Assembly: GCF_030063195.1 (NCBI RefSeq)
Contig: NZ_JASISS010000002.1
Location: 186,001 to 250,000, forward strand
Reading direction: 5' to 3'
Source of the DNA: Cryobacterium sp. PH31-AA6
GTDB taxonomy: Bacteria > Actinomycetota > Actinomycetes > Actinomycetales > Microbacteriaceae
DNA: 64,000 nt
Shown: positions 1-64,000 of the stretch, in pieces
Position numbering within the stretch: the first letter of the stretch is position 1
How the letters are laid out: the number at the start of each line of letters is the position of its first letter
Made by a program: the position numbers and the translations under genes
Notes under the pieces: generated by a model
The model's database searches: none
Told to the model about the DNA's origin: nothing
Seen by the model: the letters and a program-made list of their open reading frames with translations, nothing else

Positions 1-315
1 GTGGGACGCCCCCTCGACGAAGCTCTGCTGGAGGTCGTAGCTGCGCCGAATCGGTATGAGAGCGGTTCGCGCCATCAGGTAGCTGGAGAGGGGGAGCAGG
101 ATCACCAGGATGCTGTATCCGACGATGAGGCCAACGCGCAGATTGGCGAAGCCCTGTTCGGCGGTAGTGATCGACGTGCTGTTCCGTTCCCCCGAGTCCA
201 AGTCGAAGGTGCCGGTGACGTAGCCGTAGATCCCGAGCGCAAAGCCACCAAAGAGCAACAGCTGAACGACGGTGTACGTGAGAGTGAGGCGGATCAGCGC
301 CCGACGAAAAATCAC
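1..315 (-). CDS. Sensor histidine kinase, N-terminal part (cut by window edge)
   Basis: Read on the minus strand from a GTG at 315-313, which overlaps the TGA of the upstream response regulator (GTGA), so the two are translationally coupled. The 105 visible residues show a first membrane segment (about residues 14-30), a short extracytoplasmic loop and a second membrane segment (about 67-84). A juxtamembrane stretch ends in SFVEGASH, the usual start of the H-box with the phospho-accepting histidine. The rest of the kinase lies outside the window. Family knowledge: such kinases autophosphorylate and pass phosphate to the cognate OmpR-type regulator. Being last in an ABC-exporter operon, it probably senses the exporter's substrate or envelope stress; that is inference. 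Confidence 0.85.
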   Translation of the reverse strand, partial: MIFRRALIRLTLTYTVVQLLLFGGFALGIYGYVTGTFDLDSGERNSTSITTAEQGFANLRVGLIVGYSILVILLPLSSYLMARTALIPIRRSYDLQQSFVEGASH

Positions 316-992
316 CGGTCCGCGGCGATCAGATAGCCGGACCCCCGGCGGGTTTCGATGATCTCCACCTCACCGGGGAGGGTGAGTTTCTGGCGCAGAT
401 ACCGGATGTAGGTCTGCACGACGTTGCTGAACCCCTCGTAGTTGCTGTCCCAGGCATGATCAATCAACTCGGATGAGCTGATGATCTGGCCGGCGTTACT
501 CATCAGGTATTCGAGCACGGCGTACTCTTTGGCGGTGAGGGCGATGCTGCGTCCGGCTCGCGTCGCGGTCCTGGTCGCGGGCTCCAAGGTCACGCCCTGG
601 GCGTGGAGCACCGGCGAGAGGGCGCGAGGTGCGCGACGGAGCAGTGCTCTCACTCTCGCGAGAAGCTCCACCAGGTGGAACGGCTTGACGAGGTAGTCGT
701 CGGCACCCGCGTCGAGACCCTCGACCCGGTTTCGTGCGGAATCCAACGCGGTCAGCATCAGGATGGGAATGTTCTTGTTCAGGTCCCGGATTCGATCGCA
801 GACATCCATCCCACCGCGCGGCAACCCGGGCAACATCAGATCCAGCACGACCAGGTCGTAGGTCTCGATCTCGAAGGCTTCGACGCCGGCCGGCGCCGAG
901 TGCACGACGTCAACGGCGTACCCGGCTTCGGCGAGCGTGCGACGGACGATGTCGGCGATCCGCAGGTCGTCCTCGACTACCAGTAGCTTCAT
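312..992 (-). CDS. OmpR/PhoB-family response regulator
   Basis: 226 residues. The receiver domain (about 1-120) has the acidic pair D8/D9, phospho-acceptor D51 in VVLDLMLP, T81 and K103 in the VKPF motif. The C-terminal winged helix (about 130-224) ends with the typical YIRYLRQKL recognition helix and the RGSGYLI wing. It should bind DNA upstream of the ABC operon when phosphorylated by the kinase whose GTG overlaps its stop. The gene starts 29 bases after the lipoprotein gene, in the same direction, so it belongs to the same transcript. Target genes are not visible from sequence alone. Confidence 0.95.
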   Translation of the reverse strand: MKLLVVEDDLRIADIVRRTLAEAGYAVDVVHSAPAGVEAFEIETYDLVVLDLMLPGLPRGGMDVCDRIRDLNKNIPILMLTALDSARNRVEGLDAGADDYLVKPFHLVELLARVRALLRRAPRALSPVLHAQGVTLEPATRTATRAGRSIALTAKEYAVLEYLMSNAGQIISSSELIDHAWDSNYEGFSNVVQTYIRYLRQKLTLPGEVEIIETRRGSGYLIAADR

Positions 993-1021
993 GGGTTTCC
1001 GTTCCAGGCCAAGGATGCCAG

Positions 1022-1588
1022 TTAGTCCGCTGCATCACCAGCGCCGGAGCCCTTTGTCGCCGTCGCGTGGGCGGGCTTCACTCCGGGCGCGCTGACCTCG
1101 AGGGTGAAATCGACCTGGTTCTTCGAACTTCGGTAGATGCTGAAGGAATTCTCCGGAAAGTGCCCCGGCCCGGATTCCGAATCGAACGAGACGGTGGTTT
1201 GGGACTTCGGCGCCAGCGTCACCCCGGCGAGTGCCTGATAGTAGGCCTCGCTCTGCCTGGTGGTGACGTCGGTCATCACATAGTAGATCTCGAACGACGT
1301 CAGTTCGGCGTCGGTGTCGTTGCGCAGGGTCACCTGCAGGCGGTCCTTGATCGCGGCGTGGGTCCGGGGATCCACGTTGTCCTCAACCGCGGCAGACACG
1401 ATCGTGAGCCCGGGAGCCGTGCTGGTGTTGGTGATCGGGTTCGAATTGACCGGGAGCACCGCGGACGCCGACGTTTCGGACCCGGCCGGTGCCTGCGAGC
1501 TCGAGGGAGTCGCTGCCTGGCAGCCGGTCAGACCGGTCACCGCGAGCGTCACGATCAGTGCGACGGGGAAAAGGAGTCGTGCTTTCAT
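1022..1588 (-). CDS. Putative lipoprotein of the ABC/two-component operon
   Basis: 188 residues from an ATG at 1588 that overlaps the stop of the permease gene (ATGA) and follows an AAGGAAG ribosome site. A signal peptide with a clear lipobox (LTGC, cysteine about 23) predicts a membrane-anchored lipoprotein. The following 30 residues are Ser/Ala/Pro-rich linker, and about residues 60-165 form a beta-rich domain with features of FxLYD or DUF4352-like domains (runs such as LQVTLRNDTDAEL). I do not recognise a precise family. Its position between exporter and two-component genes suggests an accessory ligand-binding or sensing role, an inference. Confidence 0.8.
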   Translation of the reverse strand: MKARLLFPVALIVTLAVTGLTGCQAATPSSSQAPAGSETSASAVLPVNSNPITNTSTAPGLTIVSAAVEDNVDPRTHAAIKDRLQVTLRNDTDAELTSFEIYYVMTDVTTRQSEAYYQALAGVTLAPKSQTTVSFDSESGPGHFPENSFSIYRSSKNQVDFTLEVSAPGVKPAHATATKGSGAGDAAD

Positions 1589-2568
1589 GAGATCTTCCTT
1601 TGGAGAGTGCGACGAGTTGTTGCGCCGACGGCGAAGGTCACGGAGGCGAGAGTCGCGACCGCGAGGGTGAACGCGTAGCCCCACATGTCAGCCCAGACGA
1701 AGTCCAGGGGCTGCTGGTTGTACTTGTCCTTGATTCCCAGGAAGGTAAACGACAGCCTCTCGAAGTGCTTGGTTATCGACGAGACTTCCAGGCCGTTACG
1801 GATCCCGTCGAAGCCGGCGAAATTCGCGAGAACCGTCAACTCATCGGCTTTCTTGATCTGAAGCGTCGCGAACAGCCCGCCGGGCACCTGATTGTCGGGG
1901 TCCATCGTATCGCCGATCTGGGGAATGATCAGCACAAATGCGAGCCACACCACGATTGACACGATCAGGCCGGTGCTCAGCCTCGGCGCGAGGGCCGTGA
2001 TGCCGATCGCCAAGGCGCTCCAGAAGGTGAGGTAGAGCCAGGCGACGATCGCCGCGATCAGGATGCGGGCCCCATCGATCGGCTGTAGCGGGGCGTTACC
2101 GATGACCACGATTGCAATGGTCGTCGCGACGGTCAGCAGCGCGACCACGGCGGCCCAGACGAGGGCGAGGCCGGCCACTTTTCCCAACGGAATGGCGAAG
2201 CGGCCGATGGGGCGGCTGAGGATGAGCTGCAGAGTGCCGCGGTGCTTCTCCTTCGCGATCGTGCCGTAGGCGAGCACGATGGCGAACAAGGCACCCAGAA
2301 TCTCCAGGTATTCCACTCCCCCGCGCAGCAGCTGCAGCGGGAAGAAGGTCGGTGCGGCCGGCTTGGTTGTGCTGCCCGCCGCGATCAGCTGCTGAACGTA
2401 GAGGTTGTAGGCATCGATCTGGGTACGGAAACTCGCCGCGGCGACACCCACCGAGATCAGCGTGGCAATCATCAGGAACACCATCAGTACGGCGAAAAGA
2501 CGATCCCGACGAAGATCCAGGAGTTCCTTGCGGGCGACGACCCAGGCGCGCAACGCAGGGTTACTCAT
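1585..2568 (-). CDS. ABC-2 type transporter permease
   Basis: 327 residues. A short cytoplasmic N-terminus (RKELLDLRRDR) is typical of ABC-2/NatB-like permeases. It leads into a first membrane helix (about 24-46), then a long extracytoplasmic loop and five more hydrophobic helices ending near residue 320. The segment KEKHRGTLQLILSRPIGR is the characteristic coupling region of this family. The start overlaps the end of the second permease by 8 bases and the stop overlaps the lipoprotein start by 4, so it is mid-operon. It presumably pairs with the other permease and the ATPase upstream to export a hydrophobic compound; the substrate is unknown. Confidence 0.9.
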   Translation of the reverse strand: MSNPALRAWVVARKELLDLRRDRLFAVLMVFLMIATLISVGVAAASFRTQIDAYNLYVQQLIAAGSTTKPAAPTFFPLQLLRGGVEYLEILGALFAIVLAYGTIAKEKHRGTLQLILSRPIGRFAIPLGKVAGLALVWAAVVALLTVATTIAIVVIGNAPLQPIDGARILIAAIVAWLYLTFWSALAIGITALAPRLSTGLIVSIVVWLAFVLIIPQIGDTMDPDNQVPGGLFATLQIKKADELTVLANFAGFDGIRNGLEVSSITKHFERLSFTFLGIKDKYNQQPLDFVWADMWGYAFTLAVATLASVTFAVGATTRRTLQRKIS

Positions 2569-3460
2569 TCAGACCACTCCTCATTCTGGCGCGTGGGGTC
2601 AGGGCGACGACCACGGTCATCAGCACCAGAAAGGCCAGCAGGATCAGCACACTTGACGTGGCATCGCCGGTCACGGTGGAGTCCTGCAGCACAATACTGG
2701 ACGCCCGTTTGAATTGCTCGGTGACCGAGAGCGGGTCGGTGAGAACAGACACCAGATCGAAGTACCCACCGGGCGGATTCACAGCAGGAACCGGATTGAG
2801 CAATGAGACGGGTCGTGCCGCCGTGCCGATCTGGGGAAGGACGAACGCCACCAGGCTCCAGATCACGAACGGGACCAGCAACGCCGTCGTTTCCTGTCGG
2901 CTGCGCAACCCGGTCAGCATGCCCAGGAGCGCGAAGGACTCGAGCAGCATCCACGACAGCGCGCTGAACGCAACGAGCCGTGCCGTATCGCCCCAGCCCA
3001 GCGGTGCGCCGGTGATGCTGCTGATGATCACCCAGCTGATGGACATGCTGATGCCGATGGCGACCGCCAGAATCATGCCGAGGCCGGCCAACTGGCCGAG
3101 CAGTCGTGCGCCCGATCCCACGGGACGGCTCAACACGAGGTCCGAGGTTGCCGCCCGGCGATCCCGCAGGGTCGACTGAACACCCAGCACGATGGCCATG
3201 AGCGAACCGATCAGGAGAACATAAATGACGGCATTGCGCGCGTAGTAGAGCGGCGAAATGCCGGCGAACGGATTGACAGCTGAGCTGAGGCCGTCGGCAA
3301 TGACCTTGTCATAGACATCCGTCACCGTCTGGTGGGTCACCCACCCGATCACCGAGGACGCGATCACCATGCCGATGAACACCACCAGGAGCAGGTTGGA
3401 CGTGTGAGTGCGTCGGGCGGTGAGCATCTCGTGCCGCGCGCTGACCAGGAAAACTCTCAC
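2561..3460 (-). CDS. ABC-2 type transporter permease
   Basis: 299 residues, with the same architecture as the next gene: a first helix at about 20-42, an extracytoplasmic loop, then five helices. The coupling segment RDRRAATSDLVLSRPVGS matches the corresponding region of the downstream permease, so the two look like diverged paralogues forming a heterodimer. The start is a GTG whose GTGA overlaps the ATPase stop, indicating translational coupling. The protein ends with a short basic tail. Confidence 0.9.
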   Translation of the reverse strand: MRVFLVSARHEMLTARRTHTSNLLLVVFIGMVIASSVIGWVTHQTVTDVYDKVIADGLSSAVNPFAGISPLYYARNAVIYVLLIGSLMAIVLGVQSTLRDRRAATSDLVLSRPVGSGARLLGQLAGLGMILAVAIGISMSISWVIISSITGAPLGWGDTARLVAFSALSWMLLESFALLGMLTGLRSRQETTALLVPFVIWSLVAFVLPQIGTAARPVSLLNPVPAVNPPGGYFDLVSVLTDPLSVTEQFKRASSIVLQDSTVTGDATSSVLILLAFLVLMTVVVALTPRARMRSGLNE

Positions 3461-4194
3461 GCGGCCGACTCCGACTCCACCTGAAAGTAGATCGCCTCGA
3501 GCGAGTCCTCGCCGGGGAACGCCGCCAGGGTGCGCTCAAGGGAGTCGTGATGCACGAGGTGCCCGCCCTTGAGGATTCCGATGCTCGTGCAGGTCTTCGT
3601 CACCTCCGCGAGCAGGTGGGTGTTCATGAAGATCGTCATCCCGAACTCGGAGTTCAAGTGCACGATCGTCTCTCGAAGAGTGCGGACCCCCTCGGGGTCC
3701 AGACCCGACGTCGGTTCGTCGAGGAAAAGCACGGACGGGGAGTGCAGGATCGCCTGGGCGATGCCGACCCGCTGCCGCATCCCCTTACTGAAGGTTCCCA
3801 GCCTCTGACGGTCGTGACCTTCGAAATCGAGAATGCGCAGTACATCGCGGATGCGCGCATCGGGTCGACGAAGACCCGACAGCTGAGCGAAGAACCTCAG
3901 GTTCTCCATCAAGGTCAGATTGTCGTAGAACTGGACGTTCTCCGGCAGATAGCCGATCGACTGGCGAACGCTACGAGGATCGCCCGTGACGCTATGGCCG
4001 CCCACCTCGGCGCTGCCCTGAGTCGGTTCCAGCAGGGTGGTCAGCACATTGACGGTCGTCGTCTTGCCGGCACCGTTGTGCCCCAGTAGCCCAAAGACCT
4101 CCCCCGCCGGAACCTCGAGGGTCAGGGCATCGAGCGCCAGTTTCGGGCCGTAACGCATCGAGAGCTGGTTGGTCGAGATAGCTGGGGTGGTCAT
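3457..4194 (-). CDS. ABC transporter ATP-binding protein (exporter type)
   Basis: 245 residues from the ATG at 4194. An in-frame extension upstream to 4305 is low-complexity and was rejected. Walker A is GHNGAGKT (38-45), the signature is FSKGMRQR, Walker B is SVLFLDEPTSGLDP, and an H-loop is present (MNTHLLAEV). The CcmA/NatA-type sequence powers the two ABC-2 permeases encoded immediately downstream. It is the first gene of the six-gene minus-strand operon (ATPase, permease, permease, lipoprotein, regulator, kinase). The ribosome site is weak, so the start could be slightly different. Confidence 0.92.
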   Translation of the reverse strand: MTTPAISTNQLSMRYGPKLALDALTLEVPAGEVFGLLGHNGAGKTTTVNVLTTLLEPTQGSAEVGGHSVTGDPRSVRQSIGYLPENVQFYDNLTLMENLRFFAQLSGLRRPDARIRDVLRILDFEGHDRQRLGTFSKGMRQRVGIAQAILHSPSVLFLDEPTSGLDPEGVRTLRETIVHLNSEFGMTIFMNTHLLAEVTKTCTSIGILKGGHLVHHDSLERTLAAFPGEDSLEAIYFQVESESAA

Positions 4195-4301
4195 GATCTG
4201 ACCGTAACCGGGCGACCGTGAGACCACGATGAGAAGGCTCTGGGGCCGATGAAACGATGGTGAGGGATCACGGTAGCGGACGTGAGGGGTCCGGCACCCG
4301 A

Positions 4302-5591
4302 TCACCGTGACATGGACGGCATGACCTCGATCGTGATGACGCGCAGCCCCTCGATCTCGGCGACCCTGAGCCGCCGCGTCCCGACGGGCACGAAGTCGCC
4401 CACGACCGGGAGCCGGCCCAGCCTGTGTATGAGGAAACCGGCGGCGGTCTCATAGGGTCCATCCTCGAGTTCTATCCCGGTGAGCTCCGCGAAGTCTTCG
4501 ATGTTCAGGCCGGCGTCCACCAGCCGCACGGTGTCCAACCCGGCGGCGCCCGCGGCCGGCCCGTTTCGGTCGCGGTCATCCCGCATCTCGCCGACAAGTT
4601 CCTCGACGAGATCCTCGAGTGTCACGATGCCATCGGTCCCGCCGTATTCGTCGATCACAACCGCGATGTGCACGCCGGTGTGCCGGAGTCGGGTCAGCGC
4701 GGGCAACAGACGATTCGTTCCGGGGAGGCACTCGATCGGCCGCGCGAGGTCGGCGACGGTTTGCGCGCCTGGACTCGACTCCGGATCGAGAAGATCCCGC
4801 ACGTGCACGAATCCGATCACGTCGTCAACCGATCGGCCGGTGATCGGGTAGCGCGTGTAGGGAGTCACGCGCACCTCTGCGATCGCCTCCTCGATCGATT
4901 GCGTCCCTTTCAGGAACGCGACATCCGCTCGGGGACGCATGACCTCCCTGAGGGTCCGATCCGTGGCGGTGATGACCTCATCGAGGATCTTTCGCTCGTC
5001 GCCGGCGAGTCCCGGATGCGCCCCGAGCAGGTCTCGGAGTTCCTCGACGGGCATCTCCTCCTTCTTCAGCTGCGGATCACCGCCGAGCATCCGCACGACG
5101 GCGTTCGTCGTCGCCGACAGCAACCAGATCACCGGTCGCATCAGGTCCGCAAAGATGAGCAGCGGCGGGGCCAGCGCAAGCGAGAACCTGGCAGCCCGCT
5201 GCAGCGCAAGCCGTTTGGGAACGAGTTCGCCCAGTACGAGGGACAGGAACGCGATCAGCAGGGTGACACCAATCAAAGCCAAGACATCGGCGACGCCCGC
5301 GGCCAGGCCTGCCGATTCCAGTAGCGGCGCCACTCCCGGGGCCAGGGTCGAAGCGCCGAAGGCCGCGGAGAGGAATCCGGCGACGGTGACCCCGATCTGT
5401 ACCGCCGCGAGAAAAGTGTTGGGATCCCGCGCGAGCGCGGCGACCTTGGCCCCGCGGGCGCCCTGTCTCCTCAGCCCGTGCAGCTGGCTTTCGCGGAGGG
5501 ACACCAACGCGATCTCGGTTGCGGCGAACACTCCCCCGATGAGCACGGCGAGCAGCACGAGCCCGAGATTTACCCACGTGATCGCGTTCAC
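4302..5591 (-). CDS. CNNM/HlyC-CorC family membrane protein (DUF21, two CBS, CorC_HlyC)
   Basis: 429 residues from a GTG at 5591, chosen because a strong GGAGGA lies 5 bases upstream; the longer open frame adds only low-complexity sequence. Order: DUF21 transmembrane domain with four hydrophobic segments (about 1-190), paired CBS domains (about 215-335) and a C-terminal CorC_HlyC domain (about 345-425). The CBS acidic stretch DEYGGTDGIVTLEDLVEE is typical. Bacterial relatives (CorB/CorC, MpfA, YtfL, often mis-called hemolysins) are linked to magnesium export or tolerance and use the CBS pair to bind Mg-ATP. It follows a small membrane-protein gene by 44 bases and is probably cotranscribed. 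Confidence 0.92.
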   Translation of the reverse strand: MNAITWVNLGLVLLAVLIGGVFAATEIALVSLRESQLHGLRRQGARGAKVAALARDPNTFLAAVQIGVTVAGFLSAAFGASTLAPGVAPLLESAGLAAGVADVLALIGVTLLIAFLSLVLGELVPKRLALQRAARFSLALAPPLLIFADLMRPVIWLLSATTNAVVRMLGGDPQLKKEEMPVEELRDLLGAHPGLAGDERKILDEVITATDRTLREVMRPRADVAFLKGTQSIEEAIAEVRVTPYTRYPITGRSVDDVIGFVHVRDLLDPESSPGAQTVADLARPIECLPGTNRLLPALTRLRHTGVHIAVVIDEYGGTDGIVTLEDLVEELVGEMRDDRDRNGPAAGAAGLDTVRLVDAGLNIEDFAELTGIELEDGPYETAAGFLIHRLGRLPVVGDFVPVGTRRLRVAEIEGLRVITIEVMPSMSR

Positions 5592-5635
5592 GAGTCCTCC
5601 GCATCCAGAAACATCCTCGGTATCCCCACCCGTTG

Positions 5636-5821
5636 TCAGCTGGTGGAATTGTCGAGCAGGCGCTCCAACTCGCTGTCCACGTCCTGTGACGACCTCGGAT
5701 TGAGAAGGACCGCCGGAAGCTCCCAGACCACCAGCGCCGCAATGGGCAACAGCGGCCACAGTCCCCACGGGATCAGGTACAAAGCGAAGATCATGGCAGT
5801 GAGGACGACAAATTTGACCAC
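5636..5821 (-). CDS. Small two-helix membrane protein
   Basis: 61 residues from a GTG with an AAGGGG ribosome site about 9 bases upstream. Two hydrophobic stretches (about residues 2-20 and 22-40) are followed by a polar acidic tail (SSQDVDSELERLLDNS). This resembles the many short integral membrane proteins of actinobacteria; I do not recognise a family. It lies 44 bases ahead of the CNNM gene on the same strand and may be its operon partner. Confidence 0.6.
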   Translation of the reverse strand: MVKFVVLTAMIFALYLIPWGLWPLLPIAALVVWELPAVLLNPRSSQDVDSELERLLDNSTS

Positions 5822-6005
5822 GGTGCAGACCCCTTCCCGGCGATGTCTTGCGTCGGGTCAATTAGGCGCCCGATATCGCTAGGAAAACAAGGCCGGGAGA
5901 CTGTCAATCGCCCTACAGATCCACCGCACGCGGGACTGAGATGCCGGCGACGCAGATCGGACCGTCGACCGGCGCCTCAGGGCAGTCGGTCGGCGGCCCG
6001 AGCGG

Positions 6006-6833
6006 CTACATCACGCTGTCGAGGAAGGCTCTCGTGCGTGGGTTCTGTGGATTGTCCAGCACGCTGGACGGCGGACCGGACTCCACGACGACGCCGCCGT
6101 CCATGAAGACCACCTGGTCCGCGGCACCGCGGGCGAAGCCGACCTCGTGGGTCACCACGATCATGGTCATGCCGTCCGCCGCGAGGGTGCGCATGACGTC
6201 GAGCACGTCACCGACGAGTTCCGGGTCGAGGGCGCTCGTCGGTTCGTCGAACAGGAGCAGCTTGGGGTCCATGGCCAGGGACCTGGCGATCGCCACCCGC
6301 TGCTGCTGGCCGCCGGAGAGTTGCGCCGGATACGACTGGGCCAGATCGGCCAGGCCAACCCGGTCGAGGAGTTCCTGACCGCGTGCCAGGGCCCCCGGCT
6401 TCGCCAGCTTGCGCACGCCGATCGGCGCCGCCGTGACGTTCTCCAGGGCGGTCATGTGCGGGAACAGGTTGAAGCGCTGGAACACCATGCCGATCCCCCG
6501 CCGCTGCCGCGCCACCTCCCGGCGATTCATCTCATAGATCTTGCCGCGACGCTCGGCATAACCGATCAGTTCGCCGTCGACCGATATCCGGCCGCCGTCG
6601 ATGCGTTCCAGGTGGTTGATGCAGCGCAGGAACGTCGATTTTCCTGACCCTGACGGGCCCAGCAGGCACATCACCTCGCCGACATCCACGGTGAGCGAGA
6701 TGCCTTTGAGCACCTCGACGCCGCCGAAGCTCTTGCGCACCCGGCGGGCGACGAGCAACGGTTCCGAGCCAGGCACGGGCTCGGAACCGGGGGTGGAGGC
6801 TCCGGGTCGCGGATTGCTCAACAGATCGGTCAC
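6006..6833 (-). CDS. Polar amino-acid ABC transporter, ATP-binding protein
   Basis: 275 residues. Walker A is GPSGSGKST (59-67), the signature LSGGQQQR, Walker B LLLFDEPTSALDPE, and there is an H-loop (VVTHEVGFA). This is the GlnQ/HisP type that energises uptake of polar amino acids. The first 25 residues are extra to the family and contain a duplicated GSEPVPGSEP stretch. The start overlaps the permease stop by 4 bases (ATGA), so it is the last gene of the transcript that begins with the GNAT gene. Substrate: see the racemase entry; D-amino or N-acyl amino acids are a reasonable guess. Confidence 0.95.
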   Translation of the reverse strand: MTDLLSNPRPGASTPGSEPVPGSEPLLVARRVRKSFGGVEVLKGISLTVDVGEVMCLLGPSGSGKSTFLRCINHLERIDGGRISVDGELIGYAERRGKIYEMNRREVARQRRGIGMVFQRFNLFPHMTALENVTAAPIGVRKLAKPGALARGQELLDRVGLADLAQSYPAQLSGGQQQRVAIARSLAMDPKLLLFDEPTSALDPELVGDVLDVMRTLAADGMTMIVVTHEVGFARGAADQVVFMDGGVVVESGPPSSVLDNPQNPRTRAFLDSVM

Positions 6834-7837
6834 GAGGCATCCGTCCTTTCACTCTGGTTCTGTCCCTGGGGTGCCCGCCGCGGCGTGCGAACGCGGCGCG
6901 CGGCCGACCAGATCCGTTCGAGCGGGGTGGGCGGAAGGCTGCGCGCGTTGCCCCGGCCGAAGTGGCGTTCCAGGTAGTACTGCGGGATCGACAACATGGT
7001 GGTGAGGAAGAGATACCAGCAACTGACCACAACCAGCAGTTCCACCTGGCGAAGGTTCTGGGAGGAGATCTGCGTGGCCACCGTGTACACCTCGAGGACC
7101 GCGATCACCGAGAGCAGCGAGGTGTTCTTGAGCATCGAGATCGTCTCGTTGCCCATCGGCGGAATGATCACCCGCATGGCCTGAGGGAGCACCACCTTGA
7201 ACAGGGTGAACGTGGGACTCATCCCCACCGAGTAGGCGGCCTCGTGCTGTCCCTCGTCGACCGAGAGCATGCCGGCCCGCACGATCTCCGCGGAATAGGC
7301 CGCCTGGTTGAGCGTGAGCGCGAGCAGGCCCGCGGCGAAGGCGGGGATCAGGGTGTTGGTTTCCATCGAGAACACCGTGAAGTCGGTGAACGGAATCCCC
7401 AACGAGATCTGCGAGTAGAGCAGGCCGAGATAGCCCCAGAACACAATCTGGATCAGCAACGGGGTGCCGCGGAAGACCCAGACGTACAGCCAGGACAGGG
7501 TGCCCATCACCGGATTGTTCGAGAGCCGCATCACGGCCAGCAGCACGGCCAGCACGGTCGAGATGACCATCGACACGATGGTGAGCACCAGTGTCAGCAC
7601 CACCCCGTCGAGGATGCGCTTGTCGAGGATGAACTCGCTGATCGTGGGGTGGTTGACGTTCTCGTTCGCCCAGAGGGACGCGGCCATGAGGGAGAAACCA
7701 ATGGCCAGCAGCGCGGCGAGCACCCAACGCCACGGGTGCCGGAGCGGCACCGCGACCACGTCGTGGGCCTCCGCCTCCTCGGCCCTGGTCTGCTGCTCGT
7801 GCGTGGTGTCCGGGGGCGTTACCGACGTGGGCAGCAC
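6830..7837 (-). CDS. Polar amino-acid ABC transporter permease (HisM/GlnP type)
   Basis: 335 residues if started at the GTG at 7837, just after the stop of the binding-protein gene. The open frame extends to a TTG at 7888, which would overlap that gene by 47 bases, so the start is uncertain. An unusually long polar N-terminus of about 45 residues precedes a first helix, then the BPD_transp_1 domain with the EAA-like loop of this family (about residues 205-225, MLSVDEGQHEAAYSVGMSP). Five or six membrane helices are visible. It works with the ATPase downstream and the lipoprotein upstream. Confidence 0.85.
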   Translation of the reverse strand: MLPTSVTPPDTTHEQQTRAEEAEAHDVVAVPLRHPWRWVLAALLAIGFSLMAASLWANENVNHPTISEFILDKRILDGVVLTLVLTIVSMVISTVLAVLLAVMRLSNNPVMGTLSWLYVWVFRGTPLLIQIVFWGYLGLLYSQISLGIPFTDFTVFSMETNTLIPAFAAGLLALTLNQAAYSAEIVRAGMLSVDEGQHEAAYSVGMSPTFTLFKVVLPQAMRVIIPPMGNETISMLKNTSLLSVIAVLEVYTVATQISSQNLRQVELLVVVSCWYLFLTTMLSIPQYYLERHFGRGNARSLPPTPLERIWSAARRVRTPRRAPQGQNQSERTDAS

Positions 7838-7841
7838 CGGG

Positions 7842-8783
7842 TCACGACCCGAGGTTGAAGCCGGCTTCGTCGAGACCGAAGTGACCAAGGTCGTACTTCT
7901 TCAGGATCTCGTCGTAGGTGCCGTCGGCGATCGTCGCGATGAGGGCCAGGTGCAGTGCCTCCGCCAGCTTGTCGTTCTCCTTGAGAATGCCGATGCCGGT
8001 GTAGACGGGACTGTAACCGTTCGGGTTCTCCGGGTCTGTCACGAGATCGAACAGCTTGCCGTCCCCGGCGGTCTGGGCGGTGTAAGCGGCGACGGCGGAG
8101 TCAACCACCTCGGCGACGGCGCGTCCGGAACGCACGGCGGTCTGCACATCCGTCTCACCGGGAAGTTCGGAGACGTCGACAACGTCTTTCCCCGCGGCGA
8201 TGCAGGCATCGTCGTAGCTGCGCAGGATATCTCCCTGCACGGTGGCCTTGGGAACGGCGACCGTCTTACCGCAGAGATCCAGCACTCCCGAGATGTTCTC
8301 GGGATTGCCGGACTGAACGAGGATCGAGAACCCGGCATGGAAATAGTCGACGAAGTTGAGCGTCTTCTGGCGTTCGGCCGTATCGTTCATGCCCGACATG
8401 ATGACGTCGTGCTTTCCGGCCAACAGCGAGGGGATCGCCGCGGCGAAGGACTGCTTCTGCAGCTCCATCTGCACCCCGAGCTTTGCGCCGAGCGCCTGGG
8501 CCAGGTCGTGGTCGAATCCGGTGACGTTCTGGTCCTGGTCAAACATCTCCATCGGCGGGTACGGGATGTCCGAGGCCGCCTTGATGATGCCGGCTTCCTT
8601 GTACTTCGCCGGGAGCATTGCCGCGGCCGTGGCATCGATATCGGATGCCGCAGCCGGCTCCTCCGAGGCTGCGGGAGTGGCAGCGGCCGAACAGCCGGAC
8701 AGCGCGAGCGCTGCCACGACGCCCAGGGACGCCATTGTCTTCCAGCGGGGGCGGGTCTGCTGTGTCGTGTGCATCTTGATCAT
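7842..8783 (-). CDS. Amino-acid ABC transporter substrate-binding lipoprotein (SBP family 3)
   Basis: 313 residues. The signal peptide has lipobox LSGC (cysteine about 31), followed by an Ala/Glu linker and a periplasmic-type binding domain of the SBP_bac_3 family. The opening strand KAASDIPYPPMEM and the motif GFDHDLAQALGAKLGV are typical. A GGAG site sits about 7 bases before the ATG. It is encoded between the racemase-like enzyme and the permease, so it delivers the substrate for this cluster. The ligand cannot be read from sequence; the neighbours favour an amino acid that is D-configured or N-acylated. Confidence 0.93.
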   Translation of the reverse strand: MIKMHTTQQTRPRWKTMASLGVVAALALSGCSAAATPAASEEPAAASDIDATAAAMLPAKYKEAGIIKAASDIPYPPMEMFDQDQNVTGFDHDLAQALGAKLGVQMELQKQSFAAAIPSLLAGKHDVIMSGMNDTAERQKTLNFVDYFHAGFSILVQSGNPENISGVLDLCGKTVAVPKATVQGDILRSYDDACIAAGKDVVDVSELPGETDVQTAVRSGRAVAEVVDSAVAAYTAQTAGDGKLFDLVTDPENPNGYSPVYTGIGILKENDKLAEALHLALIATIADGTYDEILKKYDLGHFGLDEAGFNLGS

Positions 8784-8816
8784 GGTGCTCTCCGAACTAT
8801 GGGGCGGAAATGGGGG

Positions 8817-9926
8817 TCAGAAAGTGAGGTTGGTGACGGCGGAAGTGACGTCGGCCAGTACGTCGGGCAGAACCTCGACGCCGATGCCCGGGCCGGTCGG
8901 CACCCGCAGATGCCCGTCCTCCAGTACGAACGGGGCCGTGAGGTCCTGCGCGTAGTAGCGGTTGGACGCCGAGGTGTCCCCCGGCAGGACGAAGTTGGGC
9001 AGCCCGGCCAGTGCGACGTTCGCGGCCCTGCCGATGCCGGTTTCGAGCATCCCGCCGCACCAGACCGGAACACCGTGGGCGGCTGCGACGTCGTGAATGC
9101 GCCTGGCCTCGAGGTACCCGCCGACCCTGGCCGGCTTGACGTTGATGATGCTGCACGCGCCGAGGGTGATCGCCGTCGCCGCGTCCCTGGCCGATTCGAT
9201 CGACTCGTCCAGGCAGATGGGCGTCGTGATCAGCCTGGCCAGATTGGCGTGGCCGAGCATGTCGTCCTCCTTCATCGGCTGCTCCATCAGGAGCAGGTCG
9301 AAGGGGTCCAGTCGGGCCAGGTGCCTGGCATCGGCGAGGGTATACGCCGTGTTCGCGTCCACCTGGAGGAGCATCTCGTCGCCGAAGCGTTCCCGCACGG
9401 CGCGCACGGGTTCGAGGTCCCAGCCGGGTTCGATCTTGAGTTTGATCCGCAGGTAGCCCTCGGCGAGGTATCCGCCGACGGCGTCGAGCAGTTCGTCGAT
9501 CGAGTCCATGATGCCGACCGAGACTCCGGCGGGCACCGTGTCGTGCACGGCGCCGAGGTAGCCGCCGAACGAGACCCCGGTCTCCTTCAGCTGGGCGTCG
9601 AGGATGGCCGTTTCCAGGACCGCCTTGGACATCATGTGCCCCTTCACCGGTTCCAGGGCGCGGGCGACCTGCTCGGCGGTCAGACGATCGCCGAGGGCCT
9701 GAAGCCTGGGGATCAGGTGGTCACGGATAACGAGGTCGCTGGCGTCGAGGAACTCTGAGCTGTACAGCGGGCTCGATTCGGCGGCGCACTCGGCCCAGCC
9801 CTCGGCATTCGCGGTGGTCACCCTGACAATGGTCACTTCCCGCTCGGTCGAGGTGCCGAAGGACGTCCGAAACGGCCGCACGAGCGGGATGTGCGCCCGT
9901 CGCAGCTCGATGTTCTCAATTCTCAT
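8817..9926 (-). CDS. Enolase-superfamily N-acylamino-acid racemase / o-succinylbenzoate synthase-like
   Basis: 369 residues from the ATG at 9926 with AAAGGAGC upstream. The N-terminal capping domain (about 1-125) is followed by the barrel. The expected catalytic set is present: the KLK motif with K164, metal ligands D190, E215 and D240, and the opposite lysine K264. This numbering is one off the residues known for the Amycolatopsis N-acylamino-acid racemase. The family is bifunctional: OSBS (MenC) in menaquinone synthesis and racemisation of N-succinyl amino acids. No men genes are nearby, whereas an amino-acid importer and a GNAT are adjacent, so N-acyl-amino-acid racemisation is the better call. 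Confidence 0.85.
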   Translation of the reverse strand: MRIENIELRRAHIPLVRPFRTSFGTSTEREVTIVRVTTANAEGWAECAAESSPLYSSEFLDASDLVIRDHLIPRLQALGDRLTAEQVARALEPVKGHMMSKAVLETAILDAQLKETGVSFGGYLGAVHDTVPAGVSVGIMDSIDELLDAVGGYLAEGYLRIKLKIEPGWDLEPVRAVRERFGDEMLLQVDANTAYTLADARHLARLDPFDLLLMEQPMKEDDMLGHANLARLITTPICLDESIESARDAATAITLGACSIINVKPARVGGYLEARRIHDVAAAHGVPVWCGGMLETGIGRAANVALAGLPNFVLPGDTSASNRYYAQDLTAPFVLEDGHLRVPTGPGIGVEVLPDVLADVTSAVTNLTF

Positions 9927-10858
9927 TGCTGCTCCTTTGGTACGAGCCGATACCAGCCCGTTCGGGTGACCCCGCGGGCGGTGTGCCCGGAGGCGAATGC
10001 TTCGGTGAAGGTTCGACGAACGCTGCGGCGCCAGGCGGCGGCCTGCTCCGGGTTCGTGGTGCGCAGGGCGACGATGTCGACGGGAACGCGGCACCACAGG
10101 GAACCGTCGGCGTCGATGACGCAGGGCAGGCCGTCGGGCCCGACAGCGCTGGCGCCCGTGGGCACTGAAACGGCATCGGCGTCCCCGGTCACGATCAGAT
10201 CGACCGGTTGGGGGTGCCCTTCACTGGCTCTGACGGCCGCCCCGGAATCGAGCGGCCAGACCGCGATCAAACGGTCGCTCTCATCGTTGGCGTTGATCGC
10301 CCCGTGCATCGGACCGTAGAAGTCCTGGGCATACTCCGCCGCATGGGCGCCGAGCTTGGTGAGATTGAACCGGGCATTGCGGCTGACCAGTGGGTCGAAG
10401 GTCCAGGTCATGGTGGTCAGCCCGCGGGCCAGCCCCCACGCGCGCTGGTGTTGTTTGAGCGCGAAGCCGATGCCGGTGTCGGCGACCCCCGGAAGCACAC
10501 CCGCGATCAACGAATACATCGATGAATTCTGTGGCGAAACGATCGCCACGGCCGCACCGACCAGCAGCCCGTCGTCGTCTCGGGCCACGGTGACGTTGCA
10601 CCCGGCATGGCTGATGCTGCGGAGGAGTTCTGCCGGGATGGCGGTCTCCCCATGCGGCAGACCCCACACCGAATTGAACAGGGCCTCCGTCTCGGCCAGG
10701 CCCGTGAGCGCGCTCTCGTCACCCACCCGGATCCGTGCCGTTGCCGCCGCCTGGACGGCAGCGGCGTTTGCCTGGTCGGTCATCGCGGCGAGGCTGGTGG
10801 GGAGAGGCATCTGCCTAGTTTGCTGCAGACGCGCCGCCGGATCTTTAGCGTCCGGCAT
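9923..10858 (-). CDS. GNAT-family acyltransferase (COG3375-like), partner of the racemase
   Basis: 311 residues. A GNAT core occupies about residues 40-190 (VTVARDDDGLLVGAAVAI, then the acyl-CoA loop region around GIGFALKQHQRAWGLARG), followed by a C-terminal half typical of the large COG3375 predicted acetyltransferases. Its stop overlaps the racemase start by 4 bases (ATGA). In Firmicutes, N-succinylamino-acid racemases are encoded beside a GNAT that succinylates D-amino acids, so an equivalent role is inferred here. In-frame ATGs at 10810 and 10783 are alternative starts; none has a strong ribosome site. It is the first gene of the minus-strand cluster and divergent from the regulator. Confidence 0.75.
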   Translation of the reverse strand: MPDAKDPAARLQQTRQMPLPTSLAAMTDQANAAAVQAAATARIRVGDESALTGLAETEALFNSVWGLPHGETAIPAELLRSISHAGCNVTVARDDDGLLVGAAVAIVSPQNSSMYSLIAGVLPGVADTGIGFALKQHQRAWGLARGLTTMTWTFDPLVSRNARFNLTKLGAHAAEYAQDFYGPMHGAINANDESDRLIAVWPLDSGAAVRASEGHPQPVDLIVTGDADAVSVPTGASAVGPDGLPCVIDADGSLWCRVPVDIVALRTTNPEQAAAWRRSVRRTFTEAFASGHTARGVTRTGWYRLVPKEQQ

Positions 10859-10912
10859 GAATATTGCACCGAAACCATGTCGTCCAGCACAACCCGAGCG
10901 GGTCAGACCGTC

Positions 10913-10918
10913 TACGGT
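10913..10918 (+). promoter_or_regulatory. Leaderless-type -10 for the PucR-like gene
   Basis: TACGGT, six bases, then the ATG at 10925. The ATG has no ribosome site. This TANNNT-N6-ATG spacing recurs in the window and marks likely leaderless transcripts. Confidence 0.5.
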
Positions 10919-10924
10919 TGACCG

Positions 10925-12589
10925 ATGACGTCACTTCCCGCTCGTCCGGCCGGCATCGCGGTGTCCGAGTTGCTCACCGTTCTCGACGGTTCGGGGTTGC
11001 GTCTGGCATCCGGCCAGGCGCAGTTGCGGCTGTCGTTGACGAGCCCCACCCTGTTTGACCCGTTGGTTCCCTTCGCCGGTCGACGCAGCGGCATCCTGCT
11101 CGCGATCGGGGTGCACCCCCTGGCGGTCGAGTCCGCCGAAGTTCTCCGAAGTGCGGCCCGGAGCGGGTTCGGCGCCGTCGTGATCAAGGCGCTTGGCCTC
11201 AGCGTTGAAACGCTCGCAGCCGTGGCGGATGCAATCGACATCGCTCTCTTCGTGGTGGATGACGAGGTCGAATGGCGGCAATTGGATTCCCTGATCACGT
11301 CGGCCCTCACCACAGCGCCCGAGGACCCCGGCTCCCTGTCCGGCCTCGCGGTCGGCGACCTGTTCGCCCTGGCGAACGCGATCGCCGCCATGGTGGGTGG
11401 CGCCACGGCGATCGAAGATCTGCAGGATCGGGTGCTCGCCTACTCCACGCTGCCCGGCCAGCCCACTGACGAAACGCGCCGGGACGGAATCCTCGGCCGC
11501 CAGGTTCCAGACCTGCCCGACAATGCCGAGGCCTACGCTTCCCTTTTCCAGGCGACGGGGGCGGTCAGGCTTCCGGGTGCGGTGCCTGAGCGCCGGCCCG
11601 GCCTTCCGACGGGAGAAAAGGGGCTGCCCCGGCTCGCGATCGCGGTGCGCGCCGGCACGCAGCCGCTTGGTTCGATCTGGGTGATCGACGAGGCCGGCAC
11701 CCTGGATTCTGATGCCGAAGGCGCGTTGGAACGCGCCGCCGACATCGCCGCGCTCCACATCCTGCGCGCGCGCAGCGCCGCGGACGTGGCCCGCCAGCAG
11801 CGCGCCGAACTGCTGCGCCGCCTGCTCGAGGGGGGCGAGGATTCCCGCCTCGTGGCCGGGCAGCTGGGCATCGATACCGCCGGGTCCTTTGTCGCTGTCG
11901 CCTTCCAACCCGATTTCGGGCCGGCCGGTGACGAGTTGCGGCTGAACCGCCTCGTCGACCTCATCGTCATGCACTGTGAGACGCACGAACAGGGCACCGA
12001 GTGCGTCGTGATCGGCAACATCGTCTATGCGCTCTTCACGGGGGTGACCGGATCCCAGCCTTCGGGGGCGCAATTTCTGGCCGCCCGGCTTGCGGGGGTG
12101 GAAGCCATGGTCGGGCGACTGGTCGCGCGGGCCGCGACCGCCCTGCGGATCGTCGTGCGGGCATCCATCGGGTCCCAGGTGACGAGCGTCGGACGGATCA
12201 GCCGTTCGCGACGCGACGCCGACCTGGTCCTGCTTCTCCTGGCCAGCGGGCCGGCCGCGGGAGCGGTCGCGAGTGCGGGCGACGTGCGCAGCCATCTGAC
12301 GCTTCTCGAACTGGCCGGAATCTTCAGGGACAACCCCGGGCTGCGGTCGCAACAGGCCGTGGCCGTGCTTGAATTCGACGAGCGGAGCGGCACCGACTAC
12401 GCCAGAACCCTGCGCACCTACCTGGATTGTGCGCGCGATTCGGCGTCGACCGCCCTACGGCTCGATGTACACCAGAACACCCTGAGATATCGGTTGCGTC
12501 GGGCGCACGAACTCTTCGCCATCGACCTCGCCGATGCCGAGGACACGCTCACTCTCTGGCTGAGCCTTCGGGTGGCGGAATTCGACTGA
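10925..12589 (+). CDS. PucR/CdaR-type transcriptional regulator
   Basis: 554 residues. The N-terminal PucR-like domain (about 1-130) is followed by a GAF-like middle region and a GGDEF-like CdaR segment (about 330-470). The C-terminal HTH_30 helix-turn-helix (about 490-550) contains LRTYLDCARDSASTALRL and HQNTLRYRLRRAHELF, the hallmark of the PucR family. These regulators control purine, amino-acid or sugar-acid catabolism, often from a divergent position. It is divergent from the GNAT/racemase/ABC-importer genes, separated by only 66 bases, so it is the obvious candidate to control them. Confidence 0.9.
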   Translation: MTSLPARPAGIAVSELLTVLDGSGLRLASGQAQLRLSLTSPTLFDPLVPFAGRRSGILLAIGVHPLAVESAEVLRSAARSGFGAVVIKALGLSVETLAAVADAIDIALFVVDDEVEWRQLDSLITSALTTAPEDPGSLSGLAVGDLFALANAIAAMVGGATAIEDLQDRVLAYSTLPGQPTDETRRDGILGRQVPDLPDNAEAYASLFQATGAVRLPGAVPERRPGLPTGEKGLPRLAIAVRAGTQPLGSIWVIDEAGTLDSDAEGALERAADIAALHILRARSAADVARQQRAELLRRLLEGGEDSRLVAGQLGIDTAGSFVAVAFQPDFGPAGDELRLNRLVDLIVMHCETHEQGTECVVIGNIVYALFTGVTGSQPSGAQFLAARLAGVEAMVGRLVARAATALRIVVRASIGSQVTSVGRISRSRRDADLVLLLLASGPAAGAVASAGDVRSHLTLLELAGIFRDNPGLRSQQAVAVLEFDERSGTDYARTLRTYLDCARDSASTALRLDVHQNTLRYRLRRAHELFAIDLADAEDTLTLWLSLRVAEFD

Positions 12590-12661
12590 GTCGGCCGCTG
12601 GGATCCACAGGCTCGCTTCGGTCCCCCGCCGCCCGGCAGCGCCCCAGCGACGAAATCGCCG

Positions 12662-12667
12662 TATAAT
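12662..12667 (+). promoter_or_regulatory. -10 box of the V/A-ATPase operon
   Basis: A perfect TATAAT sits 31 bases before the ATG of the first ATPase gene, in an otherwise very GC-rich gap. No convincing -35 hexamer is present at 17 bases. It is the only consensus -10 I noticed in the window. Confidence 0.55.
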
Positions 12668-12698
12668 CAGGGTACTTGCATGTTGCAGGGGAGGTGCC

Positions 12699-13130
12699 AT
12701 GGCACGGCCGAACATTTTGGACCGCTTCCGTCCTGCCGGCGCGCCGGGCGCGGCGGGCCCGGCCGGTGTCCCCTCCTCTGATCGGCTCGGACCGGCCGCG
12801 GAGCTGGCCGCCGTCTTCGCCGCACTCGCAACCGACGTGGAATCCTGTCAGGGGCTCGTACAGGCCGCCCGGCTGGCTTCGGAAAGTGAGTTGTCCCACG
12901 CCAGGGAGAGTGCCGACGCGCTGATCGCCCAGGCCCGATTGGATGCGGGGGCCGAACAGTCGCGCGCCGCAGCACGCGTCCTGGACGCCGCTTCGGAAAC
13001 TGATACCCAGTTGCTGGAGCGGGCCGATGGGGAGGCAGCCGAGCTCCGGGAAACCGGCACGGCCCGGATGCCCGCGGCGGTCCGGCAGGTCATCGATACC
13101 CTGCTGGCCGAGCAGCTGACTCGGCCATGA
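12699..13130 (+). CDS. V/A-type ATPase stator subunit (G/H-like)
   Basis: 143 residues after a strong GGGGAGGTG site. A Pro/Gly-rich start of about 30 residues is followed by an almost continuous charged Ala-rich helix (about 33-135) with heptad character. This is as expected for the peripheral-stalk G/H subunit that pairs with subunit E. Sequence identity to known H subunits cannot be judged by eye; the call rests on the coiled coil and on its first position in a complete ATPase operon, as in archaeal and Thermus-type clusters. The stop overlaps the next start (ATGA). Confidence 0.7.
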   Translation: MARPNILDRFRPAGAPGAAGPAGVPSSDRLGPAAELAAVFAALATDVESCQGLVQAARLASESELSHARESADALIAQARLDAGAEQSRAAARVLDAASETDTQLLERADGEAAELRETGTARMPAAVRQVIDTLLAEQLTRP

Positions 13131-14039
13131 ACGCGGATTGGGTCGCTGCCTCCGTCCGGGCGCGATCCATGGCCGAGCGCCGGGTCGGGGCGGGCACAAG
13201 CCGCACTATCGCGGCCCAGCCCAGTTTGACCGCGGGTCTTTCCCTGCTCGCGGACACCGTTTACGCCGATCGAATCGGCGATCTCACCGCTCTCGCCGCT
13301 GCGGAACGCGCCACCCGCGAGACGGTGCTGTGGCATCTCCGGGTGCTCGCAGGGTGGATGCCGGCTACCGGCACGCGGCTGGCGCGGGCGGTCGCCGCCG
13401 CGTACGAGCGCGACAACATCCTCGGTCTGGCCCGCAGCCTGGCTGAGGGCGGGGCCGCGGCGGTGCCCTTCGATCTTGGATCGCTGGGGACGGCGTGGTC
13501 GCGGCTGCAGCGGGCGTCGACCCCCGATGAGCTCACCGAAGCCCTGCGCACGTCCTCCTGGGGAGACGCGGTGCATGGTGGCGGGGCCGCGTTGCCGGAC
13601 ATGCTGACCCTGGTCTGGCTGCGTCGGCTCGCCGAGGTCACGGCGGCGGCGCGGCCCTGGGCCGAAGCCGTGGCGGCCCTGACCGTCGCACGGTTACGCC
13701 TGGTCGATGGAGCCGAACCCGGAGTGGGCATGCGGCGGCTGGTCCGCCCGCTGTTGGGCGAACGGTGGCAGGACGCCACGGATCTCACCACGCTGCGTCC
13801 ACTGTTGCCGCGCTCCGCCGGGGCCGTGCTCCAAGGCGTCGACACGCCCGAAGACCTGTGGCGCGCGGAGTCTCGGCTCCGGGCGACGGTCGAAGCCGAC
13901 GGTTTTCGCCTGCTTCGTGGTTCCATGCCCGGCCCCGAGGTCGTGCTCGGCGGCATTGCGGTGCTGGCGATGGACGCCTGGCGGGTTCGGGCAGCCCTGG
14001 CAGCCACGGCCTCCGGAACGGGTTCCAGCGAGGTGCTCG

Positions 14040-14053
<14 letters not shown>
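13127..14053 (+). CDS. V/A-type ATPase subunit C (d-like)
   Basis: 308 residues, mostly helical and Arg/Ala-rich. The layout matches the funnel-shaped C/d subunit that joins the rotor shaft to the K ring: three similar helical repeats, with DNILGLARSLAEGG near residue 100 resembling the family's N(L/V) contact segment. It lies between the stalk subunit and subunit I, the usual position of ntpC/atpC. Family members are about 320-350 residues, so it is slightly short. It overlaps the previous gene by 4 bases and the next by 14. Confidence 0.78.
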
Positions 14054-15775
<1,722 letters not shown>

Positions 15776-15789
15776 GGCGGATCACGATC

Positions 15790-16014
15790 ATGCCGACCAG
15801 GATCGCCGCGCTGGGCGAACAGTCACTACTGGAAGGGTTCACGCTGGCCGGGGCCGGCGTCTATCCCGCCGAAACCGACGAGGAGGTACGCCGGGCGTGG
15901 GCCGAGCTGCCGGAAGGGACCGGCATCGTGCTGCTGACGCCGCGGGCTGCGGAGGCCCTGGGGGCCATCATCGCGAACCCGCACGGCCCGTTGACCGCGG
16001 TGCTGCCGTCATGA
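15790..16014 (+). CDS. V/A-type ATPase subunit F (short)
   Basis: 74 residues. The fold-defining pieces of subunit F are recognisable: an early glycine-rich turn (FTLAGAGVYPAETDEEV), a central strand (GIVLLTP) and a C-terminal strand. Family members are usually about 100-110 residues, so the C-terminal tail that inserts into the catalytic head is missing or very short. The stop overlaps the subunit E start (ATGA). It lies between K and E as in many bacterial V/A operons. Confidence 0.8.
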   Translation: MPTRIAALGEQSLLEGFTLAGAGVYPAETDEEVRRAWAELPEGTGIVLLTPRAAEALGAIIANPHGPLTAVLPS

Positions 16015-16535
16015 CGGGTCTGCCGACCGGGGCGGATGCCACCCTGGCGCCGGTTCGTGATTCGTTGCGCGCCGCTGCCCTCGCCACTGTCGCTGAGATC
16101 GGGCACGACGCCCGCGAACGGGGGCAGGCGCTGCTTGCCGCGGCAGGGCGGGAGGCCGACGGGATCCGCGCGGCGGCGGCCGCGGCCGGCGAGGACGCCG
16201 CCCGATCCGAGGCGACGATGCGCTCCGCCCGGGTACGCCGACAGGCCCACGAGACCGTGCTGACCCAGCGCAATGCGCTGCGACTGGAGCTCCAGGAGAA
16301 GGTGCGCGTGTCCGCAACAGCGCTACGGACCGACCCGCGTTACCCGGACCTGCTCGCCGGGCTCATCGAACGAGCCCATGCCCTGCTCGGACCCGACGCG
16401 ACCGTCACCGAAAACGAGGACGGCGGTGTCACCGCCGAGGCCGGCTCGCGCCGCCTGGATCTGTCTCTGCCGACCCTGGCCGCCGACACACTCGCTCAGA
16501 TGTCACCGGAGGTGGCTGACCTGTGGCGACGCTAG
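16011..16535 (+). CDS. V/A-type ATPase subunit E
   Basis: 174 residues. A long charged and Ala-rich N-terminal helix (about 15-105) should pair with the G/H subunit. It is followed by a compact C-terminal domain (about 110-174) with the family-like segment DPRYPDLLAGLIERAHALL. It overlaps the neighbours on both sides (ATGA with F; 13 bases with subunit A). The role is peripheral stator. Confidence 0.85.
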   Translation: MTGLPTGADATLAPVRDSLRAAALATVAEIGHDARERGQALLAAAGREADGIRAAAAAAGEDAARSEATMRSARVRRQAHETVLTQRNALRLELQEKVRVSATALRTDPRYPDLLAGLIERAHALLGPDATVTENEDGGVTAEAGSRRLDLSLPTLAADTLAQMSPEVADLWRR

Positions 16536-18271
16536 GTGAGCCACAGGCGGGAACCGTCGTGAGAGTGAGCGGTCCGCTGATGGAGGTCGACGGGGTGGAG
16601 GGCGTTGCCATGCTGGAAATTCTGGCCGTCGGGCCCCAGCGGATCAGCGCGGAGACCGTGGCGATCGCGGGCAACCGGGCGACGCTGCAGGCCTACGAAT
16701 ACACCGGCGGCGTCAAGGCCGGCGACGCGGCGGTCGCCACCGGCAATCAGCTCACCGGCCTGCTCGGGCCGGGCCTGCTCGGCCAGGTCTTCGATGGGTT
16801 GATGCGGCCGCTGTCCTCGGCGCCGCTCTGGCTGACGCCGGGAAGGTCGACCTCCGAGGAGGATCCCGGCATCCTGGCACGAAAATGGACCTTCGTTCCC
16901 TCAGCGGCGGTCGGCGAGCAGGTCTCACCCGGCGACGTGCTCGGCACCGTGCCGGGTGCCGGCTCTGTGGAACACCGAGTGCTTGTGCCACCGGGGATTT
17001 CTGGTGAACTGGCCTGGCTGGCGTCGGAGAGCCAGGTGCGCGCGCTCGATCCGGTCGCCCGGATCGGCTCCCGGGAAGTCAGCTTGGCGGAACGCTGGCC
17101 GGTGCGCTCCGCCCGTCCTTTCCGGGACCGTCCCGCGGGGGCCGTCCCCCTGCACACCGGTCAGCGCGTGCTCGACCTGATGTATCCGCTGGCCCGCGGT
17201 GCCGCCGCCGCCGTGCCGGGCGGATTCGGCACCGGCAAGACCATGCTGCTGCAGCAGATTGCCAAGTGGAGTGACGCGGATGTGATCGTCTACGTGGGCT
17301 GTGGCGAACGGGGCAATGAGATGGCCGACGTGCTGGACGGCCTGTCACAACTCGTCGACGAACGCACCGGAGGCAAACTCATCGACCGCACGGTCATCAT
17401 CGCCAACACCTCCAATATGCCGATGATGGCGCGCGAAGCCAGCATCTATACCGGAATTTGCGTCGCCGAGTACTACCGGGACATGGGGTACGACGTCGTT
17501 GTGATCGCCGACTCCACCTCTCGCTGGGCCGAGGCGCTGCGGGAGTTCGCCAACCGCAACGGTGACCTTCCGGCGGAGGACGGCTACCCGGCGAACCTGG
17601 CTTCGGCGCTTGCGGCCTTCTATGAACGGGCCGGACGGGTGACCACCCTCGGCGGGCGCACGGCATCCGTCACCGTGATCGGGGCGGTGTCCCCACCCGG
17701 CGGTGACATGACGGAACCCGTCACCACCGACACCCAACGATTCGTCCGGTGCCTGTGGCTCCTCGACCGGGACCTGGCCTACTCACGGCACTATCCCGCG
17801 GTCAGCTGGACCGGTTCCTTCACGCGCGACGAAGAAGCGGTCGGGCGCTGGCACACCGCGAACGGAGACCCCGGCTGGGCAAAGCGGCGCGCCCGGGCCG
17901 CGTCGCTCCTGGCCGAGGCCGACCGGCTGGGTGACCTGGCCGACATCATCGGCGCGAACTCGCTCCCCGGTCACGAACGGATGGTGCTGCTGGGTGGGCG
18001 TCTGCTGCGGGACGGAGTCCTGATGCAAAACGCGCTGAGCGCCAACGACGGCTTCTGCTCGGCGGAGAAGGGTGCAGCCCTGCTGGATCTTGTCCTCGAC
18101 GTCGTCGACACCTGCCAGAAACTCGTCGAAGACGGCGTCCCCGCGACTTCGATCGAACAGGCCGATCACGGGCCGGTGCTCCGGGCCCGCGAAGAGACCG
18201 GACCGAGGGACGCCGCTGCCGTGTCTTCCCGCCGGGCCGAGATCGTGCGCGGGCTGGAGGCACTCAGATGA
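16523..18271 (+). CDS. V/A-type ATPase catalytic subunit A
   Basis: 582 residues from a GTG. It has an N-terminal barrel (about 8-70) and the A-subunit-specific bulge (about 110-185). The nucleotide domain carries P-loop GGFGTGKT (233-240), where archaeal and bacterial enzymes usually have GPFGSGKT or GPFGAGKT. The catalytic glutamate is E262 in GERGNE, and SRWAEALREF follows. All residues needed for ATP hydrolysis or synthesis appear intact. The stop overlaps the subunit B start (ATGA). Confidence 0.97.
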   Translation: MATLGEPQAGTVVRVSGPLMEVDGVEGVAMLEILAVGPQRISAETVAIAGNRATLQAYEYTGGVKAGDAAVATGNQLTGLLGPGLLGQVFDGLMRPLSSAPLWLTPGRSTSEEDPGILARKWTFVPSAAVGEQVSPGDVLGTVPGAGSVEHRVLVPPGISGELAWLASESQVRALDPVARIGSREVSLAERWPVRSARPFRDRPAGAVPLHTGQRVLDLMYPLARGAAAAVPGGFGTGKTMLLQQIAKWSDADVIVYVGCGERGNEMADVLDGLSQLVDERTGGKLIDRTVIIANTSNMPMMAREASIYTGICVAEYYRDMGYDVVVIADSTSRWAEALREFANRNGDLPAEDGYPANLASALAAFYERAGRVTTLGGRTASVTVIGAVSPPGGDMTEPVTTDTQRFVRCLWLLDRDLAYSRHYPAVSWTGSFTRDEEAVGRWHTANGDPGWAKRRARAASLLAEADRLGDLADIIGANSLPGHERMVLLGGRLLRDGVLMQNALSANDGFCSAEKGAALLDLVLDVVDTCQKLVEDGVPATSIEQADHGPVLRAREETGPRDAAAVSSRRAEIVRGLEALR

Positions 18272-19707
18272 CGGACAGAACGACGACGCCCGGCGCAGCA
18301 GACTCCGAGAACTTGCCCCGCAAGGCCGAGGGGCGCATCTCGCACGGCGACGTTCGCGAGCTGCGCGGTCCCCTGTTGGTGATGGGAGACGTCGCGGGCG
18401 TCGGGTGGGACGAGTTCGCCTCCGTGGACGTCGCCGGCCGGGAACGGCACGGACTGGTGCTCGAGGTCGACCATGACCTCGTGACACTACAGGTGCTGGA
18501 AGGAACCGATGGGATGGCGCCCGGAAACATCCGGGTTCGATTCGCGGGTCAGCCGCTGCGGATTCCGGTCGGGCCCGGCTGGCTCGGCCGGGTGTGCAAT
18601 GGCCGCGGGGAGCCCCTTGACGGAGGCCCACCAGTCACCGGGGACACCACACTGCCCGTCAGCGGCTGGCCCCTCAACCCGGTGCACCGCGAACCACCTC
18701 AGGAACCGGTCCTCACCGGCATCTCCGTGATCGACGCCCTGACCACCCTGGTCAGGGGCCAGAAACTTCCCATCTTCTCGGTGCCGGGGCTGCCCCACTT
18801 AGCCCTCGCGACCCAGATCGCCGCCCAGGCCACCTCCGGCGGCACCGCGTTCCGAGTCGTCTTCGCGGCCATGGGGCTGACCCACGCCGACATCGCCTAT
18901 GTACGCGACCGGCTGGAGGAACGGTCAGCGGCCGGCGAGCTCGTGCTGTTGCTCAACGCCGCCGATGACCCCGTCATCGAGCGAATTCTCACCCCCCGGA
19001 TCGCGCTGACAGTTGCCGAACACCTGGCCTACACCGAGGGTCACGATGTGCTGGTCATCATGTCGGACATGACCAGCTACGCCGAGGCCGTGCGCGAGGT
19101 CTCGGCCGCCCGACGTGAGATCCCGGCCAGGCGCGGCTACCCCGGCTACCTCTACAGCGACCTGGCCAGCCTGTACGAACGCTGTGGCCGGGTCCGTGGG
19201 CAGAACGGCTCGGTGACGATCGTGCCCGTGCTCACCATGCCCGCCGGCGACATCACGCATCCGGTTCCCGATCTGACCGGCTACATCACGGAGGGTCAGA
19301 TCGTCCTGTCGGCGGAGGTCGCCGCGCGCGGGATCTACCCGCCCGTGGACGCATTGTCTTCATTGTCGCGCCTGATGCGCAGCGGCGCCGGCGCGGGGCG
19401 CACCCGCGAGGACCATCTGGACGTGGCCGCCCAGGTTCTCGCTGCCCTGGCCAGGGCCCGGCAGGCCGCCGAGCTGGCGGAACTGGTCGGTGCCGGAGCT
19501 CTCAGCGAAACGGACCGCAGCTACATCGCCTACCGCGGCCAGGTCGAGAGCGGACTGCTGAATCAGGGACACGATGAGCTGCGCTCCCTGGACGACACGC
19601 TGGGCCGGGCCTGGTCAGCGCTGGCCACGCTGCCCCGCCAGGAACTGACCATGCTGTCCACGGAGTTCCTGGACCGCTACCTGCCGGAGGGGTCGGAGGC
19701 GTCGTGA
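18268..19707 (+). CDS. V/A-type ATPase regulatory subunit B
   Basis: 479 residues. It aligns in outline with subunit B: N-terminal barrel, then GQKLPIFSVPGLPHLALATQIA, where the P-loop is replaced as expected for the non-catalytic subunit. DVLVIMSDMTSYAEAVREVSAARREIP and RGYPGYLYSDLASLYERCGR are strongly conserved family blocks. About 25 residues at the N-terminus (DRTTTPGAADSENL) are extra. It is coupled to A and D by 4-base overlaps. Confidence 0.97.
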   Translation: MTDRTTTPGAADSENLPRKAEGRISHGDVRELRGPLLVMGDVAGVGWDEFASVDVAGRERHGLVLEVDHDLVTLQVLEGTDGMAPGNIRVRFAGQPLRIPVGPGWLGRVCNGRGEPLDGGPPVTGDTTLPVSGWPLNPVHREPPQEPVLTGISVIDALTTLVRGQKLPIFSVPGLPHLALATQIAAQATSGGTAFRVVFAAMGLTHADIAYVRDRLEERSAAGELVLLLNAADDPVIERILTPRIALTVAEHLAYTEGHDVLVIMSDMTSYAEAVREVSAARREIPARRGYPGYLYSDLASLYERCGRVRGQNGSVTIVPVLTMPAGDITHPVPDLTGYITEGQIVLSAEVAARGIYPPVDALSSLSRLMRSGAGAGRTREDHLDVAAQVLAALARARQAAELAELVGAGALSETDRSYIAYRGQVESGLLNQGHDELRSLDDTLGRAWSALATLPRQELTMLSTEFLDRYLPEGSEAS

Positions 19708-20345
19708 CGGACACGGGACGATCGGGAAAGGTGCGCCTCGAGCAGCGCCTGATCACGGCCAGACGCGGCGCCGCCCTACTGGACCGCAAACAGCACATCA
19801 TGACCGATGAACTCGATCGTCTCCAGTTGCACGCCGACGGCATCCGCCACGAGTGGGAGGACCGGGCGCGGGACGCCGCCGTGTGGCTGCGCCGCGCCGC
19901 GGCTCTGGACGGTCGGGAGCGCATCGAGGCCGCCGCGCCCGTCGAGCCGGCCGTGGTCGAGATCCACTGGGGCGGTGCCATGGGCGTCACCTATCCGGAG
20001 GACGCCGACTGCCGACTACCGGACGCCACGGAGCACGGCGGCAGTTCGGCGCTGTCCTACGCGAGGATCGCCCACCGATCCGCTCTCGCCGCAGCGGTCC
20101 AGCACGCCGCGGTCCAGCGTGCGGTGTTGCTTCTGTCCACGGAACTCACGGCAACCCGAACCCGGCAGCGGGCCGTTGAGAACCGCTGGATCCCCAGGCT
20201 GGAAGAGAGGCTGAGCGCGATTCAACGCAAGCTCGAGGACCAGGAACTCGAAGAAGGCCTTCGGGTGCGGTGGGCTGCGGACAGGCAGACGAGTCCCGGC
20301 AGCCAGGCCACCCGGCCGAGAACGTCTGAACGGAAGGAGTCTTGA
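19704..20345 (+). CDS. V/A-type ATPase rotor subunit D
   Basis: 213 residues from a GTG overlapping the subunit B stop. It shows the two long helices of the central shaft: an N-terminal one (about 10-75, LLDRKQHIMTDELDRL resembling the family's LLKxKRDxL block) and a C-terminal one (about 140-195) rich in Arg/Gln/Glu, with a short domain between. It is last of the ATPase subunits; the UspA start follows at once. Confidence 0.9.
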   Translation: MTDTGRSGKVRLEQRLITARRGAALLDRKQHIMTDELDRLQLHADGIRHEWEDRARDAAVWLRRAAALDGRERIEAAAPVEPAVVEIHWGGAMGVTYPEDADCRLPDATEHGGSSALSYARIAHRSALAAAVQHAAVQRAVLLLSTELTATRTRQRAVENRWIPRLEERLSAIQRKLEDQELEEGLRVRWAADRQTSPGSQATRPRTSERKES

Positions 20346-20770
20346 TGAGTGACACCATCCTGCTGGCCGTCAACGATTCGCCTGCGGCGTTCACTGCAGT
20401 AGACGCGGCCGTCGACCAGGCCAGGCGGCTCGGCGCCCGACTGTGTGCCGTGATGGTCATCGAGGAAAGTGAGATGGACCGACACCTCGATGAAACGGAG
20501 CCCTTGGCCCGGCGTCGGGAGCTGGCGGCTGAGGCGGTTCTCAACCACGTTCTCACCGTGGCTACCCGGGCCGGGGTCGAGGTCACGGCGCGTCGACGCA
20601 ACGGCCGGGTTGCCGCGGAAATTCTCGCCGAGGCACACGAGGTCCACGCAACCATGATCGTCATGGCCAGGGTCGATCGCCCCGGCCATGCCATGCCGTT
20701 TATCGGCAGCCATACCCTGCGGGTACTGGAGTTTGCTCGGGTTCCGGTGTTGGTGGTGCCGGAGGGTTGA
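20345..20770 (+). CDS. Universal stress protein (UspA family)
   Basis: 141 residues from an ATG at 20345, preceded by GGAAGGAG and sharing one base with the subunit D stop. A single UspA Rossmann-like domain spans TILLAVNDSPAAFTAVDAAV at the N-terminus to VLEFARVPVLVVPEG at the end. The ATP-binding GxxGx9G(S/T) motif is only partly kept (RPGHAMPFIGSHT). Its place as tenth gene of the ATPase operon is unusual and suggests that the ATPase is made or tuned under energy or envelope stress, an inference. Confidence 0.9.
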   Translation: MSDTILLAVNDSPAAFTAVDAAVDQARRLGARLCAVMVIEESEMDRHLDETEPLARRRELAAEAVLNHVLTVATRAGVEVTARRRNGRVAAEILAEAHEVHATMIVMARVDRPGHAMPFIGSHTLRVLEFARVPVLVVPEG

Positions 20771-20828
20771 CCGCACCGGTCTCGTCTGTGGAGGAACGTC
20801 CGGCGCGGTCGCGTGATCTCCCGTGGTT

Positions 20829-21128
20829 CTAGGCTCGGTCGTCGTTGATTCGAATCCCGTGCTGAGGAGCGAACGCGACCATATCCCTGATCCGCCAGGC
20901 CAGCGGGGAGGGCAACGGGTAGGACCAGGCGGCATTCGCCAAGTGCTGTTCTTCGGCCGCAACATGATAGTAGCGGGCGATTCCCTTCCAGTAGCACAGG
21001 GTGCGCACCCAGCTCTTGCGCAATATAGCGGGGGCAACTGACTCGCGGGGAAAGTAGTGGTTGCCCTCGAGGTAGATCGTCACCTCCGATTGGGCGAGGA
21101 TGGTGCCGTGGTAACTGGCGGTGATCAT
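20829..21128 (-). CDS. DUF427 domain protein
   Basis: 99 residues. The family's conserved features are present: a YxG-type beta strand with ILAQS, YFP for the first sheet, then CYWKGIARYYHV and NAAWSYPLPSP, with a final VAFAP strand. DUF427 proteins are small beta-rich proteins of unknown function. The start overlaps the stop of the Crp-type regulator (ATGA), so they form one transcript. It is convergent with the UspA gene. Confidence 0.88.
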   Translation of the reverse strand: MITASYHGTILAQSEVTIYLEGNHYFPRESVAPAILRKSWVRTLCYWKGIARYYHVAAEEQHLANAAWSYPLPSPLAWRIRDMVAFAPQHGIRINDDRA

Positions 21129-21835
21129 GCCGTTCTCCTGGCTATGGTGTGCAGGCCGTCGGTGTCCTGGATGATGATGCGTCCCCGGCCCTGCCTGATG
21201 AGGTTGCGGGTGGCGAAATCGGCCATGGTCTTGCTGGTGGCTTCCCTCGTCGCACCGAGCAGCCCGGCCAGTTGCTCATGCGTGAGCCGCAGAATGGCAC
21301 CGTGGCCGAACCGGGGTGTCCGTGTCCCCTCGGCGAGCGTGAGCAAAGTGCCGGCGGCACGTGCGGCCAGTGGCCGGAGGGCGAGATCGGTCAGCCGTCC
21401 CTCGAGCCGGGCGACCTGTTCCCCCAACAGCCGGGAGATGCGGACGGCGATGCGGGGGTCGGAGAGGAAGTACCGCTCGACCTCGGCGACGCTGAGCTGG
21501 CAGATCGCGGCGTCCTCGATCGCTTCGGCATAGTTGTCGTACATTCGCTGGCCGACGAGGAGCATCTCCCCGAACACGGCGCCCGGGTCGAGGATCGCCA
21601 TGGTCAGCGCCTTCCCGTCCTCCGTCACGCGGAAGACACGAACCCGGCCGGCCTTGAGGATGAAGAGCGCGGTGACCGGCTGGCTTTGACTGAAGACGAG
21701 TTCCCCGGCCCGGAACGTGCGAGCCGGGGTCATCAGGTTCATCGCGTCGATCTCGGCCGGGCTCAGGTCCGCGAATAGTTCAACCTCGGTCAGGCAGCTG
21801 AACGGTTCGGCGGGTGTCGATACCAACGGGTTCAC
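21125..21835 (-). CDS. Crp/Fnr-family transcriptional regulator
   Basis: 236 residues from the GTG at 21835; an in-frame GTG at 21913 would overlap the neighbouring gene and was not preferred, but is possible. The N-terminal cyclic-nucleotide-binding fold (about 15-130) contains FRAGELVFSQSQPVTALFIL and PGAVFGEMLLVG. The C-terminal Crp-type winged helix (about 160-230) has LTHEQLAGLLGATREATSKTM as helix-turn-helix. There are no cysteine clusters for iron-sulfur sensing. It is coupled to the DUF427 gene and lies just after a membrane-protein gene. Confidence 0.88.
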   Translation of the reverse strand: MNPLVSTPAEPFSCLTEVELFADLSPAEIDAMNLMTPARTFRAGELVFSQSQPVTALFILKAGRVRVFRVTEDGKALTMAILDPGAVFGEMLLVGQRMYDNYAEAIEDAAICQLSVAEVERYFLSDPRIAVRISRLLGEQVARLEGRLTDLALRPLAARAAGTLLTLAEGTRTPRFGHGAILRLTHEQLAGLLGATREATSKTMADFATRNLIRQGRGRIIIQDTDGLHTIARRTA

Positions 21836-21905
21836 CTCTCGAGCGTCTGGAGACCAGGGACGGACGTCCCCGGTCGGGGCCGCGCTCAGCTCGTCCCCGC
21901 AGCAC

Positions 21906-22364
21906 TCACGCACGGCTCTTCAGGACGCGCACGGCCGTCAGACCAAGAATAGCCCCGTAGATCAGGTGTCCCATCAGGGAGAACACACTGCTCATATCCA
22001 CGCTGAACACGGGCATACCGAGCATGAGGGGCATCATCACCAGGGGGCCGAGAAGCCACCAGATGGCTCCGTAGCTCATGCCGACGAGGGCGCCTCGGCC
22101 GTAGCCGGTGAGGAGGCGGTTGCCGAACAGAACGGTCAGACCCAGGCCGATCAGCACGGAAATCATCAGGTGCACGGCCAAGCCGACCCAGGGCGACGTC
22201 GAGCCGACCATGGACGCGATCACGGTCAGCATGCCCATCATGGCCATCAGCATGCCGAAGACGAGCCCACCGGCGAGTCCCCCGATCACTCCGGCGAGGG
22301 TGCGTCTGCGAAACGTTGCGGACACGGCAGTGGACGGGTGAGACAAAACGGGTGAAGCAGTCAT
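21906..22364 (-). CDS. Membrane protein of unknown function (four or five helices)
   Basis: 152 residues after an AAAGG ribosome site. A polar start of about 20 residues leads into alternating glycine- and methionine-rich helices (about 22-50, 58-80, 92-112, 125-148). The MxxMM-rich segments resemble YagU/DUF6789-like membrane proteins but I cannot assign a family. It is oriented with the Crp regulator downstream and may share its transcript. Confidence 0.7.
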   Translation of the reverse strand: MTASPVLSHPSTAVSATFRRRTLAGVIGGLAGGLVFGMLMAMMGMLTVIASMVGSTSPWVGLAVHLMISVLIGLGLTVLFGNRLLTGYGRGALVGMSYGAIWWLLGPLVMMPLMLGMPVFSVDMSSVFSLMGHLIYGAILGLTAVRVLKSRA

Positions 22365-22514
22365 GGTGCGAACCTTTCATCAGGGGAAATCTTCCAGGGT
22401 CTGAAAGCTATTCCGCGGCCGAACCACAGTTCTGCGATCTGGGACACACAACCAGGAAAAGGGCCGCGGGTCAGGGTCACCCTCGAACCGGGAACGAGGG
22501 AGGAGGATGGGACG

Positions 22515-23003
22515 ATGAATCAAAAGCGCGCTCCGCGGCCACCGGCCGGAATCCTGCGTTGGCTGCTGCACCTGCCCGTGCACGCGTTCCACGCGAGACT
22601 GGGGTTTCTGTTCGGGCACCGATTCCTGATGTTGGTTCACCGGGGGCGCAAGTCCGGAAGAATATTCGAGACTCCCCTGGAGGTCGTTCACTACGACCGG
22701 GATTCGCGGGAGGCCGTGGTCATGGCGGGGTGGGGATCCCGAACCCAGTGGCTGCACAACGCCGAGGCGGGACTGGCGACGGAGATCTGGATCGGCTCGT
22801 CACGGTTCGTTCCTGCAGTGCGCCGACTCGGTCTGGATGAGGCCCAGAAGGTCTTCGAGCACTACGAGCGGCACAGCGGACTGCCGCGCCGCCTCGTCCG
22901 GCGGGTTCTGAGCCGGCTCCTCGGCTGGCGCTATGACGGCTCTCCCGAGGGTCGCCGACGGGTCGTCGAACAGCTGCCACTGATCGGATTCCGCCCCGCC
23001 TGA
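22515..23003 (+). CDS. Nitroreductase-family deazaflavin-dependent oxidoreductase (Ddn-like)
   Basis: 162 residues after GGGAGGAGG. The split-barrel fold is recognisable from LMLVHRGRKSGRIFETPLEVV near residue 40-60, then VVMAGWGSRTQWLHN and a C-terminal helix-rich end. Members related to mycobacterial Ddn use reduced F420 to reduce quinones or nitro compounds; others in the same family bind different flavins. It stands alone between convergent genes. The substrate is unknown. Confidence 0.85.
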   Translation: MNQKRAPRPPAGILRWLLHLPVHAFHARLGFLFGHRFLMLVHRGRKSGRIFETPLEVVHYDRDSREAVVMAGWGSRTQWLHNAEAGLATEIWIGSSRFVPAVRRLGLDEAQKVFEHYERHSGLPRRLVRRVLSRLLGWRYDGSPEGRRRVVEQLPLIGFRPA

Positions 23004-23076
23004 ACGGTGGGCCGTCCGGCTCCGCTCACCGCCTCGGCGATGGTCTTCCAGCCCAGGTGGCCGACGGATCGTTGAT

Positions 23077-25626
23077 TCAGCCGAGCGTGCCGACGCTGAG
23101 GTTGACGACGTCCCCCGGCTGGGCGAGGGTCCCCGCAGCCGGCGTCATCGCCGTGACGGCCCCGACCTGTGCTGGATCGGTCACGACCTCGTCGATGGTG
23201 ACGACGGAGTAGGCGCTGAGCCGGGCCCTGGCGGTGCGTTCGCGCAAACCGATGACGTCGGGCAGGGGTTTCTGAGACCCGTCGCTCGTGTAGACGGTGA
23301 CGCTGGAACCCGGGTTGGTCCTCGTGCCTGCGGCCGGGGCCGATCGGACGACCGTTCCGGCCGGCAATTCCGAGGCCGTGGCACCGCCGTCTGTCAGAGC
23401 GAATCCGGCCGACTCCAGGGACCCTCGCGCTTCAACGAGTGACGTGCCGCGCACGTCCGGCACGGGCACCGGGACACCGTAGATGGTCTTGTGCGACGCT
23501 TCGGCGAAGGGCGCCCCGCCGTATTTGGCATTGGCGACCGACATGACGTCTGGCCACATCCGATGGCGTGCGGTTGCAGCCTGCCCGCCATCGAAGTAGA
23601 TCCCGCGCTGGTTGGCTGCCCCGGTGACGCTGACCACTCCGACGACCGTTGCGACCGTCGAACTGGCCCCGCTCATCCAGGTGTCCTTGTTTTCGTCGGT
23701 TGTTCCAGTCTTTCCGATCATGGGAACCCGCGGAGACGTAGCCCGATACGACTGCCTCGCCGTTCCACTGGTCATGACCTGATGCATCGCGTAGGTCATC
23801 CCCGCGTCGACCGCAGGCGAAACTGATTGGGAGCACTCGGACTGCGAGATGGGGATTGCCGCGCCGTCCGGGCCCGTGATCGAGTCGATGGCTACCGGAG
23901 TACAGGTGGTGCCGTTGTTGGCAATTCCGGCGAAGGCAACGGCCATCGTCAGAGGTGCGATCTCGTTGGTACCGATCACGGTCGCGGCGCTTTGCAGCAG
24001 CGGGTCACCGTCGGCCCGGTGCACATCAAAGGCCTCGGCCCGCTTGCGGATGGCACAGAGGTCGAGCTGCTTTGCCATGCCGATGAAGCCGGTATTGATC
24101 GAATCGATCGTCGATTCCAGGGCGCTGTAGTGCGCACCGTTCTCACGGCTTGAGTCATTCTTCGGGTTGTAGCCGGGGTAGGTTTGCGGTCCCCGGCAGC
24201 TGTCAGCGAACGTGCCCCAATGGCTGGTGCGCCGGGAGTTGACGCGTTCGCTGAGCGCGTGGCCGTCGGCCAGCCACTGCGCCAGGGTGAAGACCTTGTA
24301 GGTAGATCCCGGCTGAAAGCCGCGGGATCCGCCGTCCGTGAAATCAGTGTTGTAGTTGATACCGGTGGAGCTTGCTCCCGTGGACAGCACGGCCGGATCC
24401 TGGCTGTAGTCCTTGTTCTGGGCCATCGCGAGCACCCGCCCGGTTCCGACTTGAACGCTCGTGACCACGCCGCCGACGTCCCAGCCGGGATACGTTTTGG
24501 GGACGTTGGCCGTGAGCGTGGCGACCGCCGCGTTTTGTAGGTCAAGGTCCAGGGTTGTGTACACGTTGTAGCCGCCTCGCCGGAAATTGAGCAGCCGGGT
24601 GTCCTTCTCTTTGCCGAACGCCGGGTCATTGCGCAGTTGCCGGGTGACGTAGTCGCAGAAATAGGCGCTGGCGCCGGCCGTCTTGCAGCCCGTGCTCGGC
24701 TCCGTGATGGCGGGCTCGATCGGGACCGCACGGGCCGCGGCGTGATCGGCCTGGCCGATCAGGTGGAGCCCCAGCATCTCGTCCAGGATGTAATCGCGTC
24801 GGCTCTTGTTGGCCGCATAGCCGTTGGCGGCGCCGTTCGTTTCGCTGGCCGGATCGTCCAGTTGAAACTTGACCGGGTTGTTCACGATTGCGACGAGACT
24901 GGCGGCCTGCGGCAAGGTCAGACTCGCGGCCGACGTGTTGAAGTAGTAGTTCGCGGCCGCTTCGATTCCGTAGACGGTTCCCCCGAAACCGGCAATGTTC
25001 AGGTATTGACGAAGGATGTCCTGCTTGGAATATTTCTTCTCCAGACCGATGGCCAGCCTCATTTCCTTCAGCTTGCGGTCCACGGTCGTCTCGGTCGCGG
25101 CCAGGTAGCAGGCGCCCCGTGCTTTCGCGTCGGTAAGGACCTCGCACTTCTGCACGAGTACGTTCTTGACGTACTGCTGAGTGATGGAGGATCCGCCCTG
25201 GGTGGCACTGCCGGTTGCGGTCCTGAGGGTCGCCCGAACGGTTCCTTGCAGGTCGATGCCGCCATGCTCGTAGAAGCGGGGGTCCTCACCTGCGACGGCG
25301 GCGTCCTTGACGAACGGGCTGATCGCATCCCACGACACCTCAACCCGGTTCTGGTCATAGAACGAGGCCAGGAGGACCGGCGTGCCGTCACTCTGCGTGG
25401 CGTAGATGTTGCTCTTCTGAGAGAGCGGTTCAATCGCCAGGTAGCTCGGAAGGTTCTCGAACGTGGCGACGGCGTTCGAGGCCGCCAACCCGGACAGGGC
25501 CAACGCCGGAGTGACAGACGCAGTTGCAAGTACTCCGGCAACGGCGCTCAGTGCGACGAAGCCGAGGAATCCCCCCAGAGCTCCGTGAACGGTCCGGGGT
25601 GGTATCGAGGCATTGTTCCTCATCAC
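23077..25626 (-). CDS. Class A penicillin-binding protein with PASTA domains
   Basis: 849 residues from a GTG directly followed by an ATG; GGAGGA is 9 bases before the GTG. One membrane anchor lies at about 15-45. The GT51 transglycosylase domain (about 70-260) has catalytic E114 in GEDPRFYEHGGID. The transpeptidase domain (about 355-680) has STYK with S441, SIN (509-511) and KTGT from K639. Two PASTA repeats follow (about 712-849). It polymerises and cross-links peptidoglycan outside the membrane; the PASTA repeats probably bind muropeptides. This matches PonA-type enzymes of actinobacteria. Confidence 0.97.
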   Translation of the reverse strand: MMRNNASIPPRTVHGALGGFLGFVALSAVAGVLATASVTPALALSGLAASNAVATFENLPSYLAIEPLSQKSNIYATQSDGTPVLLASFYDQNRVEVSWDAISPFVKDAAVAGEDPRFYEHGGIDLQGTVRATLRTATGSATQGGSSITQQYVKNVLVQKCEVLTDAKARGACYLAATETTVDRKLKEMRLAIGLEKKYSKQDILRQYLNIAGFGGTVYGIEAAANYYFNTSAASLTLPQAASLVAIVNNPVKFQLDDPASETNGAANGYAANKSRRDYILDEMLGLHLIGQADHAAARAVPIEPAITEPSTGCKTAGASAYFCDYVTRQLRNDPAFGKEKDTRLLNFRRGGYNVYTTLDLDLQNAAVATLTANVPKTYPGWDVGGVVTSVQVGTGRVLAMAQNKDYSQDPAVLSTGASSTGINYNTDFTDGGSRGFQPGSTYKVFTLAQWLADGHALSERVNSRRTSHWGTFADSCRGPQTYPGYNPKNDSSRENGAHYSALESTIDSINTGFIGMAKQLDLCAIRKRAEAFDVHRADGDPLLQSAATVIGTNEIAPLTMAVAFAGIANNGTTCTPVAIDSITGPDGAAIPISQSECSQSVSPAVDAGMTYAMHQVMTSGTARQSYRATSPRVPMIGKTGTTDENKDTWMSGASSTVATVVGVVSVTGAANQRGIYFDGGQAATARHRMWPDVMSVANAKYGGAPFAEASHKTIYGVPVPVPDVRGTSLVEARGSLESAGFALTDGGATASELPAGTVVRSAPAAGTRTNPGSSVTVYTSDGSQKPLPDVIGLRERTARARLSAYSVVTIDEVVTDPAQVGAVTAMTPAAGTLAQPGDVVNLSVGTLG

Positions 25627-25666
25627 GGCAGGGTGTCCTCCAGGTCAATCGCGGGTAGATAAAAGG

Positions 25667-26689
25667 TCACGGTGATTCAACAGTCGAGACCGTCGGCGAT
25701 GTCGATGCCACCGAACCGCGAACGTCCCTGGCAGCGATCGCGGCGAGATACTCGTTGTAGGCGAGACGTTCAGCGTCGCCGTTGTTCGCTGCCTTCCTGT
25801 CGGCGAAACGATCACGCCGAGTGGCCGAACTCTGCCAGCGCATGAACAACGCGCCCAACACGAGCAGGGTCGGCAGCTCGGTGAACCCCCAGGCGATGCC
25901 ACCGCCCATGGCCTGGTCGGCCAACGGCGAGATGTTCCAGCCGGGAACGGGGTGCGCGTAAAAGCCGACGATCGGGGCCACCGACATCATGACGATGACG
26001 CCAAAGAAGGCGTGAAACGGAACAGTGATGAAGAGTTCCAGGATGGCCAGCACCGGCGCGGCGAGCCTGCGCACCCCACGCCCGGCTTGCCGTGGTGACG
26101 GGTCAACGCCCATGATGCCCCAGAAGTAAAGCATCCCGACCAGCAGGAAATGGACCAGCATCAGGTTGTGCCCCCACATGCTCCCCATCAGGAAATCGAA
26201 GACGGGAGTGAAATAGAGTCCGTACAGGCTCATCAGGAACAGGCTTGTGGTGATCCCCGGATGCGTCAGGAAGCGGGCGAACCGACTATGCAACAGGGTG
26301 AGGAGCCCCCTGCGCAGGCTCCAGCCGCCGCCGTGTCTGGCGCGGAGCACCCGAAGCAACAGCGTCATCGGTGCACCGAGGGCGAGCAGCACCGGTGAGA
26401 ACATGCTCAGTGTCATGTGCTGGACCATGTGCACGCTGAAAAGTTGCATCCCATAGCCGTCGAGTCCTGTGGCAGTCATCAGGACGAGCGTTGCCACACC
26501 GAGCATCCACCAGATTGTCCGTTGAAAGGGCCAGCGTGTACCGGTGCGGTGAAGCTGCCACACCGCTGCCAGATAGAGCACCGCCAGAAGGAACGCCAGC
26601 GCCGGCAGGACGGGAAACGGCTGCACGTGCCAACGCAGCAGATTCGACAGAGTCGGCGCTTGCGTCGGCATCCACATCGAACCCGACAT
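25667..26689 (-). CDS. Cytochrome c oxidase assembly factor (caa3/CtaG family)
   Basis: 340 residues from the ATG at 26689; in-frame GTG at 26710 and TTG at 26752 are possible earlier starts, and none has a clear ribosome site. Seven to nine membrane helices are visible. The histidine motif HMVQHMTLSMFSPVLLALGAP marks the caa3_CtaG family, which helps insert copper or assemble the oxidase. A polar tail of about 60 residues is cytoplasmic. It follows the MarR gene closely and precedes the PBP gene. Confidence 0.85.
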   Translation of the reverse strand: MSGSMWMPTQAPTLSNLLRWHVQPFPVLPALAFLLAVLYLAAVWQLHRTGTRWPFQRTIWWMLGVATLVLMTATGLDGYGMQLFSVHMVQHMTLSMFSPVLLALGAPMTLLLRVLRARHGGGWSLRRGLLTLLHSRFARFLTHPGITTSLFLMSLYGLYFTPVFDFLMGSMWGHNLMLVHFLLVGMLYFWGIMGVDPSPRQAGRGVRRLAAPVLAILELFITVPFHAFFGVIVMMSVAPIVGFYAHPVPGWNISPLADQAMGGGIAWGFTELPTLLVLGALFMRWQSSATRRDRFADRKAANNGDAERLAYNEYLAAIAARDVRGSVASTSPTVSTVESP

Positions 26690-26741
26690 GGTGTGAATGG
26701 TTGCGCTCACGCTCGGGTCCGGAAGCGGGAGTGGAGTCGGA

Positions 26742-27215
26742 TCAGATCCCAAGGGTCAACAAATCCGGTGCCGGAGGCTCGCCTGCCGCATCCGCGAAGG
26801 CCTGGAATGCCGCTCCGACCGCGGCCTGCTGTTCACCCGTCATCGAGGAGAGAACGGCCGAGATATCGGACCGGCGGCGCGTGGTGACCTCCTCGACAAG
26901 GTCACGGCCGCTCTCGGTGAGTTCAAGGAGCACCTCGCGGCGGCTGTCCGGGCTCGAGGCGCGCTCCACCCAACCGCCGGCAACCATCCGGTCGATGAAG
27001 CGACTGAATGTCGACGGGATGACTCCCATCCTTTCCGCGACCGCGCCCATGCGCATCGGTCCCGCTGAACTGAGCACGACGAGCACCCGAAACTGCGGAA
27101 GGGTGACATCGTCCAGGGCGGAAACCATCGAGCGGGCCACCACTCCGAGGAGGGCGCGGGAGGCGGCAAGGGTGGCGTCGGCAGCCCGTGTGTCGGCTGT
27201 CGTGGGGTGGTCCAT
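26742..27215 (-). CDS. MarR-family transcriptional regulator
   Basis: 157 residues from the ATG at 27215 (GGAG upstream); a longer open frame runs across the opposite promoter and was rejected. The winged helix (about 35-120) shows VTLPQFRVLVVLSSAGPMRMG, ERMGVIPSTFSRFIDRMVAGG and the wing SSPDSRREVLLELTESG. It is divergent from the chloride-channel gene with a palindromic site between them, so it probably represses that gene and itself in response to a small ligand. Confidence 0.93.
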   Translation of the reverse strand: MDHPTTADTRAADATLAASRALLGVVARSMVSALDDVTLPQFRVLVVLSSAGPMRMGAVAERMGVIPSTFSRFIDRMVAGGWVERASSPDSRREVLLELTESGRDLVEEVTTRRRSDISAVLSSMTGEQQAAVGAAFQAFADAAGEPPAPDLLTLGI

Positions 27216-27252
27216 CGGTGGAACTCCGTTCCTGCAGGTGATAACCTGACTC

Positions 27253-27279
27253 TTGCACAAATGCAATAGTTGCAATAAT
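27253..27279. promoter_or_regulatory. Likely MarR operator between marR and clcA-like genes
   Basis: TTGCA-CAAA-TGCAA at 27253-27266 is a palindrome with 5-base arms, followed immediately by a second TTGCAATAAT at 27270-27279. It lies 19-45 bases before the channel ATG in an AT-rich patch that must contain that gene's -10. Size and place fit a MarR-type site. Confidence 0.6.
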
Positions 27280-27297
27280 ACACATTTTGGAGCCCTG

Positions 27298-29088
27298 ATG
27301 GCACAGCCCACTCTGCGCCTGCGGGGACTCCTGTCCCCGTTGCTGCGGTCAATCCACGCGTCGTTCGACCGACTCAGCACTGGGTCGACTCGGTTGCTGT
27401 TCATGGCGATCGTGGTCGGCGCGGGCGTCGGGTTCGCGGCCGTCGGGTTTCGGTGGCTGGTGACCGCGGCAACCGTAGTCTTCACCGGAACGGTCGACTA
27501 CTCCGCGACCCAGGGCCACCCGGCCAATCCGTGGGTTCCGTGGCTGGGCGGCGCGTTCATCATCCTGGCCCCGGCGATCGGCGGGTTGCTCTACGGGCCC
27601 CTGGTGCACAAGTTCGCACCGGAAGCTCGCGGCCACGGCGTCCCTGAGGTCATGTACGCCGTCACGAAGCGAGGCGGACGCATCCCGGGCAAGGTTGCGA
27701 TCGTCAAATCGCTTGCGTCGGCCATCACGATCGGATCCGGTGGTTCCGTGGGCCGTGAAGGCCCGATCGTGCAGATCGGCTCTGCACTCGGTTCGAGCCT
27801 CGGACGGGCGGCACGAATGCCGGAATCGCACCTGCGCACCCTGGTCGCCTGTGGTGCCGCCGGTGCCATCGCGGCGACCTTCAACGCACCGATTGCGGGC
27901 GTGTTCTTCGCCCTCGAACTGCTGCTTCGCGACTTCGCTGCCCGATCGTTCGGTGTGGTGGTCCTGTCCTCGGTCACCGCCTCGATCGTCGGCCGGTCGC
28001 TGCTGGGCGACCACCCGTTTCTCACTCTGCCCACCTTCACCATCGTCGACCCGTCGGAATTCGCCCTCTTCGCGGTGCTAGGCCTCGCGGCCGGACTGAC
28101 CGGGGTCGGATTCACCAAGATCCTCTACGCCGTGGAAGACGCCTGCGACTGGGCGTGGCGAGGCAAGCCGGAATGGCTTCGCCCGGTGGCGGGTGGCCTC
28201 CTCCTCGGTCTGCTCCTCTTCGCCCTGCCCCAAATGTACGGGGTGGGCTATCCGGTGCTGGAGAGGGGCGTCCAGGGCGGATATGCGCTCGGTTTCCTGG
28301 CGCTGCTGCTCGTCGGCAAGGTCCTGGCCACGAGTCTGACCATCGGAATCGGCGGGTCGGGCGGGGTGTTCGCTCCCTCGTTGTTCATCGGAGCGATGCT
28401 TGGGGCCGCATTCGGCCAGATCGCCGGCACGCTGTTCCCCGTCTTCGCCGGGCAGACCGGCACGTTTGCCCTGGTCGGCATGGGTGCCGTCTTCGCCGGC
28501 GCCACGCGTGCGCCGATAACCGCCGCGATCATCTTGTTCGAACTGACCGGGGAATACTCCATCATCCTGCCCCTGCTGCTGGCCATTGTGATCGCGACCG
28601 GGGTGTCCCGAGTGCTCAGTAAGGACACGATCTACACCCTCAAACTTCGCCGTCGCGGGGTCGACGTGGATGGCGGGCCGGGCGGTGTCATCCTGCATTC
28701 GACCCTCGTGCGAGAGATCATGACGGACGCGCCGGACGCAGTGAGCTCTCGGCTGACCCCGGCCGAAGGAGCACGGATGCTGCTGGCCGCGGGAAAGCGT
28801 GCCCTGCCGGTCGTGCATCGCAACGGCGAATTCATCGGAATCGTGACCGTAGCCGCGATCTCGGACGCGATCGGGAATGACGAAGACGCCGCGCGGATCA
28901 CGCTGAGCAACCTGATCGAACTGCCGACGGTTGCTCACCCTGACACCACGCTGGACGCCGTGCTCGAATCCGTCCTCGCCGCGAACGAGAGCGACGGCAT
29001 CCCGGTCGTCGACTCAACCGGTAGGCTCCAGGGCTGGCTGACCCCGGACGCGGTGCTCCGCACGCTGACGACCGCACGCTCGTCGTAG
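27298..29088 (+). CDS. ClC-family chloride channel/antiporter with C-terminal CBS pair
   Basis: 596 residues from the ATG at 27298 (GGAG 6 bases upstream). The ClC domain covers about 30-450. Selectivity motifs are GHGVP (112-116, usually GSGIP, so the serine is histidine here), GREGP with gating glutamate E154, and GGVFAPSL. Two CBS domains (about 465-590) follow, likely nucleotide-binding. Members are Cl-/H+ exchangers or channels, some selective for fluoride or nitrate; the altered first motif leaves the ion open. It is probably controlled by the divergent MarR. Confidence 0.93.
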   Translation: MAQPTLRLRGLLSPLLRSIHASFDRLSTGSTRLLFMAIVVGAGVGFAAVGFRWLVTAATVVFTGTVDYSATQGHPANPWVPWLGGAFIILAPAIGGLLYGPLVHKFAPEARGHGVPEVMYAVTKRGGRIPGKVAIVKSLASAITIGSGGSVGREGPIVQIGSALGSSLGRAARMPESHLRTLVACGAAGAIAATFNAPIAGVFFALELLLRDFAARSFGVVVLSSVTASIVGRSLLGDHPFLTLPTFTIVDPSEFALFAVLGLAAGLTGVGFTKILYAVEDACDWAWRGKPEWLRPVAGGLLLGLLLFALPQMYGVGYPVLERGVQGGYALGFLALLLVGKVLATSLTIGIGGSGGVFAPSLFIGAMLGAAFGQIAGTLFPVFAGQTGTFALVGMGAVFAGATRAPITAAIILFELTGEYSIILPLLLAIVIATGVSRVLSKDTIYTLKLRRRGVDVDGGPGGVILHSTLVREIMTDAPDAVSSRLTPAEGARMLLAAGKRALPVVHRNGEFIGIVTVAAISDAIGNDEDAARITLSNLIELPTVAHPDTTLDAVLESVLAANESDGIPVVDSTGRLQGWLTPDAVLRTLTTARSS

Positions 29089-29151
29089 GCCTCTTCCACT
29101 GCCGCTTGCCGATCGTCCTGCACCGAAAGGTGTGGCGTTTTTGCGTTGGAC

Positions 29152-29189
29152 TTGCTAGGTTGAACGCCATGCTCCTGAGAGCGCTCTCT
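29152..29189 (+). promoter_or_regulatory. Promoter plus LacI-type operator, copy 1
   Basis: Extended -10-like TTGCTAGGTT begins at 29152, and 24 bases after its first base begins TGAGAGCGCTCTCT, with the 12-base perfect palindrome GAGAGCGCTCTC at 29177-29188. It precedes a 52-codon open frame. The same arrangement recurs 320 bases later. Confidence 0.65.
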
Positions 29190-29224
29190 ATGGTCCCCTA
29201 TCCCACTCGAGAATCGGACAACTC

Positions 29225-29383
29225 ATGACCTCGGAAACCTCAACCCTCGCCGGCGATTCGGCGCACGCCGAGCACCACCATGACGGCGGTGACCCGTTCG
29301 ACGAGCTGCGGCAGCGGAGGCTCACCCTGTTCCGGGAGCGCCAGATCGACCTCGAAGCCGACGACGCGATGGCGGGTCGCTAG
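29225..29383 (+). CDS. Small hypothetical protein
   Basis: 52 codons from an ATG at 29225 to a TAG, hydrophilic, His/Asp-rich at first (AEHHHDGGDP) and then a charged helix (DELRQRRLTLFRERQIDLE). There is no strong ribosome site (GGACAACTC). It is included because it follows its own promoter and LacI-type operator. It could equally be a leader or a chance frame. Confidence 0.35.
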   Translation: MTSETSTLAGDSAHAEHHHDGGDPFDELRQRRLTLFRERQIDLEADDAMAGR

Positions 29384-29471
29384 AAGTCGATCGCCGCCGA
29401 CGCGCGCGCGGAGCAGGCGAGGCGGCGTGGGCTCCGTGGACGACTAGGTGTGGTCTCTTCTGCCCCGGTGT

Positions 29472-29509
29472 TTGCTAGGCTGGATCCAGCGCCCGTGAGA
29501 GCGCTCTCA
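29472..29509 (+). promoter_or_regulatory. Promoter plus LacI-type operator, copy 2
   Basis: TTGCTAGGCT begins at 29472; again 24 bases later starts the perfect 14-base palindrome TGAGAGCGCTCTCA (29496-29509). It lies 87 bases before the cellobiose phosphorylase ATG. GC-centred palindromes of this type are bound by LacI/CebR-family sugar repressors; no such regulator is encoded in the window. Confidence 0.7.
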
Positions 29510-29596
29510 TTCAGACGAGGTCCGGGTGCAGCGACGGTTTTGACCCACGATGAATCGCCGCCGCGGCTGGTCCGTGGATATCGAAAAGGTGCACGC

Positions 29597-32068
29597 ATGC
29601 GGTTCGGCCACTTCGACGACGAAGCCCGGGAATATGTCATCGAGACTCCGGTGACTCCCTACCCGTGGATCAATTACCTGGGCAGCGAGGACTTCTTCTC
29701 GCTGATCTCGCATACGGCGGGTGGGTACACCTTCTACAAGGACGCGAAAATGCGTCGCCTGACCCGGTATCGCTACAACGACATCCCCACCGATTCCGGC
29801 GGACGGTACTTCTTCATCAACGACGGCGGCGACGTCTGGACTCCCAGCTGGCTGCCGGTGAAAAAAGACCTCGATTTCTTCGAGACCCGCCACGGCATGG
29901 GCTACACCCGGATCACGGGCGAGCGAGGCGGACTCCGAGTCTCCACACTTTACTTCGTTCCCCTCGGCGAAACGGCGGAGGTGCAGAAGGTCACGATCAC
30001 GAACACCTCCGACGAGGTGAAGTCCTTCTCCCTCTTCTCCTACCTCGAGTTCTGCTTGTGGAACGCCCAGGACGATCAGACCAACTACCAGCGCAATCTA
30101 TCCATCGGCGAGGTCGAAGTCGAGGGCAGCGCGATCTACCACAAGACGGAATACCGGGAGCGTCGAGACCACTACGCCGTTTACGGTGTGAACACCGAGA
30201 TCGCCGGCTTCGACACTGACCGGGAGACCTTCGTCGGCCTGTACGAGACGCTGGCCGAGGCGAAGGTCCCCCTGGCCGGCACGGCTGCGAACTCAATGGC
30301 GTCGGGCTGGTACCCGATCGCATCGCACCAGGTCGACTCGACCCTCCAGCCGGGCGAGAGCCGCGACCTCGTCTTCGTCCTCGGCTATGTCGAGAACAAC
30401 GCGGAAAACGGCGAGGAGAAATGGGCCGACGACGCCAAGCAGGTCATCAACAAGAACCGCGCCCGGGCCCTCCTCGACCGGCTGGGCACGACAGAGGCAG
30501 CGGATGCCGCCTTCGACGCGCTCGGCGAACATTGGCACAACCTGCTCTCCGCGTATACGGTGGACTCCCCCGACGACAAGCTCAACCGGATGGTCAACAT
30601 CTGGAACCAGTACCAGTGCATGGTCACGTTCAACATGTCCCGCTCGGCCTCCTATTTTGAGACGGGCATCGGTCGCGGGATGGGATTTCGCGACTCGACC
30701 CAGGACCTGCTGGGCTTCGTCCACCTGATCCCCGATCGGGCCCGCGAACGCATCCTCGATATCGCCGCCACACAGCTCCCCGACGGGTCTGCCTACCACC
30801 AGTACCAGCCGCTCACCAAGCGCGGCAACAACGAACTCGGCAGCGGCTTCAACGACGACCCGGCCTGGCTGATCATCGGGGTCGACGGGTACCTCAAGGA
30901 GACCGGCGACTTCGGCATCCTCGATGAGCTCGTCCCCTTCGACAACAACGACGATCTGGCCGAGAACCTCTACAGCCACCTCACCCGTTCCTTCGAGTTC
31001 ACCCTGGGCAACCTGGGACCACACGGCCTGCCCCTGATCGGGCGCGCCGACTGGAACGACTGCCTCAACCTCAACTGTTTCTCCACCACCCCGGGTGAGT
31101 CCTTCCAGACCACCGAGAACCAGGCCGGTGGCGTAGCCGAGTCGACATTCATCGCCGCCCAGTTCGTCCTCGCCGCCGGTCACTACGCACGCATTTCCGC
31201 CCTCCGGGGCGACGAGGCCGAGGCGGCGCGGGCGCGGTCCGCCGCCGATGACATGAGCGGTGCCCTGCTCAGCCACGGCTGGGACGGCGAATGGTTCCTC
31301 AGGGCCTACGACTTCTACGGCAACAAGGTCGGCACCCACGAGGACACCGAGGGCCAGATCTGGATCGAACCGCAGGGTTTCGCCGTGCTCGCCGGGGTCG
31401 GTGTCGAGCACAATGCCGACGGAACCCCGACGGCCACGAGCCCGGCGGCTCGCGCCCTGGATTCCGTTGACCGGTTGCTCGGGTCCGAGCACGGACTCGT
31501 GCTGCAGTACCCGGCGTACCAGAGCTATCGAATCGAACTCGGCGAGGTCTCCACCTACCCTCCCGGATACAAGGAAAACGGCGGCATCTTCTGCCACAAC
31601 AATCCCTGGGTCATCATCGGTGAGACGGTGCTGGGTCGTGGCGCCAGAGCGTTTGACGACTACCGCAAGATCACTCCCGCCTATCGGGAAGAGATCTCCG
31701 AGGTCCACCGGGTCGAACCCTACGTGTACGCGCAAATGATCGCCGGCAAGGAAGCCAAACGGCACGGGGAAGCCAAGAACTCCTGGCTCACCGGCACCGC
31801 CGCCTGGAATTTCGTCGCCGTGTCCCAGTACCTCCTCGGCGTGCGCACCGACTACGACGGCCTCGTCATCGACCCGCAGATCGGTCCGGATATCCCGGAG
31901 TTCACCGTGACCCGTCAGGCCCGTGGTGCGACGTACGTCATCAGCGTCGCCAACTCCGGGCGTGACGGGGCGCGGGCCCAACTGGTCGTCGACGGGGTGG
32001 CGATCGAGGGGCGCACGGTTCCCTATGCCCCCGCGGGCTCGGTTGTGCGGGTGCAGGCGAGACTGTAG
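29597..32068 (+). CDS. Cellobiose phosphorylase (GH94)
   Basis: 823 residues from the ATG at 29597 with AAAGGTG upstream. The N-terminus ([35 protein letters not shown]) is the hallmark of bacterial cellobiose phosphorylases. The general acid is D488 in [11 protein letters not shown], close to D490 of the Cellvibrio gilvus enzyme. The length is normal and the protein lacks a signal peptide, so it acts in the cytoplasm on imported cellobiose, giving glucose and alpha-glucose-1-phosphate. Chitobiose phosphorylase is a related alternative but less likely. It is probably repressed by a LacI-type protein at the upstream palindromes. Confidence 0.93.
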
Positions 32069-32180
32069 ACGTCAGGCAGGTCGTGGGGACGGCTTGAACT
32101 TCCGCGCCTGTATGCTGAAGCAAGACTTCCGTGAGCAGCTCTGCTGTGAACGGACGAGCGCTGGTTGAGACAGTGCATGA

Positions 32181-32210
32181 GGCCCCGGCGTTCGTCGCCG
32201 GGGCCTTTCT
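32181..32210 (+). terminator. Rho-independent terminator
   Basis: A 10-base perfect stem (GGCCCCGGCG / CGCCGGGGCC) with a TTCGT loop, followed by TTTCT. It is 113 bases after the phosphorylase stop and ahead of the MFS gene. The stretch between may be a 3' untranslated region or a short RNA. Confidence 0.75.
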
Positions 32211-32331
32211 CATTCGAGTGTTGCCGGCTCCTGGTGCGCGCCCACCGAGCGTCCCCGGCGCGGCCGGGAATGCCGGGCCGCCTCCACCGCTTGCACTGAA
32301 GGTGGTTCAGTTCCACGCGGAAGGGGTGCGG

Positions 32332-33759
32332 GTGAGCGAGATCAACGTGGGCTTCAGGTCGGAGCGCGGTCCCGTGCTGATCGCGCTGATGCTCACCACG
32401 GGACTGGTCGCGATCGACGCGACCATCCTGGCCACGGCGGTGCCGACGATCGTCAAGGATCTCGGCGGATTCGCCCAGTTCCCCTGGTTGTTCTCGATCT
32501 ATCTGCTCGCTCAGGCGGTGTCCGTGCCGGTCTACGCGAAACTCGCCGACACTGTCGGACGCAAACCGATCGTACTCGTGGGCATCGGCCTGTTCCTGCT
32601 CGGCTCGGTGCTCTGCGGGCTGGCCTGGAGCATGCCGGCGTTGATCGCCTTCCGGGCGGTGCAGGGCCTGGGCGCCGGGGCCGTGCAACCGATGGCCGTC
32701 ACGATCGCCGGAGACATCTACACCGTCGTCGAGCGCGCGAAGGTACAGGGATACCTGGCCAGCGTGTGGGCCGTCTCCTCCGTCGTCGGGCCCACCCTGG
32801 GCGGAGTGTTCTCGCAGTTCCTGTCCTGGCGTTGGATCTTCTTCGTCAATATTCCCCTGTGCATCCTGGCCTCCGCAATGCTGCTACGCGCCTTCCAGGA
32901 GACCGTCGTGCCTCGCCGGCATCGAATTGATTTTCTCGGTGCCGGCCTGCTCACGACCGCGCTCAGCCTCCTTATCCTCGCCGTGCTCGAGGGCGGTCAG
33001 GCCTGGGCCTGGAACTCGCCGCAGAGTATCGGTGCCTTCGGCCTGGGGGTTCTCCTACTCGTCGGCTTCGGGTTTGCCGAGCGCAGGGCAGCAGAGCCGG
33101 TATTGCCGCTTTGGGTGTTCCGACGCCACCTGCTGCTCAGCAGCGCCCTGGTCTCGGTCGGCGTCGGTGCGATCCTGATCGGGCTCACCTCCTTCGTTCC
33201 GACCTACCTCGAGGGGGCCCTCGGTACGGTGCCGCTCATTGCCGGCCTTGCGCTGGCCGCGTTGACCATCGGCTGGCCGATTTCGGCGTCGCTGTCCGGG
33301 CGCCTGTACCTCCGGATCGGCTTCCGGTCCACCGCGCTCATCGGGATGGTGTTCGTGATCTTCGGCGTCGTGACCCTCGCGGCCACCTCGGGAACGCCCT
33401 CGGTCGCCCTCGTCGCGGCCAGCTGCTTCGTGGTGGGCCTCGGCCTCGGCCTCGTTGCGACGCCCACCTTGATCGCCGCCCAATCGAGTGTTGCCTGGGA
33501 CGAGCGCGGGGTCGTCACGGGGGCCAACCTGTTCTCCCGGTCCGTGGGCAGCGCGGTCGGGGTCGCGATCTTCGGGGCGGTCGCCAACGGCATCTTCCTG
33601 GCCGCCGGGTCCTCCGCCGCACGGTCATCGTCGGGATACCCGGCCACCGTTGAAGCAGCATCCGGCGCCGTTTTCCTCGCCCTTGTCGTCATCGCTGCTC
33701 TCACCGTAGCGGCGGCCATTTCCATGCCGCGCACGCCCCGGCAGAAGAGCCCGGCCTAG
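32332..33759 (+). CDS. MFS drug-exporter-type transporter (DHA2, 14 helices)
   Basis: 475 residues from a GTG at 32332 behind GGAAGGGG; the longer frame crosses a terminator and was rejected. Helix 1 carries LVAIDATILATAVPTIVKDLG (DHA2 motif D1-like). The loop after helix 2 is KLADTVGRKP (MFS motif A), helix 5 contains motif C (SSVVGPTLGG), and about 14 hydrophobic segments are seen. A proton-driven exporter of hydrophobic compounds is likely. Its TAG stop shares the tetranucleotide CTAG with the stop of the convergent MMPL gene. Confidence 0.92.
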   Translation: MSEINVGFRSERGPVLIALMLTTGLVAIDATILATAVPTIVKDLGGFAQFPWLFSIYLLAQAVSVPVYAKLADTVGRKPIVLVGIGLFLLGSVLCGLAWSMPALIAFRAVQGLGAGAVQPMAVTIAGDIYTVVERAKVQGYLASVWAVSSVVGPTLGGVFSQFLSWRWIFFVNIPLCILASAMLLRAFQETVVPRRHRIDFLGAGLLTTALSLLILAVLEGGQAWAWNSPQSIGAFGLGVLLLVGFGFAERRAAEPVLPLWVFRRHLLLSSALVSVGVGAILIGLTSFVPTYLEGALGTVPLIAGLALAALTIGWPISASLSGRLYLRIGFRSTALIGMVFVIFGVVTLAATSGTPSVALVAASCFVVGLGLGLVATPTLIAAQSSVAWDERGVVTGANLFSRSVGSAVGVAIFGAVANGIFLAAGSSAARSSSGYPATVEAASGAVFLALVVIAALTVAAAISMPRTPRQKSPA

Positions 33760-36074
33760 TCGCGGAGGCCGAACCTGGCGTGGAGCGGATGCAGCCACCG
33801 TGGCGCCCACCAGAGGATCCGCTCCAGCGATGTCATCACCGAAGGTACGAGCACGGCCCTCACGAGTGTGGCGTCGAGCAGCACCGCTACCGCCAGTGCG
33901 ATGCCGATCTGTTTCATCTGGAGCAGATCTCCGGTGGCGAACCCCGCGAACACGAGCACGATGATCAATCCAGCCGAGGTGATGATCCGGCCGGAGCTCT
34001 GCAGTCCGGTCTCGATCGCCAGCCGGGTGTCTTCGCCCTGATCGTGGTGCTCCTTGATCCGGGACAACAAGAACATCTCGTAGTCCATGGCGAGGCCGAA
34101 CCCAAAGGTGAGCACGAGGGTCAACACGAGCGGGTCCACGCCGGAGATGGTCGCCGGATCGAAGTTGAGCACCCCGGAAAGGTGGCCCTCCTGGAACCCC
34201 CAGACCAGGACGCCCACGGAGGCGCCGAGGGAGATAGTGCTGATCACGAGAGCCGTGAGCGGAACAATGACCGACCCGGTCATCAGGAACAGGAGCACAA
34301 AGGTGACCACTGCGATGATCAGCGCGGCCCAGGGTGCCCCGCGGAGGAGCGAATCGGTGTAGTCCACCGACGCCGCGTCGGACCCTCCCACCCAATGGGC
34401 GAAGGCGGGACGGTCCGCGCGGATCTCGCGAACGACGGACGGACCCTCGTGGGTCTCGACGCTGACGCGGGAAACCCAGTGACCGTTCACGTCGACGGGC
34501 TGGGTGACAGCGGTGACATTGGGCAAGGCCTTGACCTGGTCGGCCCAGCCCGCGGCCGAGGTCTCGTCCGTGTCGGCGACCAGCTGCACCTTCGCCCCCG
34601 TCGCCAGCGGAAAGTTCTCGTTCAGGGCGGAGACGAAGCCGTATTGGCTCGCCGACTTCGGGATGGCGTCTGCGCCGCTGTTCGTGACGTTCATGCCGAG
34701 CACCGGGCTCCCGAGAACGAGCAGAACGGCTATCCCGACCAGGGCGATCAGAGTGGGGGCGCGCTGCACCCATCTGGTCAGTTTCGAGAAGACTCCCTCC
34801 TTGGGCGCGACGTCCCCGAACCGGGTCAGGAGTCCGCCGAGGCCGGGGATGCGGGTGAGCAGACCGGGTTGGAGCAGACGTTCACCGAAGTAGCCGAGCA
34901 GCGCCGGCACGAGCACGAGCGCCGTCAGGATGGCGATCAGCACCACCGATACGGCGCCGACGGAGATGGCCCGGATGATCGTGGGTTCGAAGACGAGGAG
35001 ACCGACAGTCGCAATCGCGAAGGTCAGGCCGGAAAACAGCACCGTGCGCCCCGCGGTGTCGATCGTGATGCCGACGGCCTGAAGCATGAGTTCGTGGCGG
35101 AAGTGCCGGTCGTGGTGGGCCTGGTCACGATCCGTGCCGTGCCTGCGGCGTGGAGCCTGGGCACCCGGCGCGACGGCAGCCGGATAGGGCTGCGCTGGTG
35201 TGCGCAGCACGAGCGCCCTGAACTCCTCGCGGAAGCGGCTCACGATGAGCAGCCCGTAGTCGACGGACAGACCAAGGCCGATCACCGTGATGACGTTGAG
35301 CACGGTCGTGTCGATGTCCATCAGAAAACTGAACGCGTAGAGGGTACCGAGGGCGCCAAGGATCGAGGCGATGGCGCCGATCAGGGGAATGCCCGCGGCC
35401 AGGAAGCCGCCGAAGATCAGAAGCATCACCAGCAACGCGATCGGGAGGGAAATCAGCTCGCCCTTTTGTAGGTCGGCCTCGGCGACGGCGACGAGCGATT
35501 CAACCAGGAGCGGGGTGCCACCGACCTCGACGGTCGCGGCCGGCGCGGCCTTTCGCAGGTCGCTGGCGGCCGCCTCGAGCCGGTCATGGACCGGGCCGAG
35601 CACGGAGTCGCTCAACCGCCCGTTACTGGTGGACATGGCGACGTTCAGGAGCAGACCGTTGCCGTCTGGAGCGAGTAGAACGGCGGCGGCCGGATTCGGC
35701 TGTCCGTCGGGCAGCGCCGGGATTTCCAGCGGGTTGGCCACCTGCGTCACCCCATCGATCTTGCGCAGGTCGGCGGCGGCCTCTGCGACGATCGAGGTGG
35801 GACCGACCTCTCCCCCCTGGGCCACCGGCAGGTCGATACCGTAGACCAGAAGCGACAGCGATTCGGTTTCCGTGTTGCCCGCGCCCTGCACGAGCTGTTC
35901 CGCTTCGCTGGCTTCACCCTTCACGGTCGGGCCGGCGCTGGAGAGCCGTTGGAACAGGGTCTCCCCCGCAATGCCGCCGAGGGAGGTCGCGACGAAGACG
36001 CCGAGCACCACGGCCCAGGCGATGAGCACGATGAATCGGTGCCGGGCGATGAAGACGCCGAGGGTATGGAGCAT
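33756..36074 (-). CDS. MMPL/RND-family membrane transporter
   Basis: 772 residues from the ATG at 36074 (AAAGGACG upstream). It has two repeats of one helix, an extracytoplasmic domain and five helices: loop 1 about 45-195 and loop 2 about 415-520. Between helices of the first half, after SRFREEF, a polar basic stretch of about 45 residues rich in Pro, Arg and His interrupts the usual sequence, where MMPL proteins have a cytoplasmic segment. Relatives export lipids or hydrophobic drugs. It is convergent with the MFS gene. Confidence 0.9.
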   Translation of the reverse strand: MLHTLGVFIARHRFIVLIAWAVVLGVFVATSLGGIAGETLFQRLSSAGPTVKGEASEAEQLVQGAGNTETESLSLLVYGIDLPVAQGGEVGPTSIVAEAAADLRKIDGVTQVANPLEIPALPDGQPNPAAAVLLAPDGNGLLLNVAMSTSNGRLSDSVLGPVHDRLEAAASDLRKAAPAATVEVGGTPLLVESLVAVAEADLQKGELISLPIALLVMLLIFGGFLAAGIPLIGAIASILGALGTLYAFSFLMDIDTTVLNVITVIGLGLSVDYGLLIVSRFREEFRALVLRTPAQPYPAAVAPGAQAPRRRHGTDRDQAHHDRHFRHELMLQAVGITIDTAGRTVLFSGLTFAIATVGLLVFEPTIIRAISVGAVSVVLIAILTALVLVPALLGYFGERLLQPGLLTRIPGLGGLLTRFGDVAPKEGVFSKLTRWVQRAPTLIALVGIAVLLVLGSPVLGMNVTNSGADAIPKSASQYGFVSALNENFPLATGAKVQLVADTDETSAAGWADQVKALPNVTAVTQPVDVNGHWVSRVSVETHEGPSVVREIRADRPAFAHWVGGSDAASVDYTDSLLRGAPWAALIIAVVTFVLLFLMTGSVIVPLTALVISTISLGASVGVLVWGFQEGHLSGVLNFDPATISGVDPLVLTLVLTFGFGLAMDYEMFLLSRIKEHHDQGEDTRLAIETGLQSSGRIITSAGLIIVLVFAGFATGDLLQMKQIGIALAVAVLLDATLVRAVLVPSVMTSLERILWWAPRWLHPLHARFGLRD

Positions 36075-36332
36075 GTTCAGTCGTCCTTTACGGGTAGGAG
36101 AGGCTAACGCCAAAGTACTCCAGCCGTCACCGCTTGCACCCTCGAAGCACCCTCTCTTCCCGACACGGCCGCCAGATGACGACCGGCTGGTCGACGAGAC
36201 TCGCGTTGAACCGCCCGATCCACTGGGCGATCTGGGCCGCCGACCCGGGCCGGCGAACGGATGCGGCTCTTATGCGGCCAGCGAGGCACGCAATCGAACG
36301 GCCCGCCCGCCGCCTGGGAATCGCCGCCGCGC

Positions 36333-37505
36333 CTACTTGAAAGCGGCCTGGAGCGCCTTGACGCCGACCTTCGGGTCGCGCATACCGCGGTAGATCGGAG
36401 GAATTGGCCGGTCAACACCGAGCAACGTGTACACCGCGTGCATGGCGCCGTGGATCGAGTACTCCACGGTGAACACGACATCCCTGGGGAGCTCGGTGAA
36501 CTGACCGAGGAACGCAAAGTTCCGCGATTCTTCAGGGACCACCCGGGGACGGTCTTCCGGCACTCGACGGCTGAACAGAGCCGAGGCGTATGGCATCATC
36601 ACGGTGGTGACGTCAGTCGTGGCGAGGACCTCGTCCAGGAGGTCCTCGAAACCGAGCTGGTGGACCAGCTCGGTGAGGATCTCCGTGCCCGTCGCCTGCG
36701 ACATTTTCTTCTTGACGTAGTCGCCTTCGTTGTCGATCTCGAAGCCATAACCCCACAAGGTGTAGGTGTTTTCGGGCAGGTTGGGGAAGTGCGGCTGCTG
36801 TCGGCCGTGATGGACCCGATGGTGATGAACGTGAAATCGTTCTCGCTCAGCTTGATGGTCGAGCTGCCCTGCTGGTCCTCGAGATGCAGGCGGGTGGCGC
36901 GACGTTCGGGGCGATCGGTGAAGTCGACATCGGCGACCCGGGTGCCGAAGCGGACGTCGACGCCCTGGTCCACCAGCCAGCGCTGCAGCGGAACGATCAT
37001 CGAGTCGTACTGGTTGTACTTCGTGCGGCAGATCCCACCGACCGTGTCGAGGAGGTCGAACTCCTGAACGAAGCGCACGAAGTAGCGGCGCAGCTCAGTG
37101 GCCGAGTGCCACTTCTGGAAGGCGAACATGGTTCGCCACATCTGCCAGAAGTTGCTCTCGAAGAAGTGCTCGCCGAAGATCTCGTCAATCCGGCGTGCCC
37201 CGAGGGTCTTCTCGCTCATCGCCAGCATGCGGGTCATTGCGAACCGGTCCGCAGTACTCAGGCCGTAGCTCGAGGCGTCCAGGATACGGTGTTTCCCGTC
37301 GACCAGGCGCGCCCGAGCATGGGTCTTGAACGTGGAATTGAAATCGAGGATTTCCTGCCGGACGGTCACGTCCGGGTCTTCCAGAGACGGGATCGTCGAG
37401 AAGAGGTCCCAGGTGGTCTGGTACGCCTGTTCTTCGAACATCCGGCCGCCGCGAGTCACCAGGGCGCCGGATCCATAGCTGAGCTTGTTTGGGATTGGTG
37501 GTCAT
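36333..37505 (-). pseudogene. Decayed tandem copy of oleate hydratase
   Basis: It begins like its neighbour (MTTNPKQAQLWI), then jumps out of frame to a segment equal to residues about 61-284 of the intact copy, and again out of frame to residues about 378-531. The first deletion removes about 48 codons including the FAD-binding GGGIAG; the second removes about 93 codons. Total length is 423 bases (141 codons) less than the intact gene. The start and the C-terminal part therefore share one frame while the middle is in another, with stops. The remaining sequence is highly similar to the intact copy, so the duplication is not old or was recently disabled. Confidence 0.9.
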
Positions 37506-37609
37506 GGCCAGGTGTCCTGTTCTTTGTGTTGCGGGTGCGGCAGGCAGCGAGCTGCCTGGGTGCCGCCGGATGGAAAACGGTGCCGCGGGACTGCCGTGCC
37601 GCGGGACTG

Positions 37610-39205
37610 TCAGTTGAACGCAGACTGGAGAGCCCTGACCACGACCTTCGGGTTGTGCAGACCCTGGAAGATCGGCGGAATCTGTCGGTCGACCCCGAAG
37701 AACTCATACACCGCGTGCATGGCGCCGTGGATCGAGTACTCCACGGTGAACACGACATCCTTGGGCAGCTCGGTGAACTGACCGAGGAACGCAAAATTCT
37801 GTGCGCCGTCCGGGATGACCTTGGGACGGTCTCCAGGAACCCGCCGGGCGAACAGGGCGGACGCATAGGGCATCATCGAGGTCGTCACGTCGGTTGTGGC
37901 GAGCACCTCCTCGAGGATGTCCTCGAAGCCGAACTGGTGGATGAGCTCGGTGAGGACCTCGGTACCGGTCGCCTGCGACATCTTCATCTTGACGTAGTCG
38001 CCCTCGTTATCGATCTCCAACCCCCAGCCCCACATCGTGTAGGTGCCCTCGGGCTGGTTGACGAAGTGCGGCTGGGCCACCACGACCGCCGACAGGTACC
38101 AGGCTGAATCGATCAACGTCGTCATGGCGCCGGTGCCCAACTCGTTGCCGGTGTACTCGACCCAGCGCTTGATCAGCGTGTCGCTGTGCATGGTGAGCGT
38201 GAAGGATTCCCACTTGCTCTCGTCGACGTTGCCGCAGAAAGTGTTGGGGCGCCCGAAGTCCGGAGCCTTCTTGGCCAGCTCCTCCCAGAGCGACCAGCCC
38301 CCGTCCACCCGGTCCCGGACCAGCGGAGGCACGGTGTCATTGCCGCCATAGCTCGTGTCGGCGACGATGGATCCGATGGTGAGGAACGCGAAATCGTTCT
38401 GGCCGAGGTCGATCGTCGAACTGCCGGCCGAGTCCGCCACGTGCAGGCACGTGGCGCGCCGCCGCTGGGGGGAGCTCGTGAAGTCGACATCGGTGACGCG
38501 TGTGCCGAAGCGGACATCGACGCCCTGAGCCACGAGCCAGCGCTGCAGCGGCACGATCATCGAGTCGTTCTGGTTGTACTTGGTCCGCCGCACCCCGGAG
38601 AGCGTCGAGAGATTGTCGAACTCCTGGACGAAGCGCAGGAAGTAGCGCCGAAGCTCCACTGCGGAGTGCCACTTCTGGAAGGCAAACGTGGTGCGCCACA
38701 TGTGCCAGAAATTGGTCTGCAGGAAGTGCGCACTGAAGAGGTCTTCGATGCGGCGTGCCCCGAGGGCCTTCTCGCTCAGGGCGAGCATTCGCGTCATCTC
38801 AAACCGGTCACGCGCGTTCAGTCCGTAATCGGCGGCGTTCAGGATCTGGTGCCGCGCATCGGCTAGTCGCGTGTTGCCATGGGTCTCGTGTTTGTCGTTC
38901 CAGTCCAGCATCTCCTGCCGAACGGTGACATCCGGGTCCTCAAGCGAAGGGATCGAGGAGAACAGGTCCCAGGTGAGCTGGTACGCCTCCTCGTCGAACA
39001 TCCGCGCGCCGCGTGTCACCATGGCGCCACGAATTGCGGGAGAGTCCATCGCGTCCATGGCGCCGCCGACGTGCCCCAGTTCCTCGAGGATGTGGATGTT
39101 CTCGCCGGGTACCCCGGCATCCCGGATCGCGAAGGCTGCGGTCGCCATGCCGGCGATGCCCCCGCCCACAATCCAGAGGTGGGCCTTCTTCGGGTCGATG
39201 GTCAT
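37610..39205 (-). CDS. Oleate hydratase (MCRA family, FAD-dependent)
   Basis: 531 residues from the ATG at 39205 (GAGGGG upstream). The N-terminal FAD Rossmann motif is VGGGIAGMATAAFAIRDAG (13-31). Family blocks NFWHMWRTTFAFQKWHS, NDSMIVPLQRWL and FTVEYSIHGAMHAVYE are intact. Where the best-studied enzymes have RGGREM, this one reads RGARMF (65-70), so the catalytic glutamate is methionine, as reported for the Rhodococcus-type enzymes. It adds water to the 9-double bond of free unsaturated fatty acids, giving 10-hydroxy acids, a detoxifying step. The adjacent TetR on the opposite strand probably responds to fatty acids. Confidence 0.93.
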   Translation of the reverse strand: MTIDPKKAHLWIVGGGIAGMATAAFAIRDAGVPGENIHILEELGHVGGAMDAMDSPAIRGAMVTRGARMFDEEAYQLTWDLFSSIPSLEDPDVTVRQEMLDWNDKHETHGNTRLADARHQILNAADYGLNARDRFEMTRMLALSEKALGARRIEDLFSAHFLQTNFWHMWRTTFAFQKWHSAVELRRYFLRFVQEFDNLSTLSGVRRTKYNQNDSMIVPLQRWLVAQGVDVRFGTRVTDVDFTSSPQRRRATCLHVADSAGSSTIDLGQNDFAFLTIGSIVADTSYGGNDTVPPLVRDRVDGGWSLWEELAKKAPDFGRPNTFCGNVDESKWESFTLTMHSDTLIKRWVEYTGNELGTGAMTTLIDSAWYLSAVVVAQPHFVNQPEGTYTMWGWGLEIDNEGDYVKMKMSQATGTEVLTELIHQFGFEDILEEVLATTDVTTSMMPYASALFARRVPGDRPKVIPDGAQNFAFLGQFTELPKDVVFTVEYSIHGAMHAVYEFFGVDRQIPPIFQGLHNPKVVVRALQSAFN

Positions 39206-39345
39206 GTCGTTCCCCTCGTGTCGTCGTGCAGTTCCAACAAACGGACTGTGCTCATTTAGGAGCGTACTCCGTATGCTAGTTTTACGACAAGTCGACAAGA
39301 ATGGGGTCGTCCGCGCCCGAGCCGGCCCAGAGAGAAGGACCTGCC

Positions 39346-39990
39346 GTGGAATCCACTGCCGATTCGCGTGTGCCGGTCCTCAATGGTCGGCGAGCACGGA
39401 ACAAACACGACAAACACCAGCGGATCTTCGAGGCCGCCTCTGCGCTCTTCACCGGGCAGGGATACTCGTCGGTGACGACACAGATGGTCGCCGAACGGGC
39501 GGATGTCGGCACCGGCACCCTGTTCAGGTACGCCAGCTCCAAGGCGGAGCTGCTGCTGATGGTGATGAACGAACAGATGCGCCTCACGACTCGCCTTGGG
39601 GTCGCCGAGTCCACGGACGCAGCCTCGCCGAATGACGCGATCATGGCACTGCTGCAACCCCAGATCCACCTCAGCCTGGCGTTCCCGGAGAACACCGCCG
39701 TGTACCAGCGAGAGATCCTCTTCGGCACCGAGCAGGGCAGGTACCGCACCGAAGCGCTGGCCCGCATCTCCGAGCTCGAGGACGCGGTCGGGAACATCCT
39801 GGCCCGGTTCGCGCAGACGCACCGGATCCGGAAGGACATCGACCTCAACGGGGCGGCGCGGACGGTCTTCTCCACGCTGCACATGGAACTGATCCGGGTC
39901 AGTCTCGGCCGCCAGGACCCCCAGACCCTGACCGCGACCCTCGCCTCCCACATCGACGTGCTCCTGCTGGGAATACTCGACCCCGAGTAG
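39346..39990 (+). CDS. TetR-family transcriptional regulator
   Basis: 214 residues from the GTG at 39346, which has AGAAGGAC about 6 bases upstream; an in-frame ATG at 39301 without ribosome site is the alternative. The TetR helix-turn-helix (about 20-65) reads RIFEAASALFTGQGYSSVTTQMVAERADVGTGTL in pieces. The C-terminal ligand domain is helical and not assignable. It is divergent from the oleate hydratase with about 140 bases between, including the repeat CGACAAGTCGACAAG (39284-39298), a plausible part of its operator. Confidence 0.9.
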   Translation: MESTADSRVPVLNGRRARNKHDKHQRIFEAASALFTGQGYSSVTTQMVAERADVGTGTLFRYASSKAELLLMVMNEQMRLTTRLGVAESTDAASPNDAIMALLQPQIHLSLAFPENTAVYQREILFGTEQGRYRTEALARISELEDAVGNILARFAQTHRIRKDIDLNGAARTVFSTLHMELIRVSLGRQDPQTLTATLASHIDVLLLGILDPE

Positions 39991-40078
39991 GCACAGGCCG
40001 CCGGAGGCCAGAGGTCAGGCGCCGTCCATGCGTGCGCGCTCGCCGCGCCTGAGGTGTACCCTGAGCAGAAGCCCCAAC

Positions 40079-40094
40079 ATACCCGTGGGGGTAT
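40079..40094. promoter_or_regulatory. CsoR/CstR-type operator
   Basis: ATACCC-GTGG-GGGTAT, a perfect palindrome with 6-base arms, 48 bases before the sulfur-enzyme ATG. It matches the G/C-run palindromes with ATAC ends bound by CsoR-family repressors. The persulfide sensor CstR controls rhodanese/TusA/CoA-disulfide-reductase genes in staphylococci. No csoR-type gene is in the window. Confidence 0.65.
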
Positions 40095-40142
40095 CTGCCG
40101 GGTTGGCCCCACCGCTCGTCCGGCCAACCGAAAGGCATTCCC

Positions 40143-42659
40143 ATGAAGATCGTCGTCGTTGGCGGGGTCGCCGCTGGCGCCTCTGTCGCCGCACGAGCTC
40201 GCCGTCTGGATGAGTTCGCTGAAATTATCGTCCTTGAGCGGGGCCACCACGTCTCGTTCGCCAATTGCGGGCTGCCGTACCACATCGGCGAAGTCATCGC
40301 CGATCGCAGCCGACTCCTCTTACAAACCCCGGAAAGCCTGCGTGAGTCCCTCGACATCGACGTGCGGGTCGGGAACGAGGTCACCGCGATCGACCGGGTG
40401 AATAAGACGGTGACCATCCGAGAGGTCGACAGCGGACGAGAATACATCGAAAATTACGATGCTCTGGCCCTGTGCACCGGCGCCGAACCCTTACGCCCGC
40501 CCCTTCCCGGCATCGACCTCCCCGGCGTACACGTGCTGCGGCGGATCGGCGACATGGACGTGATCAAAGCCGAGCTCGATGCCGCCATCGGCCAGGCGGC
40601 CGGCGGAGCACGAGGCCCGGTCCGGGCCGTCGTGATCGGCGCCGGCTACATCGGTCTCGAAATGGCCGAGAACCTCAAACACCGCGGCGCCCTCGTCGAT
40701 GTGGTCGAGATGAGCGACCAGATCCTCCCCCCGCTCGACCACGAGCTGTCCGTGCCGGTGGAACACCACCTGCGCAGCAGGGGTATCACCCTGCATCTGT
40801 CGACCGCAGCCGCCGCTTTCACCGAGCGGAAGGGCGGCGGGCTGAATGTCGAGCTGACGGACCTGTCCGTGCTCGAGGCCGACCTGGTCATCCTCTCCGC
40901 CGGCGTGCGCCCGAACACCGTGCTGGCCAAGGCCGCCGGGCTGGACCTCGGCGCGCGCGGCGGCGTGACCGTCGACACCCACATGCGCACCTCCGACCCT
41001 CACATCTGGGCGGCCGGTGACTCCGTCGAAACCCCGCACACAGTACTGCCCGGTCAGTGGCTGGCCCCTCTCGCCGGACCGGCGAACCGGGAGGCTCGAG
41101 TCGCCGCGGAGAACATCTGCGGGCGCACGACCGAATACCGGTCAACCCAGGGCACCTCGATCGTGAAGATCTTCGACATGGTCGCCGGCGGCACCGGCGC
41201 CACTGAACGACAGCTGCTCGCCGCCGAGGTGCCGTACCGGGCGGTGCACGTGCACCCCTCCGGGCACGCCGGCTACTACCCCGGCACGTCGATGATGCAG
41301 CTCAAGGTGCTCTTCTCCCCCGAGACCGGACGCATCCTCGGCGCGCAGGCCGCGGGCTTCGACGGCGTGGACAAGCGTCTCGACGTGCTCGCCACCGCGG
41401 TGCGCGCCGGCTTGACGGTCTACGACCTCGAGGAACTCGAGCTTGCCTACGCCCCGCCGTTCGGTTCGGCCAAGGACCCGGTCAATATGGCCGGTTTCGT
41501 CGCCAGCAACGTGCTGCGCGGCGACCTCACCCTCTGGTACGCCCAGGATTACCCGGAAGCAACCAGAGGCACCCGCCTGATCGACGTGCGCACTCCGGAG
41601 GAATTCTCCATCTGGCACCTGCCGGGTGCCGAGAACGTGCCGCTCGGCAGCATCCGCGAGATCAGCGAGTCCTGGGACAGGGAAGTGGCCATCCGGCTGT
41701 ACTGCGCCGTCGGCTTCCGAAGCTACCTGGCGTACCGTTCACTGGTGCAGCGCGGATTCACCGACCTCGCCACCCTCTCCGGCGGGTCGGACACGTTCCG
41801 GTCCTGGCACGAGGTCAAGCCCGACAGCGACAAGCCGCCCCTGCCGATGACCGCGTACGCGGAATCCGTCGACATCGTCGCGGCGGCGGCCAAGTCGAAC
41901 GCCCTGAGCCAGGGCACCGGCCTCAGCGTCGACCTGGATTGCTCCGGACTGGCCTGCCCCGGCCCGATCATGAAGCTTTCCGACAAGATGAAGGCACTGA
42001 CCCCGGGCGACGAACTCGTCGTGCACGTCTCCGACCCGGGATTCGCCAGTGACGCTCCGGTCTGGGCGCGCCGCAACGGCCACCAGCTTCTGGCCATCGA
42101 GCCGGAGGGCTCCGGTTACGTCGCCACAATGCGCAAGGGCGGAGCCGTAGCCGCGACCGCCGCGGCGACCACCCCGGCGGAGCCCCGGCCCGGCAAGACG
42201 TCCTTCGTCCTGTTCTCCGGGGACCTCGACAAGGTCATCGCGGCCTTCATCATCGCCAACGGCGCCATCGCCATGGGCGAGGAGGTGTCAATGTTCTTCA
42301 CGTTCTGGGCGCTCAACTCGCTCCGCCGCATTGACCCTCCCAAGCGCGAGAAGAAGTTGATGGACAAGATGTTCGCGACCATGATGCCCTCCAGCGCCGC
42401 ACGCATGCCGTTGTCCCAGATGAACATGCTCGGCGCAGGAGCCGCGATGATCAAGAAGGTCATGAAGGACAACTCTGTTGCCTCCCTGCCCGAGCTGATC
42501 GCCTCGGCCCAGGCCGGCGGTGCGCGCCTGATCGCCTGCACCATGACGATGGATCTGCTCGGCATCGCGCCGTCCGACCTGATGGAGAACGTGGAACTCG
42601 GCGGGGTCGCGACGTTCCTCGGCGAGGCGTCGGAGTCCAACACCACCCTGTTCATCTAG
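40143..42659 (+). CDS. Four-domain persulfide enzyme: CoA-disulfide reductase, rhodanese, TusA, DsrE-like
   Basis: 838 residues after GAAAGG. Residues 1-455 form a flavoprotein disulfide reductase with FAD motif VVVGGVAAGASVAARARR, redox cysteine C42 in SFANCGLPYHI, and NAD motif VVIGAGYIGLEMAE. Residues about 462-560 are a rhodanese with active loop CAVGFRS (C521). Residues about 594-668 are a TusA domain with C605 in LACPGPIM. Residues about 685-838 are a DsrE/F-like domain with C799. All four cysteines are present. It should reduce CoA-persulfides or disulfides and hand sulfane sulfur between domains. Preceded by a CstR-type operator, it is probably induced by sulfide or polysulfide. Confidence 0.93.
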   Translation: MKIVVVGGVAAGASVAARARRLDEFAEIIVLERGHHVSFANCGLPYHIGEVIADRSRLLLQTPESLRESLDIDVRVGNEVTAIDRVNKTVTIREVDSGREYIENYDALALCTGAEPLRPPLPGIDLPGVHVLRRIGDMDVIKAELDAAIGQAAGGARGPVRAVVIGAGYIGLEMAENLKHRGALVDVVEMSDQILPPLDHELSVPVEHHLRSRGITLHLSTAAAAFTERKGGGLNVELTDLSVLEADLVILSAGVRPNTVLAKAAGLDLGARGGVTVDTHMRTSDPHIWAAGDSVETPHTVLPGQWLAPLAGPANREARVAAENICGRTTEYRSTQGTSIVKIFDMVAGGTGATERQLLAAEVPYRAVHVHPSGHAGYYPGTSMMQLKVLFSPETGRILGAQAAGFDGVDKRLDVLATAVRAGLTVYDLEELELAYAPPFGSAKDPVNMAGFVASNVLRGDLTLWYAQDYPEATRGTRLIDVRTPEEFSIWHLPGAENVPLGSIREISESWDREVAIRLYCAVGFRSYLAYRSLVQRGFTDLATLSGGSDTFRSWHEVKPDSDKPPLPMTAYAESVDIVAAAAKSNALSQGTGLSVDLDCSGLACPGPIMKLSDKMKALTPGDELVVHVSDPGFASDAPVWARRNGHQLLAIEPEGSGYVATMRKGGAVAATAAATTPAEPRPGKTSFVLFSGDLDKVIAAFIIANGAIAMGEEVSMFFTFWALNSLRRIDPPKREKKLMDKMFATMMPSSAARMPLSQMNMLGAGAAMIKKVMKDNSVASLPELIASAQAGGARLIACTMTMDLLGIAPSDLMENVELGGVATFLGEASESNTTLFI

Positions 42660-42670
42660 ACCACGCTCAT

Positions 42671-42724
42671 CCGAGCGCCTGAGGAGCGGGCCACGAACCG
42701 GTGGCCCGCCCCTCAGGCGCTCGG
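42671..42724. repeat. 24-base near-perfect inverted repeat (hairpin) between convergent genes
   Basis: Arms 42671-42694 and 42701-42724 differ at one position and enclose a 6-base loop. There is no T-run on either side, so it is not a classical terminator, but it lies between two convergent genes and may stop transcription or protect 3' ends. Confidence 0.7.
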
Positions 42725-42738
42725 GCCGGGGATCAGGT

Positions 42739-43101
42739 TCAGGGCGTCCCGTCGACGATGCCGATGAACCGACTGCCTATTCCGTCGACCTCTGTGCGGC
42801 TGAGGCCGGCCTCCGGGTCGGGAAGCTCATCGGAACCGTGGAAGTCACAGGTCAGGTAGCTGAAGCTGGGCCACCATTTCTTCGGACGTGCCGCCTCGGA
42901 GAAACCGCACACGTCACAGCGAAGTTCGACCCACACCGGCTTCTTCCCCGTGCGATTGGCCCGCGACTGCACCAGCCAGGCCGGTGGGTTGCGCTCGATG
43001 GCACTGAGTTCGGCCTCGGTCATCCGCGAGGGGAGCTCGTGCCGCTGCGCCATCTCCAGCGGAATATCCAGCCGCAGGGCGGCCATTCGTCTCGTAATCA
43101 T
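42739..43101 (-). CDS. Hypothetical protein with a possible zinc-binding segment
   Basis: 120 residues from the ATG at 43101; ATGs at 43086 and 43023 are alternatives and the ribosome site is poor. The middle is basic and aromatic (KKPVWVELRCDVCG, RPKKWWPSFSYLTCDFHG): one Cys-x2-Cys and a Cys-x2-His spaced about 20 residues apart could hold a metal. No family recognised. The upstream part of the long frame is low-complexity and was left out. It is convergent with the sulfur-enzyme gene, with the long hairpin between them. Confidence 0.55.
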   Translation of the reverse strand: MITRRMAALRLDIPLEMAQRHELPSRMTEAELSAIERNPPAWLVQSRANRTGKKPVWVELRCDVCGFSEAARPKKWWPSFSYLTCDFHGSDELPDPEAGLSRTEVDGIGSRFIGIVDGTP

Positions 43102-43231
43102 CTCGATCAAGAATAGGCGCTGGGCGAGCCTTCGTCCGCCTCGGTGCCCGCGGGCGGATCCGCCCTTTCGCGACTGGGAGACGCGGGCAGGGTCGGGCCG
43201 GCTCCCCCGCAGCGCATGGAACAATGAGGGC

Positions 43232-44107
43232 ATGCCCGAACCACTCTCCCCCCTTGGCCTCCTTCTCGACGTGGATGGACCGATCGCCAGCCCGGTGACC
43301 CGCACGATCGCCACCCCGAGCATCATCACCGACCTGATCACCCTGGCCGGAGCCAATGTTCCGATCGCCTTCGTCACCGGCCGTTCGGTCGCATTCATCA
43401 GGGACCAGGTCGTTGTTCCCCTCCGCGCAGCCGGTCTGCCGGGCACGATGCGGATGTATGGCGTCTGCGAAAAAGGCGCGGTCTGGTTTCCGATCACCGC
43501 CGACGGCATCGGCGAAGTCGTCGTCGACGACTCCGTGGCTCTCCCGGCTGCGGCGATCGACGGCGTGCGCCGGCTGGTGGCCGACCGGTTCGCCGACACC
43601 ATGTTCTTCGACGAGACCAAGCAGGCGATGGTGTCGGTCGAGCAGCGCACGGATGCCGACCATGGTGACTACCGGGCCGCCGCCCCCGCGTTCAACGACG
43701 CCGCATTCTCGTTGCTCACCGGCCTCGGCCTCGGCCTGCGCTTCGGCGACCGGGTCGTCGCCGACACGGATGGCGAGGTGCCCTTCCGGATCGACCCGAC
43801 GATCATCTCGACCGATATCGAGTCGGTCACCCTCGACAAGGACCGCGGTGCCGAACGCGCGCTCGCCTTCTTCGCCGAGTCCGGGCCGCTGCCCAGCGTC
43901 TGGCGCTCGGTCGGTGACTCACGCAGCGACTATCTGATGGCCGACCACCTGCACGCGGCAGGATACGACGTCTCGCACGTCGATGTGCGGCCGGCCGACG
44001 GCATCCTCGACCGGCCGTACCCGATCATCGTCGAGGGCGATCTGATCCACGACGAGGCCGGGGCGGCCTTCCTCGGCTACTGGGTGGACAAGCTCGGCCT
44101 GCGCTAA
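43232..44107 (+). CDS. HAD-superfamily phosphatase (Cof/TPP-like)
   Basis: 291 residues from the ATG at 43232, which has GAGGG only two bases before it. Motif I is LLLDVDGPIAS, close to the N-terminus, with DxDG and proline after it. The loop FVTGRS is motif II, a central lysine region follows, and VGDSRSDYLMADHL is motif IV. The cap-containing Cof or trehalose-phosphatase-like architecture fits a sugar- or cofactor-phosphate hydrolase. The substrate cannot be named. Its stop overlaps that of the convergent J-domain gene. Confidence 0.85.
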   Translation: MPEPLSPLGLLLDVDGPIASPVTRTIATPSIITDLITLAGANVPIAFVTGRSVAFIRDQVVVPLRAAGLPGTMRMYGVCEKGAVWFPITADGIGEVVVDDSVALPAAAIDGVRRLVADRFADTMFFDETKQAMVSVEQRTDADHGDYRAAAPAFNDAAFSLLTGLGLGLRFGDRVVADTDGEVPFRIDPTIISTDIESVTLDKDRGAERALAFFAESGPLPSVWRSVGDSRSDYLMADHLHAAGYDVSHVDVRPADGILDRPYPIIVEGDLIHDEAGAAFLGYWVDKLGLR

Positions 44108-45030
44108 TCAGCGATGAGGCGGATGCCGTCCTGTAGGCGGCTCCTCACTTCAAACACCTTCTCGAAGCTGCCGCGTTCCACCCCCGGCAGTCCTTCGCGC
44201 AACAGTCCGACCAACCGGGATCGGGGCACGGTGATCATCGTGGGACGCCGCCCCCGGCCGGGAACGGTCAATGGCTCGGACACCGAGTCGTCTGGCAGCA
44301 CGATGATGATGGCAGTGAACCGGATTCGCAGGGACTTGGCCAGGGCTCGGGCGGCATCCGTGAATTCGCTGACGGGGTGGTCCTCGTCGTGGAGCGCCTC
44401 CCCGACGAGCTCGCCCCGCCGGAGCTGAACGGGCGAGCCCCAGTCCTCGGAGAGCACGCCGAAGAGTCCGGCCGGTCCCAGCACGACGTGGTCGACTTTG
44501 TCGACATTGCTGCCGGCCGCGACGTCGTGCCACGCGGTGAAACCGATTCCCAAGCCGCTGATCTGCTGCGCCGTCGCCTCCTCGGCGAGTGCCTTTGCGA
44601 GGCAGTGGCGGATCTCACGGGGAGCCGAGCGCACGAGGTCCGGCGCGAAGGCGTCCTCGATTGTGGTGCCACGGCCGGCCCACTCCCGAAGGAGTTCCAG
44701 GTATCGTTGCCGGGCCAGTCCACCCGGGTGGCCGTACATCCGAGCCTTGGGCCCGGTGCGGGTGGCCGGACCCGACGCGCGCGCCGTGGTGTGCACCGGC
44801 TGTTCGGTGGTGTCCGGGTAGCGCCGACGATCGTAGTCCGCCCGCCTGTCGGGGTTGCCCACCCGCTCCCAGGCCACCTGGACCGCGTGGAATTGTGCGG
44901 CGCTGCCGCCGACATCGGGATGCGTCCGGCGAAGCAGACGGCGGTAGGCACGCCGAAGCTCTTCGTCACTCGCCGACGGGGTGACGTCCAACACCTCATA
45001 CGGTGAAGCCGCGGCCGGGCTTTCAGACAT
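44104..45030 (-). CDS. J-domain protein with degenerate NERD-like region
   Basis: 308 residues from the ATG at 45030 (GAGG next to it; TTG at 45054 possible). A J domain at about 10-70 has the HPD tripeptide at 37-39, so it can stimulate an Hsp70 ATPase. After a linker, residues about 150-215 resemble the NERD nuclease-like domain: DKVDHVVLGPAGLFGV is its DHVxxGPxGxF core. The following residues read LSEDWG where active members have a catalytic E-x-K, so nuclease activity is doubtful. The C-terminal 90 residues are unassigned. It is divergent from the DUF1345 gene. Confidence 0.8.
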   Translation of the reverse strand: MSESPAAASPYEVLDVTPSASDEELRRAYRRLLRRTHPDVGGSAAQFHAVQVAWERVGNPDRRADYDRRRYPDTTEQPVHTTARASGPATRTGPKARMYGHPGGLARQRYLELLREWAGRGTTIEDAFAPDLVRSAPREIRHCLAKALAEEATAQQISGLGIGFTAWHDVAAGSNVDKVDHVVLGPAGLFGVLSEDWGSPVQLRRGELVGEALHDEDHPVSEFTDAARALAKSLRIRFTAIIIVLPDDSVSEPLTVPGRGRRPTMITVPRSRLVGLLREGLPGVERGSFEKVFEVRSRLQDGIRLIAD

Positions 45031-45159
45031 CCTCGCGGTCACTTTCAGGTTCAACGTTCGGGTTTGCTGACTTCACCCTATCGATCGTTGCTGGACTCTC
45101 GCCGGACGCGCCGCGCAGTCCGCCCCTGCCGAAGGCGGATTCTGTGCGACGATCAGCGT

Positions 45160-45810
45160 GTGAAGTCGACCATTCGCCTGAGAGTCCACCACTCGAGCAC
45201 GCGCCTGATCGTCATGGCCGTCGTGGGGATGCTGATCGGGGTGCTGACCGGGGCCACGTTCGGCTGGGAGCTCGCGCCGATTCTCGGTTGGGCGGCCGCC
45301 TGCGTCGTGTATGTGGCCTGGGTGTGGCTGACGGTCGCCCCGATGGATGCCGCAACGACCGCCGGGCACGCGACCAGAGAGGATCCCTCCCGCGGAGTGG
45401 CCGATCTCCTCATCCTGCTCACCAGCCTGGCCAGCCTGGGCGTCCTCGGTGTGTTGCTGATCGGAACGCAGGCGCCGGCTGGTGGCCAACGGGGCCTCCT
45501 GGCGGGGATCGCCGTGCTCAGCGTCGCCCTGTCCTGGGCCCTGCTGCACACGCTCTTCACCCTCCGTTACGCGTCCCTCTACTACTCCGGCGTCGACGGC
45601 GGGGTCGATTTCAACCAGGCAGAGCCGCCCTGCTACGGCGACTTCGCCTACCTGTCCTTCACCCTGGGGATGACCTTCCAGGTCTCCGACACCAACCTGC
45701 AGAACCATCTGGTGCGGATGACGGCGCTACGGCACGCTCTGTTGTCCTACCTGTTCGGGTCGGTCATCCTGGCGACCCTGATCAATCTCGTCGCAGGTCT
45801 GCTGCACTGA
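45160..45810 (+). CDS. DUF1345 family membrane protein
   Basis: 216 residues from a GTG at 45160; the ribosome site is weak. Five hydrophobic helices are visible (about 16-38, 40-60, 85-105, 113-135, 190-214). The family signature YGDFAYLSFTLGMTFQVSDT lies before the last helix and resembles a potassium-channel pore turn, although no function is established for DUF1345. An HT(L)FTLRYASLYY segment precedes it. It stands alone, divergent from the J-domain gene. Confidence 0.88.
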   Translation: MKSTIRLRVHHSSTRLIVMAVVGMLIGVLTGATFGWELAPILGWAAACVVYVAWVWLTVAPMDAATTAGHATREDPSRGVADLLILLTSLASLGVLGVLLIGTQAPAGGQRGLLAGIAVLSVALSWALLHTLFTLRYASLYYSGVDGGVDFNQAEPPCYGDFAYLSFTLGMTFQVSDTNLQNHLVRMTALRHALLSYLFGSVILATLINLVAGLLH

Positions 45811-45811
45811 T

Positions 45812-46657
45812 TCAGCCGGCGAACTCCCGCACGGGCCGCCCGGTCACGCCCACATCGGCCACGAACAGTGATCCGGCCAAGGCATCCTCCCCCGGTGCCA
45901 GGCCTTCCCTGGACGTGGTGATGAACAGGCGATCGAGACGAGCGCCGCCGAAGGTGCACGCCGTCACCCGGTGCGCCCCCACTTCTACGACTCCGTCGAG
46001 GACGCCGGCGGGCGTGTAGCGGCGCACAGCGCCACCGGCATACAGCGCCACCCAGACCCCGCCCTCACTGTCGACGGTCAGGCCGTCCGGATACCCGGCC
46101 TCCGAGGGGATCTCTGCGAAGGTGCGCATCCCGGTCAGGCCCGATTCGGCGTCGTAGTCGAAGACGGCCACGCGGCCGGTCGGAGTGTCGTTGTAATAGG
46201 CCAGGGAGCCGTCGGGGCTCCACTCCAGTCCGTTGGAAATGGTCACGTTGTCCCGCACCACGGTGACCCGGCCGTCACCGTCAAGACGGTAGAGCGCGCC
46301 GGCTCCCTGCCGCTGGTCCCAGGCCATCGAGCCGCAATAGAACCGTCCGTCGGGGTCGCAGCCACCCTCGTTCAGGCGCAGGTCAGCGCCACTCCACAGC
46401 TCGTCCTGTCTCGTCAGTCGCCCGGAGGCATCCTCCAGGGCGAAGCCGCGCTCGAGGGCGATCACGGAGCCCCCCGCCCGGCGGGGACGCAGCGCGGCCA
46501 CGAAGGAGCCGACGTTGCGGCGGTTGACCGTGTCACCGTCGAGGGAGAGGATGTCGCCGGCGAACATGTCAACCCAGCGCAGGCCGCCCCAGGCCTCCGA
46601 CCAGACGGGGCCCTCCGCGTGGAAGGCGACCGGGTCGGTGAACTGCTCGGCGAGCAC
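45812..46657 (-). CDS. SMP-30/gluconolactonase family protein
   Basis: 281 residues from a GTG. A six-bladed propeller of the SGL type: EGPVWSEAWGGLRWVDM is the first metal-binding strand (E15), then NEGGCDPDGRFYCGSM, and SNGLEWSPDGSLAYYNDT and YPDGLTVDSEGGVWVALY carry the other metal ligands. These enzymes hydrolyse sugar lactones such as gluconolactone in the cytoplasm. The next gene in the same direction upstream is a tiny membrane protein. Confidence 0.92.
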   Translation of the reverse strand: MLAEQFTDPVAFHAEGPVWSEAWGGLRWVDMFAGDILSLDGDTVNRRNVGSFVAALRPRRAGGSVIALERGFALEDASGRLTRQDELWSGADLRLNEGGCDPDGRFYCGSMAWDQRQGAGALYRLDGDGRVTVVRDNVTISNGLEWSPDGSLAYYNDTPTGRVAVFDYDAESGLTGMRTFAEIPSEAGYPDGLTVDSEGGVWVALYAGGAVRRYTPAGVLDGVVEVGAHRVTACTFGGARLDRLFITTSREGLAPGEDALAGSLFVADVGVTGRPVREFAG

Positions 46658-46663
46658 GGCGGG

Positions 46664-46828
46664 TTAGTCGCGCAGCAACTGGACCGGGATGAAGACGGCC
46701 AGGGAGACGCAGAGGATTCCGGCGAAGAAGATCGGCAGTTGGCCGGCGGTCACCGCAAAGGCGAGCCCGAAGAGCCAGAATCCCAGGATGAAAATCGCCA
46801 GGGCGACGATGAAGGCGACGACATTCAC
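46664..46828 (-). CDS. Small two-helix membrane protein
   Basis: 54 residues from a GTG at 46828 with GAGAGGA 7 bases upstream, a better start than the longer frame. Two hydrophobic helices (about 4-24 and 28-50) end in LLRD. No family recognised. It ends 7 bases before the SMP-30 gene and is probably cotranscribed with it. Confidence 0.6.
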   Translation of the reverse strand: MNVVAFIVALAIFILGFWLFGLAFAVTAGQLPIFFAGILCVSLAVFIPVQLLRD

Positions 46829-46920
46829 GGTGTGGTCCTCTCGAGCGGTGCCCGCACAGGTTTGCCGGGCCGATGAGTCGAGCGTACCGGTTCGCCGCCG
46901 TGCCGGCGGCACCGCCGAGA

Positions 46921-47634
46921 TCAGATCGAGGCGCGTTCGCCCACCGGTTCGATCAGCTCCGGGCCGTTGCCGGTCACCGGGGCGACCTCATGGAAACGCA
47001 GCGCCGCTCCGGTCTCTCTGGACGCCGCCACGGCCGCGTCGAGGAGGGCCTGGTCGCCGAGCGTGTGCGGGTCGAGCCACTGGTCCCACCATTCCTCGGC
47101 GAGAACAACGGGCATCCGGTCGTGGAGGCCTCGAAGCGGCCCCTCGGCCTCGGTGGTGAGGATCGTGGCCGTGAGCACCCAACGCGCCGGATCGTCGGCG
47201 GCGAGCACCGGATTGCGCCACCAGGAGTAGAGGCCGGCGAACGCCAGCGGAAGACCGTCATCCGAGTGAATGAAGTACGGCGTTTTCGTCGTGCCGACCG
47301 TGTGCCACTCGAAGTAGCCGGTTGCGGGGACGAGCGCGCGTTTGGCCGCGACCGAAGCCCGAAAGGAGGGCTTCTCGGCGGCCGTCTCCGCGCGGGCGTT
47401 GAAGGTGGGGTAGCCGACCGCGAGCTCCGTCGCGGATGAGGGGACGAGCGACCAGCGCGCCGATTCGAGACGACGCACGACCGGACCGGACTTCGCCGAC
47501 TCGAGGACGACCGGGATCTGTTCGGTGGGCTTGATGTTCCACGAGGGTTCGGGGAGGTTCTCACCCTCGTGCTCGACGTCGAACATGGCGGCGAGGTCAG
47601 GCGCCGTCTCCGTGATGATGAATCGCCCGCACAT
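46921..47634 (-). CDS. SOS-response-associated peptidase (YedK/HMCES type)
   Basis: 237 residues from the ATG at 47634, chosen so that the catalytic cysteine is residue 2 (MCGRF), as the family requires. NIKPTEQIPVV supplies the active-site asparagine, ATGYFEWH the glutamate (FEW), and GLHDRMPVVL the histidine near the end. These proteins form a stable thiazolidine cross-link with abasic sites in single-stranded DNA and protect them. The gene is divergent from the DUF3097 gene. Confidence 0.95.
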   Translation of the reverse strand: MCGRFIITETAPDLAAMFDVEHEGENLPEPSWNIKPTEQIPVVLESAKSGPVVRRLESARWSLVPSSATELAVGYPTFNARAETAAEKPSFRASVAAKRALVPATGYFEWHTVGTTKTPYFIHSDDGLPLAFAGLYSWWRNPVLAADDPARWVLTATILTTEAEGPLRGLHDRMPVVLAEEWWDQWLDPHTLGDQALLDAAVAASRETGAALRFHEVAPVTGNGPELIEPVGERASI

Positions 47635-47640
47635 AGCCAC

Positions 47641-47646
47641 AGGTTA
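47641..47646 (-). promoter_or_regulatory. Leaderless-type -10 for the HMCES gene
   Basis: On the minus strand TAACCT, six bases (GTGGCT), then the ATG at 47634. It supports the MCGRF start and a leaderless transcript. Confidence 0.5.
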
Positions 47647-47803
47647 CTACCCGTCCCGTCCGGTGCGCCGGACGATGCGAGCCGCCCACCATCGCGGTAG
47701 CGACGTCGTCACGCGACTTCCGCTAGCGTCGATCGAGGCGGACTTCCCCGCCCGCACGGCTGAGGCCGGAGCCGGGCGACACTCACGAACGGACGAACGA
47801 GAC

Positions 47804-48655
47804 ATGCACGATCGCAACCCGCAGGACAGGTACAGCGCGGACGTGCTCAAACCGGGCTGGCGCGACGTGGGCCGAACGGCGATACCAACGCAGGAGGCCA
47901 CCGCAGACCTTGTCGTCGAGGAGGTCGCCACCGGTTTCTGCGGTGCGGTCGTGCGGATCGAGAAGAGCATCGTCACGCTCGAGGACCGGCACGGCAAACT
48001 GCGACTCTTCCCCCTCGGCGGAGGTTTCCTGATCGACGGCCGGCCGGTCGTGCTCGTCGCTCCCACCCGCACGGCACCCCGAAAACCCGCGCGCACCGCG
48101 TCCGGCTCCGTGGCGGTGGCGGATGCCCCGGCCAGGGTCGCCCGCGGCAGCCGGATTTTCGTCGAGGGTCGGCATGACGCCGAGCTGGTCGAGAAGGTGT
48201 GGGGCGCCGACCTGCGGATCGAGGGCGTCGTCGTCGAGTACATCGAGGGCGTGGACAACCTCGAAGAGCTCCTGGCCGTGTTCAAGCCGGGCCCGACCCG
48301 CAAGATCGGGATGTTGGTCGACCACCTCGTCGCCGGGTCCAAGGAAAGCCGGATCGCCGATGCCGTGGGGCGTGGCCCATACGGCCAACACGTGCTCGTG
48401 GTCGGGCATCCCTACGTGGATGTCTGGCAGGCGGTCAAACCGGCGCGCCTCGGACTCACAGCCTGGCCGGCCGTTCCCCGCAGCATCGAGTGGAAGCACG
48501 GGATCTGCGCGGCCCTCGGCTGGCCGCACGACGATCAGGCCGACATCGCCAGGGCCTGGCAGCGAATCCTCGGCCGGGTTCGCACCTTCGCCGACCTCGA
48601 GCCCCAATTCCTCGGCCGGGTCGAACACCTCATCGACTTCGTGACCGTGGAGTAG
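47804..48655 (+). CDS. DUF3097 protein with Toprim-like features
   Basis: 283 residues from the ATG at 47804; the longer frame upstream runs over the divergent promoter. Residues about 45-85 look like a small beta-barrel (GAVVRIEKSIVTLEDRHGKLRLF). Residues about 115-210 resemble a Toprim fold: RIFVEGRHDAELVEKVWG with E121, then MLVDHLVAGSKES with D173. DUF3097 is confined mainly to actinobacteria and uncharacterised. Its neighbour across the shared promoter region is a DNA-repair protein, which makes a nucleic-acid role plausible but unproven. Confidence 0.85.
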   Translation: MHDRNPQDRYSADVLKPGWRDVGRTAIPTQEATADLVVEEVATGFCGAVVRIEKSIVTLEDRHGKLRLFPLGGGFLIDGRPVVLVAPTRTAPRKPARTASGSVAVADAPARVARGSRIFVEGRHDAELVEKVWGADLRIEGVVVEYIEGVDNLEELLAVFKPGPTRKIGMLVDHLVAGSKESRIADAVGRGPYGQHVLVVGHPYVDVWQAVKPARLGLTAWPAVPRSIEWKHGICAALGWPHDDQADIARAWQRILGRVRTFADLEPQFLGRVEHLIDFVTVE

Positions 48656-48903
48656 AGCGTGCAGCCCCCTGATTGTGTATATCTTTCAGCGAACGTAACG
48701 CTTTAGCCTCGAAATCTCCCAGGATTCAGTTTGTTTCGGGCAATGTGAGCTAGTGTTATCTCAGTAGTTGTAGTGCTTGCACGTCTTAAAACGCGTTGAC
48801 CTCGGTCATCGCGGCGTATTCCTTTCGGAAGCGGACGACGAATACCGCGACGAACGGCCTCGAAAGTCGAGGTCTTTCTAACACTCCTGGAGGAGTTTCA
48901 AAA
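48656..48903 (+). promoter_or_regulatory. Upstream region and probable long 5' leader of the cold shock gene
   Basis: 248 bases without a gene, noticeably less GC-rich than its surroundings. It ends in TGGAGGAG, 9 bases before the ATG. Long structured leaders that melt or refold in the cold are usual for csp genes; I see no decisive motif, and the start of transcription cannot be fixed by eye. Confidence 0.4.
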
Positions 48904-49107
48904 ATGGCAACAGGTACCGTGAAATGGTTCAACGCTGAAAAGGGCTTCGGCTTCATCGCTCCCGACGACGGAAGCGCCGATGTCTTCGCGCACTACTCCG
49001 CGATCGCATCGAACGGCTACAAGTCGCTCGACGAGAACCAGAAGGTCGAGTTCGAGGTAACCCAGGGCCCCAAGGGTCCCCAGGCCGAGAACATCCGCGC
49101 CCTCTAA
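48904..49107 (+). CDS. Cold shock protein (CspA family)
   Basis: 67 residues, full length for the family. RNP1 is KGFGFIAPD and RNP2 is DVFAHYSAI; the first strand is [12 protein letters not shown]. It is a single-stranded nucleic-acid-binding beta barrel that unwinds RNA in the cold and often in growth phase changes. A strong ribosome site and a strong terminator flank it, so it is a single-gene transcript. Confidence 0.97.
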
Positions 49108-49133
49108 ATAACAGCTACACACAAAGCTGCTTC

Positions 49134-49168
49134 AACGCTCCCCGCTTCGGCGGGGGGCGTTGTTTTTT
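49134..49168 (+). terminator. Rho-independent terminator of the cold shock gene
   Basis: A 12-base stem with one G-T pair (AACGCTCCCCGC / GCGGGGGGCGTT) closed by a TTCG tetraloop, followed by GTTTTTT. It lies 26 bases after the stop. Confidence 0.9.
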
Positions 49169-49213
49169 AACGCCTCGCGGGCGAGTGCGTGCCGGCCCAG
49201 GTGACTCCCCGGC

Positions 49214-49801
49214 TCATTCCCCCGTAGACGCAGCGACGAACCGCTCGGCCCTTCGGTCCGGCACAAGCCAGATCAGCGCGACGACGAGGTAGGCCGCCAT
49301 TCCCGCCAGCGGGTGCGCCAGTGCCAGCACGAGCCCGGCAAGGTAGATCACCGGCGAGGACTTCCCCTTCCAATCCCGGCCGAGCGCACGGGCGAGCGGA
49401 CCATCCCTGCCCTGCTGGCGCACCAGAGTCGACTGCAGGATGTAGAACGCCAGGGCCGCCAACAGCAGGTTCCCGCCGTAGACGAGCACAGGCACGAGTG
49501 CGAAACCGGAATCATCGGTCCACCGGGTCGTGAACGGGAACAGGGACAGCCAGAACAACAGGTGCAGGTTCGCCCAGAGAATGGCGCCGTTCACGCGGCC
49601 GGCCAGCTGGAACAGGTGATGGTGGTTGTTCCAGTAGATGCCCACATAGACGAAGCTCAGCAGGTAGCTCAGGAAGGTGGGCACCACCCCGGCCACCCCG
49701 GCCCAGCTCGGCTCCTCCGGCACCCGCAACTCAAGCACCATGATCGTGATGACGATGGCCAGTACCCCGTCGCTGAAGGCCTCGAGCCTGCTCTTGTTCA
49801 T
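49214..49801 (-). CDS. TMEM175-family (DUF1211) potassium channel
   Basis: 195 residues from the ATG at 49801 (GAGGAGG 6 bases upstream). The first helix has the filter motif FSDGVLAIVITIMVLEL, directly after MNKSRLEA. Six helices are visible, with the NNHHHLF segment after helix 2 and NLHLLFWLSLFPFTT after helix 3, both family features. Bacterial members are tetrameric K+-conducting channels without the classical TVGYG filter. No operon partners. Confidence 0.93.
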   Translation of the reverse strand: MNKSRLEAFSDGVLAIVITIMVLELRVPEEPSWAGVAGVVPTFLSYLLSFVYVGIYWNNHHHLFQLAGRVNGAILWANLHLLFWLSLFPFTTRWTDDSGFALVPVLVYGGNLLLAALAFYILQSTLVRQQGRDGPLARALGRDWKGKSSPVIYLAGLVLALAHPLAGMAAYLVVALIWLVPDRRAERFVAASTGE

Positions 49802-49859
49802 GCCGCATCCTCCTCGACGGCACACTAGTCGCTCCGGGCGTATCCCGCCCGGCTGCGGC

Positions 49860-50339
49860 CTACTTCACCAGGTCCTGCCAGCCGTCACCGTCGACGTACT
49901 CGAAGATCAGATTGGTTTCGGTGTGAGCGACGGCCGGGTGCTCCGCCAGGTGTTCCAGCACGAAGTCCCGCAGATCGGAGGCGTCGGCGGCGGCCACGTG
50001 CAGGAGGTAGTCATCGGCGCCGGCCGTGTGGAACAGGCCGATCACTCCGGGCCAGTGCGGGGCGGCGTTCCGGAAGTCATCGATCTGCACCCTGGCATGC
50101 TTGACCAGCCGCACCGAGATCAGCGCCTGCAGGGAGGCGCCGAGGGCGGCGAGGTCGATGTTCGCGCGGTAGCCCCGAATGTGGCCGAGTTGTTGCAGGC
50201 GGCGCAGTCGGAGGGACACGGTCGACTCGGCAACACCGATCTCCGCGGCCAGCGCAGCCCCCGATGCCCTGGCATTGACCGACAGGGCACGCAGAAGAGC
50301 GCGGTCGACCCGGTCGATTTCGGACTTCTTCGGTTCCAT
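49860..50339 (-). CDS. Lrp/AsnC-family regulator
   Basis: 159 residues. The N-terminal winged helix (about 8-55) has IDRVDRALLRALSVNARAS and GVAESTVSLRLRRL. The C-terminal RAM ligand-binding domain (about 70-150) includes DYLLHVAAADASDLRDFV. It is divergent from the PLP-dependent lyase, a common arrangement for Lrp proteins that control amino-acid catabolic genes, so it probably senses the lyase's substrate. Confidence 0.93.
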   Translation of the reverse strand: MEPKKSEIDRVDRALLRALSVNARASGAALAAEIGVAESTVSLRLRRLQQLGHIRGYRANIDLAALGASLQALISVRLVKHARVQIDDFRNAAPHWPGVIGLFHTAGADDYLLHVAAADASDLRDFVLEHLAEHPAVAHTETNLIFEYVDGDGWQDLVK

Positions 50340-50445
50340 GGATCCACTCTTTCCTCGCAGTACAGTTTATGCGACATTCCGGGGCGTAACAGAAGACCCT
50401 GCAGGCACTCTTGCGTTCGGGCACAGAATCTGTTTTCGTCGGGGG

Positions 50446-51675
50446 ATGATGCCAAAGACGCCGCACCTGGAAACCATCGCCGTCCACGCTGGGATGGGTG
50501 GCCTGACCGAGTCAGGAGTCCACGTTCCCGGGATCGACCTCTCCACCACGAATCCACTGGCCGGGGTCGAGTCCGGCGGTGACTCCTACGAGAACCTCGC
50601 GACGGGCGGCACGATCGTTCCCGGCGAGTCAGCGGTCTATCAGCGTCTCTGGCAGCCGGGTGTCGCCAGGTTCGAGACCGCGCTCTCTGCGCTGGAGGGC
50701 GCCGAGGCCACCGTCGCCTTCGCCAGTGGGATGGCCGCCCTTTCCGCCGTGCTGATCGCGACCGTTGCCGCCGGTAAGCCGCACGTGGTGGCGCTGCGGC
50801 CGATCTACGGCGGCACGGACCATGTGCTGGCGACCGGGCTGCTCGGCACGACGGTGACCTGGGTTGACGCGTCCGGTGTTGCGGCCGCGATCCGGGCCGA
50901 CACCGGGCTGGTGCTGCTCGAGACGCCGGCCAACCCGACCCTGGAACTGACCGACATCCGTGCCGTTGCGAATGCCGCCGGCCGGGTTCCGGTGCTGGTT
51001 GACAACACGTTCGCGACGCCCGTCCTCCAGCGTCCGTTGGAGTCGGGGGCCACCCTGGTGTTGCACAGCGCCACGAAGTTCCTCGGCGGCCACGGCGACG
51101 CGATGGGCGGGACCGTGTCCGGTCCGGCCGACTGGATCGTGCGCCTGCGCCAGGTGCGCGCGCTCACCGGAGGGATTCTGCACCCGTTCGGGGCCTACCT
51201 GTTGCACCGGGGACTGCGCACCCTGCCGGTTCGGGTGCTCGCCCAGCAGGCGACGGCCGCGGAGATCGCACGGCGACTGGTCGGTCACCCGGCCCTGGTC
51301 AGGGTCGCCTACCCCGGCCTGCCCGGCCAGGACCCGAAGGCACTGCTGGGCCACCAGAGCAGCGGAGCCGGGTCGATCATCGCCCTCGAGCTGGCCGGCG
51401 GCTTCGACGCGGCCGTGCGCTTCACCGAGGCCTGTCGTCTGATCACCCACGCGGTCTCGCTCGGCGGCATCGACTCGCTCGTGCAGCACCCGGCGTCGCT
51501 CACGCACCGCCCCGTCGAGGCGAATGCCCGGCCGGCCGCCGCCGTCGTGCGGCTCTCGATCGGGCTGGAGCACGTGGACGACCTGATGGCGGACATCCAG
51601 ACCGCCCTCAGCGCGGCGCTGGCAGAGCCGGTCAGTGCCGCATTCGCGGACCTGGTCGAGGCCGGCACGAGCTGA
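50446..51675 (+). CDS. Trans-sulfuration-type PLP enzyme (methionine gamma-lyase/cystathionine lyase-like)
   Basis: 409 residues from the ATG at 50446 (a second ATG follows directly). PLP-binding lysine K211 is in LHSATKFLGGHGDAMGG. The phosphate-contacting FASGMAALSA (about 92-101), the ETPANPTLELTDI block and the VDNTFATP aspartate D186 are standard Cys/Met-metabolism features. Substrate preference (cystathionine, methionine, homocysteine) is not resolvable by eye. The divergent Lrp-type gene is its likely regulator. Confidence 0.9.
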   Translation: MMPKTPHLETIAVHAGMGGLTESGVHVPGIDLSTTNPLAGVESGGDSYENLATGGTIVPGESAVYQRLWQPGVARFETALSALEGAEATVAFASGMAALSAVLIATVAAGKPHVVALRPIYGGTDHVLATGLLGTTVTWVDASGVAAAIRADTGLVLLETPANPTLELTDIRAVANAAGRVPVLVDNTFATPVLQRPLESGATLVLHSATKFLGGHGDAMGGTVSGPADWIVRLRQVRALTGGILHPFGAYLLHRGLRTLPVRVLAQQATAAEIARRLVGHPALVRVAYPGLPGQDPKALLGHQSSGAGSIIALELAGGFDAAVRFTEACRLITHAVSLGGIDSLVQHPASLTHRPVEANARPAAAVVRLSIGLEHVDDLMADIQTALSAALAEPVSAAFADLVEAGTS

Positions 51676-51687
51676 TCGCCTCAGGGC

Positions 51688-53502
51688 TCAGCTGCGGCCG
51701 AGGCGCCGACGGAGCAGGTCGATCCGCTTCTGGAGCTGGGTGACGCTGGCCTGGGCAACGGCGGGGCCGCCGCATTCGCGACGGAGTTCAGCGTGCACCA
51801 TGCCGTGCGGCTCACCGGCGAGCTTGGACCACATGCCGACGAGGCTGGCGAGCAGCGTGCGCTGTTCCTTGAGCGTCCGGTACAGCGGTTGCGGCTCCTC
51901 CGGCGCGATCTCCCCGGTGACCGGGTCCTTACGCCGGTCGGTCGACCGCTTCGCCTGGCGGGTCTGGCGCTGGCGGAGCAGCTCGGAGACCTGTTCCGGT
52001 TCGAGCAGACCCGGGATCCCGATGAAATCGAACTCCTCGTCGGTTCCGGGTTCCGCCAGTTGGCCGAACTCGTCGCCGTTGAACATGACCATGTCGAAGG
52101 TGGCCTGGGAATCGATGGCCTGCCAGAGGAATTCCTCCCCGAGTTCGTCAGAGCCCTTCTCCTGCTTGTTCGCGGCGGCCACCATGGCGTCCTCCGGGTT
52201 GTACATCCCATCGTCGCCGTCATCGCGGTTGCTGCGATCAAGGGCGTGGTCGCGCTCGAGCTCCAGCGCGTTCGCGAGGCTGAGAAGACCCGGCACGTTG
52301 GGCAGGAAAATCGAGGCGGTCTCGCCGCGACGCCTGGCGCGCACGAACCTCCCGATCGCCTGGGCGAAGAACAGTGGGGTGGACGCGCTGGTGGCGTAGA
52401 CGCCGACGGCGAGCCGGGGCACGTCGACGCCCTCTGACACCATCCGCACCGCCACCATCCAGCGCCGGGTGTTGTGCGAGAACTCGTCGATCCGGTCGCT
52501 GGATTCCTTTTCGTCGGAGAGCACGACCGTGACCGGCTCGCCGGAGATCTCTTCCAGGATCGTTGCATACGCGCGCGCCGTGGTCTGGTCGGTCGCGATG
52601 ACGAGCCCTCCGGCGTCGGGAATGCCGTGACGCACCTGGCTGAGTCGGGAGTCCGCAGCGCGCAGCACGGCGGGGATCCACTGCCCGGTCGGTTCGAGGG
52701 CCGTGCGCCAGGCTTGCGAAGTGATGTCCTTCGTGTTGCCCTCGCCGAGCTTGGCCTCCATCTCGTCGCCGGCCCTGGTGCGCCACTTCATGTGACCGGC
52801 ATAGACCATGAACATCACCGGGCGCACCACGCCGTCCTCGAGGGCGCGGCCGTAACCGTAGTTGTAGTCGCTCTGGGACAACCGGATGCCGTGCTCGTCG
52901 GGCAGATAGCTCACGAACGGGATCGGGGACGTGTCGGAACGGAACGGGGTCCCGGTCAAGGACAGCCGGCGGGTGGCCGGCTCGAAGGCCTCCCGAATCG
53001 CGTCGCCCCAGCTCAGGGCGTCGCCGCCGTGGTGCACCTCGTCGAGGATGACCAGGGTGCGGCTGGACTGGGTCAGCTCCCGGTGCAGGGCCGCCCGGCT
53101 GGCCACCTGGGCGTAGGTGACGGCCACACCGTGGAAATGGCTGCCGTAGCGCCCGTTCGCGTTCTTGAAGCTCGGGTCCAGCCGGATACCCGCCCGCGCC
53201 GCGGCATCAGCCCACTGGCGTTTGAGGTGCTCCGTCGGCGCGACCACGGTGATCCGGTCGATCAGCCGACGCGCCTTGAGCTCGGCCGCCAGCCGGAGCG
53301 CGAAGGTGGTCTTTCCGGCGCCGGGGGTGGCTGCGGCCAGGAAATCGCGCGGCTGGTGCAGGAAGTACGCCTCGAGGGCCTCGGCCTGCCAAGCCCGGAG
53401 CTTGTTCGCGGTGCCCCAGGCGGCGCGCTCGGGGAAGGACGGGGACAGGTGTTCGGCTGCACTCGTTCCCTGGATTGGTTCGAAGGCAGGCAAAGTAGTC
53501 AC
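51688..53502 (-). CDS. DEAD/DEAH-type superfamily 2 helicase
   Basis: 604 residues from a GTG at 53502. The Q-like motif and LRAWQAEAL precede Walker A (ATPGAGKT, 58-65). The DEVH box is at 154-157, and SLTGTPFRSD is motif III. The helicase-C half has GVDVPRLAVGVYAT and QAIGRFVRARR (motif VI). The C-terminal 120 residues are charged and end in a possible coiled coil (SVTQLQKRIDLLRRRLG). It is similar to stand-alone actinobacterial XPB/RadD-like helicases; the biological role is unknown. Confidence 0.9.
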   Translation of the reverse strand: MTTLPAFEPIQGTSAAEHLSPSFPERAAWGTANKLRAWQAEALEAYFLHQPRDFLAAATPGAGKTTFALRLAAELKARRLIDRITVVAPTEHLKRQWADAAARAGIRLDPSFKNANGRYGSHFHGVAVTYAQVASRAALHRELTQSSRTLVILDEVHHGGDALSWGDAIREAFEPATRRLSLTGTPFRSDTSPIPFVSYLPDEHGIRLSQSDYNYGYGRALEDGVVRPVMFMVYAGHMKWRTRAGDEMEAKLGEGNTKDITSQAWRTALEPTGQWIPAVLRAADSRLSQVRHGIPDAGGLVIATDQTTARAYATILEEISGEPVTVVLSDEKESSDRIDEFSHNTRRWMVAVRMVSEGVDVPRLAVGVYATSASTPLFFAQAIGRFVRARRRGETASIFLPNVPGLLSLANALELERDHALDRSNRDDGDDGMYNPEDAMVAAANKQEKGSDELGEEFLWQAIDSQATFDMVMFNGDEFGQLAEPGTDEEFDFIGIPGLLEPEQVSELLRQRQTRQAKRSTDRRKDPVTGEIAPEEPQPLYRTLKEQRTLLASLVGMWSKLAGEPHGMVHAELRRECGGPAVAQASVTQLQKRIDLLRRRLGRS

Positions 53503-53509
53503 TCCCTAA

Positions 53510-53515
53510 AATCTA
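53510..53515 (-). promoter_or_regulatory. Leaderless-type -10 for the helicase gene
   Basis: On the minus strand TTGCTAGATT (extended -10 with TAGATT), seven bases, then the GTG at 53502. Confidence 0.45.
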
Positions 53516-53518
53516 GCA

Positions 53519-53584
53519 AGGTGCGCCGACAGTTTGGTGCGAACGGGGACGAGGTGCGCCGACAGTTTGCTGCGAACGGGGACA
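53519..53584. repeat. Two 33-base tandem direct repeats
   Basis: Units 53519-53551 and 53552-53584 differ at two positions (one internal, G or C after AGTTTG, and the last base). They fill most of the gap between the divergent helicase and SGNH-hydrolase genes and so lie in promoter territory. Confidence 0.85.
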
Positions 53585-53592
53585 ATGGAAGC

Positions 53593-54381
53593 ATGACGAC
53601 GCCGATGCATCCGTGGTCCCGTTACATCGCCCTCGGCGATTCCTTCACCGAGGGTGTGGGCGATCCGGAGCCGACCAGCCGGGGCGGGCACCGCGGCTGG
53701 TCGGATCGGGTGGCCGAGGTGCTCAGCCAGGGTACCGAGGATTTCGCCTACGCGAACCTTGCGGTGCGCGGAAAATTGATCGGCCAGATCATCGACGAGC
53801 AGCTCGAGCCCGCCGTCGCCCTGCACCCTGACCTGATCACGATCTCTGCGGGCGGAAACGACGTGCTGCGCCCCGGCTCCGACCCCGACCTGATCGCTGC
53901 CAGGTGTGAGGAGGCCGTGCGGCGGCTCGCCGTCGACGGTGCGACGATCGTGCTGTTCACGGGCGCCGACGTCGGGTTCTCCCCCGTCTTCAGAGGAATC
54001 CGGGGCAAGGTCGCGATCTACAATGAGAATATCCGCGCCGTCGCGGCCCGATACGACTGCGTGGTCGCCGACCTCTGGTCGCTGACCGAGATTCAGGAGG
54101 CGGGCATGTGGGCTCCGGACCGGTTGCACCTGAACGCCCTCGGCCACCACACCGTCGCGCGAATGGTGCTGGGGGTGCTCAATGTGCCCAACACGCTCGA
54201 GGCGACGGCTCCGGAGCCGATGCCGGGAACGACCTGGCGCAAGGCCCGCAGCGAAGACATCCTCTGGGCGCGCGAGTACCTGGTGCCGTGGGTGTTGCGG
54301 CGAATCCGCCACCAGTCGTCCGGCGACCACGTTCTGCCCAAACGCCCGGAGGCCGGACCGCTCGAGCACACTTCTGCCTGA
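53593..54381 (+). CDS. SGNH/GDSL-family hydrolase
   Basis: 262 residues from an ATG just after the tandem repeat; a longer frame reads through the helicase in antisense and was rejected. Block I GDSFTEGVG holds the nucleophilic serine, AVRG supplies the block II glycine, GGND block III the asparagine, and DRLHLNALGHH block V the Asp and His. There is no signal peptide, so it is a cytoplasmic esterase or lipase-like enzyme. The C-terminal 60 residues (after GVLNVPN) are an extension typical of actinobacterial members. Confidence 0.92.
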   Translation: MTTPMHPWSRYIALGDSFTEGVGDPEPTSRGGHRGWSDRVAEVLSQGTEDFAYANLAVRGKLIGQIIDEQLEPAVALHPDLITISAGGNDVLRPGSDPDLIAARCEEAVRRLAVDGATIVLFTGADVGFSPVFRGIRGKVAIYNENIRAVAARYDCVVADLWSLTEIQEAGMWAPDRLHLNALGHHTVARMVLGVLNVPNTLEATAPEPMPGTTWRKARSEDILWAREYLVPWVLRRIRHQSSGDHVLPKRPEAGPLEHTSA

Positions 54382-54402
54382 GCCGGCCACCCGTTCCGGG
54401 TG

Positions 54403-55641
54403 CTAATTCTCCGCTGAGGCCAGCACGCCCGGATGGCTGAAGCGCCACTCCGGTCCGGGGTCGCTGATCGTCTTATCGAGCACGAGCGGCACGCTCACGA
54501 TCTTGCCGCCCACGGTGAAGTCGACCGCTCCCACCGCGTCACCGGCGTCACCGAGCGTGATCGGGCGCGCCACGGCAGAGGCGGTCACCGGGGTATCGGA
54601 CCAGACGAGAGCGGATGCCGCCTCGGCGGTGACCGCCTGACTGTCCTGGCCCCATTTCGTCCCGTAAGAGGCATAGGCCGCTCCCTTGTCGGTCAGGGTG
54701 ACTTCCCGGAACCCGGGCTTGACGCTCTCGATCAGGGCCGTGATCCCGGCGTTCAGCTCGGTGTGGGTGTCGCCGCCGAGCATGACGCCGACCAGCGTGA
54801 CGGTTTCAGCACCGACGGCGAATTCCGCGGAGAAGAGCAGGCAGGCTCCGGCTTCGTCGGTGGTGCCGGTCTTCAGCCCGGTCACACCGTTCTTGCCGAG
54901 GAGCTTGTTGGTGTTGGTGACGGTCCCGATGGTGGGCAGGTCGGCGGTGCGCTCCGAGACGATGGAGGCCAGCGCCGGATTCGCGAGGACGAGTTTGCCG
55001 ATTTCGATCAGGTTCGCGGGGCTGCTCTTGCTGCCCGGCGAGAGACCGCTCGTGTCGGCCACGGCCGTCGCGTCGAGGCCGTGCGCGTCGAGCCAGTCCT
55101 GCGCGGCCGCGAGATAGGCGTCCATCGAGCCGAACGCCCAGACGGCCAGGGACACGCTGTAGTTGTTCGCCGAGGGCAGGATCATCGCTTCCATGGTCTG
55201 GCGCTGGGTGAGTACCATCCCCGCGGAGACGGGCGCGACCGAGCCGTCCTCGGCGATGGTGTCGTAGTAGATGTCGACGTCCTTGTCGGTGAAACGGATC
55301 TCCGGGCCGGGCTCCGTGCCGGTCAGGGGCTTCTTCTCCAACACGACGAGTGAGGTGATCATCTTGGTGATGCTCGCGATGGGAACGGTGTCCTGTGTTC
55401 CGGCGGAGCCGAGCACGCCGGGGTAGCCGACGGCACCGATGGCACCGAAACCCTGGCCAGGCCAGCTCAACTCGGCGACGGGCTGGGTGAGGGCGGCCGG
55501 CTGGCTGAGTGCGGCCGTGACCTCAGGGACCGGGGCCAGGCCGGTGCCGGCGAGATAACCGACGCCGCCGAGGAAGACGACGAGAACCCCGACGAAGGCC
55601 AGGCGTCGGCGGCGGAAGGTCTGTTCTCGGGTCAGCGACAT
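54403..55641 (-). CDS. D-alanyl-D-alanine carboxypeptidase (low-molecular-weight PBP)
   Basis: 412 residues. One membrane anchor lies at about 13-33, so it is a type II membrane or secreted protein. Active-site motifs are SITK with S90, SAN (157-159) and KTG from K257. A C-terminal beta domain of about 110 residues follows. It trims the terminal D-alanine from peptidoglycan stem peptides. The start overlaps the methyltransferase stop by one base. Confidence 0.93.
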   Translation of the reverse strand: MSLTREQTFRRRRLAFVGVLVVFLGGVGYLAGTGLAPVPEVTAALSQPAALTQPVAELSWPGQGFGAIGAVGYPGVLGSAGTQDTVPIASITKMITSLVVLEKKPLTGTEPGPEIRFTDKDVDIYYDTIAEDGSVAPVSAGMVLTQRQTMEAMILPSANNYSVSLAVWAFGSMDAYLAAAQDWLDAHGLDATAVADTSGLSPGSKSSPANLIEIGKLVLANPALASIVSERTADLPTIGTVTNTNKLLGKNGVTGLKTGTTDEAGACLLFSAEFAVGAETVTLVGVMLGGDTHTELNAGITALIESVKPGFREVTLTDKGAAYASYGTKWGQDSQAVTAEAASALVWSDTPVTASAVARPITLGDAGDAVGAVDFTVGGKIVSVPLVLDKTISDPGPEWRFSHPGVLASAEN

Positions 55642-56471
55642 CAGTCGATTCTACCGAAGCCGGGAGTGGGGACGCGCAGCGCGTACAGGGCGACGGCGCT
55701 GGCCGACGCGACATTGAGGGAGTCGACGCCGTGCAGCATCGGGATCGTCACGACCGTGTCTGCGGCGGAAATGGCCTGCGGGCTGAGCCCGTCTCCCTCC
55801 GCGCCGAGAATCAGCGCCAGGCGCTCCGGCGGATCGGCGGCGAAGGTTTCGAGACTGACGGCGTTGTCCGAGAGGGCAAGCGCGGCGAGGTGGAATCCGG
55901 CCTGGTGGAGAAGTGGGGCGGCATCGGCCCACTCCGGCAGCCTGGTCCAGGGAACCTGGAGCACGGTTCCCATGCTCACCCTGACGCTCCGCCGGTAGAG
56001 CGGGTCGGCGCAGCGCGGGGTGATCAATACGGCGTCGGCTCCGAGGCCCGCCACGGAGCGGAAGATCGCGCCGACGTTGGTATGGTCGACGATGTCCTCG
56101 AGGATCACTATTCGGCGGGCATCCCGAATCAGGTCGGCGGCCGCGGCGAGCGGCGGCCGGTGCATTGCGGCGAGGGCGCCGCGGTGAAGGTTGTACCCGG
56201 TGAGCCGTTCGAGTACGGCGGCCTCGCCGACATAGACCGGAACGTCCGGCCAGGTTTCCAGGAGCGGCAGCACATCGGGCAACCACTGTTCCTGCACGAG
56301 CACGGACCTGGGCCGATGTCCGGCCGCCAGGGCACGCACGATGACCTTGCTCGACTCGGCGATGTACAGGCCGCCGGCCGGTTCGGCGACACGCCGCAGG
56401 GCGACATCCGTGAGTCGCGCGTAGTCGGAGAGACCGGGCAGGTCAAGGTCGGTGATGTGAACGATCTGCAC
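55641..56471 (-). CDS. TrmH/SpoU-family RNA 2'-O-methyltransferase
   Basis: 276 residues from a GTG with AAAGG 9 bases upstream. The N-terminal substrate-binding domain (about 1-110) precedes the SPOUT knot: DHTNVGAIFRSVAGLGADAVL (motif 1 with N and R), then LALILGAEGDGLSP (motif 2) and DSLNVASASAVALYAL (motif 3). It methylates a ribose in tRNA or rRNA using S-adenosylmethionine; the target is not evident. It is encoded ahead of the carboxypeptidase gene with a one-base overlap. Confidence 0.93.
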   Translation of the reverse strand: MQIVHITDLDLPGLSDYARLTDVALRRVAEPAGGLYIAESSKVIVRALAAGHRPRSVLVQEQWLPDVLPLLETWPDVPVYVGEAAVLERLTGYNLHRGALAAMHRPPLAAAADLIRDARRIVILEDIVDHTNVGAIFRSVAGLGADAVLITPRCADPLYRRSVRVSMGTVLQVPWTRLPEWADAAPLLHQAGFHLAALALSDNAVSLETFAADPPERLALILGAEGDGLSPQAISAADTVVTIPMLHGVDSLNVASASAVALYALRVPTPGFGRID

Positions 56472-56544
56472 CAGATGACGCCTTTCGAGGGAGTGAGCGA
56501 CTCCAGCCTGTCAGGAACGTCACCCAGACGAAAACCAGCGAGTT

Positions 56545-56550
56545 TAGACT
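56545..56550 (+). promoter_or_regulatory. -10 box of the sirtuin gene
   Basis: TAGACT, 24 bases before the ATG at 56575; the short leader contains GGAG. A similar TAGACTCG occurs at 60172 before the trehalose-synthase remnant. Confidence 0.45.
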
Positions 56551-56574
56551 CGGGTGTACAGAGGATGGAGCACC

Positions 56575-57426
56575 ATGACCACCGAGACGATTCCGGTCTC
56601 CGACGCGGTCGCCGCCGAGGCGCTGGACACCGTCGCCGAATTGCTGCGCGGCAAACAGACCGTGGTGCTCACCGGAGCCGGGATGAGCACTGACTCCGGC
56701 ATCCCCGATTACCGGGGTAAGGGCGCTCCGGTGCGCACCCCGATGAATTTTCAGACCTTCGTCGGTGACGAACGGGCGAGGAAGCGATACTGGGCCGGCA
56801 GCCACCTCGGCTGGCACCGCTTCCGGGCCGCCGAGCCCAACCTCGGCCACCGTTCGCTGGCGCGGCTCGAGCAGCACGGCGCCATCTCCGGCGTGATCAC
56901 CCAGAACGTCGACGGCCTGCACACGAGGGCCGGTTCCCGGCACGTCGTCGATCTGCACGGATCGATGGACCTCGTGGTGTGCCTGGCCTGTGGGCAGGCG
57001 TTCGGTCGGGACAGCGTCGCGGCCCGTCTCGAAGCGGCGAACCCGTTCCTGGAGTCTTCGGACTCGGTTCGGGTGGCCCCGGACGGCGACGCCGAGGTCA
57101 CCGACGTCGACGCGTTCGTCATCCCGGCCTGCACGGTCTGCGGCGGCATGCTCAAACCGAACGTCGTCTTCTTCGGCGAGCTTGTGCCGACGGTCAAGTT
57201 CACCGAGGCCACCGCTCTGGTCGCCGGGGCGGAGGCGCTCGTCATCGCCGGGTCGTCGCTCGTGGTGAATTCGGGCATCCGCCTGCTCGAACAGGCGAGA
57301 CGCCGCAAACTGCCGATTGTGGTCATCAACCGGGGATTCACCAAGGGCGATGGGCGGGCGCTGATTAAGCTTGAGGCCGGGACGTCGGAGACGCTCGCGG
57401 GTCTCGCGGTCCGTCTGGTCGGCTGA
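56575..57426 (+). CDS. Sir2-family NAD-dependent protein deacylase
   Basis: 283 residues from the ATG at 56575 (GGAG 5 bases upstream). NAD-binding GAGMSTDSGIPDYRG is at 34-48, TQNVDGLHTRAG at 109-120, and catalytic H128 in DLHGS. The zinc cysteines are CLAC (136, 139) and CTVC about 50 residues later. GSSLVVNSG closes the Rossmann part. It removes acyl groups from lysines at the cost of NAD. A histidine-phosphatase gene follows 32 bases downstream. Confidence 0.95.
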   Translation: MTTETIPVSDAVAAEALDTVAELLRGKQTVVLTGAGMSTDSGIPDYRGKGAPVRTPMNFQTFVGDERARKRYWAGSHLGWHRFRAAEPNLGHRSLARLEQHGAISGVITQNVDGLHTRAGSRHVVDLHGSMDLVVCLACGQAFGRDSVAARLEAANPFLESSDSVRVAPDGDAEVTDVDAFVIPACTVCGGMLKPNVVFFGELVPTVKFTEATALVAGAEALVIAGSSLVVNSGIRLLEQARRRKLPIVVINRGFTKGDGRALIKLEAGTSETLAGLAVRLVG

Positions 57427-57458
57427 CCCGGCCCATGCTCGAGGACGGAACGGCGGCA

Positions 57459-58058
57459 ATGACCAGACTCTCGATAGTGCGGCACGGGCAGACCGAGTGG
57501 AACCTGCGGACCAGGATTCAGGGCAGCACGGATATTCCGCTCAACTCGACCGGTCGCGCCCAGGCTGCCGAGACGGGCCTGCGTCTGCGCGCCAGGCACT
57601 GGGACGCTGTCGTGACGAGCCCCCTGGATCGGGCGCACGAGACGGCACGGATCCTGGCCGGCGAGTTGGGACTTGCCCAGCCTGAGGTGGTTGCGGCGCT
57701 CACCGAGCGTCATCACGGCCAGATCGAGGGGCTCACTTTCGCCGAACGTCAGTCCCGCTTCCCCAACGGCGTCGCGGTGCCCGGCCTGGAGACACGGCAG
57801 GAGGTGCTGGACCGGGTGGTGCCGGCCCTCGGCCTGATCGCCGCGGCCCGACCGGGACAGGCCGTGCTCGTGGTCTGTCACGGCGGGGTGATCGGCACCC
57901 TGCTCCGCGAGAGCACGGGCGGAGAACGGCCACGGCACGACGAGCTCATCGCCAACGGCTCCGTGCACGACTTTGTCTGGCGTGATGGGCGGCTCGACCT
58001 CGAGTTCTTCGACGCGACCGTGCGTACCCTGGCGGAGAACACCCACTACACCGGCTGA
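57459..58058 (+). CDS. Histidine phosphatase family protein (phosphoglycerate-mutase-like)
   Basis: 199 residues from the ATG at 57459, which puts LSIVRHGQTEWN at the N-terminus as usual; an in-frame ATG at 57435 is the alternative. RHGQ holds the catalytic histidine (about 9). TSPLDRAHETA, ERHHGQIEGL (acid) and VVCHGGVIGTLLR (second histidine) complete the active site. It could be a broad phosphatase or an RNase H/cobC-like activity. It follows the sirtuin gene closely and is probably cotranscribed. Confidence 0.9.
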   Translation: MTRLSIVRHGQTEWNLRTRIQGSTDIPLNSTGRAQAAETGLRLRARHWDAVVTSPLDRAHETARILAGELGLAQPEVVAALTERHHGQIEGLTFAERQSRFPNGVAVPGLETRQEVLDRVVPALGLIAAARPGQAVLVVCHGGVIGTLLRESTGGERPRHDELIANGSVHDFVWRDGRLDLEFFDATVRTLAENTHYTG

Positions 58059-58079
58059 GAGCGGGCGGGCTGTCCAGGG

Positions 58080-59188
58080 TCAGTGCGGCGCGGCCTCGGC
58101 CGAGTCGGGATCAGAGGACGCAACAGAAGCCGGGGCCGTGTCCGTGATGAGCGCCAGCAGTGTTCGGGCGGATTCGGCCCAGGTGAACCGTCCCGCCGTG
58201 GTGATCGATCGCCGTGAGCGTTCGGCCCACTCCCCCGGCTGGTCCAGCCGGGTGACGGCCTCGACCAGGGCCCGCGGGTCCGTCGGGTGGAAGTAGAGCG
58301 CGGCATCTCCCCCGATTTCGCGGAAGATGGGGATGTCGCTGACCACGATGGGGATGCCCTGACTCATCGCTTCGACCAGGGGAATTCCGAATCCCTCGTC
58401 GAGGCTGGCGGTGACCAGCGCCGTCGCCCCGCGCAGCACCCTCGAGTACTCCTCGTCGCTGGCGCCGTCGTGGAAAATGAGCTTCGCCTGCGGGGCGAGC
58501 GCGGTCAACCTGGCGCGTTCCGGCCCGCCGACCCGGCTCATCAGGTGCAGTTCGTGTTCCGGCAACTCGGCGACGGCTCTCACGAGCGTATCCACGTTCT
58601 TGTACGGCATGAACGAACCCATGTAGACGAGCCGCCCGGTCTCCGCCGTCTCGCGGCGCACCGGACCCTGACCGAGCGCACCCGCGGCGTTGGGGACCAC
58701 GGTGACCGGCCGGTGGGTGAGATGATGTTTCCGGATCAGATCGCGGGTGGTGTCCGAGACCGTGACAATCGCGTCCGCCCGGTTCAGGAGCATCCGTTGC
58801 GGCCACCAGGCCAGGTGGTAGAGACGCCACAGCAGGCGCACGGCGGCGGGGAAATCCCGAGGTGGTGTGCGATTGCGGTAGTAGATCAGATCGTGCACGG
58901 TGAGGATGAGCCGGTAGCGGCGCCCCCAGGAGCCCATGGTCTGCATGGGGCTGAAGACGACGTCCGGGCGCAGCCGGTTGACCTGAAGGGCGACCAGGGG
59001 TTCCCGAATGCTGGTGGGGGCGCTCACGAGCTGCCAGGGCAGGGCGGGCAGGAGGGCCAGCTGCCGGTGGTCGCTGATCAGCATGATCACGGGGTGCAGC
59101 TTGCCGAGTTCGGTGACCAGACCGGCGGTGTACCGGCTGATCCCGTCATGCCGGTCGAACCGGGTGTAGCGACAATCCACGACGACCC

Positions 59189-59192
<4 letters not shown>
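58080..59192 (-). CDS. Glycosyltransferase family 4 protein
   Basis: 370 residues. The N-terminal GT-B domain begins MRVVVDCRYTRFDRHDGISRY with the glycine loop. The C-terminal domain shows YMGSFMPYKNVDTLVRAV, then SLDEGFGIPLVEAMSQGIPIV (the EX7E nucleotide-sugar site) and VSDIPIFREIGGDAALYF. Acceptor and donor are unknown; cell-surface or glycolipid mannosylation is common for this type in actinobacteria. The start overlaps the stop of the alpha/beta hydrolase by 4 bases. Confidence 0.92.
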
Positions 59193-60112
<920 letters not shown>

Positions 60113-60119
60113 CAGTCCC

Positions 60120-60125
60120 AGTTTA
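60120..60125 (-). promoter_or_regulatory. Leaderless-type -10 for the alpha/beta hydrolase
   Basis: On the minus strand TAAACT, seven bases, then the ATG at 60112. Confidence 0.45.
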
Positions 60126-60178
60126 GGGCTGACTCTGCACAGGGGCTGGACAGATGAGGTGCCGATGAATCTAGACTC

Positions 60179-60382
60179 GTGCTGCCCTACGGAGACTTCT
60201 ACGTGTGGAGCGACGACGACAAGAAGTATCCGTCCATCCGGATCATCTTCACCGACACCGACACCGAGGAATCCAATGCGGTCGGAGACGACGGACATCC
60301 CCAAGGCGGCCGGCTGCGGCGTGAGATCGGCCTGGGCGACACGATCTGGCTGCCCGACCGGGACGGTGGCGGCGGCCGGTGA
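60179..60382 (+). pseudogene. Remnant of trehalose synthase (treS)
   Basis: A 67-codon open frame from a GTG. The first 30 or so residues (YGDFYVWSDDDKKY and RIIFTDTDTEESN) match a highly conserved internal block of trehalose synthases, which reads GDFYVWSDxxxxY...RIIFxDTxxSNW. The match then stops, and the remaining residues look random (Gly- and Arg-rich). No catalytic parts are present. The upstream TAGACT resembles a promoter but no ribosome site is seen. It is best read as a gene relic rather than a functional short protein. Confidence 0.65.
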
Positions 60383-60395
60383 CGGTGGTCGCCCG

Positions 60396-60401
60396 TAGGC
60401 T
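60396..60401 (+). promoter_or_regulatory. Leaderless-type -10 for the exonuclease gene
   Basis: TAGGCT, six bases (GTGCCC), then ATG at 60408. This favours the ATG over the GTG at 60402. Confidence 0.55.
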
Positions 60402-60407
60402 GTGCCC

Positions 60408-61094
60408 ATGAGCAACTGGAGCGACACCCTGGCCGTATTCGACCTCGAGACGACCGGCATCGATGTGGAGACGAGCCGGATCGTGTCGGCGACCGTGGCC
60501 ATCATCGACCGGGAAGGGGCGGTGCTCGAACGGGTTGACTGGCTTCTCGACCCGGGCATCGAGATCCCCGCCCAGGCCACCAATGTGCACGGCATCACCA
60601 CCGAAGACGCCGTGGCGAACGGGAGAGGAGCCGCTGAGGGTGTCGCCGAGATCGTGGCGACGATTCGTGAGCACCTCGGTCGCGGACTGCCCCTGGTGGC
60701 CTACAACGCCCCCTACGACCTCACGCTGCTCAACCGGGAGTCGCTGCGCCACGGCGTTCTGCCGCTCGTGGCGCCCTCGCCGGTCGTCGACCCGCTCGTG
60801 ATCGACAAGGCCATCGACCGGTACCGTAAGGGCAAGCGCACCCTGGAAGTGACCAGTGCGTTCTATGGCGTCACCCTCGACGACGCGCATGATTCCGCGG
60901 CCGATGCGATCGCGGCGGGCCGGGTGGCGCAGGCCATCGTGCGCGCCCACGGGGGCAAACTCCCCGCCACTGTCACGGAACTGCACGAGCTGCAGGCGAA
61001 GTGGTCGCTCGAGCAGGCAGAGAGCTTCCAGGCGTACATGCGCCGAGAACGCGACCCGGAGTTCGTGGCGGCCGGCGGTTGGCCAGAACGCTGA
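60408..61094 (+). CDS. DnaQ-like 3'-5' exonuclease (DEDDh)
   Basis: 228 residues. Exo I is FDLETTGID with D12 and E14; Exo II is VAYNAPYDLTLL with its aspartate; Exo III is DDAHDSAADAIAAGRV with the histidine and last aspartate, five residues apart, the DEDDh type. The length suits a stand-alone proofreading-like or RNase T-like nuclease. The C-terminal 60 residues are charged. It stands alone, with its own -10 box next to the start. Confidence 0.93.
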   Translation: MSNWSDTLAVFDLETTGIDVETSRIVSATVAIIDREGAVLERVDWLLDPGIEIPAQATNVHGITTEDAVANGRGAAEGVAEIVATIREHLGRGLPLVAYNAPYDLTLLNRESLRHGVLPLVAPSPVVDPLVIDKAIDRYRKGKRTLEVTSAFYGVTLDDAHDSAADAIAAGRVAQAIVRAHGGKLPATVTELHELQAKWSLEQAESFQAYMRRERDPEFVAAGGWPER

Positions 61095-61121
61095 CCCGGC
61101 TCCCGGAACGCCGGTCACGTG

Positions 61122-61162
61122 AAAATGAAGAAGGCGACCAGCCGAAGCTGGTCGCCTTCTTC
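61122..61162 (-). terminator. Terminator of rpmE2 (minus strand)
   Basis: A perfect 16-base stem (61127-61142 with 61147-61162) around a CGAA loop. On the minus strand it is followed by ATTTTC, so it serves the L31 gene ending at 61201; the plus-strand side has no T-run. Confidence 0.8.
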
Positions 61163-61200
61163 GTTGCCGCGCGACGTGGCGCCGCGGGCCTGGGGCCTGG

Positions 61201-61452
61201 TTACTTGCCGAAGCCCTTGTAACGCGAGTTGAACTTCTCGACCCGTCCGGCGGAGTCCATGATGCGCTGCTTGCCGGTGTAGAACGGGTGCGACTCTGAG
61301 GAGATTTCCACGTCGATGACCGGGTAGGTGGCGCCGTCTTCCCAGTCGATGGTCTTGGAGCTGGAGACCGTCGAACGGGTAAGGAACGTCGCACCCGACG
61401 CGAGGTCGCGGAAAACCACGGGAGCGTACGTGGGGTGAATGTCAGACTTCAT
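61201..61452 (-). CDS. rpmE2: 50S ribosomal protein L31 type B
   Basis: 83 residues after AAGGAAG. It begins [16 protein letters not shown] and carries [30 protein letters not shown] in pieces, the type B signature. It has no cysteines, so it is the zinc-free form that replaces the zinc-containing L31 when zinc is scarce. Many actinobacteria control it by Zur; I found no convincing Zur box in the 158 bases upstream. It is a single-gene transcript with its own terminator. Confidence 0.97.
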
Positions 61453-61610
61453 GAAGACTTCCTTATTGCTGTTCGATTGGTGAGGTGCGCTTCGATCGGC
61501 GAGATCAGTCTCGCCAGGTGCGGCAGAAAAACTCTGTGGTCCTAGGACCGACTGTCGAGTTTAGCAGAACAAGGCCGCGGCGACGGCCATTTCGCCGGGG
61601 TGGGTGCCGG

Positions 61611-62393
61611 TCACACCGCTCGCGCGCTGTAGCGACCGTCGATTTCGTTCAATTCGATCGGCAGTCCGAACGTTTCGGTGAGCAAATCCGCGGTGAGCGC
61701 CTCGGCGAGTGGTCCGGCACTGACCACGCGGCCGCCGGAGAGGAGCAGCACGTGGGTGAAGCCGACCGGGATCTCCTCGACGTGGTGGGTGACCATGATG
61801 ATGGCCGGCGAGTTAGCTTCGCTGGCGAAACCGCCGAGCAGGCGAAGCAGTTCCTCACGGGCCCCCAGATCGAGGCTGGCGGCCGGTTCGTCCAGGAGCA
61901 GGGCTTCCGGGTCGGTCATGATCGCGCGCGCAATCTGCACGCGCTTCTGTTCCCCGTCGCTGAGCGTGCCGAATTTGCGTTCGGCGAGGTGGTCCAGGCT
62001 CCATTCGGCCAGCACCCGCAGCGCGCGGCGTTCGTCGATGGCCTCGTACTCCTCGTTCCAGCGTCCCGTCACCGAATAGGCGGCCGTCATGACGACATCG
62101 AGGACCTTCTCGTTCGCAGGGACCTTGCGTGCCATCGCGGTCGACGCGAAACCGATCCGGGGGCGCAACTCGAACAGGTCGGTGCCGCCGATCGGCTCCT
62201 CGAGAACCTCGGCGCGACCGCTTGACGGGTGCATCAGCGCCGCCGCAATCTGCAGCAGCGTCGTCTTCCCCGCGCCGTTCGGACCGAGAATGACCCAGCG
62301 CTCATTGTCATCAACGCTCCAGTTCACTGAGTCGAGGATGGTTGTGCCAGCCCGGACGACGGAGACGTCGGTGAAGTGAAGAACGTTGACCAT
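61611..62393 (-). CDS. Stand-alone ABC ATPase (YlmA-like)
   Basis: 260 residues. Walker A GPNGAGKT (37-44), signature LSDGEQKRVQIARAI, Walker B LLLDEPAASLDLG, and H-loop VTHHVEEIP. No permease is adjacent. The sequence belongs to the group of lone ATPases often called molybdate or iron ABC proteins without evidence; the partner, if any, is elsewhere. It is adjacent to glgA in the same direction but has its own promoter-like -10. Confidence 0.9.
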   Translation of the reverse strand: MVNVLHFTDVSVVRAGTTILDSVNWSVDDNERWVILGPNGAGKTTLLQIAAALMHPSSGRAEVLEEPIGGTDLFELRPRIGFASTAMARKVPANEKVLDVVMTAAYSVTGRWNEEYEAIDERRALRVLAEWSLDHLAERKFGTLSDGEQKRVQIARAIMTDPEALLLDEPAASLDLGAREELLRLLGGFASEANSPAIIMVTHHVEEIPVGFTHVLLLSGGRVVSAGPLAEALTADLLTETFGLPIELNEIDGRYSARAV

Positions 62394-62399
62394 ATAGCC

Positions 62400-62405
62400 A
62401 TGTTA
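62400..62405 (-). promoter_or_regulatory. Leaderless-type -10 for the ABC ATPase gene
   Basis: On the minus strand TAACAT, six bases, then ATG at 62393; no ribosome site is present. Confidence 0.5.
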
Positions 62406-62443
62406 TCTGCCGCCGCGGGGCGCCGGGCACGCCCGGCCGGTCG

Positions 62444-63625
62444 CTACAGCAGCGAGGCGTAGATCTCGCGGGTACGGGTGGCGATCTGGCTCCAGCTGAA
62501 CATTTCCTCCGCGCGGACCCGCCCGGCGCGGCCCATTCCGGCGGCGAGATCCGGATCGGAGAGCACCTCGACCAGGGTCCGAGCCAGATCGGCGACGAAA
62601 CGTTCAGGGTCGAGCGGCGTCCCGGTGCCGTCGGTCGCCTGGTCGATCGGCACGAGCCGTCCGGTGACGCCATCGGCGACGACCTCGGGGATTCCACCGG
62701 TTGCGGTGCCGACGACCGGCAGGCCGCAGGCCATCGCCTCAAGGTTGACGATTCCGAGCGGCTCGTAGACCGACGGGCAGACGAAGACGGTTCCGGCGGT
62801 GAGAACGGCCGCGAGCTCGTGTTGTGGGAGCAACCGATCGATCCAGACGACGCCGGTGCGCTCGCGTTGCAACGCCTCGACCCCGGCGGTGACCTCGGCG
62901 AGGATGCCGGGAGTGTCGGGCGCCCCGGCACAGAGGACAAGCTGTACGTCTGCGGGAAGGGTCGCGGCGGCCCGGAGGAGGTAGGGCAGGCCTTTCTGCC
63001 GGGTGATGCGGCCGACGAAGACCACGGAGGGTCGATCGGGGTCGATGCCCAGCGCGCGTACCGTATCGGTGTCGACGGTGGGCTTCCACCGTTCGAGGTC
63101 GATGCCGTTGTACACCGTCTGCACCCGGGACTCGTCCAGTGCCGGGTAGCTGCGGAGGATGTCGCGGCGCATGCCATCGCTGACGGCGATCACGGCATCC
63201 GCACCCTCGAACGCTGTGCGCTCGATCCAGCTGGACACCCGGTAGCCGCCGCCGAGCTGTTCGGCCTTCCACGGCCGAAGCGGTTCCAGGCTGTGCGCCG
63301 TGACCACGTGCGGCACCCCGTGGAGCAGCTTGGCGATGTGGCCGGCTCCGTTCGCGTACCAGGTGTGCGAGTGCACGATATCGGCACCCTGCACGTCCTG
63401 GGCCATCTGCAGGTCGACGCCCAGGGTGGCCAGCGTCGCGTTTGCGTCCGCGAGTTGGGCGGGGACGCCGTAGGCGAAGGTGTCGGCGGCTTCTCGTGGA
63501 GCACCGAAACAGCGAACGACCACCTCGATGTCCGTGCGCAGGGCTCGCACGAGTTCGGCAACGTGCACGCCGGCTCCGCCGTAAATCTCCGGGGGGTATT
63601 CCTTGGTCAACAGATCCACTCGCAT
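62444..63625 (-). CDS. glgA: Glycogen synthase, actinobacterial GT4 type (GlgA/GlgM)
   Basis: 393 residues. [22 protein letters not shown] is the N-terminal donor/acceptor loop of this class. [11 protein letters not shown] and [21 protein letters not shown] follow, then [17 protein letters not shown], and [22 protein letters not shown] (EX7E). Enzymes of this branch use ADP-glucose; in mycobacteria the homologue makes maltose-1-phosphate for the GlgE pathway, so either product is possible. It is divergent from glgC with only 80 bases between the starts. Confidence 0.95.
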
Positions 63626-63631
63626 GCAGTA

Positions 63632-63637
63632 AAGCTA
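63632..63637 (-). promoter_or_regulatory. Leaderless-type -10 for glgA
   Basis: On the minus strand TAGCTT, six bases (TACTGC), then ATG at 63625; no ribosome site. Confidence 0.55.
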
Positions 63638-63693
63638 GCGCAGGCGGACCGAAGACACACCCATCCGTGCTGGTCCGGTGCCCCGGTTGGCCC

Positions 63694-63699
63694 TACTGT
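63694..63699 (+). promoter_or_regulatory. Leaderless-type -10 for glgC
   Basis: TACTGT, six bases (AAGGGT), then ATG at 63706. The AAGGG lies too close to act as a normal ribosome site, which also favours a leaderless message. Confidence 0.5.
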
Positions 63700-63705
63700 A
63701 AGGGT

Positions 63706-64000
63706 ATGGAGTCGAAGAAGATCTTTGGAATCGTGCTTGCTGGCGGCGAGGGAAAACGGCTGATGCCGTTGACCGAGGACCGCGCGAAGCCGGCAGTGCC
63801 GTTCGGCGGCCACTACCGGTTGATTGACTTCGCGCTGTCCAATCTCATCAACTCGGGGCTCACCCAGATCGTGGTGCTCACCCAGTACAAATCGCACAGC
63901 CTTGACCGGCACGTCTCACAGACGTGGCATGTCACCGGCGGCCTGTTCAACTCGTACATCGCCTCGGTGCCTGCTCAGCAGCGGCTCGGCAAGCGCTGGT
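63706..64000 (+). CDS. glgC: Glucose-1-phosphate adenylyltransferase, N-terminal part (cut by window edge)
   Basis: 98 codons visible. [30 protein letters not shown] is present in pieces as the nucleotide-binding and allosteric-site start of Glg[16 protein letters not shown] and [16 protein letters not shown] follow, all strongly conserved. It makes ADP-glucose from ATP and glucose-1-phosphate and feeds the divergent glgA-type enzyme. The right edge of the window cuts the gene. Confidence 0.97.

Follow-up and report, generated by a model that had tools for sequence, protein, structure and literature searches.

Cryobacterium sp. PH31-AA6 carries the genes of a rotary ATPase with a shortened stator subunit. 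In the window, the whole 64,000-nucleotide stretch of DNA analysed here, ten intact genes lie on the + strand between positions 12699 and 20770. Nine encode V/A-type ATPase subunits in the order H-C-I-K-F-E-A-B-D, and the last encodes a universal stress protein (Usp). On balance, we think it probable that they specify a working, compact V/A-type ATPase with a reduced stator, carried optionally as a second rotary enzyme in addition to the F-type synthase and used in energy-poor states. An A3B3 head, a shaft of D, F, and C, and a motor of I and K would couple ATP hydrolysis to proton export, or work in the opposite direction.

Gene content and conservation of the operon

The first-pass annotation described a complete, compact nine-subunit operon followed by a Usp gene, and all ten frames are indeed present and intact. 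It placed the operon start at 12662; that position is the first base of a possible -10 element (TATAAT, 12662–12667, + strand, a sequence match), upstream of the segment conserved between Cryobacterium copies, where similarity starts at about 12690, and the first gene begins at 12699. Neighboring subunit genes share 4–14 bases, so the near-universal overlap reported earlier holds except at K/F, where there is a 14-base gap. The ATG of the Usp gene begins on the final base of the D stop codon, exactly as had been noted. Across loci, 498 of 628 junctions overlap, a count inflated by choosing the start nearest the preceding stop in relatives.

Subunits I, K, A, B, D, and F, as well as Usp, score above curated Pfam cut-offs, and for H, C, and E the expected Pfam families were hit with scores below the cut-off. 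Catalytic subunit A (582 aa, 16523–18271) matches NF003220 at 654.9 bits against a cut-off of 470 and contains the P-loop, the GER motif, and the non-homologous region (PF16886). Non-catalytic subunit B (479 aa, 18268–19707; NF003235, 588.8 bits against a cut-off of 349) has no intact P-loop, as FSVPGLPHLA stands there. The rotor pair comprises the shaft subunit D (213 aa, 19704–20345; PF01813, 8.3e-29) and a shortened F (74 aa, 15790–16014), which matches positions 1–70 of the 91 in PF01990 and has no C-terminus. Subunit C, the d-like foot of the central stalk (308 aa, 13127–14053; PF01992 [AC39], 3.5e-4, 20.5 bits, cut-off 29), and the peripheral stalk subunit E (174 aa, 16011–16535; PF01991, 15.1 bits, cut-off 24.2) both occupy conserved positions in the operon. 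The tenth gene (20345–20770) matches PF00582 at 2.5e-21. The residues previously named as catalytic, K239 and E262 of A, E127 of K, and R337 of I, were all found.

Judged by its sequence, the operon encodes a complete V/A-type ATPase. All nine subunits were detected in 68 of 84 loci of the actinomycete type; the remaining 16 are cut or have a subunit undetected. Gene order is identical in 67 of the 68 complete loci, the exception (L084) being a miscalled H, and the operon is therefore not a chance assembly. Absence from most relatives and one draft genome (G033) in which the frame of A is shifted could be taken as signs of a decaying relic without function; among the genus mates, it is copy L107 that has the shifted A. 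Against such decay, the ten frames of the window are intact and overlapping, the A proteins of this type keep the P-loop (82/84) and GERGNE (83/84), and the R337 motif is present in 68 of 74 I proteins. We regard a relic as very improbable.

Subunit I, subunit H, and the stator

Subunit I (a; 434 aa, 14040–15344; PF01496) has conserved R337 and R394, the former invariant across 56 aligned rows. Its length is 408–499 aa in all 74 uncut copies of the actinomycete type (77 frames, less three that begin at a contig end), whereas canonical I proteins span 593–749 aa (17 distinct copies, measured from the first start). About 200 residues are missing, namely the coiled coil of the cytosolic domain together with its distal lobe. 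In an alignment, the missing block lies within residues 39–270 of Enterococcus gallinarum I, with the gap after residue 44–46 of the window protein. Because the N-terminus of I aligns with canonical N-termini, the loss is internal and independent of the chosen start. A longer I (545 aa from the first in-frame start) was rejected: the added stretch runs over C in another reading frame, and it is the 434-aa form whose N-terminus matches canonical ones.

The structural model of I (mean pLDDT of 85) shows a single alpha/beta lobe ahead of the membrane part. Model residues 11–103 align with residues 9–362 of mammalian subunit a over only 90 residues (R.M.S.D. of 2.8, Z score of 9.5); thus, the middle of the mammalian protein is skipped. 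By length, alignment, and model alike, the window protein does not have the two-lobed cytosolic domain of canonical I/a. Its best fold match is the Thermus thermophilus V/A-type ATPase/synthase (PDB 6qum, 5y5x), which has the same kinds of subunits, with an R.M.S.D. of 6.6 over 387 aligned residues and a Z score of 21.1. However, Thermus I has 652 aa, and the Thermus enzyme has two stalks and a collar of larger size (PMC6131620). The best PDB sequence match is Enterococcus hirae NtpI (PDB 8wci), with 672 aa in the PDB chain; the copy on an E. gallinarum plasmid (L187) has 664 aa. Canonical V/A-type ATPases also occur in the same phylum, in other classes and on a Rubrobacter plasmid, and even in the same genus (G028). 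In 10 such frames, two more having been set aside for a late first ATG/GTG, I has 644–749 aa, K has 71–95 or 164–170 aa, and F has 107–121 aa, compared with 74 aa for the window F and 104 aa for Enterococcus F.

Subunit H, a G-like peripheral stalk protein (143 aa, 12699–13130), has Thermus G as its best match and, like E, keeps a conserved place in the operon. The profile score of 1.9e-9 (profile positions 40–136) partly reflects coiled-coil bias, since a designed helical bundle is matched as well (1.1e-6). H begins with a class-specific N-terminal tail, LDRFRPxGxPG, found under a strict pattern in 63 of 74 H candidates and without a counterpart in the Thermus G alignment. In the model, this tail has low confidence and is followed by one helix (31–141). 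The tail lies at the collar end of the stalk, the end at which the single cytosolic lobe of I would lie next to the membrane part. The first-pass annotation did not mention that I and F are reduced, nor that H has a tail and K a leader.

The available parts of PMC6131620 describe two peripheral stalks in A-type and three in V-type enzymes, and an A-type collar made of the cytosolic domain of subunit a alone, which touches both stalks. Since both A-type stalks are anchored on this domain of I, by analogy we predict a stator in which E and H form one stalk only or the dock has been rebuilt, and the enzyme may be held by fewer stalks than usual. A bolder version, which we put forward tentatively, is a V/A-type ATPase on a single peripheral stalk, convergent with F-type enzymes: loss of the distal I lobe would have removed one dock, the H tail would have taken the collar, and the result would serve actinomycetes as a transferable second enzyme for dormancy or energy stress, under OsdR-type control in part of Streptomyces. 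It is also conceivable, though short of probable, that this is an ordinary two-stalk V/A-type ATPase with a merely streamlined I, with the second stalk held elsewhere (the H tail is one candidate) or with one lobe holding the two. The retained stator genes E and H, the conserved tail of H at the collar end, and the constant gene order all fit two stalks, and a single lobe could still carry both. Against it, known A-type enzymes dock both stalks on the collar domain of subunit a (PMC6131620), which is reduced to one lobe here.

Subunit K, coupling ion, and direction

Subunit K (c; 144 aa, 15341–15775) matches PF00137 on its hairpin only. A leader of residues 1–59 ending in AVA precedes one c-type hairpin with E127, which is invariant in 39 rows. 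In 37 of the 39 rows, position 57 is a small residue and position 59 is Ala, and the mean top-residue frequency is 0.50 over residues 1–59 vs 0.91 over 78–144. The leader resembles a signal peptide and is probably cleaved behind residue 59, so that the mature c subunit would have two helices. V98 and G128, beside E127, are also invariant; in a by-eye alignment, we take these to be the positions of the Na+ ligands (Gln/Thr) in Na+-type V-ATPases. At these presumed positions, the Gln/Thr ligands next to the c-subunit Glu were not found in K, and from the sequence, we predict H+ as the transported ion. By comparison, Enterococcus K has 157 aa and two c-type hairpins, and the E. hirae V-ATPase pumps Na+.

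Thermus illustrates the high H+/ATP ratio that comes with two-helix c subunits, and K, if its leader is cut, would suit an enzyme whose main task is ATP synthesis under a low proton-motive force rather than pumping. However, a complete F-type synthase is encoded in the same genome, and the links to Usp and dormancy agree equally with synthesis and with upkeep that spends ATP. We consider a mainly synthetic role rather unlikely. The proton pump would most likely serve to sustain pH or membrane potential when the cell is dormant, hypoxic, or short of energy.

Distribution, transfer, and regulatory context

By sequence comparison, the enzyme is a member of a V/A-type lineage found across many actinomycete families. 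The presence of this lineage is patchy, and its gene order is constant. The actinomycete type occurs in 5 of 57 genus genomes (absent from 52), and with the canonical enzyme of G028 counted, 51 of 57 have no V-type A at all. With the window genome included, V-type A was found in 4 of 398 sampled family genomes and 15 of 394 class genomes, in line with the rarity first proposed. The suggested check for an F-type synthase in the same genome revealed a complete F-type operon.

It had also been proposed that trees would point to a donor lineage. In the A tree, in which all rows come from one phylum, the window instead falls within an 81-row actinomycete clade (support 100), beside other Cryobacterium (97–99). 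The nine canonical rows, all from Actinomycetota and without Rubrobacter, form a separate clade. The Rubrobacter operon also differs from the actinomycete type in gene order. Vertical inheritance in all close relatives, which the earlier reading said would make the operon ordinary, does not describe it, since many close relatives have no such enzyme.

We examined whether a standard V/A-type operon was recently imported from archaea, Thermus-like, or Bacillota donors. The patchy presence, the unrelated flanks of the other Cryobacterium copies, and the different, canonical V-ATPase of G028 are compatible with import. However, besides the placement of the window in the actinomycete clade of the one-phylum tree, all but one of the 80 kept loci (of 234) are labelled actinobacterial, the exception being a MAG, and plasmid matches outside Actinomycetota reach no more than 45% in A. 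Base composition was rejected as a mark of import: the operon has a GC of 0.697 vs 0.662, but the excess is missing at third codon positions (mean GC3 of 0.82 vs 0.85), and in the six relatives checked, operon GC likewise exceeds that of the flanks. Such an import is, in our view, highly improbable.

Transfer of the operon between actinomycete families is suggested by tree tests. A single clade of five Mycobacteriaceae rows was rejected (p-AU of 4.8e-7), for a group picked after tree inspection in which three of five rows are MAGs and from which a sixth MAG row (L064) was excluded. Microbacteriaceae as a single clade was not rejected (p-AU of 0.18), and vertical descent with many losses is therefore possible in that family. 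No clean empty site was found; one genome without a V-ATPase (G037) and one with its V-ATPase on another contig (G049) have some of the downstream genes, in another order and with no operon adjoining.

The first-pass annotation read the Usp gene as a sign of a stress role. The gene association was borne out, as the gene right after D is Usp in at least 35 of 81 loci, while no regulatory box turned up in Cryobacterium. Dormancy-type genes also lie near the loci and may point the same way. We scanned 69 upstream regions with the published OsdR consensus, 10 from the 14 Streptomycetaceae loci (L069, L084, L190, and L191 have no usable H start) and 59 from elsewhere. A predicted box (at least 14/16) was found in 4 of the 10 Streptomycetaceae loci vs 0.1 in shuffles, and 1 of the 59 others reached 13/16. 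No OsdR/DevR box was found upstream of the window operon, where the best match was 9/16. The mycobacterial-type DevR box consensus, used in the first scan, was not enriched in 72 upstream regions (mean of 11.92 vs 11.85 shuffled). A looser palindrome, chosen post hoc after that scan and serving as a lead only, occurs in 10 of the 72 vs 1.9 in 60 shuffles (largest 6).

Our search of the open-licence literature, part of which covered V-type enzymes weakly, found no description of the actinomycete enzyme or of a one-lobed subunit a. The nearest parallel is the V-type atp operons of Thaumarchaeota, which, in excerpts of PMC6863869, are likewise optional, moved as a unit, also found beside a resident ATPase, and tied to acid or pressure. 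Those operons are archaeal and were tested by expression, and the excerpts mention no short I.

A natural lineage without much of the collar is a test of the need for a second stalk in torque, elasticity, or regulation. Actinomycetes have kept this rotary pump, which in the window genome accompanies a full F-type synthase, and a special state is the presumed reason. The OsdR-type boxes of Streptomyces and the conserved Usp point to one that can be tested: dormancy or hypoxia.

Gene content of the operon

At 12699–20770 the + strand carries ten genes, all intact by ORF list and translation and running H, C, I, K, F, E, A, B, D and Usp. Neighbouring genes overlap by 4–14 bases, except at K/F (a 14-base gap) and D/Usp (a 1-base overlap). 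Subunits A, B, D, I, K and F and the Usp protein scored above the Pfam cut-offs; H, C and E matched their expected families, but below cut-off. The first-pass annotation had described a complete V/A-type operon with a Usp gene, which is borne out, and the catalytic residues that it named are correct. The start it gave, 12662, falls on the first T of a TATAAT; the first gene begins at 12699. The operon is real and intact, and the enzyme belongs to the V/A-type family because of its catalytic, rotor and membrane subunits.

The genome (3.68 Mb, 63 contigs, window at G000:C22:186001-250000) also carries a complete F-type operon in the order atpB-E-F-H-A-G-D-C, a coexistence that the annotation had left to be checked. 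Of 50 bacterial phylum-level lineages in PMC10656485, 23 have A/V-type enzymes and 19 of these an F-type as well; therefore, coexistence is not new.

Shortened subunits and the stator

The 84 actinomycete-type loci yielded 77 subunit I frames, of which 74 are uncut and span 408–499 aa and three start at a contig end. Canonical I comprises 17 distinct proteins of 593–749 aa (18 rows, two being the same Rubrobacter protein) from Actinomycetota, Enterococcus, Peptoclostridium and Qingshengfaniella, with three actinomycete-type plasmid rows excluded. The shortest, at 593 aa, is from an alphaproteobacterial V-type operon (L188, annotated order B-D-I-K-x-x-A) on a mobilizable plasmid of Qingshengfaniella alkalisoli. 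We aligned 22 actinomycete-type with 17 canonical proteins chosen from these sets. The loss follows window residue 44–46, and the missing segment is about 200 of E. gallinarum residues 39–270. A 56-row profile (the window plus 55 of 70 others) agrees with this, as it covers E. hirae I at 4–50, very weakly (2.3 bits), and at 275–655. In the structural model of I (mean pLDDT 85, pTM 0.72), a single alpha/beta lobe (12–94) precedes the membrane part. VIA-align matched the model to known subunits a, the best being 6qum_N (Z 21.1, rmsd 6.6, 387 residues), and placed model residues 11–103 on 9b8q_a 9–362 (90 residues, rmsd 2.8, Z 9.5).

At the level of sequence and model, a reduced stator is well supported. 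The review PMC6131620 describes the collar of A-ATPases as made solely by subunit a and as touching both stalks, and the C-terminal globular EG part as contacting subunit B. From this we infer a single dock, and one peripheral stalk is predicted. The open-licence literature searched contained no description of this actinomycete class or of a subunit a without its distal lobe. The enzyme is a new, reduced form of the V/A-type ATPase.

Other subunits also differ. F spans 46–96 aa (median 75) in 79 actinomycete-type loci versus 106–121 aa in 12 canonical frames, a count that excludes two (L175, L182) whose first ATG/GTG is late. A strict pattern for the H tail, RFRPxGxPG, hits 63 of 74 candidates; the other 11 comprise seven near forms, two apparent miscalls and two E-like proteins (L064, L084). 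The 48 rows used for modelling H (the window plus 47 of 52) were chosen for RFR, so invariance of R9-F10-R11 is a selection effect. The match of the H profile to Thermus G is confined to positions 40–136, and the profile also hits helical bundles and b subunits of F-type enzymes; the model shows a low-confidence tail, then a helix at 31–141. K is c-like in its second half only. Across 39 rows (the window plus 38 of 72), mean top-residue frequency is 0.50 at 1–59 versus 0.91 at 78–144. Residues 1–59 close with a small-x-Ala motif in 37 of the 39, which we take to be the pattern of a signal peptidase site. V98 and G128 accompany E127 in K, which points to H+ as the probable transported ion.

Distribution, ancestry and possible relocation

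We surveyed V-type A with profile NF003220 (E up to 1e-100), counting the window's own genome, in overlapping samples. It is present in 6 of 57 genus genomes (five above cut-off), 4 of 398 in the family, 12 of 347 in the order, 15 of 394 in the class and 94 of 396 in the phylum, where the 93 besides the own genome all lie outside the class. The family and class counts agree with the annotation's view that such enzymes are rare among relatives. One canonical-like score of ~770 bits occurs in each of the order and class samples, the others being 560–677; most full-length proteins outside the class, in the phylum sample, score 800–930. Five phylum-sample genomes (G839, G956, G997, G1029, G1048) have A frames of 1068–1151 aa whose match halves meet at about profile position 234–256, as for a P-loop intein. 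In one of the six genus genomes, G028, the enzyme is of the canonical clade and its I has 644 aa (L103, G028:C32:160000-179500); two different V-type operons therefore occur in the genus. In G033 the A frame (L107, G033:C3:48000-67000) shifts once, at about residue 338; this draft assembly has 800 contigs and 6% contamination, and the shift may be either error or decay.

The best 80 of 234 relatives from a named scan are labelled actinobacterial, except one MAG labelled Proteobacteria (L022) that groups with an Actinomycetes MAG. Within these 80, identity is 89% for Cryobacterium, 71–83% for Arthrobacter, 67–69% for Demequina and mostly 59–64% for Streptomyces, Mycobacterium, Nocardia, Nocardioides and others. 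Plasmids gave 17 matching records, the top four from Streptomyces and Embleya (0.9–3.1 Mb, 57–60%). A 58-kb plasmid of Pseudonocardia broussonetiae (L185) has only V-type F, A and B annotated, next to genes for a P-type ATPase and a recombinase; the plasmid's A is 48% identical to the window's.

A quick-method tree of A, with 90 rows from the same phylum, separates 81 actinomycete-type from 9 canonical rows (support 100). It omits rows under 540 aa (including L057, L107 and L109), several order-sample loci, L104, which shares a genome with L020, and eight closely related Arthrobacter rows. The window pairs with Cryobacterium sp. PH29-G1 (99), then two more Cryobacterium (97), within a 37-row set (99). 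The annotation had proposed a search for a foreign donor lineage; among these same-phylum rows the window falls inside the actinomycete clade beside Cryobacterium, and recent import from such a donor is very improbable. A single Microbacteriaceae clade was not rejected. A single clade of five Mycobacteriaceae rows, a group picked after the tree was seen, was rejected, which suggests transfer between families; three of the five are MAGs, and a sixth row (L064, MAG) was left out.

Homology of four Cryobacterium copies (G049, G023, G047, G033) to the window is confined to ~12690–20762, their flanks being unrelated except for one MMPL gene in G033. Operon DNA identity is 78% (G049), 73% (G023) and 71% (G047), lower than the 87–88% of F-type atpA. 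Therefore, operon and Usp behave as a unit, either transferred, or fast-diverging and relocated. PMC6863869 gives a precedent for operon transfer in Thaumarchaeota. A response regulator/ABC-2 transporter block (1–4234) has its counterpart (L027:1755-5963) directly upstream of the Salinibacterium V-ATPase operon, an arrangement that may go back to a common earlier location.

Neighbouring genes and physiological role

A PucR-type regulator gene (10961–12589, + strand like the operon) lies just upstream; a scan of the other 85 loci, some with short flanks, gave no homologue of it. Genes for DUF427, a Crp/FNR-type regulator, a DUF6789-like protein and an F420-type reductase follow Usp at 20829–23003; in G049 the regulator-reductase block adjoins a MarR/ClC pair, without the intervening genes found in the window. 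In eight Micrococcaceae loci, a gene from a family whose scanned member is EncFtn-like (encapsulated ferritin-like) lies 4–146 bases upstream of the operon (e.g. L037:5329-5664).

Neighbour families, each named from one Pfam-scanned member and counted without a control, include tandem Usp (13 loci), cation P-type ATPase (11, one member apparently a spurious frame), nitroreductase-family (8), E1 dehydrogenase (8), PPDK-like (6) and CBS proteins (5). Members are mostly from Streptomycetaceae, Nocardiaceae, Mycobacteriaceae and Micromonosporaceae; Micrococcaceae make up half of the PPDK loci. On an S. fungicidicus plasmid the operon adjoins genes for Usp, a CBS protein and a P-type ATPase.

In PMC5069765, the OsdR regulon predicted for S. 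coelicolor contains genes for Usp, nitroreductase and pyruvate phosphate dikinase, with consensus AGGGCCGATCGGCCCT. Four of 10 Streptomycetaceae upstreams score 14/16, and the L060 box is identical to osdR's own site as printed there. Scores of at least 13/16 occurred 0.1 times per shuffled set (maximum 1 in 40 sets) and at 7.3% of 123 other genes within these loci. Elsewhere, one of 59 upstreams (Salinibacterium) scores 13/16. The window's upstream reaches 9/16 at best against this S. coelicolor consensus. The stress use that the annotation had read from the Usp gene has comparative support: Usp immediately follows D in at least 35 of 81 assessable loci (3 of 84 are cut), a lower bound since in some loci the start of Usp was assigned too far upstream; it lies within 1 kb in three more, and none was found there in 43. 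Resting mostly on relatives, a physiological role of this kind may be inferred with moderate confidence.
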